Virus record (IMG/VR): IMGVR_UViG_3300024346_000015
Location: 58,344-122,343 of that record
DNA length: 64,000 nt
Reading direction: 5' to 3' (one strand)
From: a virus
Shown here in pieces: positions 1 through 64,000 of this stretch; positions within the stretch are counted from its first letter, which is position 1; every line of letters starts with the position of its first letter. The notes below the pieces were generated by a model. It saw only the letters and a program-made list of their open reading frames with translations, was not told where the DNA came from and did no database searches. The translations under genes were made by a program, and so were the position numbers.

Positions 1-2
1 CG

Positions 3-140
3 ACTACACTAAGTGACATCCAGTTGGGTGACGATCAAGGCGATGCAATTATGGAACTTACGATATCGTTCAAGTTCAAAGATTGGTACAGTAAAGCGCA
101 CGATGCGAAGCGACTTTTTAGTGGACTAAATATACGTTAG
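3..140 (+). CDS. Tail tube protein, C-terminal end (T4 gp19-like), partial
   Basis: An open frame enters from the left edge and ends with TAG at 138-140, giving about 45 residues. The segment LSDIQLGDDQG followed by MELTISFKFKDW resembles the C-terminal strands of T4-type tail tube subunits as I recall them (an 'I.LSW' stretch, then an aromatic-rich 'V.F.Y..W' strand). The tail tube is the inner cylinder through which DNA passes. Its position just before a gp26-like gene and a tape-measure-like gene fits a tail module. Only the end is visible, so a baseplate protein of the same fold is possible. Confidence 0.55.
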   Translation, partial: TTLSDIQLGDDQGDAIMELTISFKFKDWYSKAHDAKRLFSGLNIR

Positions 141-184
141 ACAACCCTGAATTAAACTATTTCTAAATTATTAGGAGAAATGAA

Positions 185-901
185 ATGGCATTACCCAAGT
201 TAAACACCGCACCGCTATATGAATTGGCGGTTCCTTCGACCGGACAGAAAGTAAGTTTTCGTCCGTATCTAGTGAAGGAAGAGAAAGTGTTGATGATGGC
301 GTTTGAATCTGGAGATCAGAAACAAGCGTTGAAAGCAATCGTCTCAACAATTGATGCGTGTGTTCAAGAGAAGTTGACGGTCAGAGACTTAGCAACATTC
401 GATGTAGAGTATATGTTTACTCAGATTCGTTCTAAGTCTGCCGGTGAAAAGGCGACCGTGATGTTGAAGTGTAAGGAATGTGGGACACAACACGAGTACA
501 GCGTTGACTTATCAACGATTGGTGTTGACATCCCAGACGATAGTGGTCTGATTGAGCTGACCGACAATATAACGATCGAGATGCGTTATCCACCATATAG
601 TTCATTGATGGATAGTAATCTAAATGCTGATCAGATGGAATTAGGATTAGCGATGGTCGTGAGTAGTGTCAGTGCAATCATTGTTACTAACGGACTAGAA
701 GAAGAACGAATAGATGCGAAAGACGTATCTAAAAAAGAAATATACGATTTCATCGAATCGATGACGAGTGAACAGTTTGAGAGAGTTACCCAGTATATCG
801 GAGATCTCCCAGCCATGAAACATAATGCGAAGTTTACTTGTTTGAATTGTGATACCGAAAATGACATGGAACTTAAAGGGATATCGGATTTTTTATCCTA
901 A
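185..901 (+). CDS. 26: gp26-like baseplate hub / tail assembly chaperone
   Basis: The 238-residue product starts MALPKLNTAPLYELAVPSTG and continues with SFRPYLVKEEKVLMMA, the signature of the T4 gp26-type baseplate family (T4_baseplate). Two CxxC pairs, C96/C99 and C219/C222, could bind zinc. In T4 gp26 is needed for hub assembly; in this phage it probably chaperones hub or tape-measure assembly, since the tape-measure-like gene follows. The ATG at 185 has a GGAG Shine-Dalgarno just upstream. The last codons (GAT TTT TTA TCC TAA) contain a T TTT TTA slippery heptamer at 889-895, and the -1 frame stays open into the next segment, so some product may be a longer fusion. Confidence 0.85.
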   Translation: MALPKLNTAPLYELAVPSTGQKVSFRPYLVKEEKVLMMAFESGDQKQALKAIVSTIDACVQEKLTVRDLATFDVEYMFTQIRSKSAGEKATVMLKCKECGTQHEYSVDLSTIGVDIPDDSGLIELTDNITIEMRYPPYSSLMDSNLNADQMELGLAMVVSSVSAIIVTNGLEEERIDAKDVSKKEIYDFIESMTSEQFERVTQYIGDLPAMKHNAKFTCLNCDTENDMELKGISDFLS

Positions 902-1089
902 ACCTTTCTCATGATAGTCTTGTAAACCATTATAAGACGAATTTTGCAATGATGCAACATCATCATTATAGTTTAACAGAACTGGACATGATGATGCCAT
1001 GGGAGAGGGAGATTTACGTCAGTATGTTATTGGATCACATTAAAGAAGAGAATGAACGTATAGAACAACAAAATAAACAAAACGGATAG
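895..1089 (+). CDS. 51: gp51-like segment, probably expressed by -1 frameshift from the gp26-like gene
   Basis: The -1 frame relative to the upstream gene is open from 877 to the TAG at 1087-1089. After the slippery site it would add 64 residues, with the recognisable core YSLTELDMMMPWEREIYV followed by an acidic helix. I recall the 'SLTEL...MPWEREIYV' pattern from gp51-like hub assembly proteins of T4-type phages. The first ATG (949) lies inside this core and lacks a clear Shine-Dalgarno, while sequence before it (LSHDSLVNHYKTNFAMMQ) already looks protein-like. This favours translation by frameshifting, giving a product of about 301 residues. Independent initiation at 949 (46 residues) is the alternative. 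Confidence 0.65.
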   Translation: MLNLSHDSLVNHYKTNFAMMQHHHYSLTELDMMMPWEREIYVSMLLDHIKEENERIEQQNKQNG

Positions 1090-1093
1090 AGTA

Positions 1094-3382
1094 ATGGCAA
1101 AACAGGCGAACTTACAAGGTGCGATCGACAAGTTAAGAACTTCTAATGAGAAGGTTCTTGGCGAGATGAATGATCGTTCAGGTGAAATTGCATTCAACAC
1201 AAGAACCACCAAGAATCTTATTGGTGATATGTTGGATGGGATGGCTCTCGATCGTCAAAGAGGTCAAGACGAGGAAGAAACCGTAGCACCAGCCGGTGGG
1301 GGTCGTGATAACGGTTCTCCGGAAAGTAAAGACTCTGGTGGTGGACTCGGTATCGCAAGAATGTTGGCAGGACTTGCCGGTGCAGCCCTTGGTTTTGTAA
1401 GTGGTTTCATTAGTGCGTTTACTAGACCATTGATGAAAGCATTAAAGTCTTTCAAGAAGGCGTTCTCGTCAAGTACGTTAGGTAAAACCGTAACTCAATT
1501 CGGTAAGAACCTATCCAAACAGTTTAAGTTGTTCTTCAAACCTCTGGTCAATACACTCAAGAATATTCGTATTGCATTCTCTGAAGGACTCAAAGGCAAT
1601 GCGAAAGTAGTCCGTGGCGCCATGGGTAGAATGATGAATCCAGTAAAAGGATTCGTTGGTATCTTTGGTCGTATCGGTAACTTGTTGAGTCCGATAGTCA
1701 AGGATATGAAGAGACGTATCAAGGTTGTCCGAAAGTCATTTGGTTTACTCCGAACGGGTGTGAGCAGTGTTTCTGGATTCTTTGGTCGTATCGGATCAGT
1801 CTTCTCTAGAGTAGGTCAAGGTATAAAGGCTGCGGGTTCAGCACTAGGTAGTCTAGGAAACGTCTTCAAAGGTTTCTTTAAAGTGTTCGCCACCATTGGT
1901 CGTGTAGTTGCGTTCCCTATAACCATCATCACTGGATTGGTCGGTGGTTTCATGAACATGTTCAAAGAAGGTAAGGAGTCTATGGCCAAAGGCGATAGTT
2001 TCTTTAAGGTCTTTGTCAATGGTTTCTATGGATTCATCGAAGGTGCGATCAATGCTGTCATAATGGCACCATTAGATATGTTGAAAGATGGTATCGGTTG
2101 GATTGCTGGTAAACTAGGATTCGAGAACTTCGAGAACATGTTGGCTGGATTCAGTTTCTCAGGACTGTTCAGTGGATTGATCGATGGTATAAAGAACATG
2201 ATCTTCGGAATCGCAGACTTCTTTGTACAACTAGTGACAGATCCGATTGGTCTATTCAAGAAGATAGGTGCAGCGATCGGTAGTTTCATGGGTTCTATCG
2301 GAGAGAGTATCTCCGGTATGTTCGGAAACTTGATTGATGGTGTATTCGGATTCTTCACGGGTGATGAAGGTATGTTCGCCAAACTAGGTGAAGGTGTCGC
2401 TAATATTAAGAACAAGTTTAGAGAGTTTATCCTTGGTATGTTACCGGAGAGAGGATCGTTCCTTGAGAAGTTTGTTCCTGATTCCGTCTATGAGTGGGCG
2501 GGTACTACTGCACCACCGGCAGAAGCGGGAGCGGAACCTGTCGCTGACGCACAAGGAGCAACACCAGAAGTAGAGATGACCAAGGAAGAACTACAGAAAC
2601 AATTAGTGGCAGACAAAAAAGATCTTGCAGATGCAACTCAAGCAAGAGATGATGGAACTGGTTCGGATCTTGAAGTCGAGAAGATGCAGATGTTCGTAGA
2701 TGCAACAGAGATGCAACTAGCCGGACTCAAAGAGTTGACCACCTCTAACAAAGATATGAATGACGCAAGACTTGAGGCAATCAAGACTAACGACACATCT
2801 AAGTTAGAAGAAGTGAAGAAGAAAGAACGTAGACCTCGTAAGTCCTATGAAGAACTACAAATGGATAGACTTGCGAAGATGAAGGATCAACTTGAAAGAG
2901 GTGAGGCAACCTTCACGTGGTCACAGGCAGAGTTAGATGGAGCAAATGCAGCAGACCGAGAATGGATGATGCAAGATAACTCTGAGGAAGGTCAAGCGAA
3001 TCAGTTGAAAGAACTCAGTAAGAGTATCGCAGCGAAAGAAAAAGAACTTGAAGACTATAAACTAAAACAAGCACAAAAAGAGATGGATATCGCTAAGTAT
3101 GGTTCTGCTCAAGGGGCGAGACTTGCGAAGATGTCTGAAGCTGACCGTGAGAAGAATCTTACACGTGCAAGAGAAATGATTGCGAAATCTGAGAGAGGCG
3201 AAGAGGTTCTTGCAGTCAATAAGAGAAGAGCAGAAGCGTTACTCGCTGCAGATGCAAATAGACAATCCTCAATGATAGTCGCACCGTCTACCAACGTAGT
3301 AAACAACAGCGCACCTACTACCGCAGTTATGAACATGAACATGCCTGCAACCGATGCATTAGACCTTAGTTACGGTACATAA
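1094..3382 (+). CDS. Tape-measure-like tail protein
   Basis: This 762-residue protein has a basic, helical N-terminus, then about residues 90-430 with repeated hydrophobic and Gly/Phe-rich segments (for example GSFMGSIGESISGMFG), then a charged coiled-coil C-terminal half rich in Lys, Glu and Ala. Long membrane-prone stretches flanked by coiled coil are typical of tail tape-measure proteins, which set tail length and sit inside the tube. It directly follows the gp26/gp51-like pair, the place where tail chaperones precede the tape measure in many tailed phages. In T4 the equivalent role is held by gp29; sequence similarity to gp29 is not obvious by eye. It is the last rightward gene before a terminator reading the other way. 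Confidence 0.6.
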   Translation: MAKQANLQGAIDKLRTSNEKVLGEMNDRSGEIAFNTRTTKNLIGDMLDGMALDRQRGQDEEETVAPAGGGRDNGSPESKDSGGGLGIARMLAGLAGAALGFVSGFISAFTRPLMKALKSFKKAFSSSTLGKTVTQFGKNLSKQFKLFFKPLVNTLKNIRIAFSEGLKGNAKVVRGAMGRMMNPVKGFVGIFGRIGNLLSPIVKDMKRRIKVVRKSFGLLRTGVSSVSGFFGRIGSVFSRVGQGIKAAGSALGSLGNVFKGFFKVFATIGRVVAFPITIITGLVGGFMNMFKEGKESMAKGDSFFKVFVNGFYGFIEGAINAVIMAPLDMLKDGIGWIAGKLGFENFENMLAGFSFSGLFSGLIDGIKNMIFGIADFFVQLVTDPIGLFKKIGAAIGSFMGSIGESISGMFGNLIDGVFGFFTGDEGMFAKLGEGVANIKNKFREFILGMLPERGSFLEKFVPDSVYEWAGTTAPPAEAGAEPVADAQGATPEVEMTKEELQKQLVADKKDLADATQARDDGTGSDLEVEKMQMFVDATEMQLAGLKELTTSNKDMNDARLEAIKTNDTSKLEEVKKKERRPRKSYEELQMDRLAKMKDQLERGEATFTWSQAELDGANAADREWMMQDNSEEGQANQLKELSKSIAAKEKELEDYKLKQAQKEMDIAKYGSAQGARLAKMSEADREKNLTRAREMIAKSERGEEVLAVNKRRAEALLAADANRQSSMIVAPSTNVVNNSAPTTAVMNMNMPATDALDLSYGT

Positions 3383-3405
3383 AAAAAGGGACTCCGAAGA
3401 GTCCC
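3381..3405 (-). terminator. Intrinsic terminator, leftward
   Basis: On the minus strand the sequence is GGGACTC-TTCG-GAGTCCC followed by seven T. A perfect 7-bp stem, a UUCG tetraloop and a T run are a textbook intrinsic terminator. It closes the leftward transcript carrying gp32 and shields the convergent tail genes. Confidence 0.9.
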
Positions 3406-3441
3406 TATAACCATAACGGTTTATCCTAAGGCAAGGATGCT

Positions 3442-3561
3442 TTAGTCTCGGAAACCTTCACCCTTTACAAAGTGATGGAATCTGTGTGAGATTACTGCGA
3501 ACAGCAACCTCACAAGACTTGTCTCTGAATAAGAACCATTCTCAGTATGCAAGTGATACAT
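3442..3561 (-). CDS. Small hypothetical protein downstream of gp32
   Basis: This is a 39-residue ORF beginning MYHLHTENGSYSETSLVRLL. Its ATG lies two bases after the gp32 stop codon, and AGAGGAA, the end of gp32, sits 8 bases upstream as Shine-Dalgarno. It is followed by the leftward terminator, so it would be the last gene of the gp32 transcript. There are no recognisable motifs; the product is His- and Ser-rich and basic. Coding status is inferred from spacing and the ribosome site only. Confidence 0.5.
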   Translation of the reverse strand: MYHLHTENGSYSETSLVRLLFAVISHRFHHFVKGEGFRD

Positions 3562-3563
3562 TC

Positions 3564-4487
3564 TTATTCCTCTGCCGCCATCTTAGCGAAGTATGACAGA
3601 GAATCGTCTTCATCACTTGACGATGATTCAATCGTTGGTTGCGGTGCAGCCACGATAGTTGGTTCTGGACTAGAAGATACTGGTGCAGCTTCCGCAGATT
3701 GCGTCAGTGCCTCATTCTTCATAGTAGAACCCGCACCTACTGAGTGACCTAGTACAAGTTGTAGACGAGAATTTAGATCCTCATACGACTTGTAGTTAGC
3801 GGGATCGATAAACTCCCGTAGTTCAAACAGTTGGTTGTAGGTCGCCTCAAGTCGTGTCTCATCAGCATCAAATAATGCGTTTGGAGATTTGAACTCCGAC
3901 TTATCATAGTTACGATAACCCGCAACATTACGAATCTTCAACTGAAAGTCAGCACCTTCCCAGAAGTTAAATGGATTGACCGGAGTCTCGCCAGGGAACT
4001 GTGGTTGCATAACGTCCATGATCTTATCAAAGATCTTCTTACCATAAACGAACAACTTCACTTGACCTTCGTTCTGAGGGTTAGCTGGATCACTAACAAT
4101 CAGTACGTTAGAGATGTAGTGCAGTCTACGTTTCTGTTTACGAGCAGTCTCTTTGTCCTCTTCATTACCAGAGTTCCACAGACGTGAGTTCAACTCACCG
4201 ACTGGATCCTTCTGACCGATTGAAGTAAGAGACTTCTCGATATACCATTGACCAGTTGGGCCTTTAAAACCGTGATCCCAGTAACGTTCCCAAGGAAGTT
4301 CCTGACCTTCAGTTTCAGGTAAGAATCGAATTACAGCATATCCGTTACCAGCGTCATCGACAGTTGGTTTCCAGATACGGTCATCTTCGTATTTGTTTTT
4401 AGTTTTCTGACCACCAGCAACTTCTTGGGCGGCAGATACGAGTTTAGAGATGTCGGTGCGACCCGACTTTAGATTAGCAAAAGACAT
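3564..4487 (-). CDS. 32: gp32 single-stranded DNA-binding protein
   Basis: The 307-residue product matches T4-type gp32: an N-terminal cooperativity segment (MSFANLKSGR), the OB-fold core with KQKRRLHYISNVLIVSDPA, NEGQVKLFVYGKKIFDKI and PFNFWEGADFQLKIRNVAGY, and an acidic, Ser-rich C-terminal tail for partner binding. It coats single-stranded DNA in replication, recombination and repair. The His/Cys zinc ligands of T4 gp32 are absent and the protein contains no cysteine at all, which I recall as a trait of marine relatives. It is preceded by both an early-type (4556-4585) and a late-type (4590-4597) promoter motif. Confidence 0.95.
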   Translation of the reverse strand: MSFANLKSGRTDISKLVSAAQEVAGGQKTKNKYEDDRIWKPTVDDAGNGYAVIRFLPETEGQELPWERYWDHGFKGPTGQWYIEKSLTSIGQKDPVGELNSRLWNSGNEEDKETARKQKRRLHYISNVLIVSDPANPQNEGQVKLFVYGKKIFDKIMDVMQPQFPGETPVNPFNFWEGADFQLKIRNVAGYRNYDKSEFKSPNALFDADETRLEATYNQLFELREFIDPANYKSYEDLNSRLQLVLGHSVGAGSTMKNEALTQSAEAAPVSSSPEPTIVAAPQPTIESSSSDEDDSLSYFAKMAAEE

Positions 4488-4555
4488 ATTGTTTTCCTTT
4501 ATATTAACAATGTATTAGACAGTTTATCCACTAGTTGATCATATTATAAGACAGT

Positions 4556-4585
4556 ATTATACCACATATAGTATTCATATGGCAA
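4556..4585 (-). promoter_or_regulatory. Early promoter of gp32 (TTGCCA-18-TATAAT)
   Basis: On the minus strand, TTGCCA (4580-4585) and TATAAT (4556-4561) are separated by 18 bp, a sigma70-like arrangement. It belongs to the set of near-identical early promoters found across the window. Confidence 0.75.
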
Positions 4586-4589
4586 CTAT

Positions 4590-4597
4590 TATTTATA
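4590..4597 (-). promoter_or_regulatory. Late promoter motif TATAAATA upstream of gp32
   Basis: A perfect T4 late -10 element on the minus strand, just upstream of the early promoter. It suggests that gp32 is also transcribed late. Confidence 0.6.
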
Positions 4598-4612
4598 CAG
4601 ATCGGAAATTAA

Positions 4613-5128
4613 TCATTTCTGTATCTTTCCCAACCATGCAGTGACGACTAACCTTGTACCCTTTACAACCGGAGACGCAGCGTGCCAATGATCAGCTGGA
4701 AATACTATGGTCTGACCTTCTTCTATTTTCGGAGAATAACCAACATCGTCATCCTCACTTGAATACAAAACAAGACCATCCCCTTCGAAGTCATCTGATA
4801 GTTCAAGAATACTCACCGTAGTATATATTCTATTTTCCTCTTCACCTATAATGCGATCATAATGTTTAACAAACTTCTGACCCTTATCGTAATGAAGAAC
4901 ATCTATCTGTGTGACTTCTAATTCACCGTATATGGAGGCCATTTGTTCACAGAACTCCGGATACCATGTACGATGGACATCTAACTTAGTACTGGTACGA
5001 TCGTTGGAAAGATATCCATTGGTACCAACACTAACCTGACTAGGTGTTACTGACAAAGAACCTGAATAGAAATCGTCCTTGATCTCATCCAGAAGTTCTT
5101 TGTCTATAATGTATCGACCCTCATACAT
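4613..5128 (-). CDS. 2OG-Fe(II) oxygenase, prolyl-hydroxylase type
   Basis: The 171-residue protein has the double-stranded beta-helix signature of 2-oxoglutarate/iron oxygenases: HYD at 89-91 supplies the HxD pair, H149 in FPADHWHAASPV the distal histidine, and R159 the 2-oxoglutarate arginine. Such enzymes hydroxylate proteins or nucleotides; the substrate here is unknown. It sits between gp33 and gp32. A second, different family member is encoded at 59668-60342. Family call strong, substrate unassigned. Confidence 0.85.
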   Translation of the reverse strand: MYEGRYIIDKELLDEIKDDFYSGSLSVTPSQVSVGTNGYLSNDRTSTKLDVHRTWYPEFCEQMASIYGELEVTQIDVLHYDKGQKFVKHYDRIIGEEENRIYTTVSILELSDDFEGDGLVLYSSEDDDVGYSPKIEEGQTIVFPADHWHAASPVVKGTRLVVTAWLGKIQK

Positions 5129-5372
5129 CCAAAGTATTAACCTTTGGTATTATATTCAGATCCATTGCTTCCTTCTCAAGTTGTTCTACTATAGGCAGAT
5201 TGAGGTACTTCTTAATATCTTCTATCTCGATATTATTCTTTTCACACAACCAGACTATCGCATCAAGGTAAGACATCGAGTTCGTCCGAACTGCCATCTC
5301 CACCATCGATGAGAACTTCTTCTTGTTTAGGAAGTTTTCTTTCGTGGACTCTTCTTGGTTCGTTTCCACCAT
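5121..5372 (-). CDS. 33: gp33 late-promoter transcription coactivator
   Basis: The 83-residue product contains NSMSYLDAIVWLCEKNNIE and, near the end, LEKEAMDLNIIP, the pattern I recall from gp33-type proteins of marine T4-like phages. gp33 bridges RNA polymerase and the sliding clamp to activate late promoters, in keeping with the TATAAATA elements in this window. The ATG at 5372 has a strong AAGGAG five bases upstream, so the start is well supported even though it makes the gene overlap the upstream ORF by 110 bases in another frame. It overlaps the oxygenase gene by 8 bases. Confidence 0.75.
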   Translation of the reverse strand: MVETNQEESTKENFLNKKKFSSMVEMAVRTNSMSYLDAIVWLCEKNNIEIEDIKKYLNLPIVEQLEKEAMDLNIIPKVNTLDV

Positions 5373-5829
5373 ACCACTCCTTTTTTAGTTCTTGTGTCCA
5401 CACCTGACTGATGTCTGGATACCATGTACCCACAGATCGTTTAGGTGTTCCATCTGGATAGTACGCCATTGTCGTACAGATTGTCATCATTCGGCCTTCA
5501 CGGTTACGACCGTAACGACTGTCTTGATACACACCCCCAGATAGATAGGACTTCAAGTTTTTCAGATAGACATCCAAGATCTGATATTCGTGTCGTTCCT
5601 TACTATCCTTAGATAGACGTTGTCTCTTTATGGAGTTCAGTTCAGATGTGATTTCTTTCACCCACACCCGAACCTTCTTCCAATGGATAGGACTATCTTC
5701 GTCCATCTCCAACAACTCAGGACTGACCGATTTAGATCCATCGTGTCCACGTTTTTCACGAGCGATCCGCAAACGTTCTGCTGCAGCCAGTCGCTGTTCT
5801 TCAGTCATAGGTTTACGTTTCTTCTTCAT
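5263..5829 (-). CDS. Conserved T4-like phage protein, function unknown
   Basis: The 188-residue protein has a basic N-terminus (MKKKRKPMTEEQRLAAAERL), a helical middle and a distinctive MAYYPDGTPKRSVGTWYPDI segment that I recall next to gp33 in marine T4-like phages. Its C-terminal 36 codons are overlapped by gp33 in another frame. A DNA- or polymerase-related role is possible from the neighbourhood but is not shown by any motif. Confidence 0.75.
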   Translation of the reverse strand: MKKKRKPMTEEQRLAAAERLRIAREKRGHDGSKSVSPELLEMDEDSPIHWKKVRVWVKEITSELNSIKRQRLSKDSKERHEYQILDVYLKNLKSYLSGGVYQDSRYGRNREGRMMTICTTMAYYPDGTPKRSVGTWYPDISQVWTQELKKEWYGGNEPRRVHERKLPKQEEVLIDGGDGSSDELDVLP

Positions 5830-5832
5830 AAA

Positions 5833-6099
5833 TTACTCGATCGGCATAAAGGTTAAGAGTGAATCGTAACGGAAAGATCTCCACTCATTAATACTTAGGT
5901 CATACACACGACACGCAACTTCTTCGTTGTTCGGTGCCTTGTCTGACTTAGGACGTTTGTCTTCCGGAATCATATCCGTTAACAGTGTTGCTTTCATTTC
6001 ACGAACACCACCATCCTTCACTTTGGTAAACGACAGACTTACCATTCCGTCTCGAAGCATGTCGAGGATTTCATCTTTACTATAATTCACTTCACTCAT
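5833..6099 (-). CDS. Small SH3-like protein, WYL_2/DUF2693-like
   Basis: The 88-residue product has the layout 'GMVSLSFTKVKDGGVREMKATLL ... EVACRVYDLSINEWRSFRYDSL', matching the small phage family once called DUF2693 (WYL_2). Proteins of this family copy the beta-barrel of WYL regulators and may bind nucleic acid or modulate host factors; no function is proven. A second member lies at 58291-58518. It overlaps the upstream gene by 4 bases, so translation is probably coupled. Confidence 0.65.
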   Translation of the reverse strand: MSEVNYSKDEILDMLRDGMVSLSFTKVKDGGVREMKATLLTDMIPEDKRPKSDKAPNNEEVACRVYDLSINEWRSFRYDSLLTFMPIE

Positions 6100-6440
6100 G
6101 ATTTTTCTCCATCTAACTTTCCATTATGTAAATCTTTTAACCATTGGTCACCCTGATCAAACCAGATTAGGATCTGTTCCATCGAACTCAATAGTTTCTC
6201 AATACTATCCGACTCTTCGGACTTCTCGGCCATCTTGTCGTCACCGACCTTACCTTCTTTACGATCAAGAAAATAACGGATGGTGTCAACATAAGAATCA
6301 CGCAGATACTCTACAGTAACCGACTCTGCCTCTTCAGCGGATATATCCGGAAGAGCAACACGATTGACCGGAGCGGACATCGGTGCATCTTCTTTCGGTA
6401 ACGGTTTAGAACTATCACCCTTTGTTGCTTTAGCTTTCAT
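6096..6440 (-). CDS. Hypothetical protein
   Basis: The 114-residue ORF has a Lys/Pro-rich disordered N-terminus and a helical C-terminal half (IEKLLSSMEQILIWFDQGDQ). I recognise no family. It is linked by short overlaps and gaps to both neighbours within the gp33 transcript and is counted as real because of this packing. Confidence 0.6.
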   Translation of the reverse strand: MKAKATKGDSSKPLPKEDAPMSAPVNRVALPDISAEEAESVTVEYLRDSYVDTIRYFLDRKEGKVGDDKMAEKSEESDSIEKLLSSMEQILIWFDQGDQWLKDLHNGKLDGEKS

Positions 6441-6441
6441 A

Positions 6442-6654
6442 TTAAATTTCTCCTATGCGAGTATTTTCTAGTACATCACTAAAGTGTGCTTTCGCATAGT
6501 CACTAGCATCACTCCAATGAATTGGGGACATGTCATCGTACTTCTCTACCGATGCCACTAATTTATCAACACGTTTCTCATGCGCCTTTGCTGACTGGAT
6601 CTTCTCCGCAGCACGTCTGATCATGGCATAACGTTGTGCTTTACTTATCTTCAT
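6442..6654 (-). CDS. Small basic helical protein, unknown
   Basis: The start was placed at the ATG at 6654 (MKISKAQRYAMIRRAAEKIQ) because GGAG lies 7 bases upstream, and because upstream sequence in this frame overlaps a better-looking small gene. The 70-residue product has a basic N-terminal helix and an acidic end. No family recognised. Confidence 0.6.
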   Translation of the reverse strand: MKISKAQRYAMIRRAAEKIQSAKAHEKRVDKLVASVEKYDDMSPIHWSDASDYAKAHFSDVLENTRIGEI

Positions 6655-6811
6655 TCTTAACTCCACGTTTCTCGAATTTTTCGGACAACCAACTCTTGTT
6701 GTTTTCTTCGTACTCTTCAATCGACAGATTCTTCTCATTCCAATAATCGCGTTCTTCGCAATTCTCTATCCAATGGTTACGCAAGAAGTTCTTCCAAGTG
6801 TCACTGCACAT
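6641..6811 (-). CDS. Small charged protein, unknown
   Basis: This 56-residue ORF runs from ATG at 6811 (MCSDTWKNFLRNHWIENCEE) to TAA at 6641-6643. GAGG lies about 8 bases before the start, which is 3 bases after the upstream stop codon, and its end overlaps the next gene by 14 bases. The product is Trp- and Glu-rich. Gene packing and composition support it; no function can be given. Confidence 0.6.
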   Translation of the reverse strand: MCSDTWKNFLRNHWIENCEERDYWNEKNLSIEEYEENNKSWLSEKFEKRGVKNEDK

Positions 6812-6814
6812 TCA

Positions 6815-7222
6815 TTATACCTCATCAAAGGGGAAACAGTCAAGGAAAAGTTCACGTTCTAAACGATACGCTTCTTTCTCCCAAGGTTGGTTCATGTAAT
6901 CATAACCATCAGCCTTGCGTCCTTTCCAAGCGAACCCACCTTCACTGGTAAGTTGACCTCGGAAGAACTGACGAGCATGAACCATCTCGTGAGCAAGTGC
7001 TTGCATCTGTCTCATGAAACTCTGACCTTTAGTTGCAATGGTCAAGTAAACAGACTTGGTGTCTCCCATACAGAGACCTTGTGCTTCACCGTCTAACTTA
7101 GACTGAAACTCAATCGCAAGTTCACGGGCAGTAAAACGGTGGATATCTAACGCAACCATGAGGTTACGGATGTATTGATCAACAACTTCTTTCTTTGCGT
7201 GACGACCAGCAACGTAATACAT
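6815..7222 (-). CDS. SprT-like zinc metalloprotease
   Basis: With the start at 7222 the product is 135 residues long and carries HEMVH at 78-82, the HExxH zinc motif, followed by a downstream acidic helix (PWEKEAYRLERE) that could supply the third ligand. This is the layout of SprT/SprT-like minigluzincins. The start was chosen because the conserved early leader TGATGAGAGA lies just before it. Another HExxH protein of SprT type is encoded at 49711-50334. Substrate unknown. Confidence 0.75.
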   Translation of the reverse strand: MYYVAGRHAKKEVVDQYIRNLMVALDIHRFTARELAIEFQSKLDGEAQGLCMGDTKSVYLTIATKGQSFMRQMQALAHEMVHARQFFRGQLTSEGGFAWKGRKADGYDYMNQPWEKEAYRLERELFLDCFPFDEV

Positions 7223-7250
7223 ATTCACTTCTCTCATCAATTAAGTACAC

Positions 7251-7279
7251 ATTATAAGGGATGGGGCAGAGAAAGGCAA
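7251..7279 (-). promoter_or_regulatory. Early promoter (TTGCCT-17-TATAAT)
   Basis: Minus-strand TTGCCT (7274-7279) and TATAAT (7251-7256) with 17 bp between them, followed by a GTACTTAATTGATGAGAGA leader. Drives the SprT-like gene. Confidence 0.8.
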
Positions 7280-7282
7280 GCG

Positions 7283-7576
7283 TTATTTACCAATATCTTT
7301 AATATTATTTCTACCGATCACCTGATATGCACCTTTGTTATAAGCAGGGGCGATAGTATAACCAGATGAAATATGGACTCTCTCTTCACGAGAAAGTGTT
7401 TCATTAACTGTACATTGTACATTATTAGAAACACTTGGGTAGTCCGGTGTGTCGCGCCTGAAGGGCGTCTCAGGTGAGTACTCCTTGAACTCGACCTCAC
7501 GGGTCTTAGTCTTGCCCCATGCGTTATACGACTTCTTACGACCGTTCGGGTAGTGTCTCATACTGCCGTGCAACAT
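7283..7576 (-). CDS. Conserved small phage protein, unknown
   Basis: The 97-residue product contains MRHYPNGRKKSYNAWGK near its N-terminus, a pattern I recall from small conserved proteins in marine T4-like phages. The remainder is polar with few hydrophobic segments. The ATG at 7576 has GGAG 9 bases upstream; a second ATG at 7561 is possible. It overlaps the upstream small gene by 41 bases. Confidence 0.6.
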   Translation of the reverse strand: MLHGSMRHYPNGRKKSYNAWGKTKTREVEFKEYSPETPFRRDTPDYPSVSNNVQCTVNETLSREERVHISSGYTIAPAYNKGAYQVIGRNNIKDIGK

Positions 7577-7694
7577 CTAGATATTCTCCATTCTTCTTGG
7601 ACTCTTTCTTCTTGTCCACGTGGGTATCGGGTTTATGGTACTTATCCATATTTTTCTTAACGGGGTTCTTACGATACTGTGTTTTGTTTTTCAT
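7536..7694 (-). CDS. Small Lys-rich protein, unknown
   Basis: This 52-residue ORF (MKNKTQYRKNPVKKNMDKYH) starts at an ATGA junction with the stop codon of the preceding ORF and ends inside the following gene in another frame. It is strongly basic in its first 35 residues. Coupled translation from the ATGA overlap supports it; no family recognised. Confidence 0.55.
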   Translation of the reverse strand: MKNKTQYRKNPVKKNMDKYHKPDTHVDKKKESKKNGEYLDVARQYETLPERS

Positions 7695-7864
7695 TCGGAC
7701 ACATCAACCATGATTATATCATACTGGCCTGACGTGGTCAAGCGTTCCATCTCATCTAATGCAGAACGAATGTTATCGTACTCACTGATCAGATCGTTCT
7801 TCTCGTCTAACAATTGAACCTTCATTACCTTCGTTCCCCTAGAGTTTATTGCCATAGTAATCAT
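7691..7864 (-). CDS. Small hypothetical protein
   Basis: This 57-residue ORF runs from ATG at 7864 and ends with DIIMVDVSE. GGGAGG lies upstream, but ATG codons at 7855 and within the first 15 residues are alternative starts. The segment LLDEKNDLISEYDNIRSALD is helical. It contains an early promoter inside its coding sequence. Confidence 0.55.
   Translation of the reverse strand: MITMAINSRGTKVMKVQLLDEKNDLISEYDNIRSALDEMERLTTSGQYDIIMVDVSE
7713..7741 (-). promoter_or_regulatory. Early promoter inside a small gene (TTGACC-17-TATAAT)
   Basis: Minus-strand TTGACC (7736-7741), 17 bp that include GGCCAGTA as in other early promoters here, then TATAAT (7713-7718). Placed to express the genes at 7694 and 7576. 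Confidence 0.65.
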
Positions 7865-7979
7865 GCGTCCCAGCCTCCCAATTCTTTCTCCGAGCGCTGA
7901 CCTCCAACATACTGTTTAAACTTGCTTTCCAACCACCATAAGCAAAAAGGATTACAAACAACGTTGCTAGTACCAACAT
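7839..7979 (-). CDS. Small membrane protein, unknown
   Basis: This 46-residue ORF starts at a TAATG junction with the preceding gene. Residues 1-15 (MLVLATLFVILFAYG) form one hydrophobic segment, followed by a basic and polar tail, suggesting an N-terminally anchored inner-membrane protein. Its end overlaps the next gene by 26 bases. Confidence 0.6.
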   Translation of the reverse strand: MLVLATLFVILFAYGGWKASLNSMLEVSARRKNWEAGTHDYYGNKL

Positions 7980-8380
7980 TACGCAGCCTCCTTACGTGAC
8001 AGGTGATATTCTGAACGATCGCCACTAGGCATCATGACGAACGATAACGTACCAGCGTAAGACTCTCGCTGAGCAACATAGTTGCCATAGAAGTTGCGGG
8101 TGACGAAGTACGGGGGCGACCACTCTTCCCACGGAGTTTGATCCGTATCAACGATACTAGAATCAATGACGTACTCTTTTGAGTACTCGTCAGACGATTC
8201 GATCAACGCAGTGATCTCATCACGGTACGTCTCAACGTTTGCGTAATCGCAGTCGATTACGTAGGTGCTACCACCTTTCATCTTCCAATACTGTGGGCAT
8301 GAACCCTCACCGTCCCAATCATGGGCGCCATAGTTTTCTTCGTGTTGGGTCTCGATTACTAAACGGATCATTGCAGTCAT
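7979..8380 (-). CDS. Conserved phage protein, unknown
   Basis: The start at 8380 follows the common early leader GAGAGAATATATT, giving 133 residues. The N-terminal pattern RLVIETQHEENYGAHDWDG with GSCPQYWKMKGGSTYVI is one I recall across many phages without known function. It lies behind its own early promoter (8414-8442). Confidence 0.7.
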   Translation of the reverse strand: MTAMIRLVIETQHEENYGAHDWDGEGSCPQYWKMKGGSTYVIDCDYANVETYRDEITALIESSDEYSKEYVIDSSIVDTDQTPWEEWSPPYFVTRNFYGNYVAQRESYAGTLSFVMMPSGDRSEYHLSRKEAA

Positions 8381-8413
8381 AATATATTCTCTCTTCTCAT
8401 AGTCAATACAAGT

Positions 8414-8442
8414 ATTATACAATACTCAACAGGGTTTGGCAA
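8414..8442 (-). promoter_or_regulatory. Early promoter (TTGCCA-17-TATAAT)
   Basis: TTGCCA at 8437-8442 and TATAAT at 8414-8419 on the minus strand, followed by ATACTTGTATTG, a small dyad shared by five promoters of this window. Confidence 0.8.
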
Positions 8443-8620
8443 CTACTTTTTTAAACTTTCTTCGAGATTTCGACCATTGTTTCATTGGTTTGTTGAACAA
8501 GATCTCTTCGGTGGTGTTCACTTTGATGTAACCGGCAAGTTGTCCTGCCTTGTTTACAATGTAAGTGTGATTGGGAATGGTTTGGTCACCCCAATCGGTG
8601 ACCTCTTGTAAGTACTCCAT
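8426..8620 (-). CDS. Small hypothetical protein
   Basis: The 64-residue ORF (MEYLQEVTDWGDQTIPNHTY) has a mixed beta-like N-terminal half and a Lys/Arg-rich tail. Its 3' end carries the next gene's early promoter. It begins one base after the start of the neighbour's stop codon, so the two are probably co-translated. No family recognised. Confidence 0.6.
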   Translation of the reverse strand: MEYLQEVTDWGDQTIPNHTYIVNKAGQLAGYIKVNTTEEILFNKPMKQWSKSRRKFKKVVAKPC

Positions 8621-8919
8621 TATGATCTCTTCTTACGTGGTTTGAAACCAAGGGTTTCCATAGCTTCCATCGGACTAGTAGTTCGAACCAACTCAACGTA
8701 CTGTTCAACAGTAGAGTTCTTAACTAGGTAGTTAACCCACGACTTCCACGGTTTTGAACCATACTTGAATCGTGCGATGAACGTGCGTTCTGGCATACCG
8801 TGCCAAGATGGGTGACAGTTCGGAGACACTTGCTCCATAGTACGTGAACCTTCGAACGCACCTTGATACATAAGGTACATACCGTCCCAACTGAACTTCT
8901 CTTTATCAAATCTAGTCAT
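8620..8919 (-). CDS. Conserved small phage protein, unknown
   Basis: The start at 8919 (MTRFDKEKFSWDGMYLMYQG) follows the usual early leader and yields 99 residues. The opening resembles small proteins I recall from marine T4-like phages ('K.PWDGMYL.Y.G'), with FIARFKYGSKPWKSWVNYLV after it. Function unknown. Confidence 0.65.
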   Translation of the reverse strand: MTRFDKEKFSWDGMYLMYQGAFEGSRTMEQVSPNCHPSWHGMPERTFIARFKYGSKPWKSWVNYLVKNSTVEQYVELVRTTSPMEAMETLGFKPRKKRS

Positions 8920-8950
8920 AATCATCTCTCTTCTCATATTCAATACAAGT

Positions 8951-8979
8951 ATTATACTGTACTGGCCAGTAAATGGCAA
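8951..8979 (-). promoter_or_regulatory. Early promoter (TTGCCA-17-TATAAT)
   Basis: TTGCCA at 8974-8979 and TATAAT at 8951-8956. The spacer contains the perfect 12-bp palindrome TACTGGCCAGTA; the ATACTTGTATTG dyad follows the -10. Confidence 0.85.
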
Positions 8980-8998
8980 GCGTCTATGATAAAAAAAG

Positions 8999-9006
8999 TA
9001 TAAATA
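8999..9006 (+). promoter_or_regulatory. Late promoter motif TATAAATA, rightward (first)
   Basis: A perfect T4 late -10 element 35 bases before the ATG at 9042, a distance that leaves room for a leader. Confidence 0.65.
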
Positions 9007-9028
9007 AATGGGTATAACGAGAAAAAGG

Positions 9029-9036
9029 TATAAATA
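9029..9036 (+). promoter_or_regulatory. Late promoter motif TATAAATA, rightward (second)
   Basis: A second perfect element ending 5 bases before the ATG at 9042. If used, the transcript would be nearly leaderless. Confidence 0.5.
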
Positions 9037-9041
9037 ACAGT

Positions 9042-9305
9042 ATGTCAAACGAACTATTCGATTTCGGGTTTACCCTTGTAGATGAGAACGAACTGGAGGT
9101 TGTGCAACAGGCGCAAGCAACAGTCACGTCAGCATCAACCTCGGCAACCGAAACACAGGACAAATTAGACAAATTATTCAATGCGATTCAACCATTGTTA
9201 AACAATCTCAAGGCGAACCCAGAGAAAGAGTATATCCTCTGGCCCAATCGTACTGAGAAGATAGAACAATTTGAGTCTCACATTCAAGGTATTTACAAAG
9301 GGTAA
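9042..9305 (+). CDS. Conserved marine T4-like phage protein, unknown
   Basis: The 87-residue protein opens MSNELFDFGFTLVDENELEV, has an Ala/Thr/Ser-rich middle, and ends with LKANPEKEYILWPNR and a short helix. I recall this composite pattern as widely conserved in marine T4-like phages, where its function is not known. With the next gene it forms the only rightward unit between 3.4 kb and the right edge. Confidence 0.75.
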   Translation: MSNELFDFGFTLVDENELEVVQQAQATVTSASTSATETQDKLDKLFNAIQPLLNNLKANPEKEYILWPNRTEKIEQFESHIQGIYKG

Positions 9306-9308
9306 GGT

Positions 9309-10211
9309 ATGTTTTACAAAGATGACAGTGAGTTATATGTTCAATCGACCAGATCAGATGGTGAACTCAATCTGAGGTACGTTACGCCTGAACTGAAGGA
9401 ACGTACCTACCGACACATCAATAGTCGTATTGAGAACAGTAAGCGAAACAAGAATCTCCTTACTCATTACAAGAACGCTGAGATTCATATGGTGGCGGAG
9501 ATAATCAATCGTGTTCCCATGTATTGTAATGTCATCGCATCTCGCGGATACAGTAATATACTGTTCGTTGGTCATTTCAACGCATCTCAATATAAGTGGT
9601 ACCTGAAGACTAGACCAGCAGATCCAGGCACTAGACTGTACCATGAACTACCACCCGAACGTGATGGCCAAGAGAACTTCGTTGACCTAAACATCTGTCA
9701 CCAATTTGTTCCTATCATTTGGGACATGTATGGTTACAAACCCAATATGGACTATGTCCAACCACCTCATTCACGTAACTTGGGTATGATGCACGAGTTG
9801 TATCAGAAGTTCCAACTAAACAGAGTCCGGTCGGATCAACAGTACCGTCACGGTGATACTCAGTTTGTTCTATCTGATTGGGACGAAAACCCGTATGACG
9901 CAGTAGTATTTGCGGGTGTACCTGAAGCGGTAGGTAAAGATTCTTTCTCTATGACAGACGTGGTAGATAGTCTAGGTGCATATGTAACGGATGATTGTGA
10001 GTTTATTGATCTATGGGGAAATGAGTCTCACGACTACCGATTCTATGGCAATGAAGCGGATCATCTACCGACTGATAACAATGTCGCTACTGCATTCCGC
10101 ATTAGAGGGGATTGGGACAAACAGGTTAGGAATGAAGGTCGTCCTGAAGAGTACGCACTAATGTGTAAAAACATCAATGCGTACCGCAAGAGTTTTATCT
10201 TAGAACCTTAA
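9309..10211 (+). CDS. Hypothetical protein, 300 residues
   Basis: This soluble-looking protein (MFYKDDSELYVQSTRSDGEL) has no signal peptide, membrane segment or motif I can name. It contains repeated Asp/Tyr/His-rich stretches such as YGYKPNMDYVQPPHSR and LSDWDENPYDAVVFAGVPEA, the latter Rossmann-like. AAGG precedes the ATG, which comes 3 bases after the end of the upstream gene. Co-transcription behind two late-promoter motifs suggests late expression. It converges with the P-loop gene, overlapping its end by 4 bases. Confidence 0.75.
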   Translation: MFYKDDSELYVQSTRSDGELNLRYVTPELKERTYRHINSRIENSKRNKNLLTHYKNAEIHMVAEIINRVPMYCNVIASRGYSNILFVGHFNASQYKWYLKTRPADPGTRLYHELPPERDGQENFVDLNICHQFVPIIWDMYGYKPNMDYVQPPHSRNLGMMHELYQKFQLNRVRSDQQYRHGDTQFVLSDWDENPYDAVVFAGVPEAVGKDSFSMTDVVDSLGAYVTDDCEFIDLWGNESHDYRFYGNEADHLPTDNNVATAFRIRGDWDKQVRNEGRPEEYALMCKNINAYRKSFILEP

Positions 10212-11080
10212 CCCCAAGTAACTGCTTTAGGAACGTAAGAGGATATCTTTGATTTGATATCCTTTTCTAATTTGTCAACTGGAGTGGCTGGTTTACCTTG
10301 ACGTTTTGCGTAGAAGTATTTCGCATCTTTTAAGAATGAACCACCCCCACCAGATACTTTAAGATCAGCATCGACACCGACCTTGTTGAATGCGAATACG
10401 ATATCCCCATCCATATATCTCTTCAACGTTGAACCCATGTTAACGATGTCAGCCATAGTCTGTGATGCACCACGGTGTGTGTTGACTAGGATCTCTGCGG
10501 GTACAGTACGAGAACGTCTGAGGTTCTGTGCCTTTGCCACTTCGATATCGTTGACTACCCATACGATATGGATGTTCTTCTTGTCGTAACCCACGTTAGT
10601 CAACATACGAGATAGGTTACCTAACTTCTGTAGATCTTTCAGAGTTGTATCGAAAACAAGATTAGGTTTACGATCAGGTGCAGCTGCAAGGACACCACGC
10701 ATCAATACTTTCTCTTTACGTGTATCCAGTTGCAGTACGTTAGCAATGATGTCATGTAACTTACCAACGTTCTCCGGATCCTTTAGATTAGACGCGATCG
10801 CTTCGATATCCATACCAGTCTCCGCCTTGACTCTCTTACGAATCAACGGTGACTTTGCAGAAGCAAGTTTGAGGGAATCAACGTCCATGACTTTACCCTC
10901 AAGACCGACTAGGTTGGATAGGACGAATCCTTTACCAGAACCCGCACCGCCTGCCATGATGACAACGTTACCGAAGTTGGGGTAAGCTTTACCGCCAAAC
11001 GTAATGAGTTTTTCCATCAGAATCTCTGCGGATTCTTGGAGTTCTAGTTCTTCTGTGAGGTGTTCGTTGAATGTTTTCAT
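10208..11080 (-). CDS. P-loop kinase-like protein with capsid-targeting-like N-terminus
   Basis: The 290-residue product carries a Walker A motif AGGAGSGKG at about 43-51 and later LVFDTTLKDLQKLGNLSRML and an LRRSRTVP arginine stretch, the general layout of zeta-toxin or kinase P-loop proteins. The N-terminus MKTFNEHLTEELEL resembles the T4 internal-protein capsid-targeting peptide (MKTYQEFIAEA), with a possible gp21-type cleavage after LTE. TATAAATA ends 6 bases before the start, so the gene is probably late and possibly near-leaderless. A packaged kinase is inferred; substrate unknown. Confidence 0.7.
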   Translation of the reverse strand: MKTFNEHLTEELELQESAEILMEKLITFGGKAYPNFGNVVIMAGGAGSGKGFVLSNLVGLEGKVMDVDSLKLASAKSPLIRKRVKAETGMDIEAIASNLKDPENVGKLHDIIANVLQLDTRKEKVLMRGVLAAAPDRKPNLVFDTTLKDLQKLGNLSRMLTNVGYDKKNIHIVWVVNDIEVAKAQNLRRSRTVPAEILVNTHRGASQTMADIVNMGSTLKRYMDGDIVFAFNKVGVDADLKVSGGGGSFLKDAKYFYAKRQGKPATPVDKLEKDIKSKISSYVPKAVTWG

Positions 11081-11086
11081 GCTTGT

Positions 11087-11094
11087 TATTTATA
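11087..11094 (-). promoter_or_regulatory. Late promoter motif TATAAATA
   Basis: A perfect late element directly upstream of the P-loop gene (start 11080). It overlaps the stop of the small membrane-protein gene, so the distance to the ATG is unusually short. Confidence 0.5.
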
Positions 11095-11242
11095 CAAGTA
11101 AGCAGAGACAAGATACGATAAGTAACAAAATAATCACATTGGGACGAAATTCCCACACGTCACCGATGTCGCTCCAAGTACCTCGAACGAAATCGATTAC
11201 TACTTCTTGTGCTTTGTTCCAAAGTTCTTTTACTTTATCCAT
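11090..11242 (-). CDS. Small C-tail-anchored membrane protein
   Basis: This 50-residue ORF (MDKVKELWNKAQEVVIDFVR) ends in a single hydrophobic segment VIILLLIVSCLCLLV, so it is probably tail-anchored in the membrane. AAGGA lies 9 bases before the ATG, which is embedded in the end of the preceding gene (8-base overlap). It might belong to lysis or envelope functions, but nothing in the sequence decides this. Confidence 0.6.
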   Translation of the reverse strand: MDKVKELWNKAQEVVIDFVRGTWSDIGDVWEFRPNVIILLLIVSCLCLLV

Positions 11243-11870
11243 TCTGGAGTTCCTTAGTCATTGTTTTCTTTGTCTTTACTACTATCTCCACATTCTCAGG
11301 TATTTTGAACTTCACCTTATCATGTGAATGGTACAGATAGAACTTGACATCTTTGTGTTCAGCGAACATTGCAGGCCAGATCGGTCTCCAATGGTTTGCT
11401 ATCCTATGTGTATTATTTATAGATCTATCGCTTTCTAGAATCAAATCAGTAGAACTCAATAGATTCATATCAAACATAGAGTCGAACCCGTAAATGTGTA
11501 CCTCTTTAGCGTTCATCTTTGTACATGCATAATCAACTGCCATGTGACCACAACTAAAGTTAGTCGCATTACCGGCATACTCAGGAACACGTTGATGGAA
11601 AGCACGGATGTTCTGTGAGTACTTTAGATAGAAGTTTGGTTGTATCTCCATCCACTTACGTGGACGTGTACCCAATATCCAATCGTACATATTCAGATTG
11701 ACCTTACCTTCAGCCAATGCCATCATCATCTTAAAATCCACCATACAAGATGCGTGAACTTCGTTTCTAGGTATCTCGAAGGGAGGCATGTTACAGACCA
11801 GTAACTTACCTTCGGTGCCACGTTGGAATAAGAAATTGTGGTCTCCGTTACCTAAAACATTTACTCTCAT
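11235..11870 (-). CDS. Putative glycan-related protein (DUF115/sialyltransferase-like?)
   Basis: The 211-residue protein opens MRVNVLGNGDHNFLFQRG, a nucleotide-binding-like loop, and contains KEVHIYGFDSMFD, which resembles the conserved 'I.GFD' region of DUF115 and some sialyltransferase-type proteins. It begins the run of sugar-modifying genes on the leftward strand and its start is next to the nuclease gene end (one-base overlap). The assignment is tentative; no catalytic residues could be confirmed. Confidence 0.45.
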   Translation of the reverse strand: MRVNVLGNGDHNFLFQRGTEGKLLVCNMPPFEIPRNEVHASCMVDFKMMMALAEGKVNLNMYDWILGTRPRKWMEIQPNFYLKYSQNIRAFHQRVPEYAGNATNFSCGHMAVDYACTKMNAKEVHIYGFDSMFDMNLLSSTDLILESDRSINNTHRIANHWRPIWPAMFAEHKDVKFYLYHSHDKVKFKIPENVEIVVKTKKTMTKELQNG

Positions 11871-12223
11871 TATTTCTTTCCACCAAAGTATTCTGTAGCG
11901 TGACCTTCTTCGAGCAACATCTGATTCACTGTACCATCATCAGTAACAATCGCACCAAGGATACGACCGAACTTACCTTTCGCATCATACTTGTGTGTCA
12001 GTAATGTTACTACCGTTCCAACGGGCGCCATCTCGTTGACTCTCGCCTTGGCGGCAAGTCCCTTCGCTTTTTCTTCCAAATCTCTGGTGCGAGATTCCGG
12101 AGTATTAATACCGTAAAGACGAACGCGCTGATCACGCAGTACAACATCAAAACCAAGATCAATGTCAACGTCAACTGTATCACCATCAACCCACCTATCA
12201 ATGGTTGCTTTATATTCATACAT
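11870..12223 (-). CDS. Staphylococcal-nuclease-like thermonuclease
   Basis: The 117-residue protein is a compact SNase domain. The catalytic set is complete: R35 and E43 in RVRLYGINTPE and R87 in AKGKFGRIL, with the DGDT calcium-site loop at 13-16. SNase proteins cleave DNA and RNA with calcium. No signal peptide is present, so it acts in the cytoplasm or is packaged. It sits inside a glycan gene cluster and overlaps the neighbouring glycosyltransferase gene by 8 bases. Roles in host DNA breakdown are plausible. Confidence 0.85.
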   Translation of the reverse strand: MYEYKATIDRWVDGDTVDVDIDLGFDVVLRDQRVRLYGINTPESRTRDLEEKAKGLAAKARVNEMAPVGTVVTLLTHKYDAKGKFGRILGAIVTDDGTVNQMLLEEGHATEYFGGKK

Positions 12224-12875
12224 CTATTTTACCCCTAATTATATCATTACCTTTTTGTCCTGTGTGGTGTACCACTGTAGGACTTTTTACTGCTGTCCCA
12301 TCTATGTAGTCTAACCGTAACGTATTGAACCGTGATGGTAGACTGTTTATCAGTGACATCCTCATTATCTCATTACCGTCAATCATTCTGTACAGGGTCT
12401 CTTGATCACCTACTTCAGGGTTGTTTATACACTCATCAGCCCAGTGTCTTAATATGTTGGGACTTCCTTTGAAAACAACAACACCAGAGTTATGCCATAC
12501 TCCTTTAGATCCACGTCTACGACTCCACGGTTTATCTTCGACCATTCCTAGTCTACCGTCTTCCGTCCAATTAAAGATAGTGTCGATACTATCGTTCATG
12601 ACTTCACAATCAGTATCTAACCAACATATACGATCATAATCCATACGACTAGCGTCTAACATGGCACGTGGTTTCTTGAACCATCCTTTTGCCTGTGACT
12701 CACAACTACTCACCGTGATGTTTTCTAGTGGTTCTAACGACTCGATCATTTCACTAGACATACCAAAGTCAGAAATAATCAATGGTGTGTCACTGTGTTG
12801 TCTTAGGTTAGTTATGAACCAAGGTAGTTGCCACTCAGTATTCTCATCACATCCTGTCAAAAAGGCATTAGGCAC
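12216..12875 (-). CDS. Glycosyltransferase, GT-A fold with DxD motif
   Basis: The 219-residue protein contains YDRICWLDTDCEVMND, where DTD is the metal/nucleotide-sugar DxD motif of GT-A enzymes, then VWHNSGVVVFKGSP and VGDQETLYRMI, the acceptor-side pattern of GT8-like proteins. It likely transfers a sugar from an NDP donor. It forms an overlapping block with genes on both sides. Confidence 0.75.
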   Translation of the reverse strand: MPNAFLTGCDENTEWQLPWFITNLRQHSDTPLIISDFGMSSEMIESLEPLENITVSSCESQAKGWFKKPRAMLDASRMDYDRICWLDTDCEVMNDSIDTIFNWTEDGRLGMVEDKPWSRRRGSKGVWHNSGVVVFKGSPNILRHWADECINNPEVGDQETLYRMIDGNEIMRMSLINSLPSRFNTLRLDYIDGTAVKSPTVVHHTGQKGNDIIRGKIDV

Positions 12876-13524
12876 GGATCACGTCCACCTTATTATGTTT
12901 AGATTTAGTTCCTTCTTCACGTTGAATAGTAGTAAACGTATCACGTGCAGTTGCAGGCCACGGATAGTATTCTTGTATCCAAGGGAAGTCTTCTAGGTTC
13001 ATAAACACATCGGTTGGACGAGCATATATCTTTGCTTGTGCTACGAGTCTCCTCGCACCTTCGGGTTTCAACATGTAGGCGTGAGCGCCAGGCATGTACG
13101 GGTTTCTTCCGTTCCCACCTTTACTACACAAAGGATTAACACCCAGTGTCATCGGTGTATTGTACTTACCGTAAGAGGGCGCACCGATATTCATCATGTA
13201 GTCAAAGTGTTGGGTCGGTAGACTGTTGTTGAGTACCGCATCATGTTCAAAGATAACAAATGTCTCGTCATCTTCTATACACTGTTTCCATAGACTGTAG
13301 TGTGAAAAGAACGCAGCAGCGCAGTTATCTGGTCTACTGTATTTCTCAAGAAACCCGTCCATCTTCATACCTTCTTTCTCAAACAACACCGCAAGATCAT
13401 CTCTAGGTGTGGTCGCAGGCCAGTTCTTAATGTTGATATTATACCATGAACTGTGACGGATGCATCGATCTGCCACATGAACCGAATCGGGGTTGTCCAT
13501 GATTGTAATTACATAGGCTCTCAT
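12868..13524 (-). CDS. Glycosyltransferase family 25-like
   Basis: The 218-residue protein begins MRAYVITIMDNPDSVHVADR and contains AAFFSHYSLWKQCIEDDETFVIFEHDAVL. This 'S H..W..I......IFEDDA' pattern is the core of GT25 (LPS-type) glycosyltransferases, with EHD in place of EDD. PYMPGAHAYMLKPEGARRLV matches the later conserved region. Two more GT25-like genes lie at 13706 and 17509. Confidence 0.75.
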   Translation of the reverse strand: MRAYVITIMDNPDSVHVADRCIRHSSWYNINIKNWPATTPRDDLAVLFEKEGMKMDGFLEKYSRPDNCAAAFFSHYSLWKQCIEDDETFVIFEHDAVLNNSLPTQHFDYMMNIGAPSYGKYNTPMTLGVNPLCSKGGNGRNPYMPGAHAYMLKPEGARRLVAQAKIYARPTDVFMNLEDFPWIQEYYPWPATARDTFTTIQREEGTKSKHNKVDVIRA

Positions 13525-13709
13525 ATTAAAAAATCTACCTTCGTCATATTTGTTTTAGTATCAATCTTACCATTGTGGTCATATGTAGTGACCTCGTATG
13601 TCATCCTTTCCACCTTGAGTTTACCGTCACTGGTTTTACTGGTAGTCTCAACGTTGTACGAACGAGTAACGACAGAGGTTGATGGACTTACTTGAACGAT
13701 TTCACTCAC
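13521..13709 (-). CDS. Small beta-rich hypothetical protein
   Basis: The 62-residue ORF starts with GTG at a GTGA junction with the upstream stop codon and is rich in Thr, Ser and Val (VTRSYNVETTSKTSDGKLKV). Coupled translation between two glycosyltransferase genes supports it. No family recognised. Confidence 0.55.
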   Translation of the reverse strand: MSEIVQVSPSTSVVTRSYNVETTSKTSDGKLKVERMTYEVTTYDHNGKIDTKTNMTKVDFLI

Positions 13710-14419
13710 GATGTGGTACTAGACGCAGTTCCCTGTACTTTTGTATAATAGGGATAGACAATTCTCAGGTGCATAAAGTTCTCTCTGCATATGAACGCAT
13801 CATTAGGCCACATACCGACTTCCTTTACCTTATCTAGAAACTCCTTTGCGACTCTTGGATCTACCCAGTAAGCAGAACCACCCGCCAATCCTTGGGGTAC
13901 CGGAGGTTCACCCGCTTCGTTTACTGTAGGTACAAACTTGATAGCGTTACTGTAGGACGCAGTTTCGTGGTATCTTGCAGCCTTCCTTGTCGCACCACGT
14001 GGATCACATAATCCTACAATACCCAGACCTTTACGTAAACCAGTAAACTTACGAGTAAACATCGCGTCACTCTCAAGAACTAGACACGCACGATCTTCCT
14101 TGATGATCTCTTCCCAGACACGCATATGAGACACCGCACAAGCAATCACTTTAAGTTGATTCTCTGCACGGTACATCTTCTTGTAGACACCTGTCTGTAG
14201 ATCGATACCCTCTTCATCCGGACTCATGGGCCAGTTCCAACGCCAATCATTGGAATCAAACATGATCATGTCTCTGATATCTTGTTCCATTGTTGCGGGA
14301 GTAGACGCACGGAAAATCTTCACATCAACATCCGACTCGGTGTCCTTGATACTCTTCCTCAAACGTTTGATTTGATTCTGTTGTTCGCCCGTAACATTGA
14401 TAACATATGCAGTTGTCAT
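13706..14419 (-). CDS. Glycosyltransferase family 25-like
   Basis: The 237-residue protein opens MTTAYVINVTGEQQNQIKRL and has CAVSHMRVWEEIIKEDRACLVLESDAMF, a clear GT25 core with ESD at the acidic motif. GLAGGSAYWVDPRVAKEFLD corresponds to the later conserved block. It starts at a TAATG junction with the methyltransferase gene, so expression is coupled. The sugar and acceptor cannot be deduced. Confidence 0.7.
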   Translation of the reverse strand: MTTAYVINVTGEQQNQIKRLRKSIKDTESDVDVKIFRASTPATMEQDIRDMIMFDSNDWRWNWPMSPDEEGIDLQTGVYKKMYRAENQLKVIACAVSHMRVWEEIIKEDRACLVLESDAMFTRKFTGLRKGLGIVGLCDPRGATRKAARYHETASYSNAIKFVPTVNEAGEPPVPQGLAGGSAYWVDPRVAKEFLDKVKEVGMWPNDAFICRENFMHLRIVYPYYTKVQGTASSTTS

Positions 14420-14985
14420 TAGATTCTCTCGATCATCATTGCGCCTACCCCAGTCTTAACCTCGGCAGTAACCTTCCAAGGTTTACCCTCGATCCACTTA
14501 TGTATCCCCGGCCCTATGGTCGATGGATTACCATTACATCTGGCAGTATCATGGAAGACAATCGCCTTCTTAACCTTGGTCGCATGTACCGCTAACTCTT
14601 TCTTCGTATGACGCCAATGGTGTAATGAATCTATCATTAGAACATCACAGTCACCAGCGGTCATCGGATTGTCTGAACCCGTCTCGTGTTGTACAATCTT
14701 GATACCATTCTTTTGAGCATAGTCTTCGAACAACTTACTGTTCTCTCTATAGAAGTCCAATGTCATATCTACCAAGTGAACTGTCTTCGCACCATTCAAC
14801 ATTGCGGATGCGAGAGATGCACCTTGATGCACCCCCAGTTCCTTATAGACATCACCGCCACTCAAGACACCCTTGACCATATCGTGATGACTACAGTAAT
14901 CTTGTCCTTGCGCCCTCTCTTGTTGGGTTCTAATTTCTTCGTAGAACTGTTTGAGATCCCTTGCGGTGATAATGGATTTAATCAT
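14419..14985 (-). CDS. Class I SAM-dependent methyltransferase-like
   Basis: With ATG at 14985 the product has 188 residues. VYKELGVHQGASLASAMLNG is a Gly-containing SAM-binding motif I, KTVHLVDMTLDFY the acidic motif, and CDVLMIDSLHHWRHTKKEL with KKAIVFHDTARCNG matches Methyltransf_24-type enzymes. These usually methylate sugars or small molecules, fitting the glycan cluster. The start overlaps the end of groES by 8 bases. Confidence 0.65.
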   Translation of the reverse strand: MIKSIITARDLKQFYEEIRTQQERAQGQDYCSHHDMVKGVLSGGDVYKELGVHQGASLASAMLNGAKTVHLVDMTLDFYRENSKLFEDYAQKNGIKIVQHETGSDNPMTAGDCDVLMIDSLHHWRHTKKELAVHATKVKKAIVFHDTARCNGNPSTIGPGIHKWIEGKPWKVTAEVKTGVGAMMIERI

Positions 14986-15250
14986 CGGATACAATCAACT
15001 TAACAAACTCGACATCGACTACTGCACATTTGACACCTTCAAGTTCTACTGCAAACGCCTTTGTCCAATCTAAGTAAACCTTCTGTTTAGGAACGAGTCC
15101 TGCCTCTGCGACTGAAATAGATCCACTTGTCGCAAGAACGATTGCGGGTTTATTGCCCGTTGCGATATCGTTTTGTAGAATGATACCACCGGAAGTTTGT
15201 TCTTCCTTGGCTGCCTCTGTTACTAATATGTTATTACCTAGTACTTTCAT
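14978..15250 (-). CDS. groES: GroES-type co-chaperonin (gp31 analogue)
   Basis: The 90-residue protein begins MKVLGNNILVTEAAKEEQTS and carries the mobile loop TSGGIILQN, whose hydrophobic tripeptide docks onto GroEL, followed by the beta-barrel with KQKVYLDW and a C-terminal VDVEFVKLIV strand. Phage co-chaperonins retune host GroEL for the large capsid protein, as T4 gp31 does for gp23. It begins at a TAATG junction with the upstream gene. Its position among glycan genes is unusual. Confidence 0.85.
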   Translation of the reverse strand: MKVLGNNILVTEAAKEEQTSGGIILQNDIATGNKPAIVLATSGSISVAEAGLVPKQKVYLDWTKAFAVELEGVKCAVVDVEFVKLIVSDD

Positions 15251-15717
15251 TATAACTCCCAACTTATGGTAGGACGTTGATCGCCTTTACCGTTCCAATG
15301 TATTGAACACCCACATTCTTCAATGATGGGGATGATCGCCTTTAAATTCTTTACGCCTGTCTTGTCTCCGTTAAAACAGAATGAACTACTGTCTTGTTCT
15401 TCAGGTGAGTAGGTTTCCATAGTACCTTCACCTTCGTACTCGTAGTCTTCCTCATCTTCTTCTTCCATGTCTTCCCACATATCTTCGTTCTCACAGTCTT
15501 GCTCGTGATTGAAGAGAACCTTGGTCAGATCAACATCTACGTATTCTATCTCGTTACCGTCTTTGTCCTTAGTGATGAGATAACCTTTATCATCATACTT
15601 AGCGTCAAAGTAATCAGGTATGTCCATCCATGCACACGACTGACAACATAGATGTCCCCATCCAACGTACCAGCCTTCTTCGGTCAAACGTTTCTGTAAC
15701 TTTCTAAAACCATTCAT
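15250..15717 (-). CDS. Hypothetical protein with acidic insert
   Basis: Of three successive ATG codons the third (15717) is best spaced from GAGGA. The 155-residue protein begins MNGFRKLQKRLTEEGWYVGW, has a CCQSC cluster, and a long Glu/Asp-rich stretch at about residues 75-105. It may bind metal through its cysteines. I recall similar phage and bacterial proteins (DUF6891-like) but am not certain. Confidence 0.6.
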   Translation of the reverse strand: MNGFRKLQKRLTEEGWYVGWGHLCCQSCAWMDIPDYFDAKYDDKGYLITKDKDGNEIEYVDVDLTKVLFNHEQDCENEDMWEDMEEEDEEDYEYEGEGTMETYSPEEQDSSSFCFNGDKTGVKNLKAIIPIIEECGCSIHWNGKGDQRPTISWEL

Positions 15718-15743
15718 CATCATTCCTCATATTATAGGTGTCT

Positions 15744-15773
15744 ATTATAACACACTTTAGTCCCAAAGTCCAG
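15744..15773 (-). promoter_or_regulatory. Possible early promoter (CTGGAC-18-TATAAT)
   Basis: A perfect TATAAT lies 27 bases before the start at 15717, with a weak -35 18 bp upstream. It lacks the shared spacer seen in stronger promoters. Confidence 0.4.
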
Positions 15774-16164
15774 TATAATATTTACCAAATAACCGAAATC
15801 CGTTCTGAACACGTTTAGTTTTCTCTTCACTAAACTCCCACTCATCCATGTCATTGACCTTGGCGTCAAATGCGTATATCATTTCGGACATGATCCAATC
15901 CCATCGATCGTGTACTGCATCTTCGTGTTCACCCTGTAACTCAAAGGGTACATCCGATTTATCGGTAATTGGTGATCCGTGTTTGGTCTTCGTTAGTTGC
16001 AACAACATAGGGAGTATTATATGTGCGAGCGTAGAGTCCATACTCCAAGTGTCATAGTTATCGATCCGGATCTTTCTTTTCTGTTCCGGTGCATATCCGA
16101 ACCACTTATAAAGATATGTGTTGTACCATCTCCACTCAGGGTATTTACCTATAGATACTTTCAT
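15757..16164 (-). CDS. Conserved phage protein, unknown
   Basis: The 135-residue product opens MKVSIGKYPEWRWYNTYLYK and contains DNYDTWSMDSTLAHIILPML and EEKTKRVQNGFRLFGKYYTG. I recall this layout as common in large phages, but with no assigned function. The overlap of 4 bases with the upstream methyltransferase gene suggests coupled translation. Confidence 0.7.
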   Translation of the reverse strand: MKVSIGKYPEWRWYNTYLYKWFGYAPEQKRKIRIDNYDTWSMDSTLAHIILPMLLQLTKTKHGSPITDKSDVPFELQGEHEDAVHDRWDWIMSEMIYAFDAKVNDMDEWEFSEEKTKRVQNGFRLFGKYYTGLWD

Positions 16165-16730
16165 TTCCTTGTACTCACTACTACTCTACTGTTACCGTGG
16201 CCCGCGTTCACATTGAATGTGATAACTTCTTCGAAACCCAACCCCTCGATAATGTTCAGGAACTCACCTTTACTTATCTGTAACGGATCCATGTCAGATG
16301 ACGTGTTGTCTGATCCTACCATCAACTCAACACAAAGAATACCATCCTCAGTCAGTTGGTCTGTCCATGTCCGTAAACACTTTTCAGGATCGTAAGAATG
16401 ATCGAATGAGTTTGAGTATATCATGTTCCACTTACCAACCCACTCTTCCTTCACTTCATGAAAATCCCATTCGAACATATTGGAGATATCATTTGCGGTC
16501 GGAGATATATCAGTTCCAGCAACACACCCGTCAGGGTATTGATCGAGAAAGAATTGCAGTTCTCGACCGTTCCTTGCACCGTGACACAGAACACTATCGA
16601 CATCCGGATACATGAGTTGTATCTTCTTTACGGTAGATTCACTACACCAGACCGCATGTAACTTCTTTATATTTGCGTCTATCTGTAGTTGCTTATACTC
16701 TTCGTAGTTTTTATACTTCCATAGTTTCAT
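16161..16730 (-). CDS. SAM-dependent methyltransferase-like
   Basis: The start at 16730 (MKLWKYKNYEEYKQLQIDAN) forms an ATGA junction with the glycosyltransferase gene upstream. In the 189-residue product, VDSVLCHGARNGRELQFF is SAM motif I, CVAGTDISP the acidic motif II and WNMIYSNSFDHSYDPEKCLR the motif before catalysis. This is a Methyltransf_11-like arrangement. The target is probably a sugar, lipid or small metabolite given the neighbours. Confidence 0.65.
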   Translation of the reverse strand: MKLWKYKNYEEYKQLQIDANIKKLHAVWCSESTVKKIQLMYPDVDSVLCHGARNGRELQFFLDQYPDGCVAGTDISPTANDISNMFEWDFHEVKEEWVGKWNMIYSNSFDHSYDPEKCLRTWTDQLTEDGILCVELMVGSDNTSSDMDPLQISKGEFLNIIEGLGFEEVITFNVNAGHGNSRVVVSTRK

Positions 16731-17512
16731 ATCTGTGACATCAGTAGTTCGACATTCTCGCCCCGCTCGGGAAGTTTGTCTTTCAGGAAAAAGTGAATAA
16801 AGTGACATTCATCGATCTTTGTATTGGCGGTATAGAGACCGTTCCACACGTCACTCAAGTGTCTAGTCGGGATCTTGTATTTCTTCAAGAAGAAGTTTAG
16901 TAGGGTCTGGTCGGTACTCCACTTCCAAGAACCGATACCATCAACAAACTCTTTGAACTCCATACGGTTCAAGAACTGTTTGGCTGTCTGTCCTTTAAGG
17001 AATGGTTTGAATTTCTCAACGTTGATCACCATCAATCCCATGTTAAAGAACTCGAATCCTCGATCATTGGGTTTGAAGTCTGTCTTGTTAGAGTGTAACT
17101 GTGAGTACTGCATATGACTGTAGTTTCGGATCTTATCGACATACTGCGGAGTGATAGACATCTCACGTTCAGATACCGCAGCAAAGGCACAGTTGCAATC
17201 AAACTCATCTAGAATGTTGGGAGCAGTGTCACGGATATAGATGTCAGCGTCAATGATTATCAAACGGTCATACCCATCCATCATATCAAACGCATTCTCC
17301 TTCTCGTAGATAGGGAGATAACCACCGTGTTTCTTATATGAATCTTCACTACGATTGGTGAAGAATGGGTCGGGTGCGATCATTAGTTTGGGTGTAGTCT
17401 GAACAAAGTGATCAAACCCTAACCTCTCACAATAGTCATGAACACTGCGAATACAGTGTTGATATAACTTAGACGGTCTTCCCACCGAAACTTGATATAC
17501 TAGTGTCTTCAT
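16727..17512 (-). CDS. Glycosyltransferase, GT-A fold (GT8-like)
   Basis: The 261-residue protein contains YDRLIIIDADIYIRDTAPN, a DAD version of the DxD metal motif, then FEFFNMGLMVINVEKF, WSTDQTLLNFFLKK and a C-terminal HFIHFFLKDK, all typical of GT8-like enzymes. It is overlapped by 4 bases on both sides. Sugar specificity is not visible. Confidence 0.75.
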   Translation of the reverse strand: MKTLVYQVSVGRPSKLYQHCIRSVHDYCERLGFDHFVQTTPKLMIAPDPFFTNRSEDSYKKHGGYLPIYEKENAFDMMDGYDRLIIIDADIYIRDTAPNILDEFDCNCAFAAVSEREMSITPQYVDKIRNYSHMQYSQLHSNKTDFKPNDRGFEFFNMGLMVINVEKFKPFLKGQTAKQFLNRMEFKEFVDGIGSWKWSTDQTLLNFFLKKYKIPTRHLSDVWNGLYTANTKIDECHFIHFFLKDKLPERGENVELLMSQI

Positions 17513-18207
17513 TTTATTTTACCATCAGCCTTAAATAACGAAACGTGCTCTTTACCATGTTCTATTGTAGTACCTATATGTGCATGAACTATCTGTCTAC
17601 AATACTTTATATTCTTAACCTTACTTATCTTCGGTTGTCTAGGGTCTGACACATCATGCGAGATATCAGACAACAGATTCTCAAGGACACCGTCTACATT
17701 ATGTTTAACACCCGTTTTCCATATTGGTTGTTCGAGTATCCATTTTGCCATCGGACTTGTCATATACATTGCGGTACACGCCAGTTTTACAAGTCTACCT
17801 GTAGGTGCCACTTGGTGACCTAATAACGACCATTCCAAGTCCAGCAATAACAGTTTAGGTATGTAATGCAGGAGTTCAGTGTCATGTTCGCATACAATTC
17901 CACTCTCACCCGAATCAGCGATCATCTGGATCGCCTTTAAATAACTATAGAATATAGATCTCTCGGTCGGGGTGTGATCTCTATGTGGTACCTTAAAGTC
18001 CTTCTTATTGAACTTAATCCAGTTGTGCGGAGGCTTACCTTCCGTTGCCGGAGTTATCGCCTCAACACTCACCACCTCGTGATCGTGATCCCACCAAGTC
18101 GGTTCAGATAGTTCTCGATAATATTGAGAGATCTCATTATCACTGATAGATATCTGATATACTTTTACTCTATGTCCTGTAATCTTCAAGGTCAAATTCC
18201 GTACCAT
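17509..18207 (-). CDS. Glycosyltransferase family 25-like, divergent
   Basis: The 232-residue protein has RSIFYSYLKAIQMIADSGESGIVCEHDTELL, a GT25-type core with EHD, and later TAMYMTSPMAKWILEQ. Only one ATG is available, at 18207, which overlaps the radical SAM gene by 38 bases; an internal sigma70-like promoter (18236-18264) lies just upstream. Similarity to the other two GT25-like genes here is weak, so the call is less certain. Confidence 0.55.
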   Translation of the reverse strand: MVRNLTLKITGHRVKVYQISISDNEISQYYRELSEPTWWDHDHEVVSVEAITPATEGKPPHNWIKFNKKDFKVPHRDHTPTERSIFYSYLKAIQMIADSGESGIVCEHDTELLHYIPKLLLLDLEWSLLGHQVAPTGRLVKLACTAMYMTSPMAKWILEQPIWKTGVKHNVDGVLENLLSDISHDVSDPRQPKISKVKNIKYCRQIVHAHIGTTIEHGKEHVSLFKADGKIK

Positions 18208-19135
18208 GCATCTTCATTAAGTCACGTTCATGGTTAGTATACACTAAAACTTCGGGATCGTCAAGCAGAAAATCACATGTTTTACAATAATCTGGATAAT
18301 TCTTAGTTGTATGCATGTCACGTAGTTCTGTGTATTGAGGGCCATCCCAGATCTCTTGGATAGTATTCTCAGACGTATGACCCAGTACCGCCTCTTCGTC
18401 TTGACCCAGTACTTGACAACAAGGGGCAACCGCACCCGTCTTACCGTCCAGTCCACCGGCACGAATCACAACATCCGGAGAGAATGGTCGTCCACAAGTT
18501 TTGACCTCACCTTTACGTTCGTTCTGTTTGATGTCATATACACCAGACCAGTTGTGCATCTTCCAGATCTCGGTCTTCACCCCCAGATCATCTACCAACT
18601 CTTTATACGCATCTAGTTCATTGTCTAGGTTGTCGTTATCGGTAATCAGATGATAGGTTGCAACAGTACAATCTGATCCAGTCTTCTCGACATACTCTTG
18701 CATCTCTCGTATGTTCTTACAGATCAAATCGTAGTTACCACCTTGAGTGTTATACATCCACTCGTTGTACTTCTCTTTGTTGTATCCAATAAAAGAAAAA
18801 CGATAGAAGTCTAGTCCAGCGTCTACACAATCTTCCATGAACTTACCGTGCATACGGAAACCGTTAGAGAACATGAAACACTTAGCTCCATACTTCTTAA
18901 CGATCTTGATGTACTCAGGTAGTTGACGGTTCAGGGTAGGTTCACCCGATCCTTCTAGGTTTACAACACGCAATCCATGTTGGGCGCAATCACGAACATT
19001 GTCTTCAAACTCTAACAAGTTCATCTTACGTAGGAAACGTTTGTCACGTCCACCTGTACGCATATCCTGTGGACACATCGTACAAGAGTAGTTACACCCA
19101 CCATTAATCTCTATTACTGCTCTATCTATCTTCAC
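18170..19135 (-). CDS. Radical SAM enzyme with SPASM-type C-terminus
   Basis: The 321-residue protein has C14-x3-C18-x2-C21 in NGGCNYSCTMCPQDM, the cluster-binding motif of radical SAM enzymes, followed by NLEGSGEPTLN and MFSNGFRMHG. The C-terminal cysteines (KTCGRPF, APCCQVLG, YCKTCDFL) form a SPASM-like auxiliary cluster region. Such enzymes modify peptides or sugars through radical chemistry. It uses a GTG start with GGAG upstream, behind a late-promoter motif at 19160-19167. In this cluster it may tailor an unusual sugar. Confidence 0.9.
   Translation of the reverse strand: MKIDRAVIEINGGCNYSCTMCPQDMRTGGRDKRFLRKMNLLEFEDNVRDCAQHGLRVVNLEGSGEPTLNRQLPEYIKIVKKYGAKCFMFSNGFRMHGKFMEDCVDAGLDFYRFSFIGYNKEKYNEWMYNTQGGNYDLICKNIREMQEYVEKTGSDCTVATYHLITDNDNLDNELDAYKELVDDLGVKTEIWKMHNWSGVYDIKQNERKGEVKTCGRPFSPDVVIRAGGLDGKTGAVAPCCQVLGQDEEAVLGHTSENTIQEIWDGPQYTELRDMHTTKNYPDYCKTCDFLLDDPEVLVYTNHERDLMKMHGTEFDLEDYRT
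18236..18264 (-). promoter_or_regulatory. Possible internal promoter (TTGACG-17-TATACT)
   Basis: A near-consensus sigma70-like pair within the radical SAM gene, well placed for the glycosyltransferase start at 18207. It lies in coding sequence, so chance is not excluded. Confidence 0.4.
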
Positions 19136-19159
19136 TCTTTTTCTCCAATATGGGGAATA

Positions 19160-19167
19160 TATTTATA
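19160..19167 (-). promoter_or_regulatory. Late promoter motif TATAAATA
   Basis: A perfect late element 25 bases before the GTG start of the radical SAM gene, in one of the few gaps of the glycan cluster. Confidence 0.7.
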
Positions 19168-19168
19168 G

Positions 19169-19786
19169 TTACTTTATCTCAAATATCCAACTGGTATCCA
19201 TGAATACCTTATCGGGTTCCCCTAACATTGCATGTACTGCCTCGACCACTTCCGGCCATCCTTGTGGATCATAGTCGTGACCAGCAATGAACCCACCCTT
19301 TTTTAGTTTGGGTAAGTACAGTTGAATATCTAAACATACGGAATCGTAAGTGTGGTCTGCGTCTATATAGATGAAGTCAAAGAACTCGTCTTCGAACAAC
19401 TCTACCGCAGATTTGGATTTCCCACGAATGACATGGAATTTTTGATGACAGTAGTCAGGTACACTCGGCCCATACATTCTAGTATTGTAATTAAACTCAT
19501 CACGAATGTCTTTCCAAGTTAACTCTACGTCATCGTTTCTAACTTTATACTCATCGTCAGGGCCTGCCCAAGGATCTACTGCATAGAATCCAGATGTCCA
19601 CAATCCACTTGCAAGAAACATTTGAGTAGACTCACCCATGAATGACCCGATCTCGATACCTTTATACTCTTTTTTGTTAGGTCGGTTCTCGTGATAATAG
19701 GATATCAATTGAGTTAACCCCAAGTACTGGTGATTGACTTTAGGGTTTATCCATTCTGGCGGTGGTCTATATCTCATGTATCCCAT
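19169..19786 (-). CDS. Class I methyltransferase, Methyltransf_24-like
   Basis: In the 205-residue protein YKGIEIGSFMGESTQMFLAS is SAM motif I, GFYAVDPWAG the acidic motif, and FFDFIYIDADHTYDSVCLDI with KKGGFIAGHDYD is the hallmark of Methyltransf_24 enzymes acting on sugars or antibiotics. It lies between the radical SAM gene and a GT-B-like gene, consistent with O-methylation of a glycan. Confidence 0.8.
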   Translation of the reverse strand: MGYMRYRPPPEWINPKVNHQYLGLTQLISYYHENRPNKKEYKGIEIGSFMGESTQMFLASGLWTSGFYAVDPWAGPDDEYKVRNDDVELTWKDIRDEFNYNTRMYGPSVPDYCHQKFHVIRGKSKSAVELFEDEFFDFIYIDADHTYDSVCLDIQLYLPKLKKGGFIAGHDYDPQGWPEVVEAVHAMLGEPDKVFMDTSWIFEIK

Positions 19787-19792
19787 AACACT

Positions 19793-20653
19793 TTACTCTT
19801 TTTTAATTAATCTCAATATTCTCTTTCTGTATGATATGGTCTTCTTCTTGGTGTGACCTAACATCAATTTGACATCCTTTACCCAAAACCATATATTCGT
19901 TTTTGCCTTTCCGGAAGCTGAAGCACGTACAGCATTCGGTGTGTGATATTTCGTAATTCCTTCATCACTAGATACTATCATAGGAATACACGCATTCCTC
20001 GCTATGTAATGCCACATACCATCGTAACATAACACCATACGACTAGTATTGATATGAAACATCGCTTCTCTAACCGGAGTTCTGTAGGTCAATTCTACTA
20101 CATGTAATCCGGCTTGGCGGAGAAGCCCTAGTATAACATCCCAGTCATCATTTGTCAAGAGCCTTTTCCATAATCTTGGAATTTCTGCATTATGCAGTGG
20201 TCTCCATATAACAACCTTCATTCGATTGTAATAAAGTGGCGCATTAACACCGGATATATCGTTTCGGAATAACCAGTCGTTATCCGGTGCCTTACCACCA
20301 GACTTTTTAGGCCCATCGTGTACGTGACCGTCCTCAAACCAGAATCTATTCTTCTCTTTCAGGTTCTTCTGATCTTCGTCATTATAGAAGTATCGAGTAC
20401 CTTCACGTTGATCGAACAGGTGAGTAACTCTTACTCGATCCTTGTCCATATACAGATTGTGAATATACTCCAGTCTTTCTATAATGGTCTCTTCTTCTTC
20501 AAAATGGTGTAGATGGTCAGGCCCGTGTGGCCAATGAAACTCAAGGTTTATAATCAGGTCGTTCTTCTGAGCGTGTAGGTGACACGAATTCAACGCCCAC
20601 ATAAAGTCACCTACGCCAGGTGTACCACGCCAAGTTGCCTTGATCTCTTTCAT
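19793..20653 (-). CDS. Putative GT-B-like protein, unknown
   Basis: The 286-residue protein opens MKEIKATWRGTPGVGDFMWA, with a Gly-rich loop like that of GT9-type GT-B enzymes, and later has MFHINTSRMVLCYDGMWHYI and ACIPMIVSSDEGITKYHTPN, resembling their donor-binding region. Basic residues dominate the C-terminus. Family assignment is tentative. A consensus-like promoter occurs within its coding sequence. Confidence 0.5.
   Translation of the reverse strand: MKEIKATWRGTPGVGDFMWALNSCHLHAQKNDLIINLEFHWPHGPDHLHHFEEEETIIERLEYIHNLYMDKDRVRVTHLFDQREGTRYFYNDEDQKNLKEKNRFWFEDGHVHDGPKKSGGKAPDNDWLFRNDISGVNAPLYYNRMKVVIWRPLHNAEIPRLWKRLLTNDDWDVILGLLRQAGLHVVELTYRTPVREAMFHINTSRMVLCYDGMWHYIARNACIPMIVSSDEGITKYHTPNAVRASASGKAKTNIWFWVKDVKLMLGHTKKKTISYRKRILRLIKKE
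20130..20158 (-). promoter_or_regulatory. Possible internal promoter (TTGACA-17-TATACT)
   Basis: A near-perfect sigma70-like pair within the GT-B-like gene, about 340 bases before the methyltransferase start. Expression from it is unproven. Confidence 0.35.
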
Positions 20654-20998
20654 CTACTTTCGCTTAGCTAATGCTTCTTTACCATAGAACGCGGCAACGA
20701 TTGCAGCGACAGATACAAAGTATGTCGGTGCCATATCACCCAGAGTCTTACCCGCATTATCTAATCCTACAATCTCACAGAACACAACCAGAGACGGATA
20801 CAACAACATACCGAACAAGGCAAACCATGCCATGTTACGTTGTGCATCACGCATTGCATCCGCATCTTCGAGTTCTTTGCGTTTAAACTCCAGATGCATT
20901 AATAGTTCCTTTTCGGAAACATGACCGTCACCGTTGACATCTGCACCGGCAAGGGTACCATCACTATCGACAGTTATACTTCTCTTATCTTCTGACAT
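20654..20998 (-). CDS. EF-hand membrane protein
   Basis: The 114-residue protein has one EF-hand-type calcium loop, DVNGDGHVSEKE at about 19-30, a short coiled-coil stretch and two hydrophobic segments near residues 52-75 and 90-105. It probably sits in the inner membrane with the calcium loop in the cytoplasm or periplasm. I recall similar small proteins in marine T4-like phages, of unknown role. Confidence 0.65.
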   Translation of the reverse strand: MSEDKRSITVDSDGTLAGADVNGDGHVSEKELLMHLEFKRKELEDADAMRDAQRNMAWFALFGMLLYPSLVVFCEIVGLDNAGKTLGDMAPTYFVSVAAIVAAFYGKEALAKRK

Positions 20999-20999
20999 C

Positions 21000-22472
21000 T
21001 TAAAATACCTTTACTTTATATTTCTGTTCCCATAACCTAGCGTCATGTTCGTTGTTGACCATAGGTCTTCCCCGTATGTTCAATGATGTATTTAGTAACA
21101 TAGGAACTCCGGTTCTTTCATAGTACTCTTCGATAACCTTTCTGAACACTGACTGACAATCTTTCTTTACGACTTGTACTCGTGCAGTACCGTCTACGTG
21201 TGTGACAGACTTGTAGTCATGTTTTGCGGTAGACGTGTATTGCATGTACTCGTTCATAGGGCCATCAAAGTACTCCTCTGCATACTCCTCTAGGATAGCA
21301 GGGGCGAATGGACGGTACTTCTGTCTGCGTTTGATAGTGTTGACTGTGTCCTTTACGTCATATCTCACGTCTGCAATCAGAGACCGATTACCTAACGCAC
21401 GTGGGCCAAACTCTGCCCTACCGTTCGCCAGACCGCATACTTTCTTGTCTAAGAGGTGATCGACTACTTCCGTAGGGTTTATGTCTCTTTCTATATTGTA
21501 ACCAAGATATGGTGTCCATACCAACTGATCTTTTCCGGTTGCTTGACTCCACGCATGGGCCGCACATCCTAACGATGATCCCGCATCTGTAGGAGATACC
21601 GCAATGTGAACATCATCGAATAGTTCTGGTAGTCTTGAATTGATAACAACATTCTGAGCGCAACCACCAGAGTAAACAAGTTTGTTACCGTACTGACGTG
21701 CCTTCGTCATGATTTCCATAATCGCCCACTCTGCAAACTTCTGTACAGTCATTGCAAAGTCACGGTGTTCCATACCACCGTTTAGTCTCTTCTCCATGAT
21801 CTTCCACATTCGAGCTCTCTCGATCTCAGACAGTGAGGTTCGTTCTGCATTAATAACGTTACCCATGGCGATGTCGGCATTGACATCAGGTTGTTCTTGA
21901 TACCAGTCCTTCAGGTCATAGAATAACTGTTCGTTCGGAACGCCATAAGAACTTAGTCCCATAACAACATACTCGTCCTCAAGTGGACGCAAACCCAACA
22001 GTTTTGTGGCGGCCGTGTAGACTAATCCTACGGACTTAGGATATGTTTGTTCATACACTAGATTGAAGTTACTGTCTAGGATGACAGTTGTTTGATGTTC
22101 CCCCACGCCATCGATCGATACCATAACTGTAGAGTCACGGTCTTTCCAAGGTCGTGTATAAAATGCACCAGCACAATGAGAAACGTGGTGAGACGTGAAT
22201 GTGTCTGGCTCAGGGAAGTAGTGTTCTGATTTGACTTTTAATAGTGCGTCAGTGAAGGGTCGCCTTATTTCATTCTTTAAGTCGGTGTCTTCATAAAAGG
22301 ATATGTGGTCGGACTTTTTGTGATAATCCCACAAGGACTGTGGGATCCACGCTGTATTTTTATTTTGATCAAAACGTTCGGCATGGGACGCAAATTCAAT
22401 CGTCCCATCCTCGTTTATTATTGATAATCCGGCATCATGATAGTTTTGCGAGTATCCGGTATAACGGGTCAT
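21000..22472 (-). CDS. Carbamoyltransferase, NodU/CmcH-type
   Basis: The 490-residue protein opens GYSQNYHDAGLSIINEDG and includes FTSHHVSHCAGAFYTRPW (histidine-rich motif of the N-terminal domain), MVSIDGVGEH, VYSGGCAQNVVINSRL and FGPRALGNRSLIADVR, all conserved in O-carbamoyltransferases that use carbamoyl phosphate and ATP. It is somewhat shorter than typical bacterial members. It would put a carbamoyl group on a sugar or other hydroxyl, consistent with the neighbouring methyl- and glycosyltransferases. Overlaps the HAD gene by one base. Confidence 0.9.
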   Translation of the reverse strand: MTRYTGYSQNYHDAGLSIINEDGTIEFASHAERFDQNKNTAWIPQSLWDYHKKSDHISFYEDTDLKNEIRRPFTDALLKVKSEHYFPEPDTFTSHHVSHCAGAFYTRPWKDRDSTVMVSIDGVGEHQTTVILDSNFNLVYEQTYPKSVGLVYTAATKLLGLRPLEDEYVVMGLSSYGVPNEQLFYDLKDWYQEQPDVNADIAMGNVINAERTSLSEIERARMWKIMEKRLNGGMEHRDFAMTVQKFAEWAIMEIMTKARQYGNKLVYSGGCAQNVVINSRLPELFDDVHIAVSPTDAGSSLGCAAHAWSQATGKDQLVWTPYLGYNIERDINPTEVVDHLLDKKVCGLANGRAEFGPRALGNRSLIADVRYDVKDTVNTIKRRQKYRPFAPAILEEYAEEYFDGPMNEYMQYTSTAKHDYKSVTHVDGTARVQVVKKDCQSVFRKVIEEYYERTGVPMLLNTSLNIRGRPMVNNEHDARLWEQKYKVKVF

Positions 22473-23053
22473 TACCCCTCCAAGTATTCGTAGACCTCCT
22501 TCCAGTTCTTCATTAGAGGGAAATCAGTGTTATCCATGTTGTAAGCATGTTCTATTAGTATACTATCTAGACCTAACTTATCACCGACTTCTGCATTCTC
22601 AACCTTGTCCTCGATCCAAGTCAAACCACTGTCAGCATAGGGGATCAAAGCATCGTCCTTGTCAGCACCAGTGTCCAGACATACAACCTTCGCAAAGGCA
22701 GTCTCACCGAACAACTTCTTTAGGTTCTCTTCACGCAGACGGGCCGCATGTGGGTCAAGACTCAGACTAGTAATCGCATGGAACACATAACCGTGTTCTT
22801 CGTGTAACTTACGTACATAGTGAATCGCGTCACGTAGTGGCGGAAGGAACCCAATCGCCGCACTCTCGTTGAAGTGACGAACCATCTTCTTACTCTCGGC
22901 TCGTTCCATATCAAATATCTTATCTACATTGTAGACATCAGGGTCTTTTACGTTGTAACCCTTTTGTTCCATCCAGACCTTGAACGCATATCCCCAGTTC
23001 AGGAGAACACCGTCAACATCGGTCAGAATAACTTTTTCGTAATCTTTGTGCAT
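22472..23053 (-). CDS. HAD-superfamily phosphatase-like protein
   Basis: The start at 23053 (MHKDYEKVILTDVDGVLLNW) follows an early promoter and a GAGAGGAAAG ribosome site, giving 193 residues. DVDG at 12-15 is the HAD motif I, HAITSL motif II and GLTWIEDKVENAEVG motif IV-like. HAD proteins often dephosphorylate sugars or nucleotides. Expression from its own early promoter sets it apart from the glycan genes. Confidence 0.75.
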   Translation of the reverse strand: MHKDYEKVILTDVDGVLLNWGYAFKVWMEQKGYNVKDPDVYNVDKIFDMERAESKKMVRHFNESAAIGFLPPLRDAIHYVRKLHEEHGYVFHAITSLSLDPHAARLREENLKKLFGETAFAKVVCLDTGADKDDALIPYADSGLTWIEDKVENAEVGDKLGLDSILIEHAYNMDNTDFPLMKNWKEVYEYLEG

Positions 23054-23083
23054 CTTTCCTCTCTTTCTCTCAGTTAGGTACCC

Positions 23084-23112
23084 ATTATATGACATTGGGC
23101 ATCTTTTGTCAA
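23084..23112 (-). promoter_or_regulatory. Early promoter (TTGACA-17-TATAAT)
   Basis: Perfect consensus hexamers with 17-bp spacing, overlapping the end of the upstream glycosyltransferase gene, followed by a TGAGAGA leader. Drives the HAD and carbamoyltransferase genes. Confidence 0.85.
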
Positions 23113-23115
23113 GCG

Positions 23116-24111
23116 TTAAATCATGTTTTCTGTACCATGTCTGGTAACTTTTTTGTGGACAACCATAGGTTCTGGTGGCGTGAGTTCTATCCAATTCATC
23201 TTACGAGAGTAGTCACTTATGTACTTGGTCACTAGTGCGAACTCTTGTTGTAGAGCCCACTGCAACATCCACCGTTTCTCTCTGATACCATTGAAGTGTG
23301 GAAACTTGATTTCATAACAATCAGACGGGGGTGGATTCACCCAAGGTTCAACATATAACGGATTGTCCATCCAGAGTGGACTTATCGTCTCATAGTTAAA
23401 CCCCAGATTAGTTACGTTCACACTGACATATGCGTCATCATAGTATAGACAGTTTACTCTTTGTTGCGGGTCAGTGTTACAGACACCATCTTCATATAAC
23501 CAGTCCTTCCAATCACTGAACTCTTCTCTGGCACGTATTCTACCCTCTCTACTGAATACCATCATACCACCTTGCATATGCATGTATTTCGAGGTAGTGT
23601 AGGCACCACGTATGCCCGCAACTGAACCGATCATCTTAAAACCAGATCGTTCTATCTTGTCTCTATAGATGTTACTTACTCGTTCATCCGCATCCCATGG
23701 CGCACATTGATAGTGTCGCATTCTATAGTCAGCTTCATTGACACCATAGACATCCGCATCAGATGCCTCGAATATGTTCTCTTTGGTGTTTGCAACTACG
23801 TCTAGATCAAAGACCGCAATCTTATCATACTTGTCGTACTCAGGGTCGTAGATTATCTCTAACCACTCAAAGTAGACAGACGCAGAATGACGATGTCCGC
23901 CTATGGTCATAGACTCCGGACTATTGTCAAACTCATATTCTGCACCAATGGACTTGGCGTAATTACGGAAGGATTCTGTCGATACGAGAATCATATCGTG
24001 GTAGAGGTCGTTCACCGATTCGACATCAGGGCCATACTCAGATGAACTTGCTTCGGGTTGGACTTTAGAGGTTCGGGACTTATCCACAAACCTCTGATAG
24101 ACAAGGTTCAT
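23116..24111 (-). CDS. Glycosyltransferase-like protein, DLD motif (paralogue 1)
   Basis: The 331-residue protein contains YDKIAVFDLDVVANTKENIF with DLD as the likely DxD motif, then DADVYGVNEADYRMRHYQ and MHMQGGMMVFSREGRIRARE, the GT8-like donor and acceptor regions. It is clearly paralogous to the next gene upstream (shared 'F.LD.V.NTKENIFE.SDA.VYGV'). The two genes abut by a single base. Confidence 0.7.
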   Translation of the reverse strand: MNLVYQRFVDKSRTSKVQPEASSSEYGPDVESVNDLYHDMILVSTESFRNYAKSIGAEYEFDNSPESMTIGGHRHSASVYFEWLEIIYDPEYDKYDKIAVFDLDVVANTKENIFEASDADVYGVNEADYRMRHYQCAPWDADERVSNIYRDKIERSGFKMIGSVAGIRGAYTTSKYMHMQGGMMVFSREGRIRAREEFSDWKDWLYEDGVCNTDPQQRVNCLYYDDAYVSVNVTNLGFNYETISPLWMDNPLYVEPWVNPPPSDCYEIKFPHFNGIREKRWMLQWALQQEFALVTKYISDYSRKMNWIELTPPEPMVVHKKVTRHGTENMI

Positions 24112-24971
24112 TACCAGTCCTTTTGAAATATCGGGAACTTATCCTTATGGTATAAATCAATCATAATGAGTTTCTGATCACCTCCGGTGTAGTGTAAGAA
24201 GTTACACTTACCTTGGTCAATCCACTTCTGAGGATCATTATAATGTGTGGGGGTGTCATTCCATTTCTGATCGACAGACTCAACATCAAAGTCGTGTTTC
24301 ATCAACTGACCAGAAATAAACGGTTGGTCATTTAATATAGACATGTGATGTTCTTTGTTATTAGGATCTAGTCGTTTGGGTTCCATCCAATGAACCCAGT
24401 TGTCGAAGTCTCTACGTGCTTTGAGTCTAGCTTCCTTAGTCCAGACAACAACACCTGTATTAAAGATCGTCAACTTAGAATCAAATGAATGACCGATACC
24501 GAACGATGGTACCATTGGTATATCGTGCATCGCGAACTTTTCTTGATAGTCCATGAGGATGTTGGCGTCATAGTCCCAAGAGTTATAACCACCAGTCTTT
24601 TCAGTACGAATGTCACTCTCCAGTACACCATATACTTCAGCATCAGATACTTCAAATATATTCTCTTTGGTGTTACAGACGATGTCGGTATCTAGGAAAC
24701 AGACTTTGTCAAAGTCATCGAAGAACGGATCGTAGATGATACGTAGACATTCGAATAAACAGGACGTAGAGTTTTGAGCGTAGTCTTGAGTCAACCATCT
24801 TTTGTCAGAGTAGAGGTACTCACAATCTATCTCATCTGCGTACATCTCGAACGATGATCGAGAGATGTCAGCCATCTCTTTGTAAACATCAGAACGTTTC
24901 CGTCCCTCTAGATCACCTCGAGCATCAACTCGGTCGTCTACTACTAGATACTGAAAAATGATGTTCTTCAT
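24111..24971 (-). CDS. Glycosyltransferase-like protein, DTD motif (paralogue 2)
   Basis: The start at 24971 (MKNIIFQYLVVDDRVDARGD) has AGGA about 7 bases upstream and gives 286 residues. FDKVCFLDTDIVCNTKENIF carries DTD; KLTIFNTGVVVWTKEARLKA and NFLHYTGGDQK match GT8-like enzymes. It is a tandem duplicate of the downstream gene, diverged outside the core. Confidence 0.7.
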   Translation of the reverse strand: MKNIIFQYLVVDDRVDARGDLEGRKRSDVYKEMADISRSSFEMYADEIDCEYLYSDKRWLTQDYAQNSTSCLFECLRIIYDPFFDDFDKVCFLDTDIVCNTKENIFEVSDAEVYGVLESDIRTEKTGGYNSWDYDANILMDYQEKFAMHDIPMVPSFGIGHSFDSKLTIFNTGVVVWTKEARLKARRDFDNWVHWMEPKRLDPNNKEHHMSILNDQPFISGQLMKHDFDVESVDQKWNDTPTHYNDPQKWIDQGKCNFLHYTGGDQKLIMIDLYHKDKFPIFQKDW

Positions 24972-25089
24972 GTTGTGTCCTATTATATGATTCAACCGAT
25001 CTCATTTTGGTTGATGCACCTTCCTGAGATCTTTGCTTATGCTTGTTGCGTTTCTTATTTTGGGGATCGTGGCGTGTATACTTTGCCAT
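24925..25089 (-). CDS. Small basic protein, unknown
   Basis: This 54-residue ORF (MAKYTRHDPQNKKRNKHKQR) lies between the peptidase gene and the glycosyltransferase gene and overlaps the latter by 47 bases. It is strongly basic, as expected for a nucleic-acid-binding peptide; I recall similar 'DP.NKK...K.R' peptides in marine T4-like phages. AAGGA sits somewhat far (10 bases) from the start. Confidence 0.5.
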   Translation of the reverse strand: MAKYTRHDPQNKKRNKHKQRSQEGASTKMRSVESYNRTQHEEHHFSVSSSRRPS

Positions 25090-25095
25090 GACTAA

Positions 25096-25563
25096 TTAGT
25101 CCTTTTGAATGCCTATTTTATACACTGTCTTGCCGTCTTCTTTAACAGCAGTCAGTACCGATTTACGGTTGGCATCAGGATCTAAGTAAGACACGTGAAC
25201 CCAACCGCTGTCGGGAATACCTACAGTATAGAACTCTAAAATCAACTGATCAAAACTGAGGTTATCCCGAATCCATTCCGCAACTTCTGCATTAGGTACG
25301 CCCGGACATTCGATATCGACTGCCTCGCCCTTACAGTGTTGACTCTTGGATGAACCACCTACCGCCTTGTTTAACTCTTCTCCCCGATAACCAGAATTGA
25401 TTACCGTTGGCCCGAAGTGATCTCGAACTGGTTGAACAACATACTCGAACAACATCTCTGCGTTCTCTAAGTGAATGTCAGACGGGGTATTATCTAACCC
25501 CAGTCTAGTTGCGGTCTGTGATTTGGTGAACTCTTGTAGAGTAAAATTCTTTGATAGTCTCAT
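25096..25563 (-). CDS. Peptidase M15-type murein peptidase, candidate endolysin
   Basis: The 155-residue protein matches Peptidase_M15_3: SGYRGEELNKAVGG, then zinc ligands H76 and D83 in SQHCKGEAVDIE and H123 in GWVHVSY. These DD-carboxypeptidase/endopeptidase enzymes cut the peptide stems of murein. No signal peptide is present, so export would need a holin; a 3TM holin-like protein is encoded at 36262. It begins at the end of phoH. Confidence 0.8.
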   Translation of the reverse strand: MRLSKNFTLQEFTKSQTATRLGLDNTPSDIHLENAEMLFEYVVQPVRDHFGPTVINSGYRGEELNKAVGGSSKSQHCKGEAVDIECPGVPNAEVAEWIRDNLSFDQLILEFYTVGIPDSGWVHVSYLDPDANRKSVLTAVKEDGKTVYKIGIQKD

Positions 25564-26255
25564 TAGTTGATCTCTAACATTTCTTTTGTCATTATATAGT
25601 CACGCACGAAGTCAGATCTGACAATGTCTGCCCATGTAAACGTAACCACGCTAAACTTAGTCATATGTTCAATGATCTTCAGGAACTTACCGAACCCAGT
25701 TTTATCAGACTCCTTAGTGAAGTCGGACTGGAGATAGTCTCCGCAGAATATGATTCTACAGTTCTGTCCAATCCTAGTGATAACCGAATCAAGTTCGTGG
25801 AATGTGAGGTTCTGCATCTCATCCACAATGATTACTGCATCATTAAACGTTGTCCCTCTTATATAGGACGTAGATAAAAACTCTACAACATCTTGTTCTA
25901 CAAGTTTGTCGTATGCTTTAGTGTCTTGGAATAACTCAGTACAGATCGATTTGTATGGCCCCGCATAGGGTTCCATCTTCTCTTCCATACTGCCAGGCAA
26001 GAAACCTATCTCCCGTGTAGGTACAATCGATCGAGTCAGTATGACCTTCTCTAATTGATTGCCCTTATCGAGAACTTGTTCTAACGCCAGATAGATAGCG
26101 GAGAACGTCTTACCTGTACCGGCAGATCCGGTCAGTACCAGATGGTTGTTATCTGCCCATGCCCGATAAACCTTTTCTTGATTTTCGGTCATAGGTTCAA
26201 ACGTATGAAGATCGTCAATACGTAACTTCATAGGAATCGTTTTTTCTTTTCTCAT
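25563..26255 (-). CDS. phoH: PhoH-like ATPase
   Basis: The 230-residue protein has Walker A GSAGTGKT, the PhoH segment VILTRSIVPTREIGFLPGSM, Walker B VIIVDEMQNLTFHELDSVIT and IIFCGDYLQSDF, the typical order for PhoH/RecD-like ATPases. PhoH is common in marine phages; its role is unresolved and may involve RNA or phosphate stress. The ATG at 26255 forms an ATGA junction with the upstream gene. Confidence 0.9.
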   Translation of the reverse strand: MRKEKTIPMKLRIDDLHTFEPMTENQEKVYRAWADNNHLVLTGSAGTGKTFSAIYLALEQVLDKGNQLEKVILTRSIVPTREIGFLPGSMEEKMEPYAGPYKSICTELFQDTKAYDKLVEQDVVEFLSTSYIRGTTFNDAVIIVDEMQNLTFHELDSVITRIGQNCRIIFCGDYLQSDFTKESDKTGFGKFLKIIEHMTKFSVVTFTWADIVRSDFVRDYIMTKEMLEIN

Positions 26256-26488
26256 GTATTAATCTTATTCTCTTTACCGGAACCTTTCTTGATTCGGGAT
26301 AGATGATCATTCCATTCCGTACCCGCCATAGACATGGTGGATTTGGTTCCGGATATGAGTGAAGGGGCGCTTGTTATGACTTTAACAAGGTTCGGGTTTG
26401 TTGCATGGTATTCATCTAGTTCGCTGATCTTCATCAGTTTATCGAACTCTTCGCCTGTGACGGTGTCTCTAAATGTATATATGGGCAT
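26252..26488 (-). CDS. Small conserved phage protein, unknown
   Basis: The start at 26488 has GGAAGAG upstream and gives 78 residues beginning MPIYTFRDTVTGEEFDKLMK. The opening resembles FmdB-type zinc ribbons and conserved phage proteins, but no cysteine pair is present, so any zinc role is lost. Followed directly by phoH. Confidence 0.65.
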   Translation of the reverse strand: MPIYTFRDTVTGEEFDKLMKISELDEYHATNPNLVKVITSAPSLISGTKSTMSMAGTEWNDHLSRIKKGSGKENKINT

Positions 26489-26519
26489 AATCTCTTCCAT
26501 TGTTAATCGTTAACGAAGA

Positions 26520-26536
26520 CGGGGACTTAGTCCCCG
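26520..26536 (-). terminator. Short GC hairpin, possible terminator or attenuator
   Basis: On the minus strand CGGGGAC-TAA-GTCCCCG forms a perfect 7-bp stem with a 3-base loop, followed by TCTTCGTT rather than a clean T run. It lies between a small gene and the next start, so it may partially terminate or protect RNA ends. Confidence 0.45.
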
Positions 26537-26561
26537 CCTACGAGATACTTTATCACCTTCC

Positions 26562-26726
26562 TTATCGAGCTGAGGACATGTAATCCTCGATTGTTTGATT
26601 TAAGAAATTTTCTTTCACCATTAGCCGGTGGGCCTTTGAATCATTACCTTTCTTCTTATGGCGTCTGATCTGGTGAGAGAGTTCTCTCTGGTCTTTCCTC
26701 AATCGTTCTATTTGGTTTCTCGACAT
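26562..26726 (-). CDS. Small basic helical protein, unknown
   Basis: This 54-residue ORF (MSRNQIERLRKDQRELSHQI) has a strong AAGGAG 4 bases before its ATG. It is almost entirely a charged helix and could be a coiled coil or nucleic-acid binder. It is followed by the GC hairpin at 26520-26536. Confidence 0.6.
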   Translation of the reverse strand: MSRNQIERLRKDQRELSHQIRRHKKKGNDSKAHRLMVKENFLNQTIEDYMSSAR

Positions 26727-26754
26727 AATACTCCTTATGTTATTATTATAGGAA

Positions 26755-27189
26755 CTACGTTGTGATTAATTTAGGGAATGCCTCCTGTACAAGCTTCTTG
26801 GTTAGATATTTGACTGGTGACTTCTTAGACACCATTGATAGAACCACTTCCGCATCCTGTGGATGAATTGCTTCCAATAGACGGATAAACATATTCTCTC
26901 TTTTATATGCGGGCAGGCCACTACTCTTCGCACCTTTAACAAAGTAACCGAATTGACGGTGTTCTCGTAAAAGTGTCGAAGGAATAGATTCTGGTTTATT
27001 GGCGACAAACGGTGGTTTGCCGACAGGTAAGACCCACTCCAAGGATTCATCAAATGTGCCTCGGAGTACATCTTGGAATGCGGGTACGTCTGCGTACTTC
27101 TCAAGTACCGCTTTTCGTTTTGGTCGAGTAGTTTCTTTACTAAACTCTTCTAGTATTTCAAATATTTCTTTGTGTATCACGTGTGCCAT
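26755..27189 (-). CDS. Conserved marine T4-like phage protein (DUF6433-like)
   Basis: The 144-residue protein is helical and ends MSKKSPVKYLTKKLVQEAFP. The layout 'IFEILEEFSKETTRPKRKAVLEKY ... LLEAIHPQDAEVVLSM.S' is what I recall for the DUF6433 family of cyanophage-type viruses. Function unknown. About 30 bases separate it from its neighbour on either side. Confidence 0.7.
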   Translation of the reverse strand: MAHVIHKEIFEILEEFSKETTRPKRKAVLEKYADVPAFQDVLRGTFDESLEWVLPVGKPPFVANKPESIPSTLLREHRQFGYFVKGAKSSGLPAYKRENMFIRLLEAIHPQDAEVVLSMVSKKSPVKYLTKKLVQEAFPKLITT

Positions 27190-27220
27190 AAAAAACTCAT
27201 ATATGATTGATTAAAAATTA

Positions 27221-27763
27221 TTAAGTGTTTGGATTCCACCAAGGGTTCGGATCTTCTCCGTGTGTTGCAGAATCCCATGCCCACTCACCGTTGTCCAGTC
27301 GCTCTCGTATGTCCGAATCTAAATTGTCATAAACGTATGTCGGTTCGGTATTCAAAGTTCGAATCCCTTCGTAAGCATCTAGACTAATATCTATAAGAAT
27401 CTCATTTACCAGTTCTCTCTGGTCTTCTCGACACCTATAAACAAATTCCGCATCATGATCGGTTAGGAAGTCAGCGTTGTTAGTGGTATGTCTGCTGATA
27501 GAGAAACGGATGTCTCCACCAAGGTGATGATCTGAAGTAGTGACGCACATGTAATCACATGCTTCGTAACCCAACTGTGAGTATCGGCCACCGTATTCTT
27601 CTGGTAGAGCCCAAGTCAGGGCAGTCAAACCGTTAGAATAGTTTCGTCTGTAGGACGGTTCCACGCCATCACCCAATATAGTTTTGAGTTCTCCGTGGGT
27701 ATTGGTTATCCAGCCAGCTTTGACTAGATCCGTATGATCTTGGTCACTGTTAATAATGGGCAT
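27221..27763 (-). CDS. Hypothetical protein, 180 residues
   Basis: An acidic, soluble-looking protein beginning MPIINSDQDHTDLVKAGWIT and rich in Tyr and Asp, with DHHLGGDIRFSISRHTTNNA in the middle. No motif was recognised. It has its own late-promoter motif 25 bases upstream, so it may be a late protein within an otherwise early region. Confidence 0.65.
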   Translation of the reverse strand: MPIINSDQDHTDLVKAGWITNTHGELKTILGDGVEPSYRRNYSNGLTALTWALPEEYGGRYSQLGYEACDYMCVTTSDHHLGGDIRFSISRHTTNNADFLTDHDAEFVYRCREDQRELVNEILIDISLDAYEGIRTLNTEPTYVYDNLDSDIRERLDNGEWAWDSATHGEDPNPWWNPNT

Positions 27764-27787
27764 ATTTTACTCGTTATCTTTTACTTT

Positions 27788-27795
27788 TATTTATA
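27788..27795 (-). promoter_or_regulatory. Late promoter motif TATAAATA
   Basis: A perfect late element 25 bases before the ATG at 27763, directly after the inverted repeat at 27801-27855. Confidence 0.7.
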
Positions 27796-27800
27796 AAATA

Positions 27801-27855
27801 GGCGACTTTTAAGTTGCATAACAATATATAGTAATCTTCGAACTTTAAAGTCGCC
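27801..27855 (-). terminator. Long-loop inverted repeat, possible terminator
   Basis: Arms GGCGACTTTAAAGTT and AACTTAAAAGTCGCC (minus strand, one mismatch) enclose a 25-base AT-rich loop, with TATTTTAT after the second arm. It fits a leftward terminator between an early gene and a late-promoter-driven gene. A regulatory site is also possible. Confidence 0.5.
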
Positions 27856-27867
27856 TTCCTCTAAAAG

Positions 27868-27875
27868 TATTTATA
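27868..27875 (-). promoter_or_regulatory. Late promoter motif TATAAATA at a gene end
   Basis: A perfect element overlapping the stop of the gene at 27871-28308. It is followed by the inverted repeat rather than a start codon, so its use is doubtful. Confidence 0.35.
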
Positions 27876-28308
27876 CAGATTCGATGTCCACGGGGCCAAT
27901 AACATACGTTCTATAGTCAATATCACTCCAACCTTCCTCACGGAAAAACTCGTCAGAGAAGGCACAGTCTTCGATGGCCTCAAGGATCCGATCCTCTTCG
28001 TCTGCATCGACTCCTTCAAACTCGTATTCCAGACTACACCCGTCATAACAATCTTCGAACTCAACATCTTCGAAAGAATCGAACTCAAAGATCTCATCAT
28101 CATCAGCGTAGGTTGCACCCTCCAGATCTTCGACTTCATCCTCGTTCTGTGGACGAATGATATATGTACCGTTCCGGAACACTTCAGATATCTGAACGGA
28201 GACATAATCTCCGTTATCGAAAGATCCCTTGGCCCAGATACACTCCTCGACAAATGATTTTTTATTTGAGGCGATTACGCGGTACGCACCCCCGACTACA
28301 ATACTCAT
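27871..28308 (-). CDS. Acidic hypothetical protein
   Basis: The 145-residue protein opens MSIVVGGAYRVIASNKKSFV and is highly acidic (about 35% Asp/Glu in the second half), with EFEDCYDGCSLEYEFEGVDA and a final WSDIDYRTYVIGPVDI. I recall acidic proteins of this layout in marine phages, function unknown. DNA mimicry would be one possibility for so acidic a protein, but nothing specific supports it. The 4-base overlap with the next gene suggests coupling. Confidence 0.65.
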   Translation of the reverse strand: MSIVVGGAYRVIASNKKSFVEECIWAKGSFDNGDYVSVQISEVFRNGTYIIRPQNEDEVEDLEGATYADDDEIFEFDSFEDVEFEDCYDGCSLEYEFEGVDADEEDRILEAIEDCAFSDEFFREEGWSDIDYRTYVIGPVDIESV

Positions 28309-28577
28309 AACTTCTGTACCCTCTCATCATATTCACTAAACGCTGTTTCGTAAGGAACAAACACTTCCTCACCTATTTCATATTGACCGTGTGATGACTC
28401 TTCACACTTCACAATGTAACAAGAGAACGGAATCGAAATATCTCCGCGCATCTCACCGAACTCGTGACGCTTGATAACCGTACCAACTACGAAACGGTCT
28501 GGTCGATCATCCATTGGACGGAAGTCGAGTGCTTTTAAACGATCGCCCAACTGAGCAGTGTTTTCAAATTTCATCAT
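28305..28577 (-). CDS. Small hypothetical protein, beta-rich
   Basis: The 90-residue ORF (MMKFENTAQLGDRLKALDFR) has a beta-barrel-like pattern with FVVGTVIKRHEFGEMRGDIS and CYIVKCEESSHGQYEIGEEV. Two ATG codons in tandem precede it. No family recognised. Confidence 0.6.
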   Translation of the reverse strand: MMKFENTAQLGDRLKALDFRPMDDRPDRFVVGTVIKRHEFGEMRGDISIPFSCYIVKCEESSHGQYEIGEEVFVPYETAFSEYDERVQKL

Positions 28578-28580
28578 AAT

Positions 28581-29093
28581 TTATGCCGCCTTTTTCATGT
28601 CTAGTTTAAGTTCATCACGGATCGCCTTGACTTCAGCAATTCGAGCAGAAAGATCTTTGGTCTCACTAGTGCAAACGTAAGGTTTGTCGTAAGAACCAAC
28701 GTTGATGTCCGTGTAATGCGAACGGTGAAAGTAATCAGTCATTGAGTCATCTTCGTTGAAGAACTCAGGCCCTTCCATCGCAGATTTCAGTTCAGTCAGG
28801 AACGCAGAGATCTCAGGGTAGTTCTTGTAAGTATCTTCGATCCAATACTCATTGACGCGAACGTACTCTTCTAACTGGATGTATTGGTCAGGGTGGTGAT
28901 ACAACTCACGTTCAATGTGATCGAGTCGAGTCTCTTGGTAAGCGCTGATAATGTCTAGATCACCAGACTTGATATTCACAACAAGGGTAGAGTGGTGACG
29001 AACAGCGATAGACGCTTTCATGTTGTACTTTTTAAGTACTGCTTTGATCGCGGGGGTTAACATCTTTTTATCTTCTTGACTTACAAACGCCAT
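28581..29093 (-). CDS. Conserved phage/plasmid-type protein, unknown
   Basis: The 170-residue protein opens MAFVSQEDKKMLTPAIKAVL and has SIAVRHHSTLVVNIKSGDLD and DYFHRSHYTDINVGSYDKPY. I recall this arrangement in large phages and in polyvalent plasmid/phage proteins (LPD-type domains), where its role is unclear. Transcribed from its own early promoter, first of a small early operon. Confidence 0.65.
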   Translation of the reverse strand: MAFVSQEDKKMLTPAIKAVLKKYNMKASIAVRHHSTLVVNIKSGDLDIISAYQETRLDHIERELYHHPDQYIQLEEYVRVNEYWIEDTYKNYPEISAFLTELKSAMEGPEFFNEDDSMTDYFHRSHYTDINVGSYDKPYVCTSETKDLSARIAEVKAIRDELKLDMKKAA

Positions 29094-29126
29094 AATTTCT
29101 TCTCTCTCTCAATCAATTAGGTAACT

Positions 29127-29155
29127 ATTATCTCATGCTGGGCAACTATTGTCAA
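29127..29155 (-). promoter_or_regulatory. Early promoter (TTGACA-17-GATAAT)
   Basis: TTGACA at 29150-29155 and GATAAT at 29127-29132, followed by a GTTACCTAATTGATTGAGAGA leader like other promoters of this class. Confidence 0.8.
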
Positions 29156-29168
29156 GCGTTTTCTTCAA

Positions 29169-29462
29169 TTAATTATAAGTTTTTTGCGAGAATCTTGGGT
29201 ACAACCGGAACGGTGCCTGTACATCAAGAGTCTCAGAATAGATGATCGGTTCGGGAAGACACTTCTCATCTAACGCATCAAAGAACAACGCCATGTCGCA
29301 GTCTTCCTCTAACCAGATATAATCTTTGTTGAAGAACGAATACTCAGAGATCTTGTTGATAAAGTTTAGGTTCTCAGCCAGACGGACTGGAACTTTCAGG
29401 TAACTATGTGACGGATCAGAAACATATGTCACGGCATTTTGGGGATTAGTTGCAAAACTCAT
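29169..29462 (-). CDS. Conserved phage/plasmid-type protein, unknown
   Basis: The 97-residue product contains SHSYLKVPVRLAENLNFINK and YIWLEEDCDMALFFDALDE, a pattern I recall from small proteins in plasmids and phages ('GHAWL.VP... SSYSY... YLEEDCD'). Function unknown. A 4-base overlap couples it to the upstream gene. Confidence 0.65.
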   Translation of the reverse strand: MSFATNPQNAVTYVSDPSHSYLKVPVRLAENLNFINKISEYSFFNKDYIWLEEDCDMALFFDALDEKCLPEPIIYSETLDVQAPFRLYPRFSQKTYN

Positions 29463-29734
29463 TTTGATGCCTCACTCATTAATTTCATTATGTGGTAGTC
29501 TTTCTCAAGGATATCACGAACACGTTCACGGTCAATCGAGTCACCGTCACCCCACTCAAAGTGGTTCTTAGGACTAACGACTAGTTTGAGGTATTCTTGG
29601 ATAGCTGACTCTACTTTGTCAACAGAGTTACTCTCAATAGGGTAGAGACCGTCATACGCATAGAACGACAAGACATAGTTACGGAAGTTAACTAACGAAG
29701 GGTTTGAACGCAGTGCAATTACATTAGAAGTCAT
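29459..29734 (-). CDS. Small hypothetical protein
   Basis: The start at 29734 (MTSNVIALRSNPSLVNFRNY) follows the GAGAGAAAAT leader of an early promoter and gives 91 residues. It is helical, with an acidic C-terminal half. No family recognised. Confidence 0.6.
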   Translation of the reverse strand: MTSNVIALRSNPSLVNFRNYVLSFYAYDGLYPIESNSVDKVESAIQEYLKLVVSPKNHFEWGDGDSIDRERVRDILEKDYHIMKLMSEASK

Positions 29735-29768
29735 ATTTTCTCTCTCAGTTCTCATAATCAATACAAGT

Positions 29769-29797
29769 ATTATACGGTACTGGCCAGAGAAAGGCAA
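29769..29797 (-). promoter_or_regulatory. Early promoter (TTGCCT-17-TATAAT)
   Basis: The spacer carries TGGCCAGTAC and the -10 is followed by ATACTTGTATTG, nearly identical to the promoter at 8951-8979. Confidence 0.85.
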
Positions 29798-29806
29798 GCG
29801 TTTTCT

Positions 29807-29938
29807 TTAAATAGTTACAATCTTTTTACATTCATTGAGTCTACGGATACTAGACATAACACCGTAGTAATCGTCTTGATTGTCAACAGAGAATGCCAAC
29901 CAGAGAATCAAGACGATACGAGCGACTAATAGTCTCAA
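29807..29938 (-). CDS. Small secreted or membrane protein, TTG start
   Basis: This 43-residue ORF starts with TTG at a TTGA junction with the preceding stop codon. Residues 1-17 (LRLLVARIVLILWLAFS) are a signal-like hydrophobic stretch, followed by an acidic then basic tail. Coding is inferred from the junction and the sensible composition. Confidence 0.45.
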   Translation of the reverse strand: MRLLVARIVLILWLAFSVDNQDDYYGVMSSIRRLNECKKIVTI

Positions 29939-30474
29939 ACGAACCAACTAGGAACTTCGCGGTTCGTCCATTTGGCCATGTACTTCTTCTCTTGGATGTA
30001 GTACTTACGGTAAGCTTGAACGGGATCGTTCATCTTACACGAATCTGGCATCGCCTGTGCGAACGTATCCATAGTTGCTACTTGGTCGATGTTACGAGGA
30101 GCGAACCACAACTGTCCTTTCAGTTTCTCTTCGGTCATGTGAACCTTACCGTAACGTCTGGTGTACTCTGTACACAATGCACGGAAGTGCTTGTACAACC
30201 AACGGTAGTTCTGGTCGTTCTTACGTGTCCATATGTTGGACGGATGGTTTACGTGGGACGCCTTGTACAAGAGTCGTTCTTGTGCATCAGGCGCCAACCT
30301 CCATCGTTTGATCTTACTACCATTCTTGGTCTTGTCCAGATACAACTCACCGTCTAGTACACGGTGTGCAGTAGACATCAGCTGAGCGTACTCGACTATC
30401 ATTTTTACGACATGTTTATCACACATCATTTGTGCAGCTTTCACGGGGTCATTATCTAAGTGGAAAATGTTCAT
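29935..30474 (-). CDS. Conserved phage protein with DKHVVKM motif
   Basis: The ATG at 30474 forms an ATGA junction with the preceding gene and gives 179 residues. The N-terminus NIFHLDNDPVKAAQMMCDKH continues into VVKMIVEYAQLMSTAH, and SHVNHPSNIWTRKNDQNYRW follows. I recall this combination from many large phages; annotations there are vague and I do not assign an enzyme activity. Conserved His and Asp residues suggest one. Confidence 0.7.
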   Translation of the reverse strand: MNIFHLDNDPVKAAQMMCDKHVVKMIVEYAQLMSTAHRVLDGELYLDKTKNGSKIKRWRLAPDAQERLLYKASHVNHPSNIWTRKNDQNYRWLYKHFRALCTEYTRRYGKVHMTEEKLKGQLWFAPRNIDQVATMDTFAQAMPDSCKMNDPVQAYRKYYIQEKKYMAKWTNREVPSWFV

Positions 30475-30683
30475 GCAAAGTATATCCAATCTCGAAAGGT
30501 GTTGATAACACGGAGTTTGTTTGGTTGGTAAGTGAAGGCGTTCAACGCGACAGTAAAGATATCATGACCTTCTGGACATGTCGCCTGATACGAATACTTA
30601 GTGAAACCTTCGTCATCCGGAATTTCTTCACAGGTTAAAACGTAACTCTGGTAAACGTCAATAACATCTGAGTAATGTATCAT
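30471..30683 (-). CDS. Small hypothetical protein
   Basis: The 70-residue ORF begins MIHYSDVIDVYQSYVLTCEE at a TGATG junction with the upstream gene. CEE and CPEGHD provide two separated cysteines, not a clear zinc motif. No family recognised. Confidence 0.6.
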   Translation of the reverse strand: MIHYSDVIDVYQSYVLTCEEIPDDEGFTKYSYQATCPEGHDIFTVALNAFTYQPNKLRVINTFRDWIYFA

Positions 30684-30859
30684 CAATAGTCTCCCTGTCT
30701 GATAGCGTACATCACCTCGAACTTTTGGGATGAGTTCGCACCGATCGAAGTCAACGCTTCGCTGAGTGCAGTCCAGTCCGGATGGCGTGGCATCTCGATG
30801 TACTGTTCTGCGAGGTTCGCAACCAACTGCTGGGTGATAACGAAATTATCTGTATTCAT
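30683..30859 (-). CDS. Small hypothetical protein
   Basis: This 58-residue ORF (MNTDNFVITQQLVANLAEQY) sits between a membrane-protein gene and the next small gene, joined by overlaps on both sides. GGAGAG precedes its ATG. The product is helical with a conserved-looking PRHPDWTALSEAL segment. Confidence 0.6.
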   Translation of the reverse strand: MNTDNFVITQQLVANLAEQYIEMPRHPDWTALSEALTSIGANSSQKFEVMYAIRQGDY

Positions 30860-31031
30860 CTAACTCTCCTCTATTGGCAAGATCGTAAAGACCCCAACCG
30901 ACTAGTGACATACCTAAGACACACTTCAACAGTAATGGCCCGATTGGTTGTGGTTCCATCGCCGCGATCATCATATCATCGTAACCAACAGCACCCATAA
31001 CAATAAAAAACCCGATAGCAATTCTAATCAT
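30846..31031 (-). CDS. Small membrane protein, two hydrophobic segments
   Basis: The 61-residue protein has hydrophobic stretches at about 2-16 (IRIAIGFFIVMGAVG) and 32-48 (GPLLLKCVLGMSLVGWG), with a short acidic tail. Probably an inner-membrane protein; no family recognised. Confidence 0.6.
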   Translation of the reverse strand: MIRIAIGFFIVMGAVGYDDMMIAAMEPQPIGPLLLKCVLGMSLVGWGLYDLANRGELDEYR

Positions 31032-31033
31032 CT

Positions 31034-31189
31034 CTATACCTCAAACTCGACTACTTGAAATTTGTGAAACTTGTTTTGTGTTGCGTAAGATTCTGCACTT
31101 TCTTTGTCAGCGAAACATGGCATGTTGTGTAACAATTGACTCTCGTCTTCTCTTATCTCAACCACGTAATAGACTTTATCTCGACTCAC
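31034..31189 (-). CDS. Small hypothetical protein, GTG start
   Basis: This 51-residue ORF starts with GTG at a GTGA junction with the upstream stop codon (product MSRDKVYYVVEIREDESQLL). The middle contains FADKESAESYATQNKF, typical of small ferredoxin-like or SPOR-like alpha/beta folds, though nothing more can be said. Confidence 0.55.
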   Translation of the reverse strand: MSRDKVYYVVEIREDESQLLHNMPCFADKESAESYATQNKFHKFQVVEFEV

Positions 31190-31359
31190 GTTTTACTCTC
31201 CAAATAATCTCTTGTTGATATCAACTCTTCTAACACTTCGGGATGTTGACTGGCCAAACTTACCAGTAGTGAATAGTAGTAACCCGAACGGAAAGCAAAG
31301 GAAGGGTTCGTGGCTTCAAGGGCGGACTCAACGTCATCCATAATATCGCGAACATTCAT
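31186..31359 (-). CDS. Small hypothetical protein
   Basis: The start at 31359 (MNVRDIMDDVESALEATNPS) follows the TGATGAGAGA leader and gives 57 residues; an earlier ATG at 31374 lies inside the leader. The product is helical. It is the first gene of a five-gene overlapping early operon. Confidence 0.6.
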   Translation of the reverse strand: MNVRDIMDDVESALEATNPSFAFRSGYYYSLLVSLASQHPEVLEELISTRDYLESKT

Positions 31360-31387
31360 ATCAAAATCTCTCATCAATTAAGTACCT

Positions 31388-31416
31388 ATTATAGGTCATG
31401 GGGCATGAAATGGCAA
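31388..31416 (-). promoter_or_regulatory. Early promoter (TTGCCA-17-TATAAT)
   Basis: TTGCCA at 31411-31416, TATAAT at 31388-31393, and the GTACTTAATTGATGAGAGA leader. A late motif lies just upstream at 31421-31428. Confidence 0.8.
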
Positions 31417-31419
31417 GTA

Positions 31420-31605
31420 TTATTTATACAATTTAGTGAATATTTTGTCAATCTCTTGGGCGGTGGCGGTCTTGTCTACCACGATCATCTCGTAGTAATC
31501 ATCGTTATACCAGTTGGTATCGTTACCGAACTTATCGATCTTGGGATTGTAGTAGTACTTTGCGACTTCATCGGTGGTGTTCATACGGTGAATAAGGTTA
31601 AACAT
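31420..31605 (-). CDS. Small hypothetical protein
   Basis: The 61-residue ORF (MFNLIHRMNTTDEVAKYYYN) is Tyr- and Asp-rich and ends KIFTKLYK. It joins the upstream gene by a one-base overlap. The early-promoter/late-motif pair for the next operon begins at its stop codon. Confidence 0.6.
   Translation of the reverse strand: MFNLIHRMNTTDEVAKYYYNPKIDKFGNDTNWYNDDYYEMIVVDKTATAQEIDKIFTKLYK
31421..31428 (-). promoter_or_regulatory. Late promoter motif TATAAATA
   Basis: A perfect late element overlapping the stop codon of the gene at 31420-31605 and lying just before the early promoter at 31388-31416. Confidence 0.5.
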
Positions 31606-31796
31606 TATACGTATTCCTCAGCAATTTCATCAAATAGATTGTAGTACATATTAACGGTTTCGTTGACAGGGTTGAGACGCACAAAGACATCTGCGTCAAC
31701 GAAGTTCCAGTTGATATCTCCACAAGGAAAACGGTTCTCTGGAGAGGCGACAGCCTCTGCGACATAAGATTGAATGACTCGTTTAAGATCTTGCAT
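31605..31796 (-). CDS. Small hypothetical protein
   Basis: The ATG at 31796 forms a TAATG junction with the upstream gene; the 63-residue product begins MQDLKRVIQSYVAEAVASPE and has a DINWNFVDADVFVRLNP beta-like middle. No family recognised. Confidence 0.6.
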   Translation of the reverse strand: MQDLKRVIQSYVAEAVASPENRFPCGDINWNFVDADVFVRLNPVNETVNMYYNLFDEIAEEYV

Positions 31797-31960
31797 TACT
31801 TTACCTCCACCCAATCGATCCAAGTGTTAGACATAAACTCTCTGGTCTCATCTTTGTTCATGCGCCACTGAAGCGCATCAGTCATAGAATGGAACACAGG
31901 AGAAGGAACTTGAGCATCGTTGATCATATTGCGGATAATGTATACATATTCTTTAGTCAT
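31796..31960 (-). CDS. Small early protein, tandem paralogue A
   Basis: The 54-residue product starts MTKEYVYIIRNMINDAQVPS after a GAGAGAAAGAA leader. The pattern 'YIIR.M ... SMTDALQWR ... NTWIDWVEVK' parallels the gene at 32017-32205, and the two promoters are almost identical, so gene and promoter were duplicated together. Confidence 0.6.
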   Translation of the reverse strand: MTKEYVYIIRNMINDAQVPSPVFHSMTDALQWRMNKDETREFMSNTWIDWVEVK

Positions 31961-31991
31961 TTCTTTCTCTCTTTTCTCAGTTTGTATACAC

Positions 31992-32020
31992 ATTATAGTG
32001 CTGCCAGCAGAAAAAGTCAA
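31992..32020 (-). promoter_or_regulatory. Early promoter (TTGACT-17-TATAAT), duplicated copy
   Basis: TTGACT at 32015-32020, TATAAT at 31992-31997. The spacer TTTTCTGCTGGCAGCAC differs at only two positions from the promoter at 32234-32262. Confidence 0.8.
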
Positions 32021-32205
32021 GCGTTTTCTTGAATAAATTTCCAGTTAATCCACTGAATGTTTGAAAATTTTAGCGATCGGAAGATACTATAATTTTCAGG
32101 ATGGTCTAGTTCTGCACGGTAATTAAGTGCATCATCAATACATTCAAACTTCTTGTGGGTAATTATCTTATTGTTTTCTAGGGAACGAATCGAATAAATA
32201 TACAT
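32017..32205 (-). CDS. Small early protein, tandem paralogue B
   Basis: The 62-residue product starts MYIYSIRSLENNKIITHKKF and shares with paralogue A the order 'YIYSIR ... CIDDALNYR ... SNIQWINWKFIQ'. It is expressed from its own copy of the duplicated early promoter. Function unknown. Confidence 0.6.
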   Translation of the reverse strand: MYIYSIRSLENNKIITHKKFECIDDALNYRAELDHPENYSIFRSLKFSNIQWINWKFIQENA

Positions 32206-32233
32206 AACTTTTTCTCTCTTATTTTGAATACAC

Positions 32234-32262
32234 ATTATAGTGCAGCCAGCAGAGAAAGTCAA
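32234..32262 (-). promoter_or_regulatory. Early promoter (TTGACT-17-TATAAT), duplicated copy
   Basis: TTGACT at 32257-32262 and TATAAT at 32234-32239, nearly identical in spacer and flanks to 31992-32020. Confidence 0.8.
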
Positions 32263-32270
32263 GCGTTTTT

Positions 32271-32741
32271 TTACGGTCGATTATGCCACGGTTCTTGGCG
32301 GTGACCCAGTTTTTTGGTGGTTATCTGTAGGTCTTTAGGTAGGTGTTTCCCGTGGATCTTGCATCCAATGAAGGCGTTGTAGTAGTCATCACGGAGTAGA
32401 ACATCGTGGTCGAATTGATACTTGGTTTCAAAGTAAGAACACTCACCCTTGGTACGACACAGTTTGAGTATCTCACGTTTGAATGAAGCTTCACCTCGTT
32501 CGATCAGTAGTTTGACTTCTGCCGATGATCCGTAATACTTCATCCAGTCAGATTGGACTCTGGTCTTCTTACGTCTCTTTCTTGCTTTTGTAACAGGTAG
32601 GGTCTTAGGTTTCCAAAAGAACTTCTTACCGATATACTTCATACCAGTAGTTTCTTCGGTCAATAGATAAACGAACCCTTGATAGTCTTCTAAGAAGGGT
32701 TCGTCTGGTGTAAATTCTTCGTTCTGATAATACCAAGTCAT
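32271..32741 (-). CDS. GIY-YIG-like nuclease-domain protein
   Basis: The 156-residue protein has GFVYLLTEETTGMKYIGKKF, equivalent to the GIY...YIG strands (residues about 22-38), then a basic loop (KARKRRKKTR) and SDWMKYYGSS, SFKREILKL and GECSYFETKYQFD, the layout I recall for phage 'Seg-like' GIY-YIG proteins. It may nick or cleave DNA; there is no intron or intein nearby to suggest homing. Confidence 0.65.
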   Translation of the reverse strand: MTWYYQNEEFTPDEPFLEDYQGFVYLLTEETTGMKYIGKKFFWKPKTLPVTKARKRRKKTRVQSDWMKYYGSSAEVKLLIERGEASFKREILKLCRTKGECSYFETKYQFDHDVLLRDDYYNAFIGCKIHGKHLPKDLQITTKKLGHRQEPWHNRP

Positions 32742-32752
32742 ACAGGTATATA

Positions 32753-32884
32753 TCAGTCTTCTATCTGGTCAGCCTCAACCTCTGTGCCGCACATTGGACA
32801 AAACATAGGTATCTCATCCGATTCTGTGGTTTCGTGTACGACTGTAATACAATCGCACACACCACATACCAATTCGTAAGACAT
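32753..32884 (-). CDS. Small zinc-ribbon-like protein
   Basis: This 43-residue ORF (MSYELVCGVCDCITVVHETT) starts at a TGATG junction with the nrdB stop codon. Two CxxC pairs, CGVC and CPMC, form a probable zinc ribbon. Similar mini-ribbons often follow nrd genes in phages, but its partner is unknown. Confidence 0.65.
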   Translation of the reverse strand: MSYELVCGVCDCITVVHETTESDEIPMFCPMCGTEVEADQIED

Positions 32885-33855
32885 CAAGCGACCTCTGTCT
32901 CGAATGCATCCCAGTTCCATTCACCGTCCATTCCATTCACGGAATACTCAGTGACACGTTTCTCAAAGAAGTTATCATGTGACGCACCATTCAGTACCCA
33001 GTCCAACCACGGTAGTGGATTGTCCTTGACCTTGAAGTTTGGTTTCATACCCAGTTGTAGTAGTCTACGATCTGCAATGTGACGGATGTATTGTTTCACA
33101 TCTGCCTCTGACAGTCCTTCGATGTCTCCAGACTTATATGCAAGTTTGATGAATCGATCTTCTAACTTAACAGCGTTCTTCGCCATCTCGTAGATCTTTG
33201 ACTTCAGTTCATCGTTTACGATACGTGGATGTTCCTCACAGAACTCACGGAACAACTTAGCGTTACCTTGTACGTGCATAGTCTCATCACGGATAGACCA
33301 TTCTACGATTGTACCCATACCCTTCATCTTACCGAAGCGTTGGAAGTTCAACAACATCACGAATGATGCGAACAATGACATACCTTCGTTGAATACAGAT
33401 TGTGCAAGTACAAGTGCGAGTCCAGTATGAGAATGAATGTCACCCTCTTTCATGAAGTCGATCTTGTCGGCCATCTCCTTGTACTCAAGGAATGCATGGT
33501 GTTCTTCGTCAGGTAAACCCAGAGTGTCGTTCAACAATGCATAGGCACGTTGGTGTACACCTTCTCGGTTTGCGAACGATGATAACATGTTACGGATCTC
33601 ATTGTTCTTAAACTTAGGAATCAGTAACTCATGGTAGTTCTCCCCTACCTGTACATCCGACTGTGTAAACAATCGTAGTACTTGAGTGATGAACTCTTTC
33701 TCTTGTTCAGAGAGTTTCGTTCTCCAATCTTGGATATCTTCAGAGAGTTCTGCCTCGTCTTCTACCCAGTGGATCTCTTCGTGTTTCTTAGTCAGTTCTA
33801 CTGCCCAAGGAAACATGAATGGTTTATATGTTTTGCTAAATTCTAGTAATGCCAT
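32884..33855 (-). CDS. nrdB: Ribonucleotide reductase class I, beta subunit
   Basis: The 323-residue protein is a class I small subunit: HWVEDEAELSEDIQDW opens the ferritin-like fold, NREGVHQRAYALLNDTLGL includes the probable radical tyrosine, and EWSIRDETMHVQGNAKLFRE the second iron-site ligands. The tail ends NWDAFETEVA. With NrdA it converts ribonucleotides to deoxyribonucleotides for replication. It is 3 bases from the nrdA stop. Confidence 0.95.
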   Translation of the reverse strand: MALLEFSKTYKPFMFPWAVELTKKHEEIHWVEDEAELSEDIQDWRTKLSEQEKEFITQVLRLFTQSDVQVGENYHELLIPKFKNNEIRNMLSSFANREGVHQRAYALLNDTLGLPDEEHHAFLEYKEMADKIDFMKEGDIHSHTGLALVLAQSVFNEGMSLFASFVMLLNFQRFGKMKGMGTIVEWSIRDETMHVQGNAKLFREFCEEHPRIVNDELKSKIYEMAKNAVKLEDRFIKLAYKSGDIEGLSEADVKQYIRHIADRRLLQLGMKPNFKVKDNPLPWLDWVLNGASHDNFFEKRVTEYSVNGMDGEWNWDAFETEVA

Positions 33856-33858
33856 TTA

Positions 33859-35844
33859 TTATCCTTCGCAGGCCCGACATTCATCGGACTCTTCTAGTTC
33901 TACTGGTTTGTTTAGGTGTTCCATCAACTCGTCATATCCACCGACATATTTGCCTTCGATATAGATTTGTGGTACTGTTTTTACTTTACGTCCGGTAACT
34001 TCAGAGGCAGTCTTACCGATATCCGCAAGATCAATATAGTCATACGTGATACCTCGTAATTTTAACTCGTCCTTTGCCAACTGACAATACGGACATCCTT
34101 TCTTACCATAGACAATTGTACGTACATCTTCTGATAGAGCGACACGTTCTACCTTATCCGAAACATTCTCTGCACGTTGTTTTGCTTCTGTACGTAGGTA
34201 GTATAGACCTTTCAGTCCCTTCGCCCACGCACTATAATGAACTAAACTCACATAAGACTTCTCTGCACCGGCAGGGAAGAATAGGTTAACCGATTGTCCT
34301 TGACAGATAAACGGTTGACGTTCTGCAGCATGGGTCACTACCCACATCTGATCTAACTCTTGAGCTGTCTTGAACACTGACTTCTCACCTTCGGTCAAGA
34401 ACGGTAGATGTTGTACCGAACCTTTGTTGGTGATAATCGATGTCCAGTTAGACTCGTTGTTCTCACCCTTCTCATCTAACAATAAGGTCAGGTACTTGTT
34501 CTTCACTAGGAATGAACCAGCACGTGTACGGTGAGTATATGCATTTGCCTTCAGTGGTTCAATAGAAGGACTTGTACTCAAAATAACACCAGATGATGCA
34601 TTAGGTGCAATTGCCATCAAGTGAGAGTTTCTCTTACCAGATCCCTCACCATCAAGATACTCTCCACGTTCAACCGCAAGACGATCTGTCTCTTCGTGCG
34701 CTCGATCGTTGATAGTCTCGAACACCACTTTATTCATTTCACGGGCTGTCTCTGACTCCCACGCAACACCATGTTTTTGGAGTAAGGAATGGAATCCCAT
34801 TGCCCCAAGTCCGATACTTCGTTCTCTCGCAGCAGAGTATTTTGCTCGTGAGATCGTATCAGGAGCATTATTAATAAAATACTCAAGGACGTTATCAAGC
34901 ATACGAACAATATCTTGAACAATCGTAGTGTCTTTCCATTCATCGTAATACTCCAGATTCAGAGAAGACAGACAACATACGGCAGTACGTTCTGCATCTG
35001 TGGGAAGATGTATCTCATTACATAGGTTAGATCCATGAATCTTCAATCCTTTATCTTTCAGTGGTTGTGGCATATCCGCATTGGCGGTATCAATAAAGTT
35101 CAGGTAAGGTTCACCTGTACGGAATCGTGTCTCTAGGATACGTTCCCATAGTTTACGGGCATCGACTGTGTCTTTGACCGCATCGTCCTTCGGATCACGC
35201 AGATCAAAAGAACTTCCCTGTTTAACTGCCTCCATGAACTCGTTACTAATGTTAAGTGCATTGTGAAGGTTCAATGCCTTTCGTTGCACATCACCTGTCG
35301 GGATACGCATGTTTAGAAATTCGATAATGTCTGGATGACTCACATCCATATACGCAGCATAAGAACCCTTTCGAGTCTTACCTTGTCTATACGCAATCAT
35401 GTCCGCATCTACGGTATGTAGGAACGGCATCGGGCCAGGCGCAATGTCACTTACTGTACGTACATCACTCCAGTGTCCACCTACACCACCACCATAAACA
35501 GACAACCACCTCAACTCAGATGAATGGTCGATTAGTCCCTCAAGTGTGTCCGGAACATATGTCAGGAAACAACTGATAGGCATCCCCTTACCTTTACCAT
35601 CACCATTAGGTGCATTAGATAGTACCGGAGACGCAAACATAAACCACTTCTTACTTACGTAGTCATAGAGACGTTGTGCAAGTTCAGGATCTAGTTCATC
35701 CTTGTATGTACTCCAAGCTGTCGCTGCACGTGCATATGCTTGTTGGGGAGAATCTTCTTTTGCGGTCAAATAAAAATCTTTCAACATACCTACTGCGTAA
35801 TCGGCCAGTAGATCATCCATAGATCTATTAATTTTTATTTTCAT
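33859..35844 (-). CDS. nrdA: Ribonucleotide reductase alpha subunit fused to glutaredoxin
   Basis: The 661-residue protein has the catalytic barrel: ISCFLTYVPD, NLCNEIHLP with the catalytic Cys and Glu, CCLSSLNLEY with the partner Cys, and GLKGLYYLRT for radical transfer. No N-terminal ATP-cone is visible, so dATP inhibition of the usual kind is probably absent. After about residue 560 comes a glutaredoxin domain (YGKKGCPYCQLAKDEL, KTVPQIYIEGKYVGG), and only then the redox tail ECRACEG. The built-in glutaredoxin would recharge the enzyme without a separate partner. It is preceded by a small unknown gene. Confidence 0.95.
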   Translation of the reverse strand: MKIKINRSMDDLLADYAVGMLKDFYLTAKEDSPQQAYARAATAWSTYKDELDPELAQRLYDYVSKKWFMFASPVLSNAPNGDGKGKGMPISCFLTYVPDTLEGLIDHSSELRWLSVYGGGVGGHWSDVRTVSDIAPGPMPFLHTVDADMIAYRQGKTRKGSYAAYMDVSHPDIIEFLNMRIPTGDVQRKALNLHNALNISNEFMEAVKQGSSFDLRDPKDDAVKDTVDARKLWERILETRFRTGEPYLNFIDTANADMPQPLKDKGLKIHGSNLCNEIHLPTDAERTAVCCLSSLNLEYYDEWKDTTIVQDIVRMLDNVLEYFINNAPDTISRAKYSAARERSIGLGAMGFHSLLQKHGVAWESETAREMNKVVFETINDRAHEETDRLAVERGEYLDGEGSGKRNSHLMAIAPNASSGVILSTSPSIEPLKANAYTHRTRAGSFLVKNKYLTLLLDEKGENNESNWTSIITNKGSVQHLPFLTEGEKSVFKTAQELDQMWVVTHAAERQPFICQGQSVNLFFPAGAEKSYVSLVHYSAWAKGLKGLYYLRTEAKQRAENVSDKVERVALSEDVRTIVYGKKGCPYCQLAKDELKLRGITYDYIDLADIGKTASEVTGRKVKTVPQIYIEGKYVGGYDELMEHLNKPVELEESDECRACEG

Positions 35845-35847
35845 ATT

Positions 35848-36219
35848 TTATCCATTGTTCTGTTTAGTATGTTGACTATAATCGTAAATTGGTAACTCAT
35901 CGTTGAAGTCGATTTCTTCAATGAGTAATTGTTTACCCGTTCTTTGAAACTCTCTTATCTGTTTCACCATGTAATCCATCTGTTCGCCAGAGTCGAGAAG
36001 ACCTTCCCACATCATATGATTAGTGAGAGACTGGTGATAATTCTCTGTGAGAAACCTGTCGGGGTGAAGATATTTATCATCGCAACCATCTAGAGCGACA
36101 TAAATTAAGCGACCAGTTATACCTTCTCGGTCGTAAGTATTTTGGATATCGTGTATCCATTTGAGATCCTCTCCTTCTTTGATAAAAAAGATCGGATCTC
36201 CATAATCAAGAAACTCCAT
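35848..36219 (-). CDS. Hypothetical protein upstream of nrdA
   Basis: The 123-residue ORF (MEFLDYGDPIFFIKEGEDLK) is acidic, with GRLIYVALDGCDDKYLHPDR in the middle and a helical C-terminal half. AAGGAAG precedes the ATG. It is the first gene after the early promoter at 36256-36284, so it opens the nrd operon. No family recognised. Confidence 0.65.
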   Translation of the reverse strand: MEFLDYGDPIFFIKEGEDLKWIHDIQNTYDREGITGRLIYVALDGCDDKYLHPDRFLTENYHQSLTNHMMWEGLLDSGEQMDYMVKQIREFQRTGKQLLIEEIDFNDELPIYDYSQHTKQNNG

Positions 36220-36255
36220 GAAACTTCCTTAGTGGTTAGTTTTATCTAGGAGTGC

Positions 36256-36284
36256 AGTATATCACAATCCACGTGACTTGTCAA
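36256..36284 (-). promoter_or_regulatory. Early promoter of the nrd operon (TTGACA-17-TATACT)
   Basis: TTGACA at 36279-36284 and TATACT at 36256-36261, overlapping the end of the holin-like gene. Drives 35848 and nrdAB. Confidence 0.75.
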
Positions 36285-36723
36285 TAGCCCGTGACCCAAA
36301 CCAGAAAGAAATAATTGCGGCGAAGATTGCCTTGGTGTCATCATCCCAAAGGACGTTCAATGCTTGTGTCAGATCTGCACCCTTATCAAGGGCATCCATC
36401 AGAAGACTGACTTCGATCGCAGCAAAGAGTCCGAAGAAACAATAGGTGATAACTGGACGTACAGACTTCTGAAGGCCTGCGATGATACCAGTCGATTTTG
36501 CGATTGCGATATCATGATCGATCAATCGTTGATGTTCTTGATCCGATGCTTGTTGTTCATACATCTTGATGTCTTGGTCAAATCCCATCTTGCGGAGTTC
36601 CGCCATGTGGGTCATCTGTTCAAGTTTAAATTTGTTGTCTGCCTTTGTCTTGAAGTGATCTGTTATTGCGGGTACTACTGACCCACCGAATCCCAAAAGA
36701 CTGCCTAATAATCCACTAACCAT
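36262..36723 (-). CDS. Holin-like protein, 3TM family
   Basis: The 153-residue protein has a hydrophobic N-terminus (GLLGSLLGFGGSVVPAI), a long charged helix with LEQMTHMAELRKMGFDQDIK, then two membrane segments around residues 88-110 and 128-145 (VRPVITYCFFGLFAAIEVSL, AIFAAIISFWFGSRAI). This is the layout of Holin_3TMs proteins. It could permeabilise the inner membrane for the M15 endolysin. Confidence 0.75.
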   Translation of the reverse strand: MVSGLLGSLLGFGGSVVPAITDHFKTKADNKFKLEQMTHMAELRKMGFDQDIKMYEQQASDQEHQRLIDHDIAIAKSTGIIAGLQKSVRPVITYCFFGLFAAIEVSLLMDALDKGADLTQALNVLWDDDTKAIFAAIISFWFGSRAIDKSRGL

Positions 36724-36731
36724 TTTCTACC

Positions 36732-36893
36732 TCACTTTGCTATACGCTTTAGTACTTTTTCAATATCTTTACGTTTCTTCTTACGGTCATACTTCTTACG
36801 CATTACTACGGTATCGGAATCATCTCCCGCACCCGCAACAGACGAAGTAGTCGTACCACCCATGTCTTCAATAAACTTTTTAAAATTCTTCAT
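36732..36893 (-). CDS. Small basic protein with capsid-targeting-like N-terminus
   Basis: This 53-residue ORF has AGAGG 5 bases before its ATG. It begins MKNFKKFIEDMGGTTTSS, very like the T4 internal-protein targeting peptide, and ends in a Lys/Arg-rich helix (MRKKYDRKKKRKDIEKVLKR) fit for DNA binding. A small packaged basic protein is the likely role, inferred from the N-terminus. Confidence 0.6.
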   Translation of the reverse strand: MKNFKKFIEDMGGTTTSSVAGAGDDSDTVVMRKKYDRKKKRKDIEKVLKRIAK

Positions 36894-36905
36894 ATCTACC
36901 TCTAC

Positions 36906-37514
36906 TTATACTCGTTTTAACAGGGTGGCCCAAGATTTATCTTCGACCAGACTCCCGTCTTTAGCGAACGCAGTTACACGGTAAGTAAATCGTTCTATTG
37001 GTTCAAATGCGGACAAGATGTCTTGTTCGAATTGTTTAACGACATGATGAATGGGTTCCTCATCTGTTCTCATAACAAGAATGTATTCGGCACCGTTATC
37101 GTCTGCCTTCTGAAAGTATTGAGCAATGCTTCGGTGATTACTACCGGCATCAAATATCCATAGGTCGTGGATGTTTTCTATCTCTTGAGTGTAATCCTTT
37201 ATGTCTGCGATAACACCTTGGAATCGTCCACCGAATATACCACGGATGACATGCATGTTCTCTCTACTGTAACCGTATCGATCATCATCAACACTGGTAA
37301 ACCTAACTTGACCATCGTGTTGTAACCACAATAAAGAACTGTGTCCGGCTCCAAATCCTAGTTCAACTACACTGGTCGCCCCAGTACGATCGTAGACTTT
37401 ATCTATCATGTCTACGGTAGTGGTATGTAAGGACATGTATGCTTCGAGAACTTTACCTTGGTTACCTAGTGCGATATACTCGTCTACTAGATTATCAACA
37501 GACAATGTGGTCAT
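36906..37514 (-). CDS. Class I methyltransferase-like protein
   Basis: In the 202-residue protein TSVVELGFGAGHSSLLWLQH is SAM motif I and VRFTSVDDDRYGYSRENMHV the acidic motif, with HDLWIFDAGSNHRSIAQYFQ in the catalytic region. The target is unknown. It overlaps the next gene by 4 bases. Confidence 0.65.
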   Translation of the reverse strand: MTTLSVDNLVDEYIALGNQGKVLEAYMSLHTTTVDMIDKVYDRTGATSVVELGFGAGHSSLLWLQHDGQVRFTSVDDDRYGYSRENMHVIRGIFGGRFQGVIADIKDYTQEIENIHDLWIFDAGSNHRSIAQYFQKADDNGAEYILVMRTDEEPIHHVVKQFEQDILSAFEPIERFTYRVTAFAKDGSLVEDKSWATLLKRV

Positions 37515-38104
37515 TTAGTGATATCCGATATGGTTACTAATACTTTGTGTCCAGACTTCATGTGAGTACCCTCGTAGATATTGAGTCCAAGAATACTGTC
37601 TATAGGAAGTGTCTTCTCTATACGTAACTGGTCACCCTTGCGAACTACCTCTGCACATTGGGTAGTCATTGAATCGTACTTCATACGATAGATGCCTGGC
37701 CCGATCTCTTCACCATCGATCATGAACCATTGGTGATCTTCTGCCAGACAATCTAGAATGTCGATACCTGTCTTCTCGTGGATCTTCATCAGGTTCGAAT
37801 CTGACAACTCACCATGTTCTTTAATCAATGCGAGTGCGGCACCATATCGTGCAACTACCGACTGACCGCCAGGCACCTTTGCCATGATTCGTTTTAAATT
37901 GAAAACAAGTCTATGGAAGGGGGTGTAGTGACTACGATACGCTTCACGGTCATCTGTCAAGTTGGTACTGAAATCCTTATTCTTCTTACCGTCTTTGTCA
38001 ATGATACCTGCCTTGAACGCATCGGTATCCTCGAAAGGGGTAACTAAGAGTTTGAGGAATCTAATTGTATAGACTAGATCCGCAGCTGATTTTAAAATTC
38101 CCAT
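37511..38104 (-). CDS. Conserved marine T4-like phage protein, unknown
   Basis: The 197-residue protein opens MGILKSAADLVYTIRFLKLL and continues TPFEDTDAFKAGIIDKDGKK and HRLVFNLKRIMAKVPGG, a sequence I recall as conserved in cyanophage-type T4-like viruses. The C-terminal half resembles a small beta domain. Late expression is suggested by the TATAAATA at 38130-38137. Structural or assembly roles are plausible. Confidence 0.7.
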   Translation of the reverse strand: MGILKSAADLVYTIRFLKLLVTPFEDTDAFKAGIIDKDGKKNKDFSTNLTDDREAYRSHYTPFHRLVFNLKRIMAKVPGGQSVVARYGAALALIKEHGELSDSNLMKIHEKTGIDILDCLAEDHQWFMIDGEEIGPGIYRMKYDSMTTQCAEVVRKGDQLRIEKTLPIDSILGLNIYEGTHMKSGHKVLVTISDITK

Positions 38105-38129
38105 TATCTTTTCTCTAAAGGTTTATCTT

Positions 38130-38137
38130 TATTTATA
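38130..38137 (-). promoter_or_regulatory. Late promoter motif TATAAATA
   Basis: A perfect late element 25 bases before the ATG at 38104, straddling the stop of the upstream gene. Confidence 0.7.
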
Positions 38138-38501
38138 GTCTGGCGATTTCACGTAGTGCTTGAATCGCAACTTTATCCATTTCAATACCCGTTATTTCAT
38201 CATTTTTGATGGCACGGAGATATATTAGGAAGGGTTTGAGTGTGGGCCAGTGTTCTACTACGATTTTCTGTGCCAACATCTCAACGGCAGGTTCAGTACC
38301 GAATACATTGAGTAGGACAATAAGGTGATTTAGGATTAGTCTCTCTGACAAATCTCCCCCACCATAGTACCTATTCAACAATCGTTTGATGTACTTGAAT
38401 CGTTTTAGATCTTCGAAGAACTCGTCTTCGTCAATACAGGTGGGGTTACGATAATGCTTTGCTGCATATAACGTGAAGTTATTTCTGTTTAGTTCCATCA
38501 T
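38133..38501 (-). CDS. Conserved T4-like phage protein (DUF7207-like)
   Basis: The 122-residue helical protein (MELNRNNFTLYAAKHYRNPT) contains DEDEFFEDLKRFKYIKRLLN, LILNHLIVLLNVFG and EMDKVAIQALREIARL, which matches my memory of the DUF7207 family, common in marine T4-like phages. No function known. Its start overlaps the end of the glycosyltransferase gene. Confidence 0.7.
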   Translation of the reverse strand: MMELNRNNFTLYAAKHYRNPTCIDEDEFFEDLKRFKYIKRLLNRYYGGGDLSERLILNHLIVLLNVFGTEPAVEMLAQKIVVEHWPTLKPFLIYLRAIKNDEITGIEMDKVAIQALREIARL

Positions 38502-39504
38502 TAACCAATCTCAAAGATTTATAAAATGTGTCTTCATATTTAGTCTCTAGGTTAGACTCTATAATATAGTCCATCAGAGTTACCATCCACTCATAAGAAA
38601 ACCTACCATCCGGAATATTCTCTTTCATTTTGTTCATGACGACTCCAGTGGGGTCAGGTGAGTACAAGTATGTGAACTCGTCCTCTTCGTCATGATAGGC
38701 GACATCTAGTTCACCTCTCACACCTTTCTGTTTGATCTCCCACCATTGCATAGTGTCTTCACCTACCAACAATTTGGGATCATAATTTATATGGGACGCA
38801 CCTTTACGTGAGAAGAATACCATACGATTGAAGAGATCCCGATAACCGTTTTTGTTCTTTGTCGGATTGGACATCTTCCAACATAGTTTTTCGAACGCAA
38901 CTCTTGACTTTGCCCATTCCATCATGGTATTATCGTCACACCAATCGTAGACCATCTCATGATCACTAAACTCAGGGCCGCGACACCGTTGCTTTCTCCA
39001 CCAGTTCGTCCAATCTGTGGGTAGGCATTCATTTATCTCTTTATCTAGTTTTGCCCATCCTTTAGTTCGAGACCACGATTCGACCACATCGTTACCATTT
39101 TTGTCCTTAGTAAACTGAGTCGCTACTTTACTCCACTGATTGACAAGGGCAACTACATCTGGAGGAGACGGGTGTTCAGATAACTGTCGGTAGAACTCTA
39201 CGCCATATTCAGTGACTATATCGTCACCGTCAACGGCAACCATATGTTCATGAGTAGACTCAAGGAACAATCGAATTAACGAGTTTTTTCCGGTAGATGG
39301 AGTTCCATCAGATTCGGTAACATAGTGTTCTATACCCATGAACCAACAGTAGTCGGTCGCACGTTCCACGTAATCCTTATCCAGAGAGTTGATAACTACA
39401 ATAAGATCTTCGCGGGGAATCGTTCGCAAGTGTTTTACAAACAAGCAATTGTCGGGGTTGTGACGGAGGGATTTATCCCTAGATAGTAAGACATAATATT
39501 TCAT
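38479..39504 (-). CDS. Glycosyltransferase-like protein with DGDD motif
   Basis: The 341-residue protein begins MKYYVLLSRDKSLRHNPDNC and has STGKNSLIRLFLESTHEHMVAVDGDDIV, where VDGDD resembles the DxD motif of GT2-type enzymes. The rest is Trp-rich and unlike common families. It stands apart from the main glycan cluster, among late genes. Confidence 0.5.
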   Translation of the reverse strand: MKYYVLLSRDKSLRHNPDNCLFVKHLRTIPREDLIVVINSLDKDYVERATDYCWFMGIEHYVTESDGTPSTGKNSLIRLFLESTHEHMVAVDGDDIVTEYGVEFYRQLSEHPSPPDVVALVNQWSKVATQFTKDKNGNDVVESWSRTKGWAKLDKEINECLPTDWTNWWRKQRCRGPEFSDHEMVYDWCDDNTMMEWAKSRVAFEKLCWKMSNPTKNKNGYRDLFNRMVFFSRKGASHINYDPKLLVGEDTMQWWEIKQKGVRGELDVAYHDEEDEFTYLYSPDPTGVVMNKMKENIPDGRFSYEWMVTLMDYIIESNLETKYEDTFYKSLRLVNDGTKQK

Positions 39505-39534
39505 GTAACTATCTAGGGATATGTTTGGACAGGT

Positions 39535-39873
39535 TTATCCTACGATTTCATTCATTTGAGCTAGTAGGTCTTTCTTAGAACGTCTACGATCTAATTCCAC
39601 ACCCATAGTACGTCCCAGTGCTTCTAGTTCGATCTTAGTCATTTCTTCTAACGACTTACCACCTACAGGTGCTTCAGTCAACATAGACACATCAGCACCA
39701 CCCAGTTTGGCGTTAACAAGAAGATCGATCTCATCCTGTTCGCCATGGAATTCATTGATCTGTGCTTGAGTGAAACCACTCGATATAAACAGTTCTCCGG
39801 TGTTCGGATCTTCCCAACCGTTTAGGGTTGGTACTGCGTCTGGACACCAGCCTGGAGCTCTTAATTTAGACAT
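39535..39873 (-). CDS. Conserved T4-like phage protein with HeH/Rho_N-like C-terminus
   Basis: The 112-residue protein opens MSKLRAPGWCPDAVPTLNGW and ends with MTKIELEALGRTMGVELDRRRSKKDLLAQM, typical of the HeH/SAP-like helix-extended-loop-helix domain ('ELEA.GR..GVELDRR..K..L'). I recall it as conserved in marine T4-like phages beside late structural genes. The C-terminus may bind nucleic acid. Confidence 0.7.
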   Translation of the reverse strand: MSKLRAPGWCPDAVPTLNGWEDPNTGELFISSGFTQAQINEFHGEQDEIDLLVNAKLGGADVSMLTEAPVGGKSLEEMTKIELEALGRTMGVELDRRRSKKDLLAQMNEIVG

Positions 39874-39890
39874 AATCTTTTACCTTTGTT

Positions 39891-40847
39891 TTATGATTTA
39901 CGGAGTTGTTCCAAAGTACGTTGAATCAGATCAGAATGTTCCTTAACAGGTTTTGGTGCAGCGTCACCCTGTCCAGTATCGCCTGGCAGTTTCTTGGGTG
40001 ATGGGCCACCTTTACCAGCAGCAGTAGTAACCTTAACCGCATCTTCGTAACTGTCTTCAAGTTTCTTATCAGACTTAGCGTGTAACTCAGCGAATGCTTT
40101 CTCTTGAGGAGACTGAGTCTCACCGTGTTCTTCGCCAGGTGCTTTGCTTTCCAACAGACCCATGAGTTCACTGATCAATGCGTCAGATGATTCTTTAAAT
40201 GATTCTTTTTTCATTGCTTTACCAATTGCCTTACGTCTCTTATGTAGGAACTTATCAGAAGAATCGACATCACCATCGTTATCAATGTCTTTGTCTTTAC
40301 GATCTTTGAACTTCTTCTTAGCAGCTTTAGGGTCTGCCTTGTCAAGTCCTTCACCGTCATCTTCGTCATCGTTAGATGCGTCTTCTTTGACATCATCTTT
40401 CTCAACGTCTTTCTCTAGTTCGGTCTTCTCGTCTTCTTTCTTCTTTTTCTTCTTAGGCTTATCTTCAGACTCTTCACCAGAATCTTTCTCTTCGCCTTCG
40501 TCTTCGTCTTCGTCTTTCTCTACGTCAACGTCTTTACCAGCAGGAACTGCTTTCTTACCGGACTCTTCTTCGTCATCCGACTTCTTCTTACCTACAGCAG
40601 CTTTCTTCAGAAGTTCAGGATCGATGTCTTCGTTCTGACGTTTCAGTACCGCAGCAACCTGTGGATGCTGAGATAGACCCTTGGCGAGTTTCTCGATTGT
40701 TTTAACTGCACCAGAGTAGTTACCACCAGCGTAACGTTTATCGGATGCAATCCCTATGGCTTGTTTGATAACTTTCGCATCAAACTTCGCTTCAGAGACA
40801 ACCTCAAGATATGCCTCTTTCATTTTGTTAATATCTTGACTGTTCAT
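39891..40847 (-). CDS. Highly charged internal head-like protein
   Basis: The 318-residue protein has a helical N-terminus (MNSQDINKMKEAYLEVVSEA), a long Lys/Glu/Asp-rich disordered middle (about 85-190), an EF-hand/dockerin-like DIDNDGDVDSSDKFLHKRRK segment at about 190-210, and a C-terminal part with several L-x-E sites. VSE/A near residue 19 fits a gp21-type cleavage site. I recall such proteins in marine T4-like phages. Prohead core or internal protein is the best guess. Confidence 0.6.
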   Translation of the reverse strand: MNSQDINKMKEAYLEVVSEAKFDAKVIKQAIGIASDKRYAGGNYSGAVKTIEKLAKGLSQHPQVAAVLKRQNEDIDPELLKKAAVGKKKSDDEEESGKKAVPAGKDVDVEKDEDEDEGEEKDSGEESEDKPKKKKKKEDEKTELEKDVEKDDVKEDASNDDEDDGEGLDKADPKAAKKKFKDRKDKDIDNDGDVDSSDKFLHKRRKAIGKAMKKESFKESSDALISELMGLLESKAPGEEHGETQSPQEKAFAELHAKSDKKLEDSYEDAVKVTTAAGKGGPSPKKLPGDTGQGDAAPKPVKEHSDLIQRTLEQLRKS

Positions 40848-40855
40848 GTCGTCTC

Positions 40856-41143
40856 CTATTGACTTAACCAGAAGTAGTCTGTCACAACACCAACTGTCGC
40901 GATAGCTACCATGTATACTATTGAGTTAATTATTTTAATGGTGTGACCTTGGTCATCCACCTTTCTTTCTATATCATCTAACTTCTGAGAGAACTTATTC
41001 ATTCTCTCGAAATGGTTATTGTGGTTGTTCTCTATGCCGATAAGTTTTTCTTCAGCACGAGCCAATGCAATCATGGCATCAGAGAGTTTATCAATCTTCT
41101 CCTCGATACGATCTAATCGCTTTTGGTTTGTATCTGTTGCCAT
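40856..41143 (-). CDS. Coiled-coil protein with C-terminal membrane segment, XhlA-like
   Basis: The 95-residue protein is a coiled coil (RLDRIEEKIDKLSDAMIALA ... ERMNKFSQKLDDIERKVDDQ) ending with a membrane segment, IINSIVYMVAIATVGVVTDY. This is the layout of XhlA-like holin-associated proteins. Lysis or envelope function is possible. A late motif precedes it. Confidence 0.6.
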   Translation of the reverse strand: MATDTNQKRLDRIEEKIDKLSDAMIALARAEEKLIGIENNHNNHFERMNKFSQKLDDIERKVDDQGHTIKIINSIVYMVAIATVGVVTDYFWLSQ

Positions 41144-41185
41144 TACTTCATCGTTCCCATATGTTAAAAGTCGGTTGACTTATAC

Positions 41186-41193
41186 TATTTATA
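41186..41193 (-). promoter_or_regulatory. Late promoter motif TATAAATA
   Basis: A perfect late element in the 45-base gap upstream of the coiled-coil protein gene (start 41143), overlapping the stop of the cupin-like gene. Confidence 0.6.
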
Positions 41194-41461
41194 CTTCTAA
41201 GATACGCAGTATTAAGGTATCTGTTCCTTTTATTAATCGGTGGTACTCCATCTTAGTGATGGTGTAGCTATGTCCTTCTAATAATTCGATTGGTTCTTCG
41301 TTGTCCATTTGAAGTTCCCAACCATATCCTTCCATGACTATAATCCTTCGATCTCGTTTGTCCCTATGCCAGACTAGTTCCTCGTCAGCAACATTGGGAT
41401 CAAATGTCCTAAGTCTACTACCATCATGTAAGTTTAACTCAAGATAAGGACGATCTACCAA
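41189..41461 (-). CDS. Small cupin-like protein
   Basis: The 90-residue product has the beta-strand pattern ELVWHRDKRDRRIIVMEGYGWELQMDNE and IELLEGHSYTITKMEYHRLI, a compact cupin with two histidines, one per conserved block. I recall similar small proteins next to head genes in cyanophage-type viruses. Whether it binds metal is unclear. Confidence 0.6.
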   Translation of the reverse strand: MVDRPYLELNLHDGSRLRTFDPNVADEELVWHRDKRDRRIIVMEGYGWELQMDNEEPIELLEGHSYTITKMEYHRLIKGTDTLILRILEV

Positions 41462-41964
41462 AAGAAACTACCGCCTCCGGAGAGACCTAGTTGTTTTGCG
41501 TATCGCGGTAAACGACATGCCCAGTATGCAGCGGTCATACGATCATTCTGTTGGTCACACTTGTGACGTGCAGCGAATGATTTGCGTGCCTTGGGGTCGT
41601 TTAGTTTAACTTTAAGTCCGGTGGTGTCACCCCAAGAGATCTTCTTGATGTTACCTGTAGAAGGATCTTTGACGTGTACGTAATACTTCTTAGGGCCACC
41701 GGCTTTGGGTTTACCCAGTTCTGGTTCTTTCTCTTCGAAGATGCAATCTAATGCAACGTTCTCTCCATTGAACTCAGCAAACTCACCTAGATTACCTTCC
41801 ATGATGTCTACTTCGGATGGATCAATCTCTAGGTTACCAGCATAGTAATCTTCACGACACTGTCTCCAGTAATCGAAATACGCCTCTGATCCAACCCGAT
41901 AGATATTACTCTCTACTAGGTTAGATTCAGATCCGCAGTTACAATGGTCGTTAAATGATTTCAT
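41455..41964 (-). CDS. DUF5872-like protein with capsid-targeting-like N-terminus
   Basis: The 169-residue protein begins MKSFNDHCNCGSESNLVE/S, a possible targeting peptide with L-V-E cleavage, and ends with YYVHVKDPSTGNIKKISWGD, KLNDPKARKSFAARHKCDQQ and AAYWACRLPRYAKQLG. The last block is the DUF5872-like domain, widespread in T4-type phages, with conserved Cys and Arg. Probably a virion-packaged protein. Confidence 0.65.
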   Translation of the reverse strand: MKSFNDHCNCGSESNLVESNIYRVGSEAYFDYWRQCREDYYAGNLEIDPSEVDIMEGNLGEFAEFNGENVALDCIFEEKEPELGKPKAGGPKKYYVHVKDPSTGNIKKISWGDTTGLKVKLNDPKARKSFAARHKCDQQNDRMTAAYWACRLPRYAKQLGLSGGGSFFW

Positions 41965-43151
41965 TTCAGTTTCAGTGCTTTCTGTAAATCCTGTGGACTC
42001 TGAGATGCCAAGTCCGCGAACTTCAACTTCTGATCGTTTCGTTTAATGCTATTATACTTCATCAGTACCGCTTTGGCAAGGTTTTGTTTCAAGTTTACTT
42101 TCTTACCGTTCTTGAACTCGATCACTCCACCCTTAGATAGATCAGCAACTCTACGCAACTGAACAATGATGTTCTTGTCTGCCGCTTTACGGTCATCTGC
42201 CGTTGCCTTCACATCGTCATCGTCAGCAGAGTCCTTACCACGTTTATCCATAGCACGGAATGCATCACGTTTCGCACTCTCTAGAATACTGTCTTCAAAC
42301 AACTTTGCAGCTTGTTTCATACTTATGGTTTTGATATCACCGAATTGGTTCTTGGTTCTAACAGTAATCTTACGTCCACTCATATCGAAATCAAGTGTGT
42401 AGGTCTTACCGTCTTTACCACGAACGTTCTTGAGTGCTTCGTTGACTGCGGGTTTGTCGTGAGTGTAACCTAACTTAGCATACTTGTCATGATCCGCCTG
42501 AGTATCTGCATCGTACTCTTTACCAGTTTCGGGATCATACATCTTGTGAGGTTTGAACGCTTCTTCCAACGATTCTTTGATGATCTTAACTGGATATAAC
42601 GCAGAACCGCCAGTCTTGGGATCGATCTGCATAGCGTATGGAACGCCTTTCATCTTAGTCTTATAATCTTTATGAATCTTGGCATAGTTCTTCGCGGTCA
42701 TCTCGATCTCGCCCTTGGCATTTAACTTGCCCATTGCTTCATCAAGAACTTCTTCGTTACGCTTACCTTTCTGGTATGCGTTGTACTCTTTACGTCTCTC
42801 TGCATCTTTCTTCTTCTCAGCAGGAGTCATCTGAGATACAGGTTTCTTACCCTCTACCATCGCAGATTCAATGTACATGTTCAGTTCGTAACGTCTGTTA
42901 TCTAAGTTCGCAACTTGGATATGTACATTACGGTTCTTCTTTTGAGTTGAAAGAATGTATTTGTTGGTCTTACCCGAAGATGGTTTCTTCGGCCCCATTG
43001 CAACCTTGTTATCGATATCATCAGTAGATACGACATAACCTTTCTTCTTCGCATATGCATATGCGTGTTGCATAGCACCAGAGAAGTCTTTGTGGTATAG
43101 GTCGTAACCAGACGAAGATTTCGCTTCTCTAATTTGATTGAAAGATTTCAT
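41961..43151 (-). CDS. Internal head-type protein with capsid-targeting-like N-terminus
   Basis: The 396-residue protein opens MKSFNQIREAKSSSG, where IRE/A matches the gp21 protease consensus exactly. It is Lys-rich and apparently multi-domain: an alpha/beta region to about 95, repeated L-x-E sites (VLDEA, SLEEAF), and a C-terminal region with VIEFKNGKKVNLKQNLAKAV. No enzyme motif. A prohead internal protein processed by the head protease is likely. Confidence 0.6.
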   Translation of the reverse strand: MKSFNQIREAKSSSGYDLYHKDFSGAMQHAYAYAKKKGYVVSTDDIDNKVAMGPKKPSSGKTNKYILSTQKKNRNVHIQVANLDNRRYELNMYIESAMVEGKKPVSQMTPAEKKKDAERRKEYNAYQKGKRNEEVLDEAMGKLNAKGEIEMTAKNYAKIHKDYKTKMKGVPYAMQIDPKTGGSALYPVKIIKESLEEAFKPHKMYDPETGKEYDADTQADHDKYAKLGYTHDKPAVNEALKNVRGKDGKTYTLDFDMSGRKITVRTKNQFGDIKTISMKQAAKLFEDSILESAKRDAFRAMDKRGKDSADDDDVKATADDRKAADKNIIVQLRRVADLSKGGVIEFKNGKKVNLKQNLAKAVLMKYNSIKRNDQKLKFADLASQSPQDLQKALKLK

Positions 43152-43153
43152 TG

Positions 43154-43426
43154 TTATGCCAGATCCTTATCGTGATTTAGTGTGCCTTTTTTCTTTTTGA
43201 CTATGAACGCATTTACTCGTGCATGTCCCCATTGTTGTGGAGTGGTGCCTGGTCTGTGACCCGTCTTCCATGCCGCTACTCCACGGTTATATACCTTCTT
43301 GAGTGTAGCAGGCGATATACCAGACTTCTTTGCCTTCGCAGCAATACCGTCCGAACCTTCCTTTACGTCTACCTCATCGTACATAGAATATCGTTTTTCT
43401 TCTAAGTATTTCTTGAAATTAATCAT
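43154..43426 (-). CDS. Small DUF5824-like protein with capsid-targeting-like N-terminus
   Basis: The 90-residue protein starts MINFKKYLEEKRYSMYDE and contains KKSGISPATLKKVYNRGVAA with AWKTGHRPGTTPQQWGHARV, a domain (DUF5824-like) I recall in many phages. The N-terminus is T4-internal-protein-like. The domain looks DNA-binding (helix-turn-helix-like), but no function is proven. Confidence 0.65.
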   Translation of the reverse strand: MINFKKYLEEKRYSMYDEVDVKEGSDGIAAKAKKSGISPATLKKVYNRGVAAWKTGHRPGTTPQQWGHARVNAFIVKKKKGTLNHDKDLA

Positions 43427-45159
43427 TTGGTTTCTCTATTCTTTGCTTTGGTTGCGGCCAATCTTGCACGATCCATCATACGATCATGTTTTGCCTTGTC
43501 AGCTTCCTTCTCACGGTCAATGGCATCTTTTGCGGCAGAGACATCGTCTTCACCCAGTAGACCGTGGAGGACTTTTCTATCCATACCACTATACGTATTG
43601 GCGATCTTTTGTGCATAATAGTCAGTACTATGTCGCAACTTACCACCGTTCTCTTTCTTTTTACGTACCAATAAATCTTTTAATGTCTTCAATGCGTGTT
43701 GATACTGCTTCTTATTCGTAGTAACCGACTTCAACTTGTTTAACATTCTACCCTCTGTTGTTTCAGTGGTAATAACATTAGAGGTAGTTTTGAAGTTTTT
43801 CTTACGCATTATTGTTTTGTTAACAACTTCGAACTCATCCTTCTTACGGTCATAGTTTATGACAACCGGAAGATTCAAATCAGTTTGTAAATCTTTAATG
43901 ACCGCTTCACTGTCAGGATTCTGACGAATGTTCTTCGCCTTCCTCTTTGCGATCTTCTTGAATACACGTTGTAACTCAGCCACCGTGATAGGTGGATCAT
44001 TACGTTTGTCATTCATACGGTCAGCGAAATGCCGTGTGAACTCGATATCGACATCGAACTTTGCGAGCAGTCGGTCTGCGAACTTCTCAAGGTCGTTGAG
44101 TTGTTTTTGACTGACTTCTTCGTACATGTCTTTGAATTGTTTGGTGTACTTGGATGGTTTCGTTTTCGCGGTAGCATCGCCTGGAGCGGGTTTATAGGCT
44201 GAATCATCATCGTCTGCTTTCTTCCCGTGTTTCTTAAAGTGTGCATCACGTGCAACCTTAGTGGACTTCTTGAGACCAGAGTGATAACGTGCGGGTTGAG
44301 TACCTTTGCGATCCTTGATATCAGAATCTTGTGCTTCGACTAATTCAATTGCGTCAATCCACTTGCGATACTTCTTATCCCCGCACTCTACGATTACGTA
44401 GTTGGAACCCAGAAACTTTACCACGCCAAGTTCTTCAGACTCTTTAACGACAACTGAATCACCCACTTGGAAAAGATCCCCCTGCACATACTGTTCTCTT
44501 GTTTCAGAAACAGGCGCGAGTTCAACGTGGTTCTTGAAAGATCGTTCTTCCGATAACCCCATACCCTTACGTACATCATTGAATAAAGACCGTGCGTCCT
44601 TGTTGGACATAGTTCTAGGAACACCCTGAGAGAAACTAACGAAGTCATTTTCGGATGCATTCGCTCGTTGTTTGGATGCGGACATACCTTCAACACCTTC
44701 CGCATCGGGATCTCTTGCTCCCGCAGATACTATCTTGATACTTTTAAAGTTGTAGAAACCGTGTCTAGCTTGTTTCGCATTGTATTTGTTGAGTAACGTT
44801 TCGAACTCTCGAATACGATCTGCACCGACAACCATAGTTACATTGCGGTAACCTTGGTCATACAATGATGCAGCTACATCAAATACGTTTTTGATCTTTT
44901 TGTCCATCATAACATTCCGTGCATGTTTTGGGAACATCTTACGGATATGTTTAACTTTCTGAGAATATGTCAACGGATCCTTTTTAGGATTCTGTGACTG
45001 AGACACAAACACCTTGTAGTCTGATTTACCAGACTTAGATGCCAGTGTATCCATTACCTTACCATGACCAATTGTTGGAGGATTCATTCTACCAAAGGTA
45101 AAATAACATTCTCTCTCTTCTTCAATCAGGTATTGTGAGAAATTTTTAAGATTCTTCAC
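43423..45159 (-). CDS. Multi-domain nucleotidyltransferase-like protein, packaged type
   Basis: The GTG start at 45159 has GGGG upstream and gives 578 residues beginning MKNLKNFSQYLIEEERECYF, a targeting-type N-terminus with LIE. FTFGRMNPPTIGHGKVMDTL and TMVVGADRIREFETLLNKYN (to about 165) are the cytidylyltransferase/HIGH-superfamily core. A linker with SDIKDRKGTQPARYHSGLKK and a C-terminal domain with DIEFTRHFADRMNDKRNDPP follow, as I recall from marine T4-like phages. It may act on nucleotides or cofactors in the infected cell after ejection. Confidence 0.7.
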   Translation of the reverse strand: MKNLKNFSQYLIEEERECYFTFGRMNPPTIGHGKVMDTLASKSGKSDYKVFVSQSQNPKKDPLTYSQKVKHIRKMFPKHARNVMMDKKIKNVFDVAASLYDQGYRNVTMVVGADRIREFETLLNKYNAKQARHGFYNFKSIKIVSAGARDPDAEGVEGMSASKQRANASENDFVSFSQGVPRTMSNKDARSLFNDVRKGMGLSEERSFKNHVELAPVSETREQYVQGDLFQVGDSVVVKESEELGVVKFLGSNYVIVECGDKKYRKWIDAIELVEAQDSDIKDRKGTQPARYHSGLKKSTKVARDAHFKKHGKKADDDDSAYKPAPGDATAKTKPSKYTKQFKDMYEEVSQKQLNDLEKFADRLLAKFDVDIEFTRHFADRMNDKRNDPPITVAELQRVFKKIAKRKAKNIRQNPDSEAVIKDLQTDLNLPVVINYDRKKDEFEVVNKTIMRKKNFKTTSNVITTETTEGRMLNKLKSVTTNKKQYQHALKTLKDLLVRKKKENGGKLRHSTDYYAQKIANTYSGMDRKVLHGLLGEDDVSAAKDAIDREKEADKAKHDRMMDRARLAATKAKNRETK

Positions 45160-45613
45160 TCTTGCCCCTCTTACGTGCCAATTCTTGTTTGCGAACTTTG
45201 GGTAACAATTTCTTCGCAAGTTTATCGATTTTAGGTTTCATTTTGTCCAGACGTTTTTCGATTTCCATTCGTCTAGCCATATTTAGGTCGGCTTTACCGA
45301 CACCTTTTGTCAACTTTTTGGCAAGCATATTACGTGCTTGTTTCTTCGCACGTTTCTTTAGGGTATCCATATTAGCAATCTTACGTGCAGCTCTTGCACG
45401 ACCTATTGCGATCTTGGGGGCGAGTTTCTTCATTTGACGCGCCTTCTTCAGACGCTGTTGAATATTAAGAGCCGCTTGGAGTTCTACCTCTTCACTGTTG
45501 TTACCAGTGGGTATATCCTTTTTGCGTTTCTTACTATTGAGCGCGAGTTGATCATCTCCGGTCTGAGTATAATCGACTGCTATGAAATCTTTAAAACCTA
45601 ACTTCTTAGGCAT
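45146..45613 (-). CDS. Basic internal protein, conserved in T4-like phages
   Basis: The 155-residue protein is strongly basic and helical, with RLKKARQMKKLAPKIAIGRA, ARKIANMDTLKKRAKKQARN and KRLDKMKPKIDKLAKKLLPK. I recall the 'IGRARAA.K.A.MD.LK.RA.KQAR' block as conserved in marine T4-like phages. The N-terminus MPKKLGFKDFIAVD is targeting-like. DNA-condensing internal head protein is the likely role. Confidence 0.65.
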   Translation of the reverse strand: MPKKLGFKDFIAVDYTQTGDDQLALNSKKRKKDIPTGNNSEEVELQAALNIQQRLKKARQMKKLAPKIAIGRARAARKIANMDTLKKRAKKQARNMLAKKLTKGVGKADLNMARRMEIEKRLDKMKPKIDKLAKKLLPKVRKQELARKRGKSEES

Positions 45614-45637
45614 AACGTCCTCTTTTGGTTTTTCCCA

Positions 45638-46858
45638 TTAATTACGACTAGGTTTGTCCCAGCCTTTAACAACATCGGGCGAAAAGTTATTATAGGAGAA
45701 TTCCATCCTATTAACCAATTTCACCGCATCACCACCAAGTGTATCAATAGCGACATATCCTTCTTCACCAGTGGTCTTATAACCATTGGTAGTCTTAACG
45801 AACGTGTCGATATTTTTTAAACTATCAAGTTTATTTATAAGAATTAGTTTCGCAAGAACTATGTTTTTTTGCAATTCGAACATCTGAACTAACGATCTTT
45901 GGTTTTTTTGTGAGAAGAATGTCAGTATATCATCTAACTTCTGTTGTTGTACACCCTTACCTTTCTCGGTCTTTCTCTTATCGATCTCTTTCTGGAACTT
46001 CTTATTGATCCAACCGATAAGACCACGAACGTGCGCTTTAGTGTTCGTAATGACCATTCCTTCCCGCACAAAAGTGTTGTTGTACTGTTCGATCAACTGT
46101 GCGAGATCTTGTTTACTTTCTAGTTCACGTAACGTTGTACCCGATACTTTGTTGAACAGTTGACCGCACGTAGTCAGGTAACCATTCACGGCTTCAGTTT
46201 CTTTCTTGGTCAGTGTTGCCCCTTGTTCGTTAGACAACATCGCATCCTGTGACCATACGTTAGTAGACTTACGGAACTTAGACACGTCCACACCATACTG
46301 CGCTTTCATACTTTCGAACGTATCACCAGTATAGGTTGTGTGCCATACAATACCGATCTTCGCCTTCTTGACTTCCGCAGCCTGTTCTACAGGTACCGCA
46401 TAGATGATTGTGTTTGGGTGAAAGACAACATACGACTTACCGTCAATCTTCTTGGTCTCTAGGTCTGATTTTGAGAACAAGAAATCTCCTTGGACGACAC
46501 CCTTGATACCCAGAGAGGGAAGATACTCAAGTGCATCTTTCATCTTACTGGCCAGATCACCAGACATATCCGCATCAATTTCTGCGTTAGTCTTATAGAT
46601 CTTTGGGTTCTTTGCAAAGATACCTTTCTTCGCCACAAAGAACTTACCGTCAGATGGATCTTGTCCACAGAAGATTGCAGGCGCACCGTCCCACTTGACC
46701 GATACTTTACTCGCCTTCTTACCACCCAACATGTCACGCATATCACGTAACGCATTGATTGCCGAACGAGTACCAGCGACACCCCCATAGAGAACCTTAT
46801 CCTCAATGTGGGTCATGTGGGTATTTTTCTGTTCTGTTATAAAGTTTTTAAAGTCCAT
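45638..46858 (-). CDS. Ligase-like nucleotidyltransferase (DUF6267-like), packaged type
   Basis: The 406-residue protein begins MDFKNFITEQKNTHM, with ITE as possible cleavage site. KVSVKWDGAPAIFCG has the K-x-D-G motif I of DNA/RNA ligases and capping enzymes; GVVQGDFLFSKSDLE resembles motif III and FVREGMVITNTKAHVRG motif IV (EGxV). I recall the family as DUF6267 in marine T4-like phages. Adenylation-dependent nucleic acid ligation or capping is thus possible, delivered from the virion. Activity is unproven. Confidence 0.65.
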   Translation of the reverse strand: MDFKNFITEQKNTHMTHIEDKVLYGGVAGTRSAINALRDMRDMLGGKKASKVSVKWDGAPAIFCGQDPSDGKFFVAKKGIFAKNPKIYKTNAEIDADMSGDLASKMKDALEYLPSLGIKGVVQGDFLFSKSDLETKKIDGKSYVVFHPNTIIYAVPVEQAAEVKKAKIGIVWHTTYTGDTFESMKAQYGVDVSKFRKSTNVWSQDAMLSNEQGATLTKKETEAVNGYLTTCGQLFNKVSGTTLRELESKQDLAQLIEQYNNTFVREGMVITNTKAHVRGLIGWINKKFQKEIDKRKTEKGKGVQQQKLDDILTFFSQKNQRSLVQMFELQKNIVLAKLILINKLDSLKNIDTFVKTTNGYKTTGEEGYVAIDTLGGDAVKLVNRMEFSYNNFSPDVVKGWDKPSRN

Positions 46859-47970
46859 TAGAATTTCAACGTGGTGAAGTCACACATCATTCGTGTGGGG
46901 TAACCATCTTTGCCTTGAGTGTCTCGTATATTTAGTTTGAATCTATAGTACGGTGAACTGAGTTCCATGTCAATACGTTTACCTCGACCTGTCTTACCAC
47001 CGTAGTGAACGGTACAAGTAGTAACCTTTGATGCAGCTTGCATCGCAGCGAGATCCATCTTCTTGGAATGAACGTTCTTCTTCATCTTATGGATGACATG
47101 GTAACCGTGACCGATACCACTTTCGAGTAATGCCTTCATCGCCTGTTTGTCTGGTCGGGTAACGACTTTACCACCTTTGGTCTTAACATCGTCATTGAAT
47201 ATACCACAGAATCTCTCGTTGTCAATACCGAATAGATTGAGTAACTTCAGACCATCAGCGTTCTGGATCTTACCTTCTTTGATTTCTTTGGGGGTTAACT
47301 TGGTACGGACACCTACGTTGAAGAACGTGGTGGTAGACTCGAACTTGAGACTGAGATAGACTTTGGTTCCGTCTTCCTTTATCAGGGTAACATCAGTAAC
47401 ACTAGAACCGATATCTGTACCCACACCTTTAGTGTTAGTCAAAACGATATTAGCGCCAGTGAAGTTCAATGGTCTCTTGGTGTTCTCTCCACCCACAACA
47501 TTGATCTTGAGTGTCTTGGAACCACTGAGATCATACAACTCATCAAGATGCATGATCGCCTTGAGATTACCCTCATCTTTTACGGCATCCTTACCTTCCG
47601 CATACCAAGTATTCAGATCATTTGCAAACGAAGTCTCAAACAGATTACCTCTATTCTTCACACCACGATTACCACTAGAACCATTACCATACTTGATACG
47701 TACAGTCTTTACTCCAGCGTTACGTTTGATGTCACCGATATCCTCTACCGCCTTGAAGGTACGAGCTATGTTGATATCTTTCTGTTTTTTCATGTCGATG
47801 TTGATCGGTGCTTCTACACCTTTGTTCGACAAGTACTTGAATAGTGCGAGTACATCTGCAACACTATCATGTGGCCAGTCCGCCAGAGTGGTTGAGATTT
47901 CATCTTCCGTTTTAGGGAAGAATGAATATGCTTCCCCCAACATCTCGACATGTTGTTTAAATCGTAACAT
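46858..47970 (-). CDS. Virion-type protein of unknown fold, capsid-targeting-like N-terminus
   Basis: The 370-residue protein opens MLRFKQHVEMLGEAYSFFPK; LGE/A at about residue 13 is a canonical gp21-type site. SSGNRGVKNRGNLFETSFAND, an EDGTKVYLSLKFEST strand pair with acidic and Lys residues, and CTVHYGGKTGRGKRIDMEL suggest a restriction-endonuclease-like core, but the motif is not secure. It abuts the ligase-like gene by one base and lies behind a late motif. Confidence 0.55.
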   Translation of the reverse strand: MLRFKQHVEMLGEAYSFFPKTEDEISTTLADWPHDSVADVLALFKYLSNKGVEAPINIDMKKQKDINIARTFKAVEDIGDIKRNAGVKTVRIKYGNGSSGNRGVKNRGNLFETSFANDLNTWYAEGKDAVKDEGNLKAIMHLDELYDLSGSKTLKINVVGGENTKRPLNFTGANIVLTNTKGVGTDIGSSVTDVTLIKEDGTKVYLSLKFESTTTFFNVGVRTKLTPKEIKEGKIQNADGLKLLNLFGIDNERFCGIFNDDVKTKGGKVVTRPDKQAMKALLESGIGHGYHVIHKMKKNVHSKKMDLAAMQAASKVTTCTVHYGGKTGRGKRIDMELSSPYYRFKLNIRDTQGKDGYPTRMMCDFTTLKF

Positions 47971-48009
47971 CTGTTTGTCCCAGTGAGTAATTTAAATTAA
48001 TTATAACAC

Positions 48010-48017
48010 TATTTATA
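48010..48017 (-). promoter_or_regulatory. Late promoter motif TATAAATA
   Basis: A perfect late element 40 bases before the ATG at 47970, heading the run of packaged-type genes. Confidence 0.65.
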
Positions 48018-48690
48018 ACAAAACGGAAGTAGAACTTTGCTCCTCATTGTATTTTTCTATGGTCTCACGGAGAGGACGAACCCAGTTATCACGGTGTTCG
48101 ATGAACACTTGAGGGGCATTACCATCAACAGAAATGACAGTAACCAACTGAGTGATAGGTTGACCAGTACGTTCTTCCCACATGATTGCATACGCAGCTT
48201 CTTGCATGAAGTAGTTCTTAATCCAGTCTTTACGTTTAGGTTTCATCGAAGTCTTGTAGTCAATGATAGATGGTTTGCCATCGAAGATACCCACGCAATC
48301 CACTCGACCCGCCACACCAAGGTGGTTGGAGTACAGTGGTGCCTCTTGAGCATACACTTTAGTCAGACGTTCATCTAGTATTGGTTTCAAATCAAGAAAC
48401 GATTGTACAATGTCCGGAGTATAACCATCCTTGAAGTTGGGATCATTATCAACATACTTCTCAAGGATCTCGTGAACAGATGTACCACGAGTAGACGCAC
48501 GATAAGAGATACGGTTAGCTTCCGCATCACCGACCTTCTTACGCCACTTGGCAATTGAGTCACGACTAAGTATAGATAGTACAGTAGTAATAGAAGGTAG
48601 ATTGACACCCTCTGGAGTTTTGTATTTACGACCAGAGTCCGTAGTAACGGCATTCATCTCAGTCAATTCAACGCTTTCATGTTCAAACAT
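48013..48690 (-). CDS. PD-(D/E)XK exonuclease, RecB-like
   Basis: The 225-residue protein has RGTSVHEILEKYV, then LGVAGRVDCVGIFDGKPSIIDYKTSMKPKR, giving D and DYK of the PD-(D/E)XK nuclease core, and FMQEAAYAIMWEERTGQPIT, the usual 'QAA.Y...' helix. These RecB-type proteins trim DNA during replication and recombination. Expressed from its own early promoter at 48720-48748. Confidence 0.8.
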   Translation of the reverse strand: MFEHESVELTEMNAVTTDSGRKYKTPEGVNLPSITTVLSILSRDSIAKWRKKVGDAEANRISYRASTRGTSVHEILEKYVDNDPNFKDGYTPDIVQSFLDLKPILDERLTKVYAQEAPLYSNHLGVAGRVDCVGIFDGKPSIIDYKTSMKPKRKDWIKNYFMQEAAYAIMWEERTGQPITQLVTVISVDGNAPQVFIEHRDNWVRPLRETIEKYNEEQSSTSVLL

Positions 48691-48719
48691 ATATATCTCT
48701 CTTCTCGGTAACAGCTGTT

Positions 48720-48748
48720 ATTATACAGGAAAATACAGTTATTGTCAA
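48720..48748 (-). promoter_or_regulatory. Early promoter (TTGACA-17-TATAAT)
   Basis: Perfect hexamers at 48743-48748 and 48720-48725, followed by a GAGAAGAGAGA leader before the nuclease start. Confidence 0.85.
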
Positions 48749-48984
48749 GCCATAGTTTCAATTAAATTTCGTGCAAGGAAGGTCAGTCCCAGACCATTTA
48801 CCAGTATCAACGCCCTGTCTTTCCAGAGTATCGATACCCATAACCATCCGATTACACCCACAAACGATAGACTCAGGTCATAGATCTGGAGTCCATCAAC
48901 ACCTCTGATTGACATGGCACTGATCATCAATACGGATGCGGCCCACTTTACATACCAATCTAATTCTCTCTTAGCCCCAGACAT
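48745..48984 (-). CDS. Small membrane protein, three hydrophobic segments
   Basis: The 79-residue protein has segments near 12-25, 36-53 and 58-72 (WYVKWAASVLMISAM, LSFVGVIGWLWVSILW, ALILVNGLGLTFLAR). The end KDRALILVNGLGLT resembles a small membrane family I recall from cyanophage-type viruses. Function unknown. Confidence 0.65.
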   Translation of the reverse strand: MSGAKRELDWYVKWAASVLMISAMSIRGVDGLQIYDLSLSFVGVIGWLWVSILWKDRALILVNGLGLTFLARNLIETMA

Positions 48985-49156
48985 CTGGTAATCCTTCTTG
49001 TGACTGTTCCATATAGTACTCGCCCGGATAGTGTCTCAGACATCTGTACGCTTCCTTGCGTACTGCACTAGGTACCCTTGGAGTCTTCTTTGGATCTAAC
49101 AAGTCAATCAAGAACTGACGGGTGTTGTTAACCGCCCATGTTCTCTCATCTGGCAT
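48971..49156 (-). CDS. Small conserved phage protein, unknown
   Basis: The start at 49156 (MPDERTWAVNNTRQFLIDLL) follows AGAGTGACA and gives 61 residues; longer readings would overlap a better small gene. DPKKTPRVPSAVRKEAYRCL with LRHYPGEYYMEQ is a pattern I recall from many phages. Function unknown. Confidence 0.65.
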   Translation of the reverse strand: MPDERTWAVNNTRQFLIDLLDPKKTPRVPSAVRKEAYRCLRHYPGEYYMEQSQEGLPDVWG

Positions 49157-49158
49157 TG

Positions 49159-49338
49159 TCACTCTGCAACCTCCAACCACTCGAAGTGTCCGTTCTGCGG
49201 GTTGAACTGAGCGCATGATGTTGCGGCTGAATCTAATCGCCATTGGTTCTGAACTGAACCCGCACCTAACATCGACCCCACAATTACTCCAATAAACACT
49301 ACCACAGCGTAAATCATCAATTCGTTATTTCTACTCAT
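49159..49338 (-). CDS. Small membrane-anchored protein
   Basis: This 59-residue ORF (MSRNNELMIYAVVVFIGVIV) has one N-terminal membrane segment (about 8-27) and a periplasmic tail with a single Cys (SCAQFNPQNGHFEW). GAGAG lies before the ATG, which overlaps the preceding gene by 8 bases. I recall similar 'CA.FN..TG.F.W' tails in marine phages. Confidence 0.6.
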   Translation of the reverse strand: MSRNNELMIYAVVVFIGVIVGSMLGAGSVQNQWRLDSAATSCAQFNPQNGHFEWLEVAE

Positions 49339-49714
49339 CTCTCAATCCTCTATGTTCCAATTCAAGTTCCATCGCTTTACGTATAACAGGTCTAATAAAC
49401 AGTTGTTGTGTTTCCAAGACCGCTTCAATATGAGCGGTATCCATCTCACTCAATTTAACATACGATAACGGTTGATCACCATCTTTACCGTATGTACCCC
49501 ACTCAACAGACTCTCGTATCACACTGAACTTATCGGTATCATACACAGCCAGACTGATTTGATCCTCGTGTACGGACGCACGAATATAGTCTAGACCACC
49601 ATCCACCACATATTTTTTACCGTTGGCATCGGTATGACTCTGATAATCGTGACGGTTACGTGACACGAGAATCGTGCCATCCGGAGTCTGTATTGCATTT
49701 CTAACTAATGTCAT
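49331..49714 (-). CDS. Conserved phage protein (DUF7695-like)
   Basis: The 127-residue protein opens MTLVRNAIQTPDGTILVSRN, then HDYQSHTDANGKKYVVDGGL and WGTYGKDGDQPLSYVKLSEM. I recall this as a widespread phage family (DUF7695) without known function. It overlaps the metalloprotease gene by 4 bases. Confidence 0.7.
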   Translation of the reverse strand: MTLVRNAIQTPDGTILVSRNRHDYQSHTDANGKKYVVDGGLDYIRASVHEDQISLAVYDTDKFSVIRESVEWGTYGKDGDQPLSYVKLSEMDTAHIEAVLETQQLFIRPVIRKAMELELEHRGLRDE

Positions 49715-50334
49715 AGTTTCTCTCTCATTGTTTTCATTCTATTCTTAGACTCGACCCACTTCTCGAACGTCTGAGGTTTACGGGGTTCTCCAAATGCGAG
49801 ACCCTTTCTCTTGAACTCGTGTTTCAGAATCTTCTTCTCGTCTGCACCCATGAAGGTACCTACCAGACTCACTAGGCATTGACGGAACGAACGTCCGTGG
49901 TGCATGTGACCCAGAGTATGGGCAAGTTCATGGAGTAAGATGTACTTATTGAATCCGTTAATCGGACACAGAGTGACGGTACGACCGTTGGTAAAACCGG
50001 ACAGGGTTTTGTTACGTTTACTCATCACGACAATCTCAGGTTGAGAGTTGAAGATACGACCCATGTCATCATCAAGAGATTTCTGCCACAACTTGATCCA
50101 AGTCTTGGATTTGTAGATCTTCTTGGAGAGTTTGCGGATCTCTTCAACAGTGTCGTAAGTCGGGATATCGACTTGACGCATAAAGAGGTTCTCGGCCGAG
50201 TAAGTCATCTGACGTTCGGAATCGCGAGACTTCGACCCTTTGTTTTGTTTCGCTTTATGTTTGGTGAGATATTGGTTGTACTTATGTTCATCGGAATCGT
50301 ACAACGGCATGTCAAAGTAATTATAGAGCGACAT
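49711..50334 (-). CDS. SprT-like zinc metalloprotease, second copy
   Basis: The ATG at 50334 has a strong GGAGG 5 bases upstream and gives 207 residues. ILLHELAHTLGHMHHGRSF contains HELAH plus a downstream histidine, matching the SprT/WLM group of zinc peptidases, and FRQCLVSLV follows. It is unlike the HEMVH protein at 6815-7222 apart from the motif, so two separate proteases are encoded. Confidence 0.75.
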   Translation of the reverse strand: MSLYNYFDMPLYDSDEHKYNQYLTKHKAKQNKGSKSRDSERQMTYSAENLFMRQVDIPTYDTVEEIRKLSKKIYKSKTWIKLWQKSLDDDMGRIFNSQPEIVVMSKRNKTLSGFTNGRTVTLCPINGFNKYILLHELAHTLGHMHHGRSFRQCLVSLVGTFMGADEKKILKHEFKRKGLAFGEPRKPQTFEKWVESKNRMKTMREKL

Positions 50335-50512
50335 TGTCACCTCCAGTCATTCCAACCCATGCATAGGCAGGGTTCGCACAGAACATTCCGATCTCATCGA
50401 AACCTAAGATGCAGAACCCTTCTTCAGGGTTAGTGCCTTTCTCAAACTCGACTAACTCGTAGCCAGCACGGAACTCACGGACGGTGTTGATGTCAACTAA
50501 TTCTACTTTCAT
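50321..50512 (-). CDS. Small hypothetical protein
   Basis: The start at 50512 follows the GAGAGAATATATT leader. The 63-residue product (MKVELVDINTVREFRAGYEL) has GFCILGFDEIGMFCANPAYA in the middle. Function unknown. Confidence 0.6.
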   Translation of the reverse strand: MKVELVDINTVREFRAGYELVEFEKGTNPEEGFCILGFDEIGMFCANPAYAWVGMTGGDNVAL

Positions 50513-50549
50513 AATATATTCTCTCTCAGTTCTCATAATCAATACAAGT

Positions 50550-50578
50550 ATTATAGATGACTGGGCAGGAAATGTCAA
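50550..50578 (-). promoter_or_regulatory. Early promoter (TTGACA-17-TATAAT)
   Basis: TTGACA at 50573-50578 and TATAAT at 50550-50555, followed by the ATACTTGTATTGATTATGAGAACTGAGAGA leader shared with 29769-29797. Located right after the terminator at 50600-50625. Confidence 0.85.
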
Positions 50579-50599
50579 GCGCTCATTTGCAAATAAAGC

Positions 50600-50625
50600 A
50601 AAAAAAAGGGGATATTTCTATCCCC
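50600..50625 (-). terminator. Intrinsic terminator, leftward
   Basis: Minus strand GGGGATA-GAAA-TATCCCC followed by a T run (seven or eight). A GAAA tetraloop and perfect stem make it a strong terminator for the DUF932 gene. Confidence 0.9.
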
Positions 50626-50632
50626 CCAAAGG

Positions 50633-51598
50633 TTAGGCAGAGGCGAACTCAACTGCCTTGTTAACTGCGTTGACCTTACGGTTCTGGTTAGCACCGAACC
50701 ATGCAGAACTCATTCGAGTGTCAGCACTACGACCCATCTCGTGGTCAGTCAAGTAGGTCACACTGTTCAGTGCTTGCCACCAAGTACCACGTCCAAACTC
50801 TGCTCCTGGCTGAGTCTCTAACAGATCAAACGCTTTCTTTGCGTTAGTGGTCAGATCATCGTACTTCTCAACCGCGACAGGATTCTTACCGTGATAGGTA
50901 CGTGGGAACACTTCGTTGTAGTACTTGATGAGGTTGTCCATAGAGAATCTCTTTGAAGATAGGAACTGAGACATCTCTTTGAACTGGTCAAACTTCTCGT
51001 GGGCAAGACCCATAGTAGTTTTAACGTGATCCGCATCGAATACGTTACGGTGGTTCATCTTAACACCGTTGATCGCACGACCACGAAGGGCAGTAGCGAG
51101 AGTGTTCATACAAGACACACGGATCGGAGTGAATCGGATATCGACAGACTTACCGTAATCGTGTGGGTTGGAGAACAACAAGTAAGAATCAACACGGTCA
51201 CCGTCCATCACATCGAACGACTCGTTGATCTTGGCCAATGCCCAAACCATCTTACCACCTTTCAGTGAACCGGCAGTGTGCATTTCCATACCACCTTCTA
51301 GACAGTACTCGTTGAAGAACTCAAAGGCAGTTTCGTTTTGGACTGGATTCCACTTACCACCAACTTGGGTAAGAATCTTGTTATCTGTAGAACGAACGAG
51401 TGCTTCCATTCCGGTCGGGACTTCTTCCCCGCCCACTCGTGCGTATGTAGGAATTTTTGATACTGACCAGTCTAAACCAGCCTTCTGCATCATTTGTTGT
51501 GGAGACAGGTCATTTGATACTTGTGTACCAATCTCACCCCAAGGTGAAGAACCAGCGTATGCCATAGTCTCGATCTGAAGGATATCATTCATGCTCAT
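50633..51598 (-). CDS. DUF932 / phage-plasmid primase-associated-type protein
   Basis: The 321-residue protein matches DUF932 proteins: WGEIGTQVSNDLSPQQMMQKAGLDW near the start, then a VRSTDNKILTQVGGKWNPVQ beta strand block, RVSCMNTLATAL and, late, LNSVTYLTDHEMGRSADTRM with AWFGANQNRKVNAVNKAVE. They are abundant in phages and plasmids, of uncertain biochemical role. Monocistronic: own promoter and a strong terminator, suggesting high expression. Confidence 0.85.
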   Translation of the reverse strand: MSMNDILQIETMAYAGSSPWGEIGTQVSNDLSPQQMMQKAGLDWSVSKIPTYARVGGEEVPTGMEALVRSTDNKILTQVGGKWNPVQNETAFEFFNEYCLEGGMEMHTAGSLKGGKMVWALAKINESFDVMDGDRVDSYLLFSNPHDYGKSVDIRFTPIRVSCMNTLATALRGRAINGVKMNHRNVFDADHVKTTMGLAHEKFDQFKEMSQFLSSKRFSMDNLIKYYNEVFPRTYHGKNPVAVEKYDDLTTNAKKAFDLLETQPGAEFGRGTWWQALNSVTYLTDHEMGRSADTRMSSAWFGANQNRKVNAVNKAVEFASA

Positions 51599-51644
51599 AG
51601 TTTTCTCTCTTTTCTCTAGTTAATTTCTCATTCTCAATACAAGT

Positions 51645-51674
51645 ATTATATCATACTCAATACAAGTTTGGCAA
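51645..51674 (-). promoter_or_regulatory. Early promoter of the DUF932 gene (TTGCCA-18-TATAAT)
   Basis: TTGCCA at 51669-51674 and TATAAT at 51645-51650 with 18-bp spacing; the ATACTTGTATTGAG dyad follows the -10. Lies just downstream of the adenylate cyclase gene end. Confidence 0.8.
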
Positions 51675-51688
51675 CTGTTTTCTTGAAA

Positions 51689-53509
51689 TTATTTTAAGAA
51701 AGTGTATATTTCTATGAGTTCTTCTTTACCCTTAACTTTGATGTCCCCAATCTTACGGGATACTGTGTCGGTCAATTGGTCTTTGGTGTGACTTGAGTAG
51801 ATGGTCGGGAAGTCTTTGTAGTCCCCTCGTGCAGCCGTTGCTTCCAATCGTGCGGCAAGGTTTACCGCGTCACCGATAACTGAATAGTCAAATCTGGACT
51901 CAGAACCCATATTACCAACAATACAGTCTCCGGTATTAATGCCAGTACCAACATTGATGTCAGGAAGACCTCGCTCTTTGTAAGTTTCCTTAAGCTCATC
52001 TGTTTTCTCCTCTATTTCTTTGGCAGACTTTACTGCCATGTCTGCGTGGTTCTCACAGGGTACAGGTGCGTTCCAGAACGCCATGATACAGTCACCCATG
52101 TACTTATCGATAGTACCACCGTTGTTTAAGATAATCTGTGTCATCGCATCTAGGAACTCATTGACCAACTCAACCAATCCTTCGGGATCATCGTTGTTCT
52201 TGTAGTGTTCTGAGATCGGAGTGAAGCCACATATATCCATAAATAAGAACGACATCTCCTTACGTTCGCCCCCTAGTTTCAAAAGTGATGGATCCTTCTG
52301 AAGCATATATACCATGTCCGGAGATAAATATGTCCCGAACTGTTTTTTTACTTGCTCTTTCAATTTGTATGTGGTATAATACTGATTAAAAGACGATTGC
52401 CCAAATACAAGGAACCCCGCAATTGAGACCCAAACGATATCCAGCACAAAGTAAGAATTACTCCAGACGATCCACGATATTATCGGGACGCTTGAAAGAA
52501 ACAAAACAGAACTTATCACCCCAACAACTGTGGGAAATCTATAGACCGATACAAGGATTCCTAGACACACTACCAAAATCGAAAGCACTTCAACTATTAG
52601 ACTCCAGTCGGGCCTCTGTATTTGAACACCTGAGAGTACGGTCTGAATTTGATGGCCTTGAACTTCGTGGGGATACACTGCACCCATTGGGGTTGGTACT
52701 GGATTAGCAACTCCCTCTGCGGTCACACCTAAAATTATTATCTTACCTTCGGGGATGGGTTCGAGTATACTCTGAGACTTAAAGTCGTGCCAGAAGGCAA
52801 CAGGCAACTCTGAGGACGGCTCTGTGACCAAAGGATCCTGTTTACCCAGTCTTATCCACTCTACACCAAGAGAATTGTATTTCACGGTGTAGGATGGTTC
52901 CCCTATCCACACCCTAACGGCGTCTAACCCAAGAGAGGGGTACGGTTGTCCGTTGATGCCTACCATTAATGGTGTCCGTCTGAGAACACCTGTAGGTTGA
53001 TCAACTTCAGCGGATACTGCACCCACCCCCATACTCATCTGTGCGAGTTCCGGAATAGGTATCAGTATACCACTGTAGTCGATTAGTGAATCTATAGGTT
53101 TACCGAACGTAGATACGTTGGCATATATCCCTAGATCATCCGTAGTAGTTTGGCGTGTAGGTGCGCTGGCCAGGATTACGGGTTTTAGGGCGATTGATTT
53201 TGATAGTTCCAGATCCCCCGCAAACCGATCGGGTTCTGACCATATCATTGTTGATACTATTAGAGAATTGGGTGGTGCTTGGTTGATATACTTGGCGATT
53301 GTCTTTCGCGGCCACGGGTATTGTCCTTCCTTTTCAATTGATGCTTCATCTATGTTTACCAATACAATATCGTCTATCGAGATAACCTCGTGACTTTGTT
53401 GTAGTTGATCGTAGTATGCGTACTGCAACGACTTCACAATGTCGATCTGCGATACTTTTAAAACCGCGAACAGAATGATCACGGGGATGACACTATACCA
53501 CTTTGTCAT
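51689..53509 (-). CDS. CHASE2 sensor - class III adenylate cyclase
   Basis: With ATG at 53509, in ATGA overlap with the curlin-like gene, the product has 606 residues. It has an N-terminal membrane segment, a periplasmic CHASE2 domain (about 35-300) with IDDIVLVNIDEASIEKEGQY, WPRKTIAKYI and ILGVTAEGVANPVPTP, three further membrane helices (about 305-385), and a class III cyclase domain from about 413. Metal ligands D425 (FMDICGF) and D473 (KYMGDC), K469 and D541 for adenine, and N550/R554 (VNLAAR) are all present, so it should make cAMP from ATP. CHASE2 senses an unknown periplasmic cue. It ends the curli-type operon. Confidence 0.9.
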   Translation of the reverse strand: MTKWYSVIPVIILFAVLKVSQIDIVKSLQYAYYDQLQQSHEVISIDDIVLVNIDEASIEKEGQYPWPRKTIAKYINQAPPNSLIVSTMIWSEPDRFAGDLELSKSIALKPVILASAPTRQTTTDDLGIYANVSTFGKPIDSLIDYSGILIPIPELAQMSMGVGAVSAEVDQPTGVLRRTPLMVGINGQPYPSLGLDAVRVWIGEPSYTVKYNSLGVEWIRLGKQDPLVTEPSSELPVAFWHDFKSQSILEPIPEGKIIILGVTAEGVANPVPTPMGAVYPHEVQGHQIQTVLSGVQIQRPDWSLIVEVLSILVVCLGILVSVYRFPTVVGVISSVLFLSSVPIISWIVWSNSYFVLDIVWVSIAGFLVFGQSSFNQYYTTYKLKEQVKKQFGTYLSPDMVYMLQKDPSLLKLGGERKEMSFLFMDICGFTPISEHYKNNDDPEGLVELVNEFLDAMTQIILNNGGTIDKYMGDCIMAFWNAPVPCENHADMAVKSAKEIEEKTDELKETYKERGLPDINVGTGINTGDCIVGNMGSESRFDYSVIGDAVNLAARLEATAARGDYKDFPTIYSSHTKDQLTDTVSRKIGDIKVKGKEELIEIYTFLK

Positions 53510-54243
53510 TGTTGTGTTATTGTAACAGAACAACCGCCTACTGTCAAGCAATTTTGCTGTAAAGTATAGGTTGCGGTTGAATTAAATTGTTTGAGAGTCA
53601 AGTCAGTACCATACGTACCGTCAAGAGTTATATTTGCGGTATGGGTTGCGTTGGGCCCTTTCTGACGGATGAACACATCGTTCTCGTCATTGTAGATATT
53701 GAGGTTGATTTCCTTTGCACCATCGTGTTGTTGGATGGTCGTAACCTCGTTGTTGTCTCCAGCTACGTGTAGATCGACTGCATGACCATCGACACTACCT
53801 TGATTGGTCTGTTGAATAGAAACACCGTTGTTGTCTCCGTGAACGGTTAGGTCAACGGTATGTCCACCGCCTTCCCAGTTATCGTACCAATAGTCATGGT
53901 TGGTATAACTCTCTGGATAATCGAATGCACATCCTTGACAGATCTTTACTCCATTACCAGAACCACTCATCTCATCTGTTGTAATCTTGTTTACAGAAGA
54001 AGTGTCTTCGTTGTATTGAATGAATAGAAGTCCACTATAGGTGGTGTTGATAAATGATCCAGTATCTAACATATCCACCACATTGTGTGAACCGACTTGT
54101 TCTATACCTAAACTGAAATTAGTACCGGATTGATCGATAGTTATTTGATTGTCCGCTGATGCGGTATCGGTGAAGAAACATATTAGACCAATGAAGAATA
54201 TGGCCATGATACATGTATCTCTGAATTCGTTGTCGTCTTTCAT
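53506..54243 (-). CDS. Curlin-like secreted subunit 2
   Basis: The 245-residue protein has a long n-region and a hydrophobic signal peptide (MAIFFIGLICFFTDTASA), then curlin-type repeats such as NQITIDQSGTNFSLGIEQVG and HGDNNGVSIQQTNQG, in which Q-x-G-x-N and Q residues recur about every 20-25 residues as in CsgA/CsgB. Cysteine pairs ICQGC and CLTVGGC are unusual for curlins. It probably forms or nucleates an amyloid-like fibre outside the cell after export through CsgG. Follows the FecR gene. Confidence 0.75.
   Translation of the reverse strand: MKDDNEFRDTCIMAIFFIGLICFFTDTASADNQITIDQSGTNFSLGIEQVGSHNVVDMLDTGSFINTTYSGLLFIQYNEDTSSVNKITTDEMSGSGNGVKICQGCAFDYPESYTNHDYWYDNWEGGGHTVDLTVHGDNNGVSIQQTNQGSVDGHAVDLHVAGDNNEVTTIQQHDGAKEINLNIYNDENDVFIRQKGPNATHTANITLDGTYGTDLTLKQFNSTATYTLQQNCLTVGGCSVTITQQ
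53519..53547 (-). promoter_or_regulatory. Possible early-type promoter before the cyclase gene (TTGACA-17-TACAAT)
   Basis: TTGACA at 53542-53547 and TACAAT at 53519-53524 lie within the end of the curlin-like gene. The transcript would begin almost at the ATG at 53509, so its use is doubtful. Confidence 0.35.
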
Positions 54244-54244
54244 A

Positions 54245-55390
54245 TCAATTGCTCTGTCTTATTACCACCAAAATGTCATCACCCCCGTCTGCGGTGATCG
54301 TTCCTACGTAACCTTCTACCTCTGTATCTAGTCTTATACTACCTCCGGTTAAAAAGTTCAATGCAATAACACCGTTTACGTCACGGTAGAAAACAATACC
54401 TTGGTCTTCTTGGAAAACTGCATATTGACTGTCAACGTTCTTACCCCAGACAGCACCCTTCAACCTTATCGCACCACCACCTCTACCCGATTGCATATCT
54501 TCGAGATCACCCATAGTGCGTACTAATGCTTCTACTTCATCTAATAGATCCACCAACAATTCTGAGTCAAGTGCATCATAGTCTAATCTAGTGTAGACCG
54601 GATCTTCAGCGTAATCATCATATGACTTTTCCAGTTCATCGAACTGAAGGAAGTCTGCGTCCAATGAACCCATGTCTATATCAGCGTCATCTAACAACTG
54701 TTCTTGTATCGCCTCTGCCACTTCATCGGGTGGACTGACAATGAACATGTTATCGATTGACGATGGTGTTATATTCTCGATGACCACAACTCTGGTCGGA
54801 GGCGAGTCTAAACTAGACACCATTGTCGTTGCATAGGCTTGAGTGAGAGTAGTCTCACCCGCATCATTAGAAACAACAATCTCACCAGACGGATTACCAT
54901 ATTCGTCCGGTAATAATATAACGAGAGTCCGACCCAACTCATCGATCGTTGTAGTGAAATCCGTTCCACGGACAGCAATCTGTGCAGTCGGGGTAGAGAT
55001 ATCGATATTCTTCTTATCTACCATTCCCAATCGACCAGACGCAAATCGAGCAGTCCCAAGTGCCATCTTCATGACCATCTTAGACTTACTCGGATCTGGA
55101 TCGTAATACACCTTATCAATAAAGACTTTGGTGTGTTCGATCAACGACAACTCAGCATCATCCTTGAACTTAATTAACATCCTTCCCTTTGCAGTTTGGG
55201 CTGTATCATTAAGTTCTATGTCAGTGCCTACCACGGACGATATGACATCCGTCTCTCTTAGCAAAGAACCGATTCCTTTCGATTCAACTATCCCGCCGAT
55301 AGATTCTGCATGTACTACCCCAGAACCCATTGACAGTATAACACTAATTATCGTTGGCGTTATCTTTCTGATTAATCTGTATGACTGCAT
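54245..55390 (-). CDS. Secreted FecR-domain protein
   Basis: The ATG at 55390 gives 381 residues with a signal peptide ending near GSGVVHA. The FecR domain follows: TAKGRMLIKFKDDAELSLIE, TKVFIDKVYYDPDPS, KMALGTARFASGRLG and ISTPTAQIAVRGTDFTTTID with the 'A.RGT.F' hallmark. The second half is acidic and contains a beta-rich stretch. FecR-domain proteins of this soluble type commonly accompany CHASE2 proteins and probably relay a periplasmic signal. It overlaps the upstream curlin-like gene by 47 bases. Confidence 0.8.
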   Translation of the reverse strand: MQSYRLIRKITPTIISVILSMGSGVVHAESIGGIVESKGIGSLLRETDVISSVVGTDIELNDTAQTAKGRMLIKFKDDAELSLIEHTKVFIDKVYYDPDPSKSKMVMKMALGTARFASGRLGMVDKKNIDISTPTAQIAVRGTDFTTTIDELGRTLVILLPDEYGNPSGEIVVSNDAGETTLTQAYATTMVSSLDSPPTRVVVIENITPSSIDNMFIVSPPDEVAEAIQEQLLDDADIDMGSLDADFLQFDELEKSYDDYAEDPVYTRLDYDALDSELLVDLLDEVEALVRTMGDLEDMQSGRGGGAIRLKGAVWGKNVDSQYAVFQEDQGIVFYRDVNGVIALNFLTGGSIRLDTEVEGYVGTITADGGDDILVVIRQSN

Positions 55391-56069
55391 TGTCTGACGT
55401 AATATCCATAGTAATGATACCCTTACACGACTGTATTCCGGTTGGACACGTACCACTTAACTGGTTGATGTCGATATCCGCATTGTCACCGGCAAACTCT
55501 ACTGTCTGTGTCTGATAGAAACCATCGTTCTGTAATGATACTATGTTATTACCGTCACCAGTAATGTCCCAGTCCCAAGTTACGTCATCGGTCTCAACGT
55601 CAATGTCGAACACATTAGAAGATCCAAGAACCTGTAGATCTAAATCTAAACGTTCAGAAGATGCAGCTGCACCTTGATCGAAATCAATTGTGTTAGAGTC
55701 GCCCGTCATTGTGATATCCATTGTGGTAGCGTCCGTAGATCCTATATCACCAATGAAATAATCGAGTACGTTAGCATCACCAGTCCACAGTAAATTGTAT
55801 GTAGAACTGTTAGATGTCAATGTACCGAACAACAGGTTTTCGTTACCAACTTGATCGATGTTAAATGTTAGTGAGGAACCTGTGATCGGTGTCGCACTAG
55901 AATTTGTCGCGAAGTTGTCTAAACCAATTTTGTTACCGTAACCAATCTGATCGATATAAAGGGTAAGCGTGTTACCCGATTGATCGATGTTGATCTCGTT
56001 GTCGTCAGATGCTGCACCATAACTTAAACTAGAAAACAGTGCAACTAGTCCTATTAAGTACTTATTCAT
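55344..56069 (-). CDS. Curlin-like secreted subunit 1
   Basis: The 241-residue protein has a clean signal peptide (MNKYLIGLVALFSSLSYGA) and at least seven repeats of about 22-30 residues, for example NIDQSGNTLTLYIDQIGYGN, FNIDQVGNENLLFG and DITGDGNNIVSLQND. Asn, Gln and Gly recur at curlin-like positions and the rest alternates hydrophobic and polar, as in a beta-solenoid amyloid. A late CPTGIQSC pair is unusual. It follows csgG with an 8-base overlap, so synthesis of pore and substrate is coupled. Confidence 0.8.
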   Translation of the reverse strand: MNKYLIGLVALFSSLSYGAASDDNEINIDQSGNTLTLYIDQIGYGNKIGLDNFATNSSATPITGSSLTFNIDQVGNENLLFGTLTSNSSTYNLLWTGDANVLDYFIGDIGSTDATTMDITMTGDSNTIDFDQGAAASSERLDLDLQVLGSSNVFDIDVETDDVTWDWDITGDGNNIVSLQNDGFYQTQTVEFAGDNADIDINQLSGTCPTGIQSCKGIITMDITSDNAVIQINQKDNANDN

Positions 56070-56982
56070 CGTCTTTACTTTCTCCTATCGGGTGACCTTC
56101 GTTTGTCCCATCATGCTGATGGGGATGACGATGTCCTGTCCCTACTTTCCAAAGACCTCTATCATGTCCTTGGTAGATTAACTCTAGTACGCCCGCTTCT
56201 ATAGCCGTTCGTACCGCATATGTCACTGATTCATTATTTCCCACTCCGTCTTCATACTCCACCAGCTGTGTCCCCTGTTCGTAAAATCTAAACAAGTCTC
56301 CACCCGCACCATAACTAAGAATCGTCTTTGTACTCTGGACGTTCAACAAAACTTCTCCCGTCAGAACAGAAACTGCTCTGATAGAAACCGTCACAATATC
56401 TTTACGATACTGCCTAGAGAATCCGATACCTAATGTTCTGGCACCTCGTCCTCCAGTCTGGATATTGGTATCATAACCAATAATACCTCCTTCAATAATC
56501 ATACCAGCAAAGAGCAAAGGCCCAATACTACCAGACTTCTCGTCAGAGTATTCCTTACGGGTTGATCGAACGATCTGTCTCTCTCGTACCAGATTATCGA
56601 TGCCCTGTCTCTCTACTACACGGAACCACTTACCTTGGGATGCCGTCTTGAGAGCGTCTATTAATAACTCGGTTCCCCCTTGGGATACCGCAGTACTGAA
56701 GTCCGCAATTCCATCGCGTGCCTTCCGTTGACCAGTGAGATCCTTAAATCCATATACAGCTACAACTGGCATGTTTGTTGCCGGTGGTACGTTTAATAAG
56801 TCAACGTATGCCGGCAACTTTACTACTGTAGGTTGATCTACGCAAATATACTTGCGAGACATAACCTTGTCTAATCCTTTGTCCGTTCCACAATCTTTCG
56901 GGTTTTCTGACCATTGTGGTATCTGAGCGCAACCTGTCATAAAAATGACGCTCAACAATAGTAGATGCAATTTACGTACCAT
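56062..56982 (-). CDS. csgG: CsgG curli secretion pore, outer-membrane lipoprotein
   Basis: The ATG at 56982 gives 306 residues with a lipobox ending at C18 (VIFMTGC). The body follows E. coli CsgG closely: MPVVAVYGFKDLTGQRKARD, STAVSQGGTELLIDALKTA, WFRVVERQGIDNLVRERQIV, MIIEGGIIGYDTNIQTGGRG, KDIVTVSIRAVSVLTGEVLLN, TKTILSYGAGGDLFRF and a final IYQGHDRGLW. CsgG forms a nonameric outer-membrane channel for unfolded curlins. A His-rich tail follows. Confidence 0.95.
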   Translation of the reverse strand: MVRKLHLLLLSVIFMTGCAQIPQWSENPKDCGTDKGLDKVMSRKYICVDQPTVVKLPAYVDLLNVPPATNMPVVAVYGFKDLTGQRKARDGIADFSTAVSQGGTELLIDALKTASQGKWFRVVERQGIDNLVRERQIVRSTRKEYSDEKSGSIGPLLFAGMIIEGGIIGYDTNIQTGGRGARTLGIGFSRQYRKDIVTVSIRAVSVLTGEVLLNVQSTKTILSYGAGGDLFRFYEQGTQLVEYEDGVGNNESVTYAVRTAIEAGVLELIYQGHDRGLWKVGTGHRHPHQHDGTNEGHPIGESKDDE

Positions 56983-57472
56983 CACCACCATCACTCCCGT
57001 CTGTACCGAAGTTACCTGTTCCGACAGGTATTTCGATCACGGTCTCAGTTCCATCTGTGTCGATGATAGTCATCTTGATGTAATCTTCACCGGCTTCGTT
57101 GGTGAGTACCTCATATGACACAACTGATCCCTCAAGGGTAAATGACCCAAAGGTTACTGCATTTTCGTTGCTGAACATATTGTCCACCAACTGTTTAGAT
57201 AGTTGTGCATAGATTCTACTCTCTAGGTTACGTATGAACTTGGCTAAGGTTGTATTCTCTGCTTCCCGTTCTGCGGCCTTTTGTGCCGCCTCTAACGCAT
57301 CCTCGATAGATTTCTTTCTACTGTGTTCTTGGTTTTCAATGGTGAGATAGTGTGATCCAGTACCCACTCCACTAAAGGACGGGTTCTTAAAACCAAATGT
57401 TATCTCTGACGTTGCCGCCAATGGCGACATCATTACCAAAACAAGAATACTACTTGTTAGTCTTTTTATCAT
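56972..57472 (-). CDS. csgF: CsgF-like curli assembly factor
   Basis: The ATG at 57472 gives 166 residues with a signal peptide (MIKRLTSSILVLVMMSPLAA). The mature start TSEITFGFKNPSFSGVG matches the CsgF N-terminus (TFQFRNPNFGG), the part that plugs into CsgG, and YAQLSKQLVDNMFSN with the C-terminal beta region fits CsgF as well. It couples secretion to fibre nucleation at the cell surface. A Lys/Glu-rich helix in the middle is an addition. It overlaps csgG by 11 bases. Confidence 0.85.
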   Translation of the reverse strand: MIKRLTSSILVLVMMSPLAATSEITFGFKNPSFSGVGTGSHYLTIENQEHSRKKSIEDALEAAQKAAEREAENTTLAKFIRNLESRIYAQLSKQLVDNMFSNENAVTFGSFTLEGSVVSYEVLTNEAGEDYIKMTIIDTDGTETVIEIPVGTGNFGTDGSDGGDGT

Positions 57473-57731
57473 TTCGTTCAACCATTTCCTGCTGTTGCAG
57501 TATCATATCTAATTTAGTACGCAATCTAATCAAGTCATTGTCGAGCATTCGTACTCGATCGATCAACTGGATCAGAGTCAAATGCGACTCCTCTATCACT
57601 GGATCTACATGGTCAGTAACCCAGTGCCACACATAATAGATGAAGTACCCTAATCCTATACAAGCGATAATGGGGAATCCATATGTGTTTATCATGTCTA
57701 CGATATTTAGTGATTCGATAGGTTCCATCAA
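57450..57731 (-). CDS. Membrane/coiled-coil protein, curli operon gene 2
   Basis: The 93-residue protein has an N-terminal membrane segment (GFPIIACIGLGYFIYYVWHW) and a coiled coil with IDRVRMLDNDLIRLRTKLDM. It is a distant relative of the gene before it and of small proteins in marine T4-like phages. Overlaps both neighbours (4 and about 23 bases). A holin-like or secretion-accessory role is possible. Confidence 0.65.
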   Translation of the reverse strand: MMEPIESLNIVDMINTYGFPIIACIGLGYFIYYVWHWVTDHVDPVIEESHLTLIQLIDRVRMLDNDLIRLRTKLDMILQQQEMVERNDKKTNK

Positions 57732-58006
57732 TCCTTCCTCGAATCTTTCTGTCCATCGGCCCTAGACAATCGGTCTAGGTCTGGCCGTAAGTCAAAAGAA
57801 TGTGATATCAACAAGTCGATACGAACCAACTCATTGTTCATAGTTTTTATTCGGTTTTCCAAACTCAATACAAATCCGCGTTGCGTCTTGATATTACTCA
57901 AGGCACCGTCCAGTATAAATTTTAAAGTTAGGAATACGAAAAATCCTCCGGCGAGTGCGGAGGCGATAGGGAATCCAACGTCCATGACGCTTAGAAATAA
58001 ATCCAT
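57728..58006 (-). CDS. Membrane/coiled-coil protein, curli operon gene 1
   Basis: The 92-residue protein has a membrane segment at about 10-35 (VGFPIASALAGGFFVFLTLK) and a coiled coil with LENRIKTMNNELVRIDLLIS, then an Asp/Arg-rich tail. It shares the 'GFP...', coiled-coil layout with the next gene. First gene after the late-promoter motif at 58039-58046. Confidence 0.65.
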   Translation of the reverse strand: MDLFLSVMDVGFPIASALAGGFFVFLTLKFILDGALSNIKTQRGFVLSLENRIKTMNNELVRIDLLISHSFDLRPDLDRLSRADGQKDSRKD

Positions 58007-58038
58007 CGTAATACCTTCAAATCAAAAGACTGTGAAAG

Positions 58039-58046
58039 TATTTATA
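58039..58046 (-). promoter_or_regulatory. Late promoter motif TATAAATA of the curli-type operon
   Basis: A perfect late element 32 bases before the first gene of an uninterrupted eight-gene overlapping run that ends with the adenylate cyclase. Confidence 0.75.
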
Positions 58047-58054
58047 CGTCTAGA

Positions 58055-58294
58055 CTATTTGATCTCGCCCTTTTCTATCAAATCGGTAAATATGTCCCAC
58101 ATTTTCTGGAACTTTAGTTCATACATCTTCTTTATACCGAAGTATTGGTTCATAAGTTCGTCTTGATACTCTGCATCGCCACACTTATTCTGCCACTTGG
58201 GGTCGTCTACGAAGTGACACGTAGCTTCGTCTATATCATCTAGTATTAACCAACATCGCATCATTGCATTCTCTAAATCAAATCTATCACTCAT
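58055..58294 (-). CDS. Small conserved phage protein, unknown
   Basis: The 79-residue ORF (MSDRFDLENAMMRCWLILDD) is helical, with GDAEYQDELMNQYFGIKKMY and a final IFTDLIEKGEI. The opening is one I recall from T4-like phages ('MS.RFDLE..I..CW...DD'). Function unknown. Confidence 0.65.
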   Translation of the reverse strand: MSDRFDLENAMMRCWLILDDIDEATCHFVDDPKWQNKCGDAEYQDELMNQYFGIKKMYELKFQKMWDIFTDLIEKGEIK

Positions 58295-58518
58295 TCTATA
58301 ACCTTCCAGTCAGTTATTGTTTTCACATCAATAGTTTCCCATCGTCTACTTACTACATCAAAGAACGCCAGAACACCATTGTCTTTTTGTTGTTTCAATG
58401 ATGTGGGGGTGGCAAGTAAAGTGAAGTTAGAACACAACTCTTCACCTGTTCTATAATGGTTAAACGTAATCTTCACTACACCTTTGTATGCAGCGTTAAG
58501 TAATTTATCAGTGTCCAT
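58291..58518 (-). CDS. Small SH3-like protein, WYL_2/DUF2693-like, second copy
   Basis: The 75-residue product has GVVKITFNHYRTGEELCSNF, VLAFFDVVSRRWETIDVKTI and a final DWKVIE, the same layout as the gene at 5833-6099 with low identity. Function unknown. Confidence 0.6.
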   Translation of the reverse strand: MDTDKLLNAAYKGVVKITFNHYRTGEELCSNFTLLATPTSLKQQKDNGVLAFFDVVSRRWETIDVKTITDWKVIE

Positions 58519-59307
58519 CTATTCCTCTTGGAATTTTTGTTCTATGTATTTAGCGAAGGCGGTATGCGCCTCTGCACTTGGGTGATGGCCAGACATAAAA
58601 CCAACACACTTATTATCTTTGTCTACGACTTCGGTACATACTTGAGAGAAGGACTTTCCACTAGCAAACCCCAGTCGAGATTTCTTTGGTAATGAATACA
58701 TCATCTTCTTTATCATATGTTGCCAGTCTTGCAGGGATTGGACTTCAGGTCTATTACAATCAAGGATCGCGTTCAATAACTGTCTCCACTGATTCCTATG
58801 GAACTGAGTCATAACTAGTTTGATTCCTCGCGCCTCACATATCTGATGTATCGCAATCATGTAACTCATCTGGTGAGTAATGGCTGTACGAAACATTAGA
58901 TTCATTTCATCATAATATAGGTGCAAGGCATCCTTGGTTCGGTTTTTAGCGAAACCTATGCTGTTAATACGGGTTGGTGACAACTGAGTGATACTGTTGT
59001 ATCTAGGAACATGATAGAGATGTTCATCTTCCGGTGACACGTCATTGACAATCTCTTCTCTCTCCCATGCAGACCACACTATAACCATGTGAGTACAATC
59101 ATCTGCATGTTCGGACGATAAGAAGTTTAATGTGTCACGGAAGATCTTATGGTTACTGCCTCCGCAACTGGCGTAGTTCATTAGATCTATGTCTAGTGAC
59201 TTTGCCAGTTTGTCGGAGAACCTGTGGTGTTGATGGGTGGGCGGATTAGTATTAAAACCCGGCAGTTCATCCCCCCAAACAAAACTACAACCATTTGTAA
59301 ATAGCAT
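58519..59307 (-). CDS. SGNH-hydrolase-like protein
   Basis: The 262-residue protein opens LFTNGCSFVWGDELPGFN, with Ser in the place of the SGNH nucleophile, then MNYASCGGSNHKIFRDTLNF (Gly and Asn blocks), MVIVWSAWEREEI, and near the end FMSGHHPSAEAHTAFAKYI, the D/H-x-x-H-like block, here HHPS. SGNH enzymes are esterases or acetylhydrolases, often on sugars. Family call is moderate. Confidence 0.65.
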   Translation of the reverse strand: MLFTNGCSFVWGDELPGFNTNPPTHQHHRFSDKLAKSLDIDLMNYASCGGSNHKIFRDTLNFLSSEHADDCTHMVIVWSAWEREEIVNDVSPEDEHLYHVPRYNSITQLSPTRINSIGFAKNRTKDALHLYYDEMNLMFRTAITHQMSYMIAIHQICEARGIKLVMTQFHRNQWRQLLNAILDCNRPEVQSLQDWQHMIKKMMYSLPKKSRLGFASGKSFSQVCTEVVDKDNKCVGFMSGHHPSAEAHTAFAKYIEQKFQEE

Positions 59308-59663
59308 TACTTTCCGCTATTCTCGTGATCATGGACGTGCAATGCGATTAACGCATAGTGCAACACCTTCATTATATCATCACGGTTGTGACCGTTCTTG
59401 TGACCATATCGTTGTGTATACTTGAGTATATTACCAAGAGTAAACCCGATACCATGCCCGCCATCAATGATGAACTCAGTCGCTTGAAATTTGTTTTTTG
59501 AATAGTGTTGATCATATGTCTTATTGACGTATTCAAGTAATCCATCTAGATTCTCCTTTTCATTATATTTATACTCAACGGGGGGTTGTAGGTTAAACTC
59601 GATCTTATAGTCGGGGTCAGCTACTGTCCAGTTATCGTCATCGTAATATTCAGATCCTGCCAT
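59307..59663 (-). CDS. DUF3310-like nucleotide-kinase-type protein
   Basis: The ATG at 59663 gives 118 residues. ATEFIIDGGHGIGFTLGNIL with KYTQRYGHKNGHNRDDIMKV and LHYALIALHVHD matches the DUF3310 pattern ('GLDFCLGNVIKYI.R.GKK......DL.KA..Y'). These proteins are common in phages and sometimes called nucleotide kinases; no P-loop is present. Coupled to the oxygenase gene. Confidence 0.65.
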   Translation of the reverse strand: MAGSEYYDDDNWTVADPDYKIEFNLQPPVEYKYNEKENLDGLLEYVNKTYDQHYSKNKFQATEFIIDGGHGIGFTLGNILKYTQRYGHKNGHNRDDIMKVLHYALIALHVHDHENSGK

Positions 59664-59667
59664 TATT

Positions 59668-60342
59668 TTACTCACTCTCAATTTCTTCTATTAACATATC
59701 CCGCATCATCTGTGCGGAACGATCCTTTGCATCGCCATTTGCGACACCGTTGTTTACAAACTTATATGCAAGGGTGATTCTCTCACCCCCAGCATACGCA
59801 CTGTGCCAACATAGATTCTCTGGTTCTTTGTCTGAACCAAAGTAGTAATGTCTACATTGCCAACCTTTTACATCGGGTATGGTAACCATCTCTCCAGTCT
59901 TATTATCTAAGTACCGGAAGAAACCATTACCATCACTCCATGTGAAAAGAATCTGATATGCATTCGCATCGTAGTTAGTGTGCCAACCTACGTACCCGCC
60001 AGGCGCATAGTAAGTCAACAGTGCGGACGTGTGTGCGCCCAACTCCTTCGCGAAATCATACTTGACCCGTTGTTTGTAGTCTGACCAAACTTCCGGATCT
60101 TCCTTACACATCTTCGCAATAGGTGAACCAAAGTATTTTACGGGTGCGCCAATAAGTTTATCTGATGACAGACACTCGTCCAAATACTCACGTTCACAGT
60201 ATTTTGTACCAGCCATTATACCATCTTCGTCATGGAATGTCCAGTGTTTTTTGTGATCGTAATCCGGAGTAGATAACATCTCATCTGAGATACTATTCAA
60301 ACGATCTAAAAACTCCTGATTCCGGATTACGATCTCAGCCAT
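59668..60342 (-). CDS. 2OG-Fe(II) oxygenase-like protein, second type
   Basis: The 224-residue protein has LLTYYAPGGYVGWHTNYDAN, where HTN is placed as the HxD/HxN metal pair, ILFTWSDGNGFFRYL, and NLCWHSAYAGGERITLAYKF with the distal His and the 2-oxoglutarate Arg. This pattern is known to me from cyanophage 2OG oxygenases. HxN instead of HxD is odd and may alter activity. Distinct from the enzyme at 4613-5128. Confidence 0.75.
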   Translation of the reverse strand: MAEIVIRNQEFLDRLNSISDEMLSTPDYDHKKHWTFHDEDGIMAGTKYCEREYLDECLSSDKLIGAPVKYFGSPIAKMCKEDPEVWSDYKQRVKYDFAKELGAHTSALLTYYAPGGYVGWHTNYDANAYQILFTWSDGNGFFRYLDNKTGEMVTIPDVKGWQCRHYYFGSDKEPENLCWHSAYAGGERITLAYKFVNNGVANGDAKDRSAQMMRDMLIEEIESE

Positions 60343-60620
60343 TACAGGATCAACCCACTCACTGCTTGAAAGTATGCCTTCTCAATCTCATCATTGGATT
60401 GAGCAGTGAACACGATACCACCACTATAGAATGACATCACGGTTGGGTTCTCCTTACCTGTCACACATACACCACGGGCAAAACCCATACCTTCCTGTGT
60501 CTGGATTACCATACGTGGATCATCGATAGTAAGTCTCGATGGACTCTCGTCACTGAACTTACCTACAAACTCACCAGCTGCTGTAACAACTGATATTACT
60601 TCACCATTTTTATAACTCAT
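60342..60620 (-). CDS. Small conserved marine phage protein
   Basis: The ATG at 60620 follows TTGAGGAATAAA and gives 92 residues. MSYKNGEVISVVTAAGEFVG, MGFARGVCVTGKENP and IVFTAQSNDEIEKAYFQAVS match a protein I recall in cyanophage-type viruses. It looks like a small beta-barrel with a C-terminal helix. Function unknown; sits next to thyX. Confidence 0.7.
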   Translation of the reverse strand: MSYKNGEVISVVTAAGEFVGKFSDESPSRLTIDDPRMVIQTQEGMGFARGVCVTGKENPTVMSFYSGGIVFTAQSNDEIEKAYFQAVSGLIL

Positions 60621-60621
60621 T

Positions 60622-61317
60622 TTATTCCTCAAGTGCTTTAATTACATCGGGAAAGTGTTGCCCGATTATTTCCCAACATTGTTCTGCAACGGTCATATGT
60701 TCTTTCTGTGTACCGTTACCCATTCTCAACTCACAATAATGTATCCATGATCTTAGCGATCCTGCCATATACAGAGTCGTTTCAGTATTACCTTCTGGTA
60801 AGACCGCACGTGCCTGTTCTTTTGCGATACCATTATCTAGTGCCCATTTATATATCTCTTTGGACTTATTGATAACTTCTCGTTGTTTCATACTCCACTG
60901 TTCCACCAGAGCATTCCTACTTGTCTTTGCGCCTTCACTACCCACACCGTATTCCGCATGAATCTCAATAGAGTTCTGTCGGTTCTTCGGATCTTGGAGT
61001 CGAGCCATACGAGTAGAGAAGTTCTCACTCTCTGCGTATCGTTGACTAAACTCTTGGAATGAAAACGAGCGATGACGAATAATCTGACGGGAGATATCAC
61101 GTGTTGTTGTGATCTCCATAGTTAGGTGAACCATCTCCAGAGGCGACCAATGGTTCTCCTTGATAAGATAACGAACCAATTTACCGGCAGTTACCTTATT
61201 ACTCTGGTTAGCGGGATTACTAACCCTAGCTGCATATGCAACCAACTCTTCTGCTGTATGACAATCCGTAGTCGCAGAAGGTTGACTTAGACATACTAGT
61301 TTTACTTTACTCATCAT
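60622..61317 (-). CDS. thyX: FAD-dependent thymidylate synthase ThyX
   Basis: The ATG at 61317 gives 231 residues. ISRQIIRHRSFSFQEFSQRYAES holds the ThyX motif RHRxxSxxxxSxR, and LPEGNTETTLYMAGSLRSWIHYCELR the C-terminal conserved region. ThyX makes dTMP from dUMP with FAD and methylene-tetrahydrofolate. It overlaps the MazG gene end, linking two nucleotide-pool enzymes. Confidence 0.95.
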   Translation of the reverse strand: MMSKVKLVCLSQPSATTDCHTAEELVAYAARVSNPANQSNKVTAGKLVRYLIKENHWSPLEMVHLTMEITTTRDISRQIIRHRSFSFQEFSQRYAESENFSTRMARLQDPKNRQNSIEIHAEYGVGSEGAKTSRNALVEQWSMKQREVINKSKEIYKWALDNGIAKEQARAVLPEGNTETTLYMAGSLRSWIHYCELRMGNGTQKEHMTVAEQCWEIIGQHFPDVIKALEE

Positions 61318-61606
61318 CCGATTCCTTAATAAAAATTCCATCTACCATACGTCCCTTTCTGTCTTTGATGTCGTGGTATGCAACCTCAAGACAGTGTTCC
61401 ATAGGTAGTCCGTTTCGTTTGGCAATGTTGATTAACACTACCATGATGTCACCAATATCATCTGCGACATCCTTTCCCTTACACACGTTGTCAGAGAGTT
61501 CTCCGACTTCCTGTATTAGTTTCATCACCTGATCTTTATCTGTCGCACCATCGATCAAATTACGATCAATATGCCACTGTTCAACCAGTTTAATCAGTTC
61601 TTGCAT
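61307..61606 (-). CDS. mazG: MazG-like nucleotide pyrophosphohydrolase
   Basis: The ATG at 61606 has GGAGAGAAAAA upstream and gives 99 residues. MKLIQEVGELSDNVCKGKDV and ADDIGDIMVVLINIAKRNG supply the ExxE and DxxD-type metal ligands of MazG-like enzymes, which hydrolyse (d)NTPs or ppGpp-like nucleotides. Common in marine phages. Its start lies within the end of the membrane-protein gene. Confidence 0.85.
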   Translation of the reverse strand: MQELIKLVEQWHIDRNLIDGATDKDQVMKLIQEVGELSDNVCKGKDVADDIGDIMVVLINIAKRNGLPMEHCLEVAYHDIKDRKGRMVDGIFIKESDDE

Positions 61607-61874
61607 TTTTTCTCTCCGCATCTAAGAATACCGCATTAGTAATAATAGTTGGTACAATTATGGATAAGTGTACCGCAATCGACATCGGTATACTGTAACC
61701 TAGCCACCCAAAATAGAACATCGCAATCAAACCAAAGAACCCACACCACATAACAAATAGGACGGTCAATAGGTAACCTTGTAAAACGGGATCTGGAATA
61801 AACCGCAATGGGTTAAACCTTAGATCCATTACTATGCGATATGCATTTATAATACTAGTAATTGTCTTCTTCAT
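61590..61874 (-). CDS. Small membrane protein, two segments
   Basis: With ATG at 61874 the 94-residue product begins MKKTITSIINAYRIVMDLRF and has two hydrophobic segments (YLLTVLFVMWCGFFGLIAMF and MSIAVHLSIIVPTIITNAVF). The 'DLRFNP....IPD' lead is one I recall from cyanophage-type viruses. Function unknown. Confidence 0.65.
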   Translation of the reverse strand: MKKTITSIINAYRIVMDLRFNPLRFIPDPVLQGYLLTVLFVMWCGFFGLIAMFYFGWLGYSIPMSIAVHLSIIVPTIITNAVFLDAERKNARTD

Positions 61875-62064
61875 CGTCATACTCTTCTTCCTCTTCATAT
61901 TCAATATCTATTACGCCTTGATCTTGGAAATATTCGATCGTAGCTGCTACGCCTTCTCCGATACCGTCTCTATAACCGAAGTGTCTACCCAAGTAGAACA
62001 CTCCCGCCATTAACATAGTAAAGAATAAGGCACCAACTTCGGGTGACATAGGTAAACTAACCAT
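61855..62064 (-). CDS. Small membrane protein with acidic tail
   Basis: The 69-residue protein has one membrane segment (GALFFTMLMAGVFYLGRHFG), an amphipathic GVAATIEYFQDQGVI helix and an extremely acidic tail (YEEEEEYDDEED). It directly follows gp41, overlapping it by one base. Function unknown. Confidence 0.65.
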   Translation of the reverse strand: MVSLPMSPEVGALFFTMLMAGVFYLGRHFGYRDGIGEGVAATIEYFQDQGVIDIEYEEEEEYDDEEDNY

Positions 62065-63473
62065 TAGTAATTAAAATCCTTGAATTTGTTTTTCTCGGCA
62101 CTCATTCGTTGGCCACTAGAAGTATTATCAAAGATGGGTTTGTCGTCCCAGCCTTTGTCTTGATCATCATCATCAACCTCACTAGACTGATCACAATCAA
62201 ATAACTTCATCTTACTTCTATCTACCCCTACCATAAATCGTTGATTTGAGGTCGGGTCGTTGTAACGGTTCTTCAACTGTTTGACCATGATCTTACCTTG
62301 GGCATTCAGTTCATCGTTACTAATCAATGCAAACATAAAGTCAGCAGTTGCAGGCAGACCGAACGACTCGGACGTATCTTCCAGACCAATGTCATCATTA
62401 CCAAAACCAGAACGTGTAGTCTGTGTCGCAGATACGATAGGCACATTGAACTCTACTGCCAGTCCTCGTAACTCTTCCGCAATACTCTTGATATAAGAAT
62501 AAGAATTAATCGCACCACCCATACCCTTCATACGAGACGAGGCACAGATATTCAGATAATCAATAAAGACGATATCCGGTACGAAGTTCTTCTTCAACTT
62601 CAACTCATTCATCAATGCACGGAAGTGATTCGCATGGGCTTGTCCGGTAGGATATTCCTTGATAATCAGTTTACCGTTGGTCTTGTCAGAGATTGCCTTG
62701 ACTCGATCGGTGAACATAGTCTTGGACAGATTCTCTAACTGATCGATCGCCACGTCCATTAGGTTCGCATCAATACGTTCTGCGATACGTTCTTCTGCCA
62801 TCTCCATAGTGATGTACAATGCGTTCTTACCCGCAGACAGAGCTGCACCGGCAACGTGACACATGTACAATGATTTACCAACACCAGTACCCGCAAGGGC
62901 AATGTTCAGTGTCTTGTTAGGCAGACCACCCTTGGTGATTGCATTGAAGTATTCCAGATCAAACGGTAGACGTTCTTCTTGTTCGTGATAGAATGCGAAA
63001 CGTTCTTCAACACTTTCAAGATAATCGTGACCCACGTTGGTATCGAACGAGACACCCAGTGCCTTACTCAATACATCGGGGATCGCATTCTTGGATAGAT
63101 CTTTGTGCTTACCGTCAATGATAGAAATAGATTCCATCACGGCATTATAGACCGCACGATCCTGACACCACTTCTCCGTAGTATCAATCAACCAATCTAG
63201 GTTCTCTTCTTTCTTAGTGAATACATCGGGTAGGATTTCCATACCATGACGGTACGCTTCATCACTGAGTCGATCGCCCTGATCAACCTCAATCTTGAAT
63301 GCTTCCATAGTAGGAAGTTTGTTGTACTTCGCAATAAACAAGGTCAGTTCTTTGAACAAACCCTTGTACACGCCCTCGAAGTAATTGGGATCGAGGAAGG
63401 CCGCAACCTTCCTCATGTACATGTCGTTAGTCAGTAGATTCCGTAGAATCGTCTGTTCTAAATTTATCTCCAT
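62064..63473 (-). CDS. 41: gp41 replicative DNA helicase (DnaB-type)
   Basis: The ATG at 63473 (MEINLEQTILRNLLTNDMYM) gives 469 residues. An N-terminal helical domain is followed by the RecA-like core: LAGTGVGKSLYMCHVAGAAL (Walker A), LYITMEMAEERIAERID, DIVFIDYLNICASS (Walker B) and IVSATQTTRSGF. gp41 is the ring helicase moving on the lagging strand. The start overlaps the preceding gene by 47 bases. It stands next to uvsX as in marine T4-like phages. Confidence 0.9.
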   Translation of the reverse strand: MEINLEQTILRNLLTNDMYMRKVAAFLDPNYFEGVYKGLFKELTLFIAKYNKLPTMEAFKIEVDQGDRLSDEAYRHGMEILPDVFTKKEENLDWLIDTTEKWCQDRAVYNAVMESISIIDGKHKDLSKNAIPDVLSKALGVSFDTNVGHDYLESVEERFAFYHEQEERLPFDLEYFNAITKGGLPNKTLNIALAGTGVGKSLYMCHVAGAALSAGKNALYITMEMAEERIAERIDANLMDVAIDQLENLSKTMFTDRVKAISDKTNGKLIIKEYPTGQAHANHFRALMNELKLKKNFVPDIVFIDYLNICASSRMKGMGGAINSYSYIKSIAEELRGLAVEFNVPIVSATQTTRSGFGNDDIGLEDTSESFGLPATADFMFALISNDELNAQGKIMVKQLKNRYNDPTSNQRFMVGVDRSKMKLFDCDQSSEVDDDDQDKGWDDKPIFDNTSSGQRMSAEKNKFKDFNY

Positions 63474-63792
63474 AAGTATCATCCATCTCAGCAGTTTGCA
63501 ATGTTCCATTGTGGTACGACTTTTCAAGTACGTCCTCAAGGATGTCAGCGGCGGTATTCTGTAAATCAATATCTGTCGTTTGGAGATCTGGATCTGGTGA
63601 TGAGATAACGAAGAAGTTGAACTTCAAACATTTTTCTGCACCATCAAAACTTACATTACCATAACGTAGAACTGTCTCGACAAAGTCTCCACGTAGGACA
63701 CGAATGTCCCACGCTTGTTCGTTGTCAGCGTCAGCGGGGATCAACTCATAGTCAATCCCCTCACTCATTTTTTCAATATCTATATCACGCAT
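63427..63792 (-). CDS. Conserved protein between uvsX and gp41
   Basis: The 121-residue product (MRDIDIEKMSEGIDYELIPA) has WDIRVLRGDFVETVLRYGNV and CLKFNFFVISSPDPDLQTTD, beta-rich, then an acidic tail. I recall a protein of this kind between uvsX and gp41 in marine T4-like phages. It overlaps uvsX by 8 bases and gp41 by 47. Function unknown. Confidence 0.7.
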   Translation of the reverse strand: MRDIDIEKMSEGIDYELIPADADNEQAWDIRVLRGDFVETVLRYGNVSFDGAEKCLKFNFFVISSPDPDLQTTDIDLQNTAADILEDVLEKSYHNGTLQTAEMDDTYGDKFRTDDSTESTD

Positions 63793-64000
63793 CGCCTTCG
63801 ACCATTATATCAAATTCTACCTCAGATGGCAACCCTATTTGGAATTGTTTCTTCAAGAAGTCTTTGAAGTCGGTGTTCGCAAAGATCGGTGTCCAGAAAT
63901 CTTCCTCGAGCGTTTCCTTCTGTCGGAACTTCCGGTCTTCACCATTACGTGAGTACCAACCATTACTTGGTTTGACAACATATCCACCGGCTAATGCCAC
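63785..64000 (-). CDS. uvsX: UvsX recombinase, C-terminal part (partial)
   Basis: The reading frame leaves the window at 64000, so only the last 71 residues are seen. LAGGYVVKPSNGWYSRNGED followed by FRQKETLEEDFWTPIF matches the UvsX C-terminal domain ('GG.V.KPSNGWY.......KFRAK.T...FW.PI'). UvsX is the RecA-like strand-exchange protein. The acidic end (VEFDIMVEGDA) could bind UvsY or gp32. Confidence 0.85.
   Translation of the reverse strand: MALAGGYVVKPSNGWYSRNGEDRKFRQKETLEEDFWTPIFANTDFKDFLKKQFQIGLPSEVEFDIMVEGDA

Follow-up and report, generated by a model that had tools for sequence, protein, structure and literature searches.

Genes and leaders at the locus

The window (the whole 64,000-nt stretch of DNA that was analysed) belongs to a 122-kb contig of a T4-like myovirus, which encodes homologues of gp20, gp21 (the protease; PF03420, E 1.3e-41), gp22, and gp23. 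The source seems to be a marine virus infecting bacteria. No tRNA was found in the 64-kb window, and megablast of positions 36732-47970 against 50,697 phage records gave no match. Eight N-termini had been named in an earlier note as resembling the leaders of T4 internal proteins; all of them were found in the sequence, and all lie on the minus strand, as do the further genes g114 and g108.

The leaders of T4 IPI, IPII, and IPIII (IPIII, MKTYQEFIAE/A, with the slash marking the cut) are likewise N-terminal stretches of about 10 residues, with aromatics at positions 4 and 7, I/L at 8, and E at 10. When this layout was scored as F/Y-x-x-F/Y/H-I/L-x-E, the proposed likeness to T4 held in full for g062, g112, g113, and g115 and, with a terminal Asp, for g102, while g110, g111, and g116 turned out to be variants. 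Aromatics at 4 and 7 with I/L at 8 were observed in g112 (F4, Y7, L8; the same register as IPIII), g102 (F4, F7, I8), and g062 (F4, H7, L8; His at 7). The layout was found in a shifted register in g115 and g113 and only partly in g110, g111, and g116. The cut-site motif L/I-x-E was present in g115, g113, g112, g062, g116, and g111, and that of g110 was L-V-E; a gp21-type cut site was absent from g102 (Asp) and g114 (no Glu).

The g116 protein (46858..47970; 370 aa; phrog_8438) starts with MLRFKQHVEMLGE/A, followed by a predicted type II restriction endonuclease-like fold. Its model (mean pLDDT 84.3, residues 1-14 below 50) was matched to HinP1I (Z 10.6, rmsd 4.4, 199 aligned) and MspI (Z 8.6), and the next rows were an Hjc-type resolvase (Z 5.3) and unrelated structures from 5.0; Foldseek of the model gave nothing at E <= 0.001. 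The model indicated that the predicted fold is of the PD-(D/E)XK restriction endonuclease (HinP1I/MspI) kind. D193, S207, and K209, which are invariant in 34 sequences, may correspond to D...(E/Q/S)xK, the catalytic signature of these enzymes. In the slot upstream of DUF6267, three clusters carry D...SxK in 35/37, 4/4, and 3/3 of their proteins, and the lone protein L079 has it too. The motif was rare in the other slot clusters (2/16 and 0/5, both with leaders, and 0/16 in a cluster with one leader), and for this reason we do not claim that all slot proteins are nucleases.

The g115 protein (45638..46858; 406 aa), a DUF6267 member (PF19782, E 5e-105), has the leader MDFKNFITE/Q followed by the ligase-like motifs KWDG, QGD, EGYV, and KLVNR. 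These occurred in order in 10/10 aligned sequences as K(W/Y/I/M)DG, QGD, EG(Y/F)(V/T), and K(L/F)V(D/N)R, and are presumably motifs I (KxDG), III, IV (EGxV), and V of covalent nucleotidyltransferases. The g115 model (mean pLDDT 70.5, residues 1-16 below 50) gave nothing in Foldseek at E <= 0.001, and its DNA/RNA ligase rows (VIA, Z 4.7-5.4) were lower than unrelated helical rows of up to 8.1. The best PDB sequence match of the DUF6267 alignment, gamma-SNAP (E 0.0049), covers the helical part and was judged spurious. A literature search for DUF6267 found no paper. Among 32 aligned relatives (67-93% identity), E9 was invariant and F3 nearly so, with positions 2, 4, and 5 variable. The cyanophage DUF6267 relatives looked at were all leaderless (5/5), so packaging is not universal for this family.

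The two halves of DUF5824 are encoded side by side. The N half is g113 (43423..45159; 578 aa; GTG start), which has the leader MKNLKNFSQYLIE/E and an NMNAT/cytidylyltransferase-like domain, and for which a PDB sequence search found nothing at E <= 1. The C half is g112 (43154..43426; 90 aa; MINFKKYLEE/K). The g111 protein (41961..43151; 396 aa) has the leader MKSFNQIRE/A and six further gp21-rule sites, and its C-terminus showed a weak match to phrog_696 'major head protein' (E 1.5e-4). Next come g110 (41455..41964; 169 aa), with the long leader MKSFNDHCNCGSESNLVE/S (MKSFNDHC...LVE/S), and, at the end of the block, the internal-protein-like g102 (36732..36893; 53 aa), with the start MKNFKKFIEDM and a basic tail; position 10 of its leader, MKNFKKFIED, is Asp. 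Apart from the block, g062 (10208..11080; 290 aa; MKTFNEHLTE/E) encodes a zeta-toxin-like P-loop kinase (PF06414, E 1.2e-8). PADLOC (5 proteins) and NCBIfam (9 proteins) gave no match.

Leader-like starts which the earlier note had not listed were also observed. The basic protein g114 (45146..45613; 155 aa) begins with MPKKLGFKDFIAVD, which lacks Glu where the cut would fall and reached a profile score of 10.3 (p 0.0011). The highly charged g108 (39891..40847; 318 aa) has a possible leader, MNSQDINKMKEAYLEVVSE/A (...YLEVVSE/A). Outside the window, the 73-aa gene g010 adjoins the protease gene and has the leader MKTFKQIREA.

Distribution and statistics of the leaders

The leaders of 11 candidates were scored with a profile, from whose training the family under scoring was left out, and the 130 other genes of the gene call served as a comparison. 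The proteins g062, g112, g113, g115, g116, g102, g114, and g010 outscored all 130 other genes, with interior-window p values of 0/1896 to 0.0142 (g102, p 0.0011). Six of these eight fall within the 15 genes g102-g116 out of 141 genes (p = 1.3e-5). The leaders of g111, g110, and g108 were not individually significant by the profile (p 0.10, 0.10, and 0.07).

The leaders were also compared across relatives, and the resemblance held: the regular expression matched 226/375 distinct N-termini of eight leader families (about 16 in shuffles) and 6/210 N-termini of nine neighbouring control families (about 2 in shuffles). By family, the leader was present in 75/98 distinct N-termini for g115 (regex), 60/71 for g113, 32/43 for g062, 19/48 for g112, 7/29 for g111, and 10/12 N-termini for g102. 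In the g110 family, the strict expression matched 5/24, and M(K/R)xFxxH...L(V/I)E was found in 20/24 of the distinct N-termini listed; in the g114 family, a leader with E was found in 2/48. A blind scan of 5,510 ORFs with an RBS-like start gave 189 distinct leader N-termini, mostly from the training families, where 10.6 were expected from permuted columns (mean of 20, maximum 64). It recovered T4 IPII, although T4 was absent from the training; IPI and IPIII were not among the matches listed. The strict DNA pattern ATGAAR...TTY...TTYATH...GAR had no match in the contig, being too strict. A chance likeness of short N-termini, for which the single values of g110, g111, and g108 (p 0.07-0.10) might speak, is strongly disfavoured by the contrast between families and controls, the clustering, and the blind scan.

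Cleavage sites and the prohead

The gp23 of this phage has its own cut site, GFMTE/A, which was aligned with SFLTE/A of T4 gp23, and its gp22 has 13 gp21-rule sites (3.5 in shuffles). The 126 genes belonging to neither the head nor the cargo set showed no excess (104 versus 107 in shuffles). The count takes A/G/S at P1', and such sites numbered 22 in the cargo set against 8.5 expected, nearly half of them coming from g111 (7 versus 0.91 in shuffles); apart from g111, no cargo protein had a significant excess individually. A Glu at the junctions agreed with the gp21 rule as it had been proposed, whereas the expected A or S after the cut is replaced by Q, E, K, and E in the four best leaders (g115, g113, g112, and g062).

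The g116 family (50 distinct N-termini) gave the clearest view of the junction. The 32 leader-bearing relatives have otherwise dissimilar leaders, called at 5-31 residues long, with Glu at P1 in 32/32, while P3 is L in 27, V in 3, and I in 2 of them. These relatives share kinship, and the 32 do not equal 32 independent events. The junction pattern closely resembles the gp21 rule of T4. The other 18 begin with M/AY, at the predicted cut. That the leader is merely the first helix of each fold was considered and rejected, because pLDDT is below 50 there in the g116 and g115 models and the leaderless g116 relatives start exactly at the junction.

It was documented that in T4 IPIII an Asp at position 10 permits targeting and blocks processing (PMC9026906). 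By this precedent, g102 is predicted to be targeted and not cut there. Similarly, g114 is predicted to be targeted, perhaps without a cut at its leader.

The leaders may also direct proteins to the prohead core that serve head assembly only, staying in or leaving the head with no delivery to the host. The richness of g111 in gp21-rule sites, like that of the scaffold gp22, agrees with this, and g111 may itself be a core-like protein of the prohead that is cut more than once. The nearly identical leader of g010 beside the protease gene, which is the place of T4 gene 68, points the same way, and T4 IPIII has been reported to affect head assembly (PMC9026906). Nevertheless, enzyme-like domains with conserved residues, a leader-bearing adenylate kinase in a relative, and a variable slot upstream of DUF6267 would all be superfluous for an assembly factor, and we consider this explanation unlikely.

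Virion data and proposed delivery

Mass spectrometry of cyanophage virions has been reported to detect g113 homologues, along with further proteins that bear such leaders. The homologues S-CREM2 gp154 and S-SCSM1 gp91 are both reported as virion proteins, and g108 residues 185-213 matched the S-SCSM1 virion protein gp92 (E 1e-5). The virion-associated proteins of S-CREM2, S-SCSM1, and S-CRM01 include NMNAT-like, SAM hydrolase, APH/ChoK-like kinase, and Cas9-like proteins, and the cyanomyovirus virion set has comparable leaders (MKNFSSFLTE/A, MKSFLQFLKE/A, MKDFDSFLEE, MKRFDAFLTE, and MISFDQFLSE). The S-SCSM1 block 89-97 sits between primase/replication genes and nrdAB; in S-CREM2, unlike the block here, gp6 and gp12-15 are located elsewhere in the genome. 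In the passages covered, no N-terminal packaging signal is mentioned.

By the anchored profile, the leader was found in 5/52 virion and 2/167 other proteins of S-CREM2 (p 0.009) at one of several thresholds tried, with p 0.012-0.29 for other leader definitions. There was no significant link in S-SCSM1 (2/48 versus 3/234; anchored test p 0.14-0.41). With the unanchored profile, p ranged over 0.024-0.14 in S-CREM2 and 0.20-0.53 in S-SCSM1; the broad unanchored expression yielded 0.29 and 0.053, respectively, and the strict expression 0.61 in S-SCSM1. S-CREM2 gp175 and gp48 are leader-scoring yet undetected in virions; S-SCSM1 gp30 (MKTFKQFMSE/S) is not labelled as a virion protein, and gp90, gp92, gp93, and gp97 are so labelled and lack a canonical leader. 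The S-CREM2 authors concede possible co-purification (PMC10665884), and contamination is also named as possible in the S-SCSM1 report. The proteins might then be only abundant late products, with a leader for stability, membrane docking, or translation start, which would suit the S-SCSM1 result. It would explain neither the unbroken Glu at P1 in the g116 family nor the agreement with the gp23 site of this phage. Moreover, S-CREM2 gp87 and S-SCSM1 gp257, leaderless distant DUF6267 relatives, are not among the virion proteins, and we regard this reading as very improbable.

Taken together, the data suggest, with a probability of about 0.83, that these N-termini are T4-type capsid-targeting sequences, by which proteins are docked, cut by gp21, packaged, and delivered to the next host. 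Targeting and cleavage via the leaders are well supported; by analogy with T4, the proteins would be ejected into the host. For this phage, we infer the docking, cutting, and ejection, as well as all activities of the cargo. Late in infection, each protein would bind the prohead core of gp22 through its leader, chiefly through the two aromatic positions, and the gp21 homologue would cut after the Glu of (L/I)-x-E, leaving the mature protein free inside the head. DNA would then be packaged around the cargo, which would enter the next host together with it. The cargo would be a small, largely syntenic set of restriction-endonuclease-fold, DUF6267 ligase-like, and NMNAT/cytidylyltransferase-like proteins, DUF5824 halves, and basic proteins, with the kinase g062 as cargo encoded elsewhere. 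T4-type leaders, gp21-type sites, and the encoded gp21, gp22, and gp23 partly support the proposal that at least eight proteins are packaged and delivered; it is worded too strongly, because g102 has Asp10, the case for g110 and g111 comes from conservation within their families, and P1' of the four best leaders is Q, E, K, or E.

The T4 internal-protein system likewise has the gp21 protease, a gp22 core, a small basic member (here g102), and variable cargo. Unlike T4 internal proteins, several candidates here are 290-578 aa long with enzyme-like domains, some leaders are longer or are displaced by -1 to +3, and most candidates lie in one gene block. T4 Alt, an ADP-ribosyltransferase that is packaged and that gp21 processes at a short propeptide at its N-terminus (PMC9026906), is an ejected enzyme alike in idea, although the enzyme classes here differ. 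DarB, one of the defence-against-restriction (Dar) proteins of phage P1, is also head-targeted via an N-terminal signal, and according to the same report the Dar N-termini have no consensus by BLAST (PMC9024508). Literature searches found only a T4 review for capsid targeting sequence and cyanophage, and only a T4 omics paper for capsid targeting and marine phage. A T4 review states that the capsid-targeting sequence may be how T4-like phages take in various proteins (PMC9026906), and the general idea is therefore already published.

It is tentatively suggested, at somewhat below even odds, that marine T4-like phages carry a cargo island whose members are each tagged for gp21 cutting, giving time-zero delivery of an exchangeable nuclease plus ligase-like and NAD/nucleotide-handling enzymes. 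The slot upstream of DUF6267 would be polymorphic between relatives, like the T-even internal-protein genes, and would serve an arms race against host defences or competing phages. The leaders offer a sequence-level reason for NMNAT-like proteins, kinases, and other enzymes in cyanophage virion proteomes, whose authors were unable to separate packaging from contamination. A leader plus a junction Glu would be a simple rule to predict the injected proteins of marine myoviruses, and it highlights two unannotated families, DUF6267 (ligase-like motifs) and phrog_8438 (restriction-endonuclease fold), as possible first-minute effectors.

Leaders and predicted head-protease sites

The eight N-termini that the earlier note compared with the leader of T4 internal proteins were all found in the sequence (predicted gp21 cuts are marked here by a slash). 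In the T4 proteins fetched, IPII and IPIII start with MKTYQEFIAEA, and IPI starts with MKTFKEFTSTTTPVSTITEA. PMC9026906 gives the gp21 rule as L/I-x-E and reports that residues 4 and 7 of IPIII are chief for targeting and residues 8 and 10 for processing, Asp at position 10 keeping targeting but blocking processing. On the minus strand of the window, g112 (43154-43426; MINFKKYLEE) and g062 (10208-11080; MKTFNEHLTE, but with His at 7) are in identical register to this leader, g115, the DUF6267 protein (45638-46858; MDFKNFITE), is one residue shorter, and g113 (43423-45159; MKNLKNFSQYLIE) is three longer. The likeness to T4 held for these four, shifted in the last two, but g111 (41961-43151; MKSFNQIREA), g110 (41455-41964; MKSFNDHC...LVES) and g116 (phrog_8438, 46858-47970; MLRFKQHVEMLGEA) are only variants sharing the first aromatic residue and a later (L/I)-x-E, and g102 (36732-36893; MKNFKKFIED) carries Asp at 10. 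Of the proposed (I/L)-x-E before A, S or a similar residue, the four best leaders show the triplet, but their cut would be followed by Q, E, E or K instead of A, G or S. For g102 and g114 (45146-45613), the prediction is that they are targeted yet remain uncut at the leader end.

Across g102 relatives, a motif like V-x-G-x-G-D-D-S precedes the Lys-rich tail (window 36732-36893), and it is present in a Melnitz protein too. The 73-aa gene g010 (G000:C1:9128-9349, L002, outside the window) adjoins the gp21 gene in the position of T4 gene 68, and its start, MKTFKQIREA, resembles the g111 leader. The Pfam domain DUF5824 is divided between two proteins that have a leader apiece: residues 289-352 of g113 hold the N half, and residues 31-88 of g112 hold the C half.

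The virus record is 122,343 bases long, and the window covers its bases 58344-122343. The whole record holds 141 genes by a simple gene call, in which some starts are wrong; that of g116 was corrected by hand (+9 residues). The T4-type head module is located in the other part of the record, outside the window, and comprises gp23 (phrog_138, E 1.2e-160), gp22 (phrog_237), the gp21 protease (phrog_207; Pfam PF03420, E 1.3e-41) and the gp20 portal (phrog_213). GFMTE/A of this gp23 aligns to SFLTE/A, the cut position of T4 gp23. Sites matching [ILVMF]xE[AGS] were counted against shuffles, giving 13 in gp22 (3.5 shuffled), 22 in the 11 pooled cargo candidates (8.5 shuffled; 15 against about 7.6 minus g111) and 104 in the 126 remaining genes (107 shuffled). 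Because g111 has 7 sites against 0.91 in shuffles, it looks like a core-type protein with several cut places.

Recurrence of the leaders among relatives

A 9-residue leader profile was trained on relatives from four or five families, the tested family always being left out. With this profile, g115, g113, g062, g114, g102, g112, g116 and g010 outscored all 130 non-candidate genes, and these eight cluster, six of them falling within 15 of the 141 genes (p 1.3e-5); the leaders of g111, g110 and g108 (39891-40847) were each alone not significant. The earlier note had suggested comparing the leaders across relatives; over 240 loci (233 from IMG/VR and 7 from named phages; g108 not included), regex matches were commoner in most leader families than in neighbours. 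Counted as distinct N-termini, which are related and hence not independent events, matches were 32/43 for g062, 10/12 for g102, 5/24 for g110, 7/29 for g111, 19/48 for g112, 60/71 for g113, 2/48 for g114, 75/98 for g115 and 18/50 for g116, one of the six search patterns behind each of the g115, g116 and g062 collections being derived from the leader itself, a mild bias. Neighbours gave 0/7, 0/7, 0/6 and 0/32 (g100, g101, g103, g104) and 5/37, 0/7, 0/30, 0/51 and 1/33 (g105, g106, g107, g109, g117).

Among the 9,182 ORFs of the loci, a blind scan picked out 300 with leaders, which form 27 clusters. From 8 bits upward, 189 distinct N-termini were counted; permuting the columns gave a mean of 10.6 (maximum 64), and shuffling N-termini that had not been collapsed gave 11.8. 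The matches come mostly from the training families, and the scan is circular to that extent. Clusters beyond those families included T4 IPII, an adenylate kinase, a protein that matches the HAD type weakly and several proteins of 330-450 aa for which Pfam gave no match. The Pfam domain of the adenylate kinase (L176, 191-aa ORF; PF00406, E 3.4e-46) begins at residue 19, behind the leader MKTFKKHLFE/A.

In g116 relatives, the conserved domain opens with (A/M/G)Y-x-(F/I/V)(F/I/V)P. Among 50 distinct N-termini, 18 have Met immediately before the domain (16, plus two, L147 and L167, with the start called upstream) and 32 have 5-31 widely differing extra residues. All 32 end in Glu at P1, P3 being L in 27, V in 3 and I in 2, and P1' over all 50 is A (44), M (4) or G (2). 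Cutting the leader at this junction would give the N-terminus of the leaderless forms after Met removal. In the alignment of DUF6267 proteins with 67-93% identity to that of the window, E9 is invariant in 32, F3 is nearly so, and positions 2, 4 and 5 vary. By identity of this protein, the nearest named phage is C48C1 (67%), followed by Stenotrophomonas DLP_6 (46%) and Methylophilales Melnitz (45.5%), with cyanophages and Pelagibacter HTVC008M below 40%; in their records, C48C1, Melnitz and HTVC008M are assigned to Kyanoviridae. The junction Glu is found in the distant relatives Melnitz (NFSKYITE/D), DLP_6 (KFTQFLAE/S) and HTVC008M (YNDLLVE/D), and DUF6267 of Syn1, P-HM2 and S-CRM01 starts at the domain. 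Since the junction Glu is kept in some relatives and the leader is absent in others, the leader behaves as a removable module.

Putative cargo and the variable slot

In 139/151 loci, the slot upstream of DUF6267 is occupied by an ORF of 150 aa or longer, amounting to 94 distinct proteins in 15 clusters, 27 of which proteins match the strict leader regex. In L005, a close relative 93% identical in DUF6267, g116 gives way to an unrelated protein of 430 aa that has a leader too (MFSFQQFLSE/E), and contigs L102 and L107 carry g116 at 100% identity. Across the window slot (46858-47970) and those of L005, L008, L013, L038 and L084, the proteins measure roughly 350-450 aa and come from several families that are unrelated to one another, some bearing leaders.

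The AlphaFold model of g116 has a mean pLDDT of 84.3, with residues 1-14 below 50. Its top VIA-align matches were HinP1I (Z 10.6, rmsd 4.4, 199 aligned) and MspI (Z 8.6), followed by a Hjc-type resolvase (5.3) and unrelated folds from 5.0; Foldseek gave no match at E <= 0.001. D193, S207 and K209 do not vary among 34 sequences and would suit the PD-(D/E)XK active-site signature. Ten of ten divergent g115 sequences contain K-x-D-G, QGD, EG(Y/F)(V/T) and K(L/F)V(D/N)R in that order, as ligases do; the fold comparison is weak. Furthermore, g113 is cytidylyltransferase-like (PF01467, E 8.6e-6; phrog_395, E 6.4e-68) and g062 is zeta-toxin-like (PF06414, E 1.2e-8).

Virion proteomes and interpretation

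Table 3 of PMC10665884 lists 52 virion proteins of cyanophage S-CREM2. They include gp154 (cytidylyltransferase; MKNFSSFLTE/A), gp14 (kinase; MKRFDAFLTE/E), gp13 (MKDLHSFLTE/Q), gp6 (SAM hydrolase; MKDFDSFLEE/F), gp136 (MQTFSMFFSE/D) and gp12 (annotated as 'Cas9'-like; L090, record 7704-10313, minus strand), with RFASFMAE/A at 18-25. With an anchored profile at 4 bits, leaders were found in 5/52 virion and 2/167 other proteins (p 0.009), other definitions giving p 0.012-0.29. In S-SCSM1, the five neighbouring genes 89-93, among them that of the NMNAT-like gp91, are labelled as virion proteins (GenBank record; PMC9602691); only gp91 has a canonical leader (MKSFLQFLKE/A), and the leader-virion link was not significant (2/48 virion, 3/234 other). 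A kinase of S-CRM01 is also cited as a virion protein in PMC10665884. The S-CRM01 kinase gene beside the DUF6267 gene, with the start MISFDQFLSE/K, presumably encodes it. The leaderless DUF6267 relatives S-CREM2 gp87 and S-SCSM1 gp257, both shorter and distant, are absent from the virion proteins reported for these phages.

Two reported virion proteins, S-SCSM1 gp97 (L086, record 93121-93306) and S-CREM2 gp160 (L092, record 128342-129235), have close to the N-terminus a stretch like the gp23 post-cut sequence (GATGFTGAAAPEGPVAGYDPLM of gp160, GADGFTGAAAPGGPNAGFDPVM of gp23). This stretch may act as another docking mimic, and P-HM2 171 may have a similar one.

Taken together, the best reading is that the leader-bearing proteins would dock by T4-type capsid targeting, that gp21 would cut the leaders, and that the cargo would be ejected, by analogy with T4 internal proteins and Alt. 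Among the literature matches listed, with most subscription papers beyond their scope, no paper naming such leaders in marine T4-like phages was found. The address tag itself is that of T4 and already known; what is new here is the choice of cargo proteins and the way they are arranged, which is mostly syntenic and in part exchangeable.

Follow-up and report, generated by a model that had tools for sequence, protein, structure and literature searches.

A conserved curli-type operon with FecR-domain and CHASE2-cyclase genes in a T4-like marine phage

Does a T4-like marine virus of bacteria encode a curli-type secretion system with its own signalling proteins, and what would such a system do during infection? 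The question arises from a 64,000-nt stretch of DNA (the window) taken from a virus record of 122,343 bases. The major capsid protein of this phage is 68.7% identical to that of phage C48C1, and ~60% identical to those of Melnitz and HTVC008M. C48C1 does not figure among the phage records that match CsgG. The GC content of the window phage is ~43%, compared to 34% at the HTVC008M locus. A first-pass annotation of the window had described eight leftward genes for curli-type secretion and signalling. All eight open reading frames were recovered on the minus strand at 51689–58006, in the position and order that it gave (51689–58046 with the promoter box). Read leftward, the features are:

58039–58046, minus strand: T4-type late promoter box TATAAATA, lying 32 bp upstream of the first gene's ATG
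57728–58006, minus strand: TM1, 92 aa, paralogue of TM2 (phrog_18771, 2.3e-25)
57450–57728, minus strand: TM2, 92-aa membrane/coiled-coil protein of the TM1 family (phrog_18771, 6.9e-30)
56972–57472, minus strand: CsgF homologue (PF10614, 1.8e-16; phrog_35372)
56062–56994, minus strand: CsgG homologue (PF03783, 5.7e-51), with a lipoprotein-type start (TGC)
55344–56069, minus strand: curlin-like subunit 1 (NCBIfam CsgA model, 0.00012)
54245–55390, minus strand: FecR-domain protein (PF04773, 1e-07; phrog_37870, 1e-60)
53506–54243, minus strand: curlin-like subunit 2 (Curlin_rpt in homologues; strand count)
51689–53509, minus strand: CHASE2-class III adenylate cyclase (CHASE2, 1.5e-30; Guanylate_cyc, 1.2e-17)

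The family assignments of the annotation are also supported, with CsgG, CsgF, CHASE2, Guanylate_cyc and FecR all above the curated Pfam cut-offs. Small corrections of the start codons are probable (CsgF, ATG at 57472; FecR, ATG at 55390; cyclase, ATG at 53509), and with these, neighbouring genes abut or share no more than a few to a few dozen bases. Unnamed PHROGs families exist for CsgG, CsgF, FecR, the cyclase and both small proteins. Elsewhere, the window encodes a DUF6071 protein just upstream of the operon (58519–59307; PF19547, 1e-08), a Nol-like carbamoyltransferase (21000–22472) and the large subunit of ribonucleotide reductase (33859–35844).

Secretion genes, late promoter and conservation

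The CsgG homologue scores 173 bits against PF03783 (cut-off 20.8) and starts with a lipobox-like sequence (TGC), identifying it as a pore lipoprotein of the CsgG family. The E. coli CsgG structures are matched across 230 residues by a profile built from the phage CsgG family (3.6e-65). CsgF reaches 60.9 bits against PF10614 (cut-off 25.8), and has a signal-peptide-like start and an FxNPxFxG N-terminus. Against PDB, the resemblance of the CsgF profile is limited to the N-terminus of E. coli CsgF (E = 0.067). CsgF is known for its role in fibre nucleation and anchoring. The CsgE adaptor and the CsgC inhibitor are present in enteric curli systems, but not in all curli systems; CsgE is the usual curli secretion adaptor and the known gate of CsgG. 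Their absence, noted in the first-pass annotation, is borne out at the level of the 122-kb record, possibly incomplete, which has no match to PF10627 (CsgE) or PF10610 (CsgC), with the E. coli control matched for both.

An extra His-rich tail (HRHPH) is found at the C-terminus of CsgG in 78 of 81 copies (the window and loci L004–L083), and is missing from HTVC008M and Melnitz. It is possibly metal-binding.

Both curlin-like proteins appear to be repeat proteins, on evidence that is weak but consistent. The window copies score 18.1 and 14.2 bits with Curlin_rpt (0.0026 and 0.045), under the cut-off of 20.7. Among aligned homologues, the repeat is detected at E≤0.1 in 24 of 27 for subunit 1 (best 8.6e-06) and in 26 of 33 for subunit 2 (best 1.6e-09). 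Curlin-type strands, counted with the pattern [hydrophobic]x[hydrophobic]xQ, number 6.0 per protein in subunit 1 (1.2 in shuffled sequences) and 7.8 in subunit 2 (1.6 in shuffles). The repeats are irregular, however, and subunit 2 has two invariant cysteines, unlike classical CsgA. No PDB sequence was matched by the curlin profile. AlphaFold2 models are repeated and all-beta, with a mean pLDDT of 72.9 (subunit 1) and 78.6 (subunit 2). Many of the nearest solved folds found by Foldseek are beta-helix proteins, none of them significant (best E-values of 0.099 and 0.15). The models are compatible with a beta-solenoid fold but do not prove it.

TM1 and TM2 have a hydrophobic N-terminal segment followed by a charged, heptad-like remainder, from which the coiled coil was judged by eye. 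TM1 is 92–98 aa long in all relatives, and the TM1/TM2 family as a whole spans 83–115 aa. Wittmers et al. (PMC9599517) labelled the one or two genes preceding csgF as histidine kinases. Judging by gene position, we infer that TM1 and TM2 are the counterparts of these genes. The kinase label does not apply to them: the proteins are 83–115 aa long, none of 18 members matches a kinase domain at E≤1, and no histidine is invariant. TM2 matches a holin PHROG weakly (0.011), and weak similarity to YvrJ is seen in 3 of 18 relatives, consistent with a possible holin-like accessory role.

The end coordinate given in the first-pass annotation, 58046, is the exact outer end of the TATAAATA box. The box occurs 15 times in the window (3.05 expected), and lies no more than 150 bp upstream of the first operon gene in 53 of 80 loci (background of 0.025 per 150 bp), although these loci are related, some nearly identical, and do not represent 53 independent events. 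The operon thus has the arrangement of a T4-type late transcription unit, and its late expression, guessed in the annotation, is supported by the box both here and in the related loci. In HTVC008M, the box sits before the neighbouring upstream gene, not before the first gene of the operon. In many loci without an adjacent box, a small gene of ~80–90 aa abuts the operon. An M15_3 peptidase gene abuts it upstream in three loci (L007, L022 and L036); the window phage has a homologue of this gene, likely an endolysin, away from the operon at 25096–25563. This upstream context loosely ties the operon to late and lysis-stage genes. Searches with the lysis families PF05838 and PF11031 gave no match, and no control was matched by them either.

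To follow the operon in related phages, a check that the annotation had proposed, we scanned IMG/VR, which yielded 356 CsgG relatives. The best 80 of these 356 loci were read together with HTVC008M, Melnitz and the window, and the full eight-gene order was found in 53 of the 83, in isolates as well as environmental contigs. Most loci short of the full order end at contig ends. Between the window and locus L006, dN/dS ranges from 0.01 to 0.17 across all eight genes, and it is below 0.5 wherever computable in five pairs. Purifying selection acts on each of the eight genes, and the shared order together with the low dN/dS indicates that the operon is maintained as a unit. We conclude that the operon is real and conserved, that it is probably expressed late, and that it has been published in kind already.

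Relationship to known phage and bacterial systems

The first-pass annotation considered the arrangement little described, which is incorrect. The isolate HTVC008M is published, and curli genes were reported from pelagimyophages in 2020 (PMC7029224). Those of Melnitz were interpreted in 2022 as possibly encoding a lysis pore (PMC9004378). In the same year, Wittmers et al. described the complete set, including FecR, adenylate cyclase and curlin genes but no CsgE, from pelagiphages of both the myo- and the podo-type, and also reported an alphaproteobacterial origin and expression in metatranscriptomes (PMC9599517). Given these isolates and the 2022 description, the arrangement itself is not new. 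Related phages of SAR11 and OM43 have been reported to carry the gene set, which is found here in another phage with a higher GC content. Four points are new: the late promoter is conserved, the kinase label is rejected, a bacterial operon contains the signalling pair as well, and phage FecR ends in a curlin-like strand.

HTVC008M (KC465899), which carries the pelagiphage T8SS module, has all eight genes, arranged identically, and likewise lacks CsgE, but its proteins are only 27–51% identical to those of the window. Melnitz, a Methylophilales phage, is also T4-like with the same gene order (28–58% identity). Its authors reported csgGF only, without csgA/B (PMC9004378), whereas two curlin-repeat proteins are now annotated in its record. 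The window operon shares the CsgG pore, CsgF and curlin-type strands with the E. coli csgBAC/csgDEFG system, and differs from it in the missing CsgE and CsgC and in a CsgF that is alike at the N-terminus alone. The Burkholderia BiofilmReg operon, which acts in biofilm control, resembles the signalling pair in that an exported FecR-domain protein is encoded beside a CHASE2 sensor; however, its output is a histidine kinase and response regulator, not a cyclase, and it has no curli genes (PMC5192318).

A scan of GTDB genomes identified a cellular counterpart. The Hyphomonas sp. TMED17 MAG encodes CsgF, CsgG, curlin, FecR and CHASE2 cyclase in this order (L093:9456–15479), on a 705-kb contig where ordinary chromosomal genes flank the operon. 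It differs from the window operon by its GC content of 52%, a single curlin of 504 aa, and the lack of TM1/TM2. Its CsgG joins the phage clade (support 100/97) on a long branch. Among ~1,080 genomes sampled at the level of its order, class and phylum, this MAG alone matched the phage-type FecR over its full length (368.6 bits; others ≤123). FecR and CHASE2 genes adjoin in several genomes of the Hyphomonas order, and the short stretches read there contain no curli genes. The presence of the same pair in a chromosomal curli operon suggests, as the simplest reading, that the pair probably arrived with a bacterial operon, with transfer from phage to bacterium as the less likely alternative. In view of the Hyphomonas operon, the published statement that FecR and the cyclase fall outside bacterial curli operons needs qualification.

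Other candidates for bacterial operons were set aside. Phage-type curli operons are present on contigs L087–L092 and L094 of a GTDB-based collection, labelled Bacteroidota, Synechococcus or Rhodobacteraceae. Since they carry phage-type TM1/TM2, and those placed in the tree fall within or next to the phage clade, they probably represent phage contigs that were binned into MAGs. A CsgG match in a 1,499-bp Salmonella "phage" record is probably the csgG of the host.

Signalling pair and possible roles during infection

The FecR domain scores 32.7 bits (cut-off 24) in a protein with a signal-peptide-like start, and neither a FecI sigma factor nor a FecA receptor is encoded beside it within the operon. 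Its reading as an iron regulator of the FecIRA type is therefore unsupported. The cyclase contains CHASE2, an extracytoplasmic sensor domain (107 bits; cut-off 26.3), and a Guanylate_cyc domain (64.6 bits; cut-off 21.9), and matches solved adenylate cyclases down to 4.3e-31. Residues D439, K483, D487 and R568 are invariant in 12 of 12 aligned proteins, and N564 nearly so; in class III cyclases these are the metal, purine and transition-state residues. As the catalytic residues are kept, the class III cyclase is probably active.

We favour, with a probability of about 0.55, the interpretation that the locus is an alphaproteobacterial-type curli (type VIII secretion) operon in reduced form, by which a T4-like marine phage directs the secretion of curlin-like fibres late in infection, with a periplasmic FecR/CHASE2 cAMP sensor. 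The late promoter would fire first, and CsgG would then be lipidated and form an outer-membrane pore with CsgF. Both curlin-like subunits would enter the periplasm through Sec and leave by the CsgG/CsgF pore, forming fibres or a layer on the surface of the infected cell. Together, FecR and the CHASE2 cyclase could act as a sensor pair between periplasm and cytoplasm, with cAMP made upon a change in the state of the envelope or fibre, and TM1/TM2 may be inner-membrane accessories, perhaps holin-like. The benefit might be that cells or progeny are held together, or that superinfection is blocked. This interpretation is favoured by the CsgG and CsgF scores, the match to solved CsgG, the strand excess, the Curlin_rpt hits among homologues, gene order, dN/dS, the late box, the cyclase residues and the bacterial operon. 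Against it are the sub-cut-off scores of the window curlins, their irregular repeats, the lack of a significant Foldseek match, and CsgE not being found. To our knowledge, no fibre has been demonstrated in any curli-bearing phage, and clumping was not seen in Melnitz cultures (PMC9004378).

The same irregular repeats, weak Pfam scores, invariant cysteines and absence of clumping would fit curlin-like proteins whose export serves to coat the surface or mask a receptor for superinfection exclusion, not to build curli-type fibres. We consider this unlikely, as regular Q-bearing strands are far above shuffles in both subunits and CsgF, a nucleation and anchoring protein, is retained. Following Buchholz et al. 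2022, CsgG/CsgF and holin-like TM1/TM2 could instead make up a pore, pinholin- or secretin-like, that contributes to the timing of lysis, the curlins being secondary. This proposal, made with pore modelling (PMC9004378), would account for the late promoter, the upstream peptidase gene in L007, L022 and L036, and the weak holin and YvrJ similarities. It leaves unexplained two conserved curlin-like genes under purifying selection, as well as the FecR-cyclase pair, and an outer-membrane pore alone cannot perform the inner-membrane task of a holin. Furthermore, the M15_3 peptidase of the window phage is located elsewhere, so its lysis genes are not restricted to the operon. On balance, a lysis-timing pore is rather improbable. 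An ungated CsgG that admits nutrients or cofactors to the infected cell, with FecR as an iron reporter (PMC7029224 and PMC9599517), would agree with the missing CsgE gate. However, an open pore needs neither CsgF nor the two curlin-like genes, all of which are retained, and the signal-peptide-like start and neighbourhood of FecR do not support an iron role, making uptake very unlikely.

If the favoured interpretation of phage-made surface amyloid is correct, these widespread ocean phages would be a rare example in which a virus brings along an entire secretion system, one that the host may itself lack. Because the late promoter is conserved, timing can be put directly to the test in cultured HTVC008M and Melnitz, and the Hyphomonas operon provides a cellular comparison for the FecR-cyclase pair.

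A lead on what the pair might sense comes from the FecR C-terminus. In each of the 61 phage FecR proteins read, the last residues form an [IV]xQ strand (e.g. VVIRQSN; 54245–54265 in the window) that resembles the last strands of the curlins and is absent from the Hyphomonas FecR. It may be a docking strand. More speculatively, and in our estimate with quite long odds, the tail would dock on or cap the fibre, and the CHASE2 cyclase would read fibre growth and report it as cAMP, making a virus-encoded, self-monitoring surface amyloid.

The cyclase gene itself looks recombined. Its dS to L006 is 0.14, compared to 0.37–1.07 for the other operon genes, and the type of catalytic domain and the C-terminal extension differ among close relatives (L006, L008 and L019).
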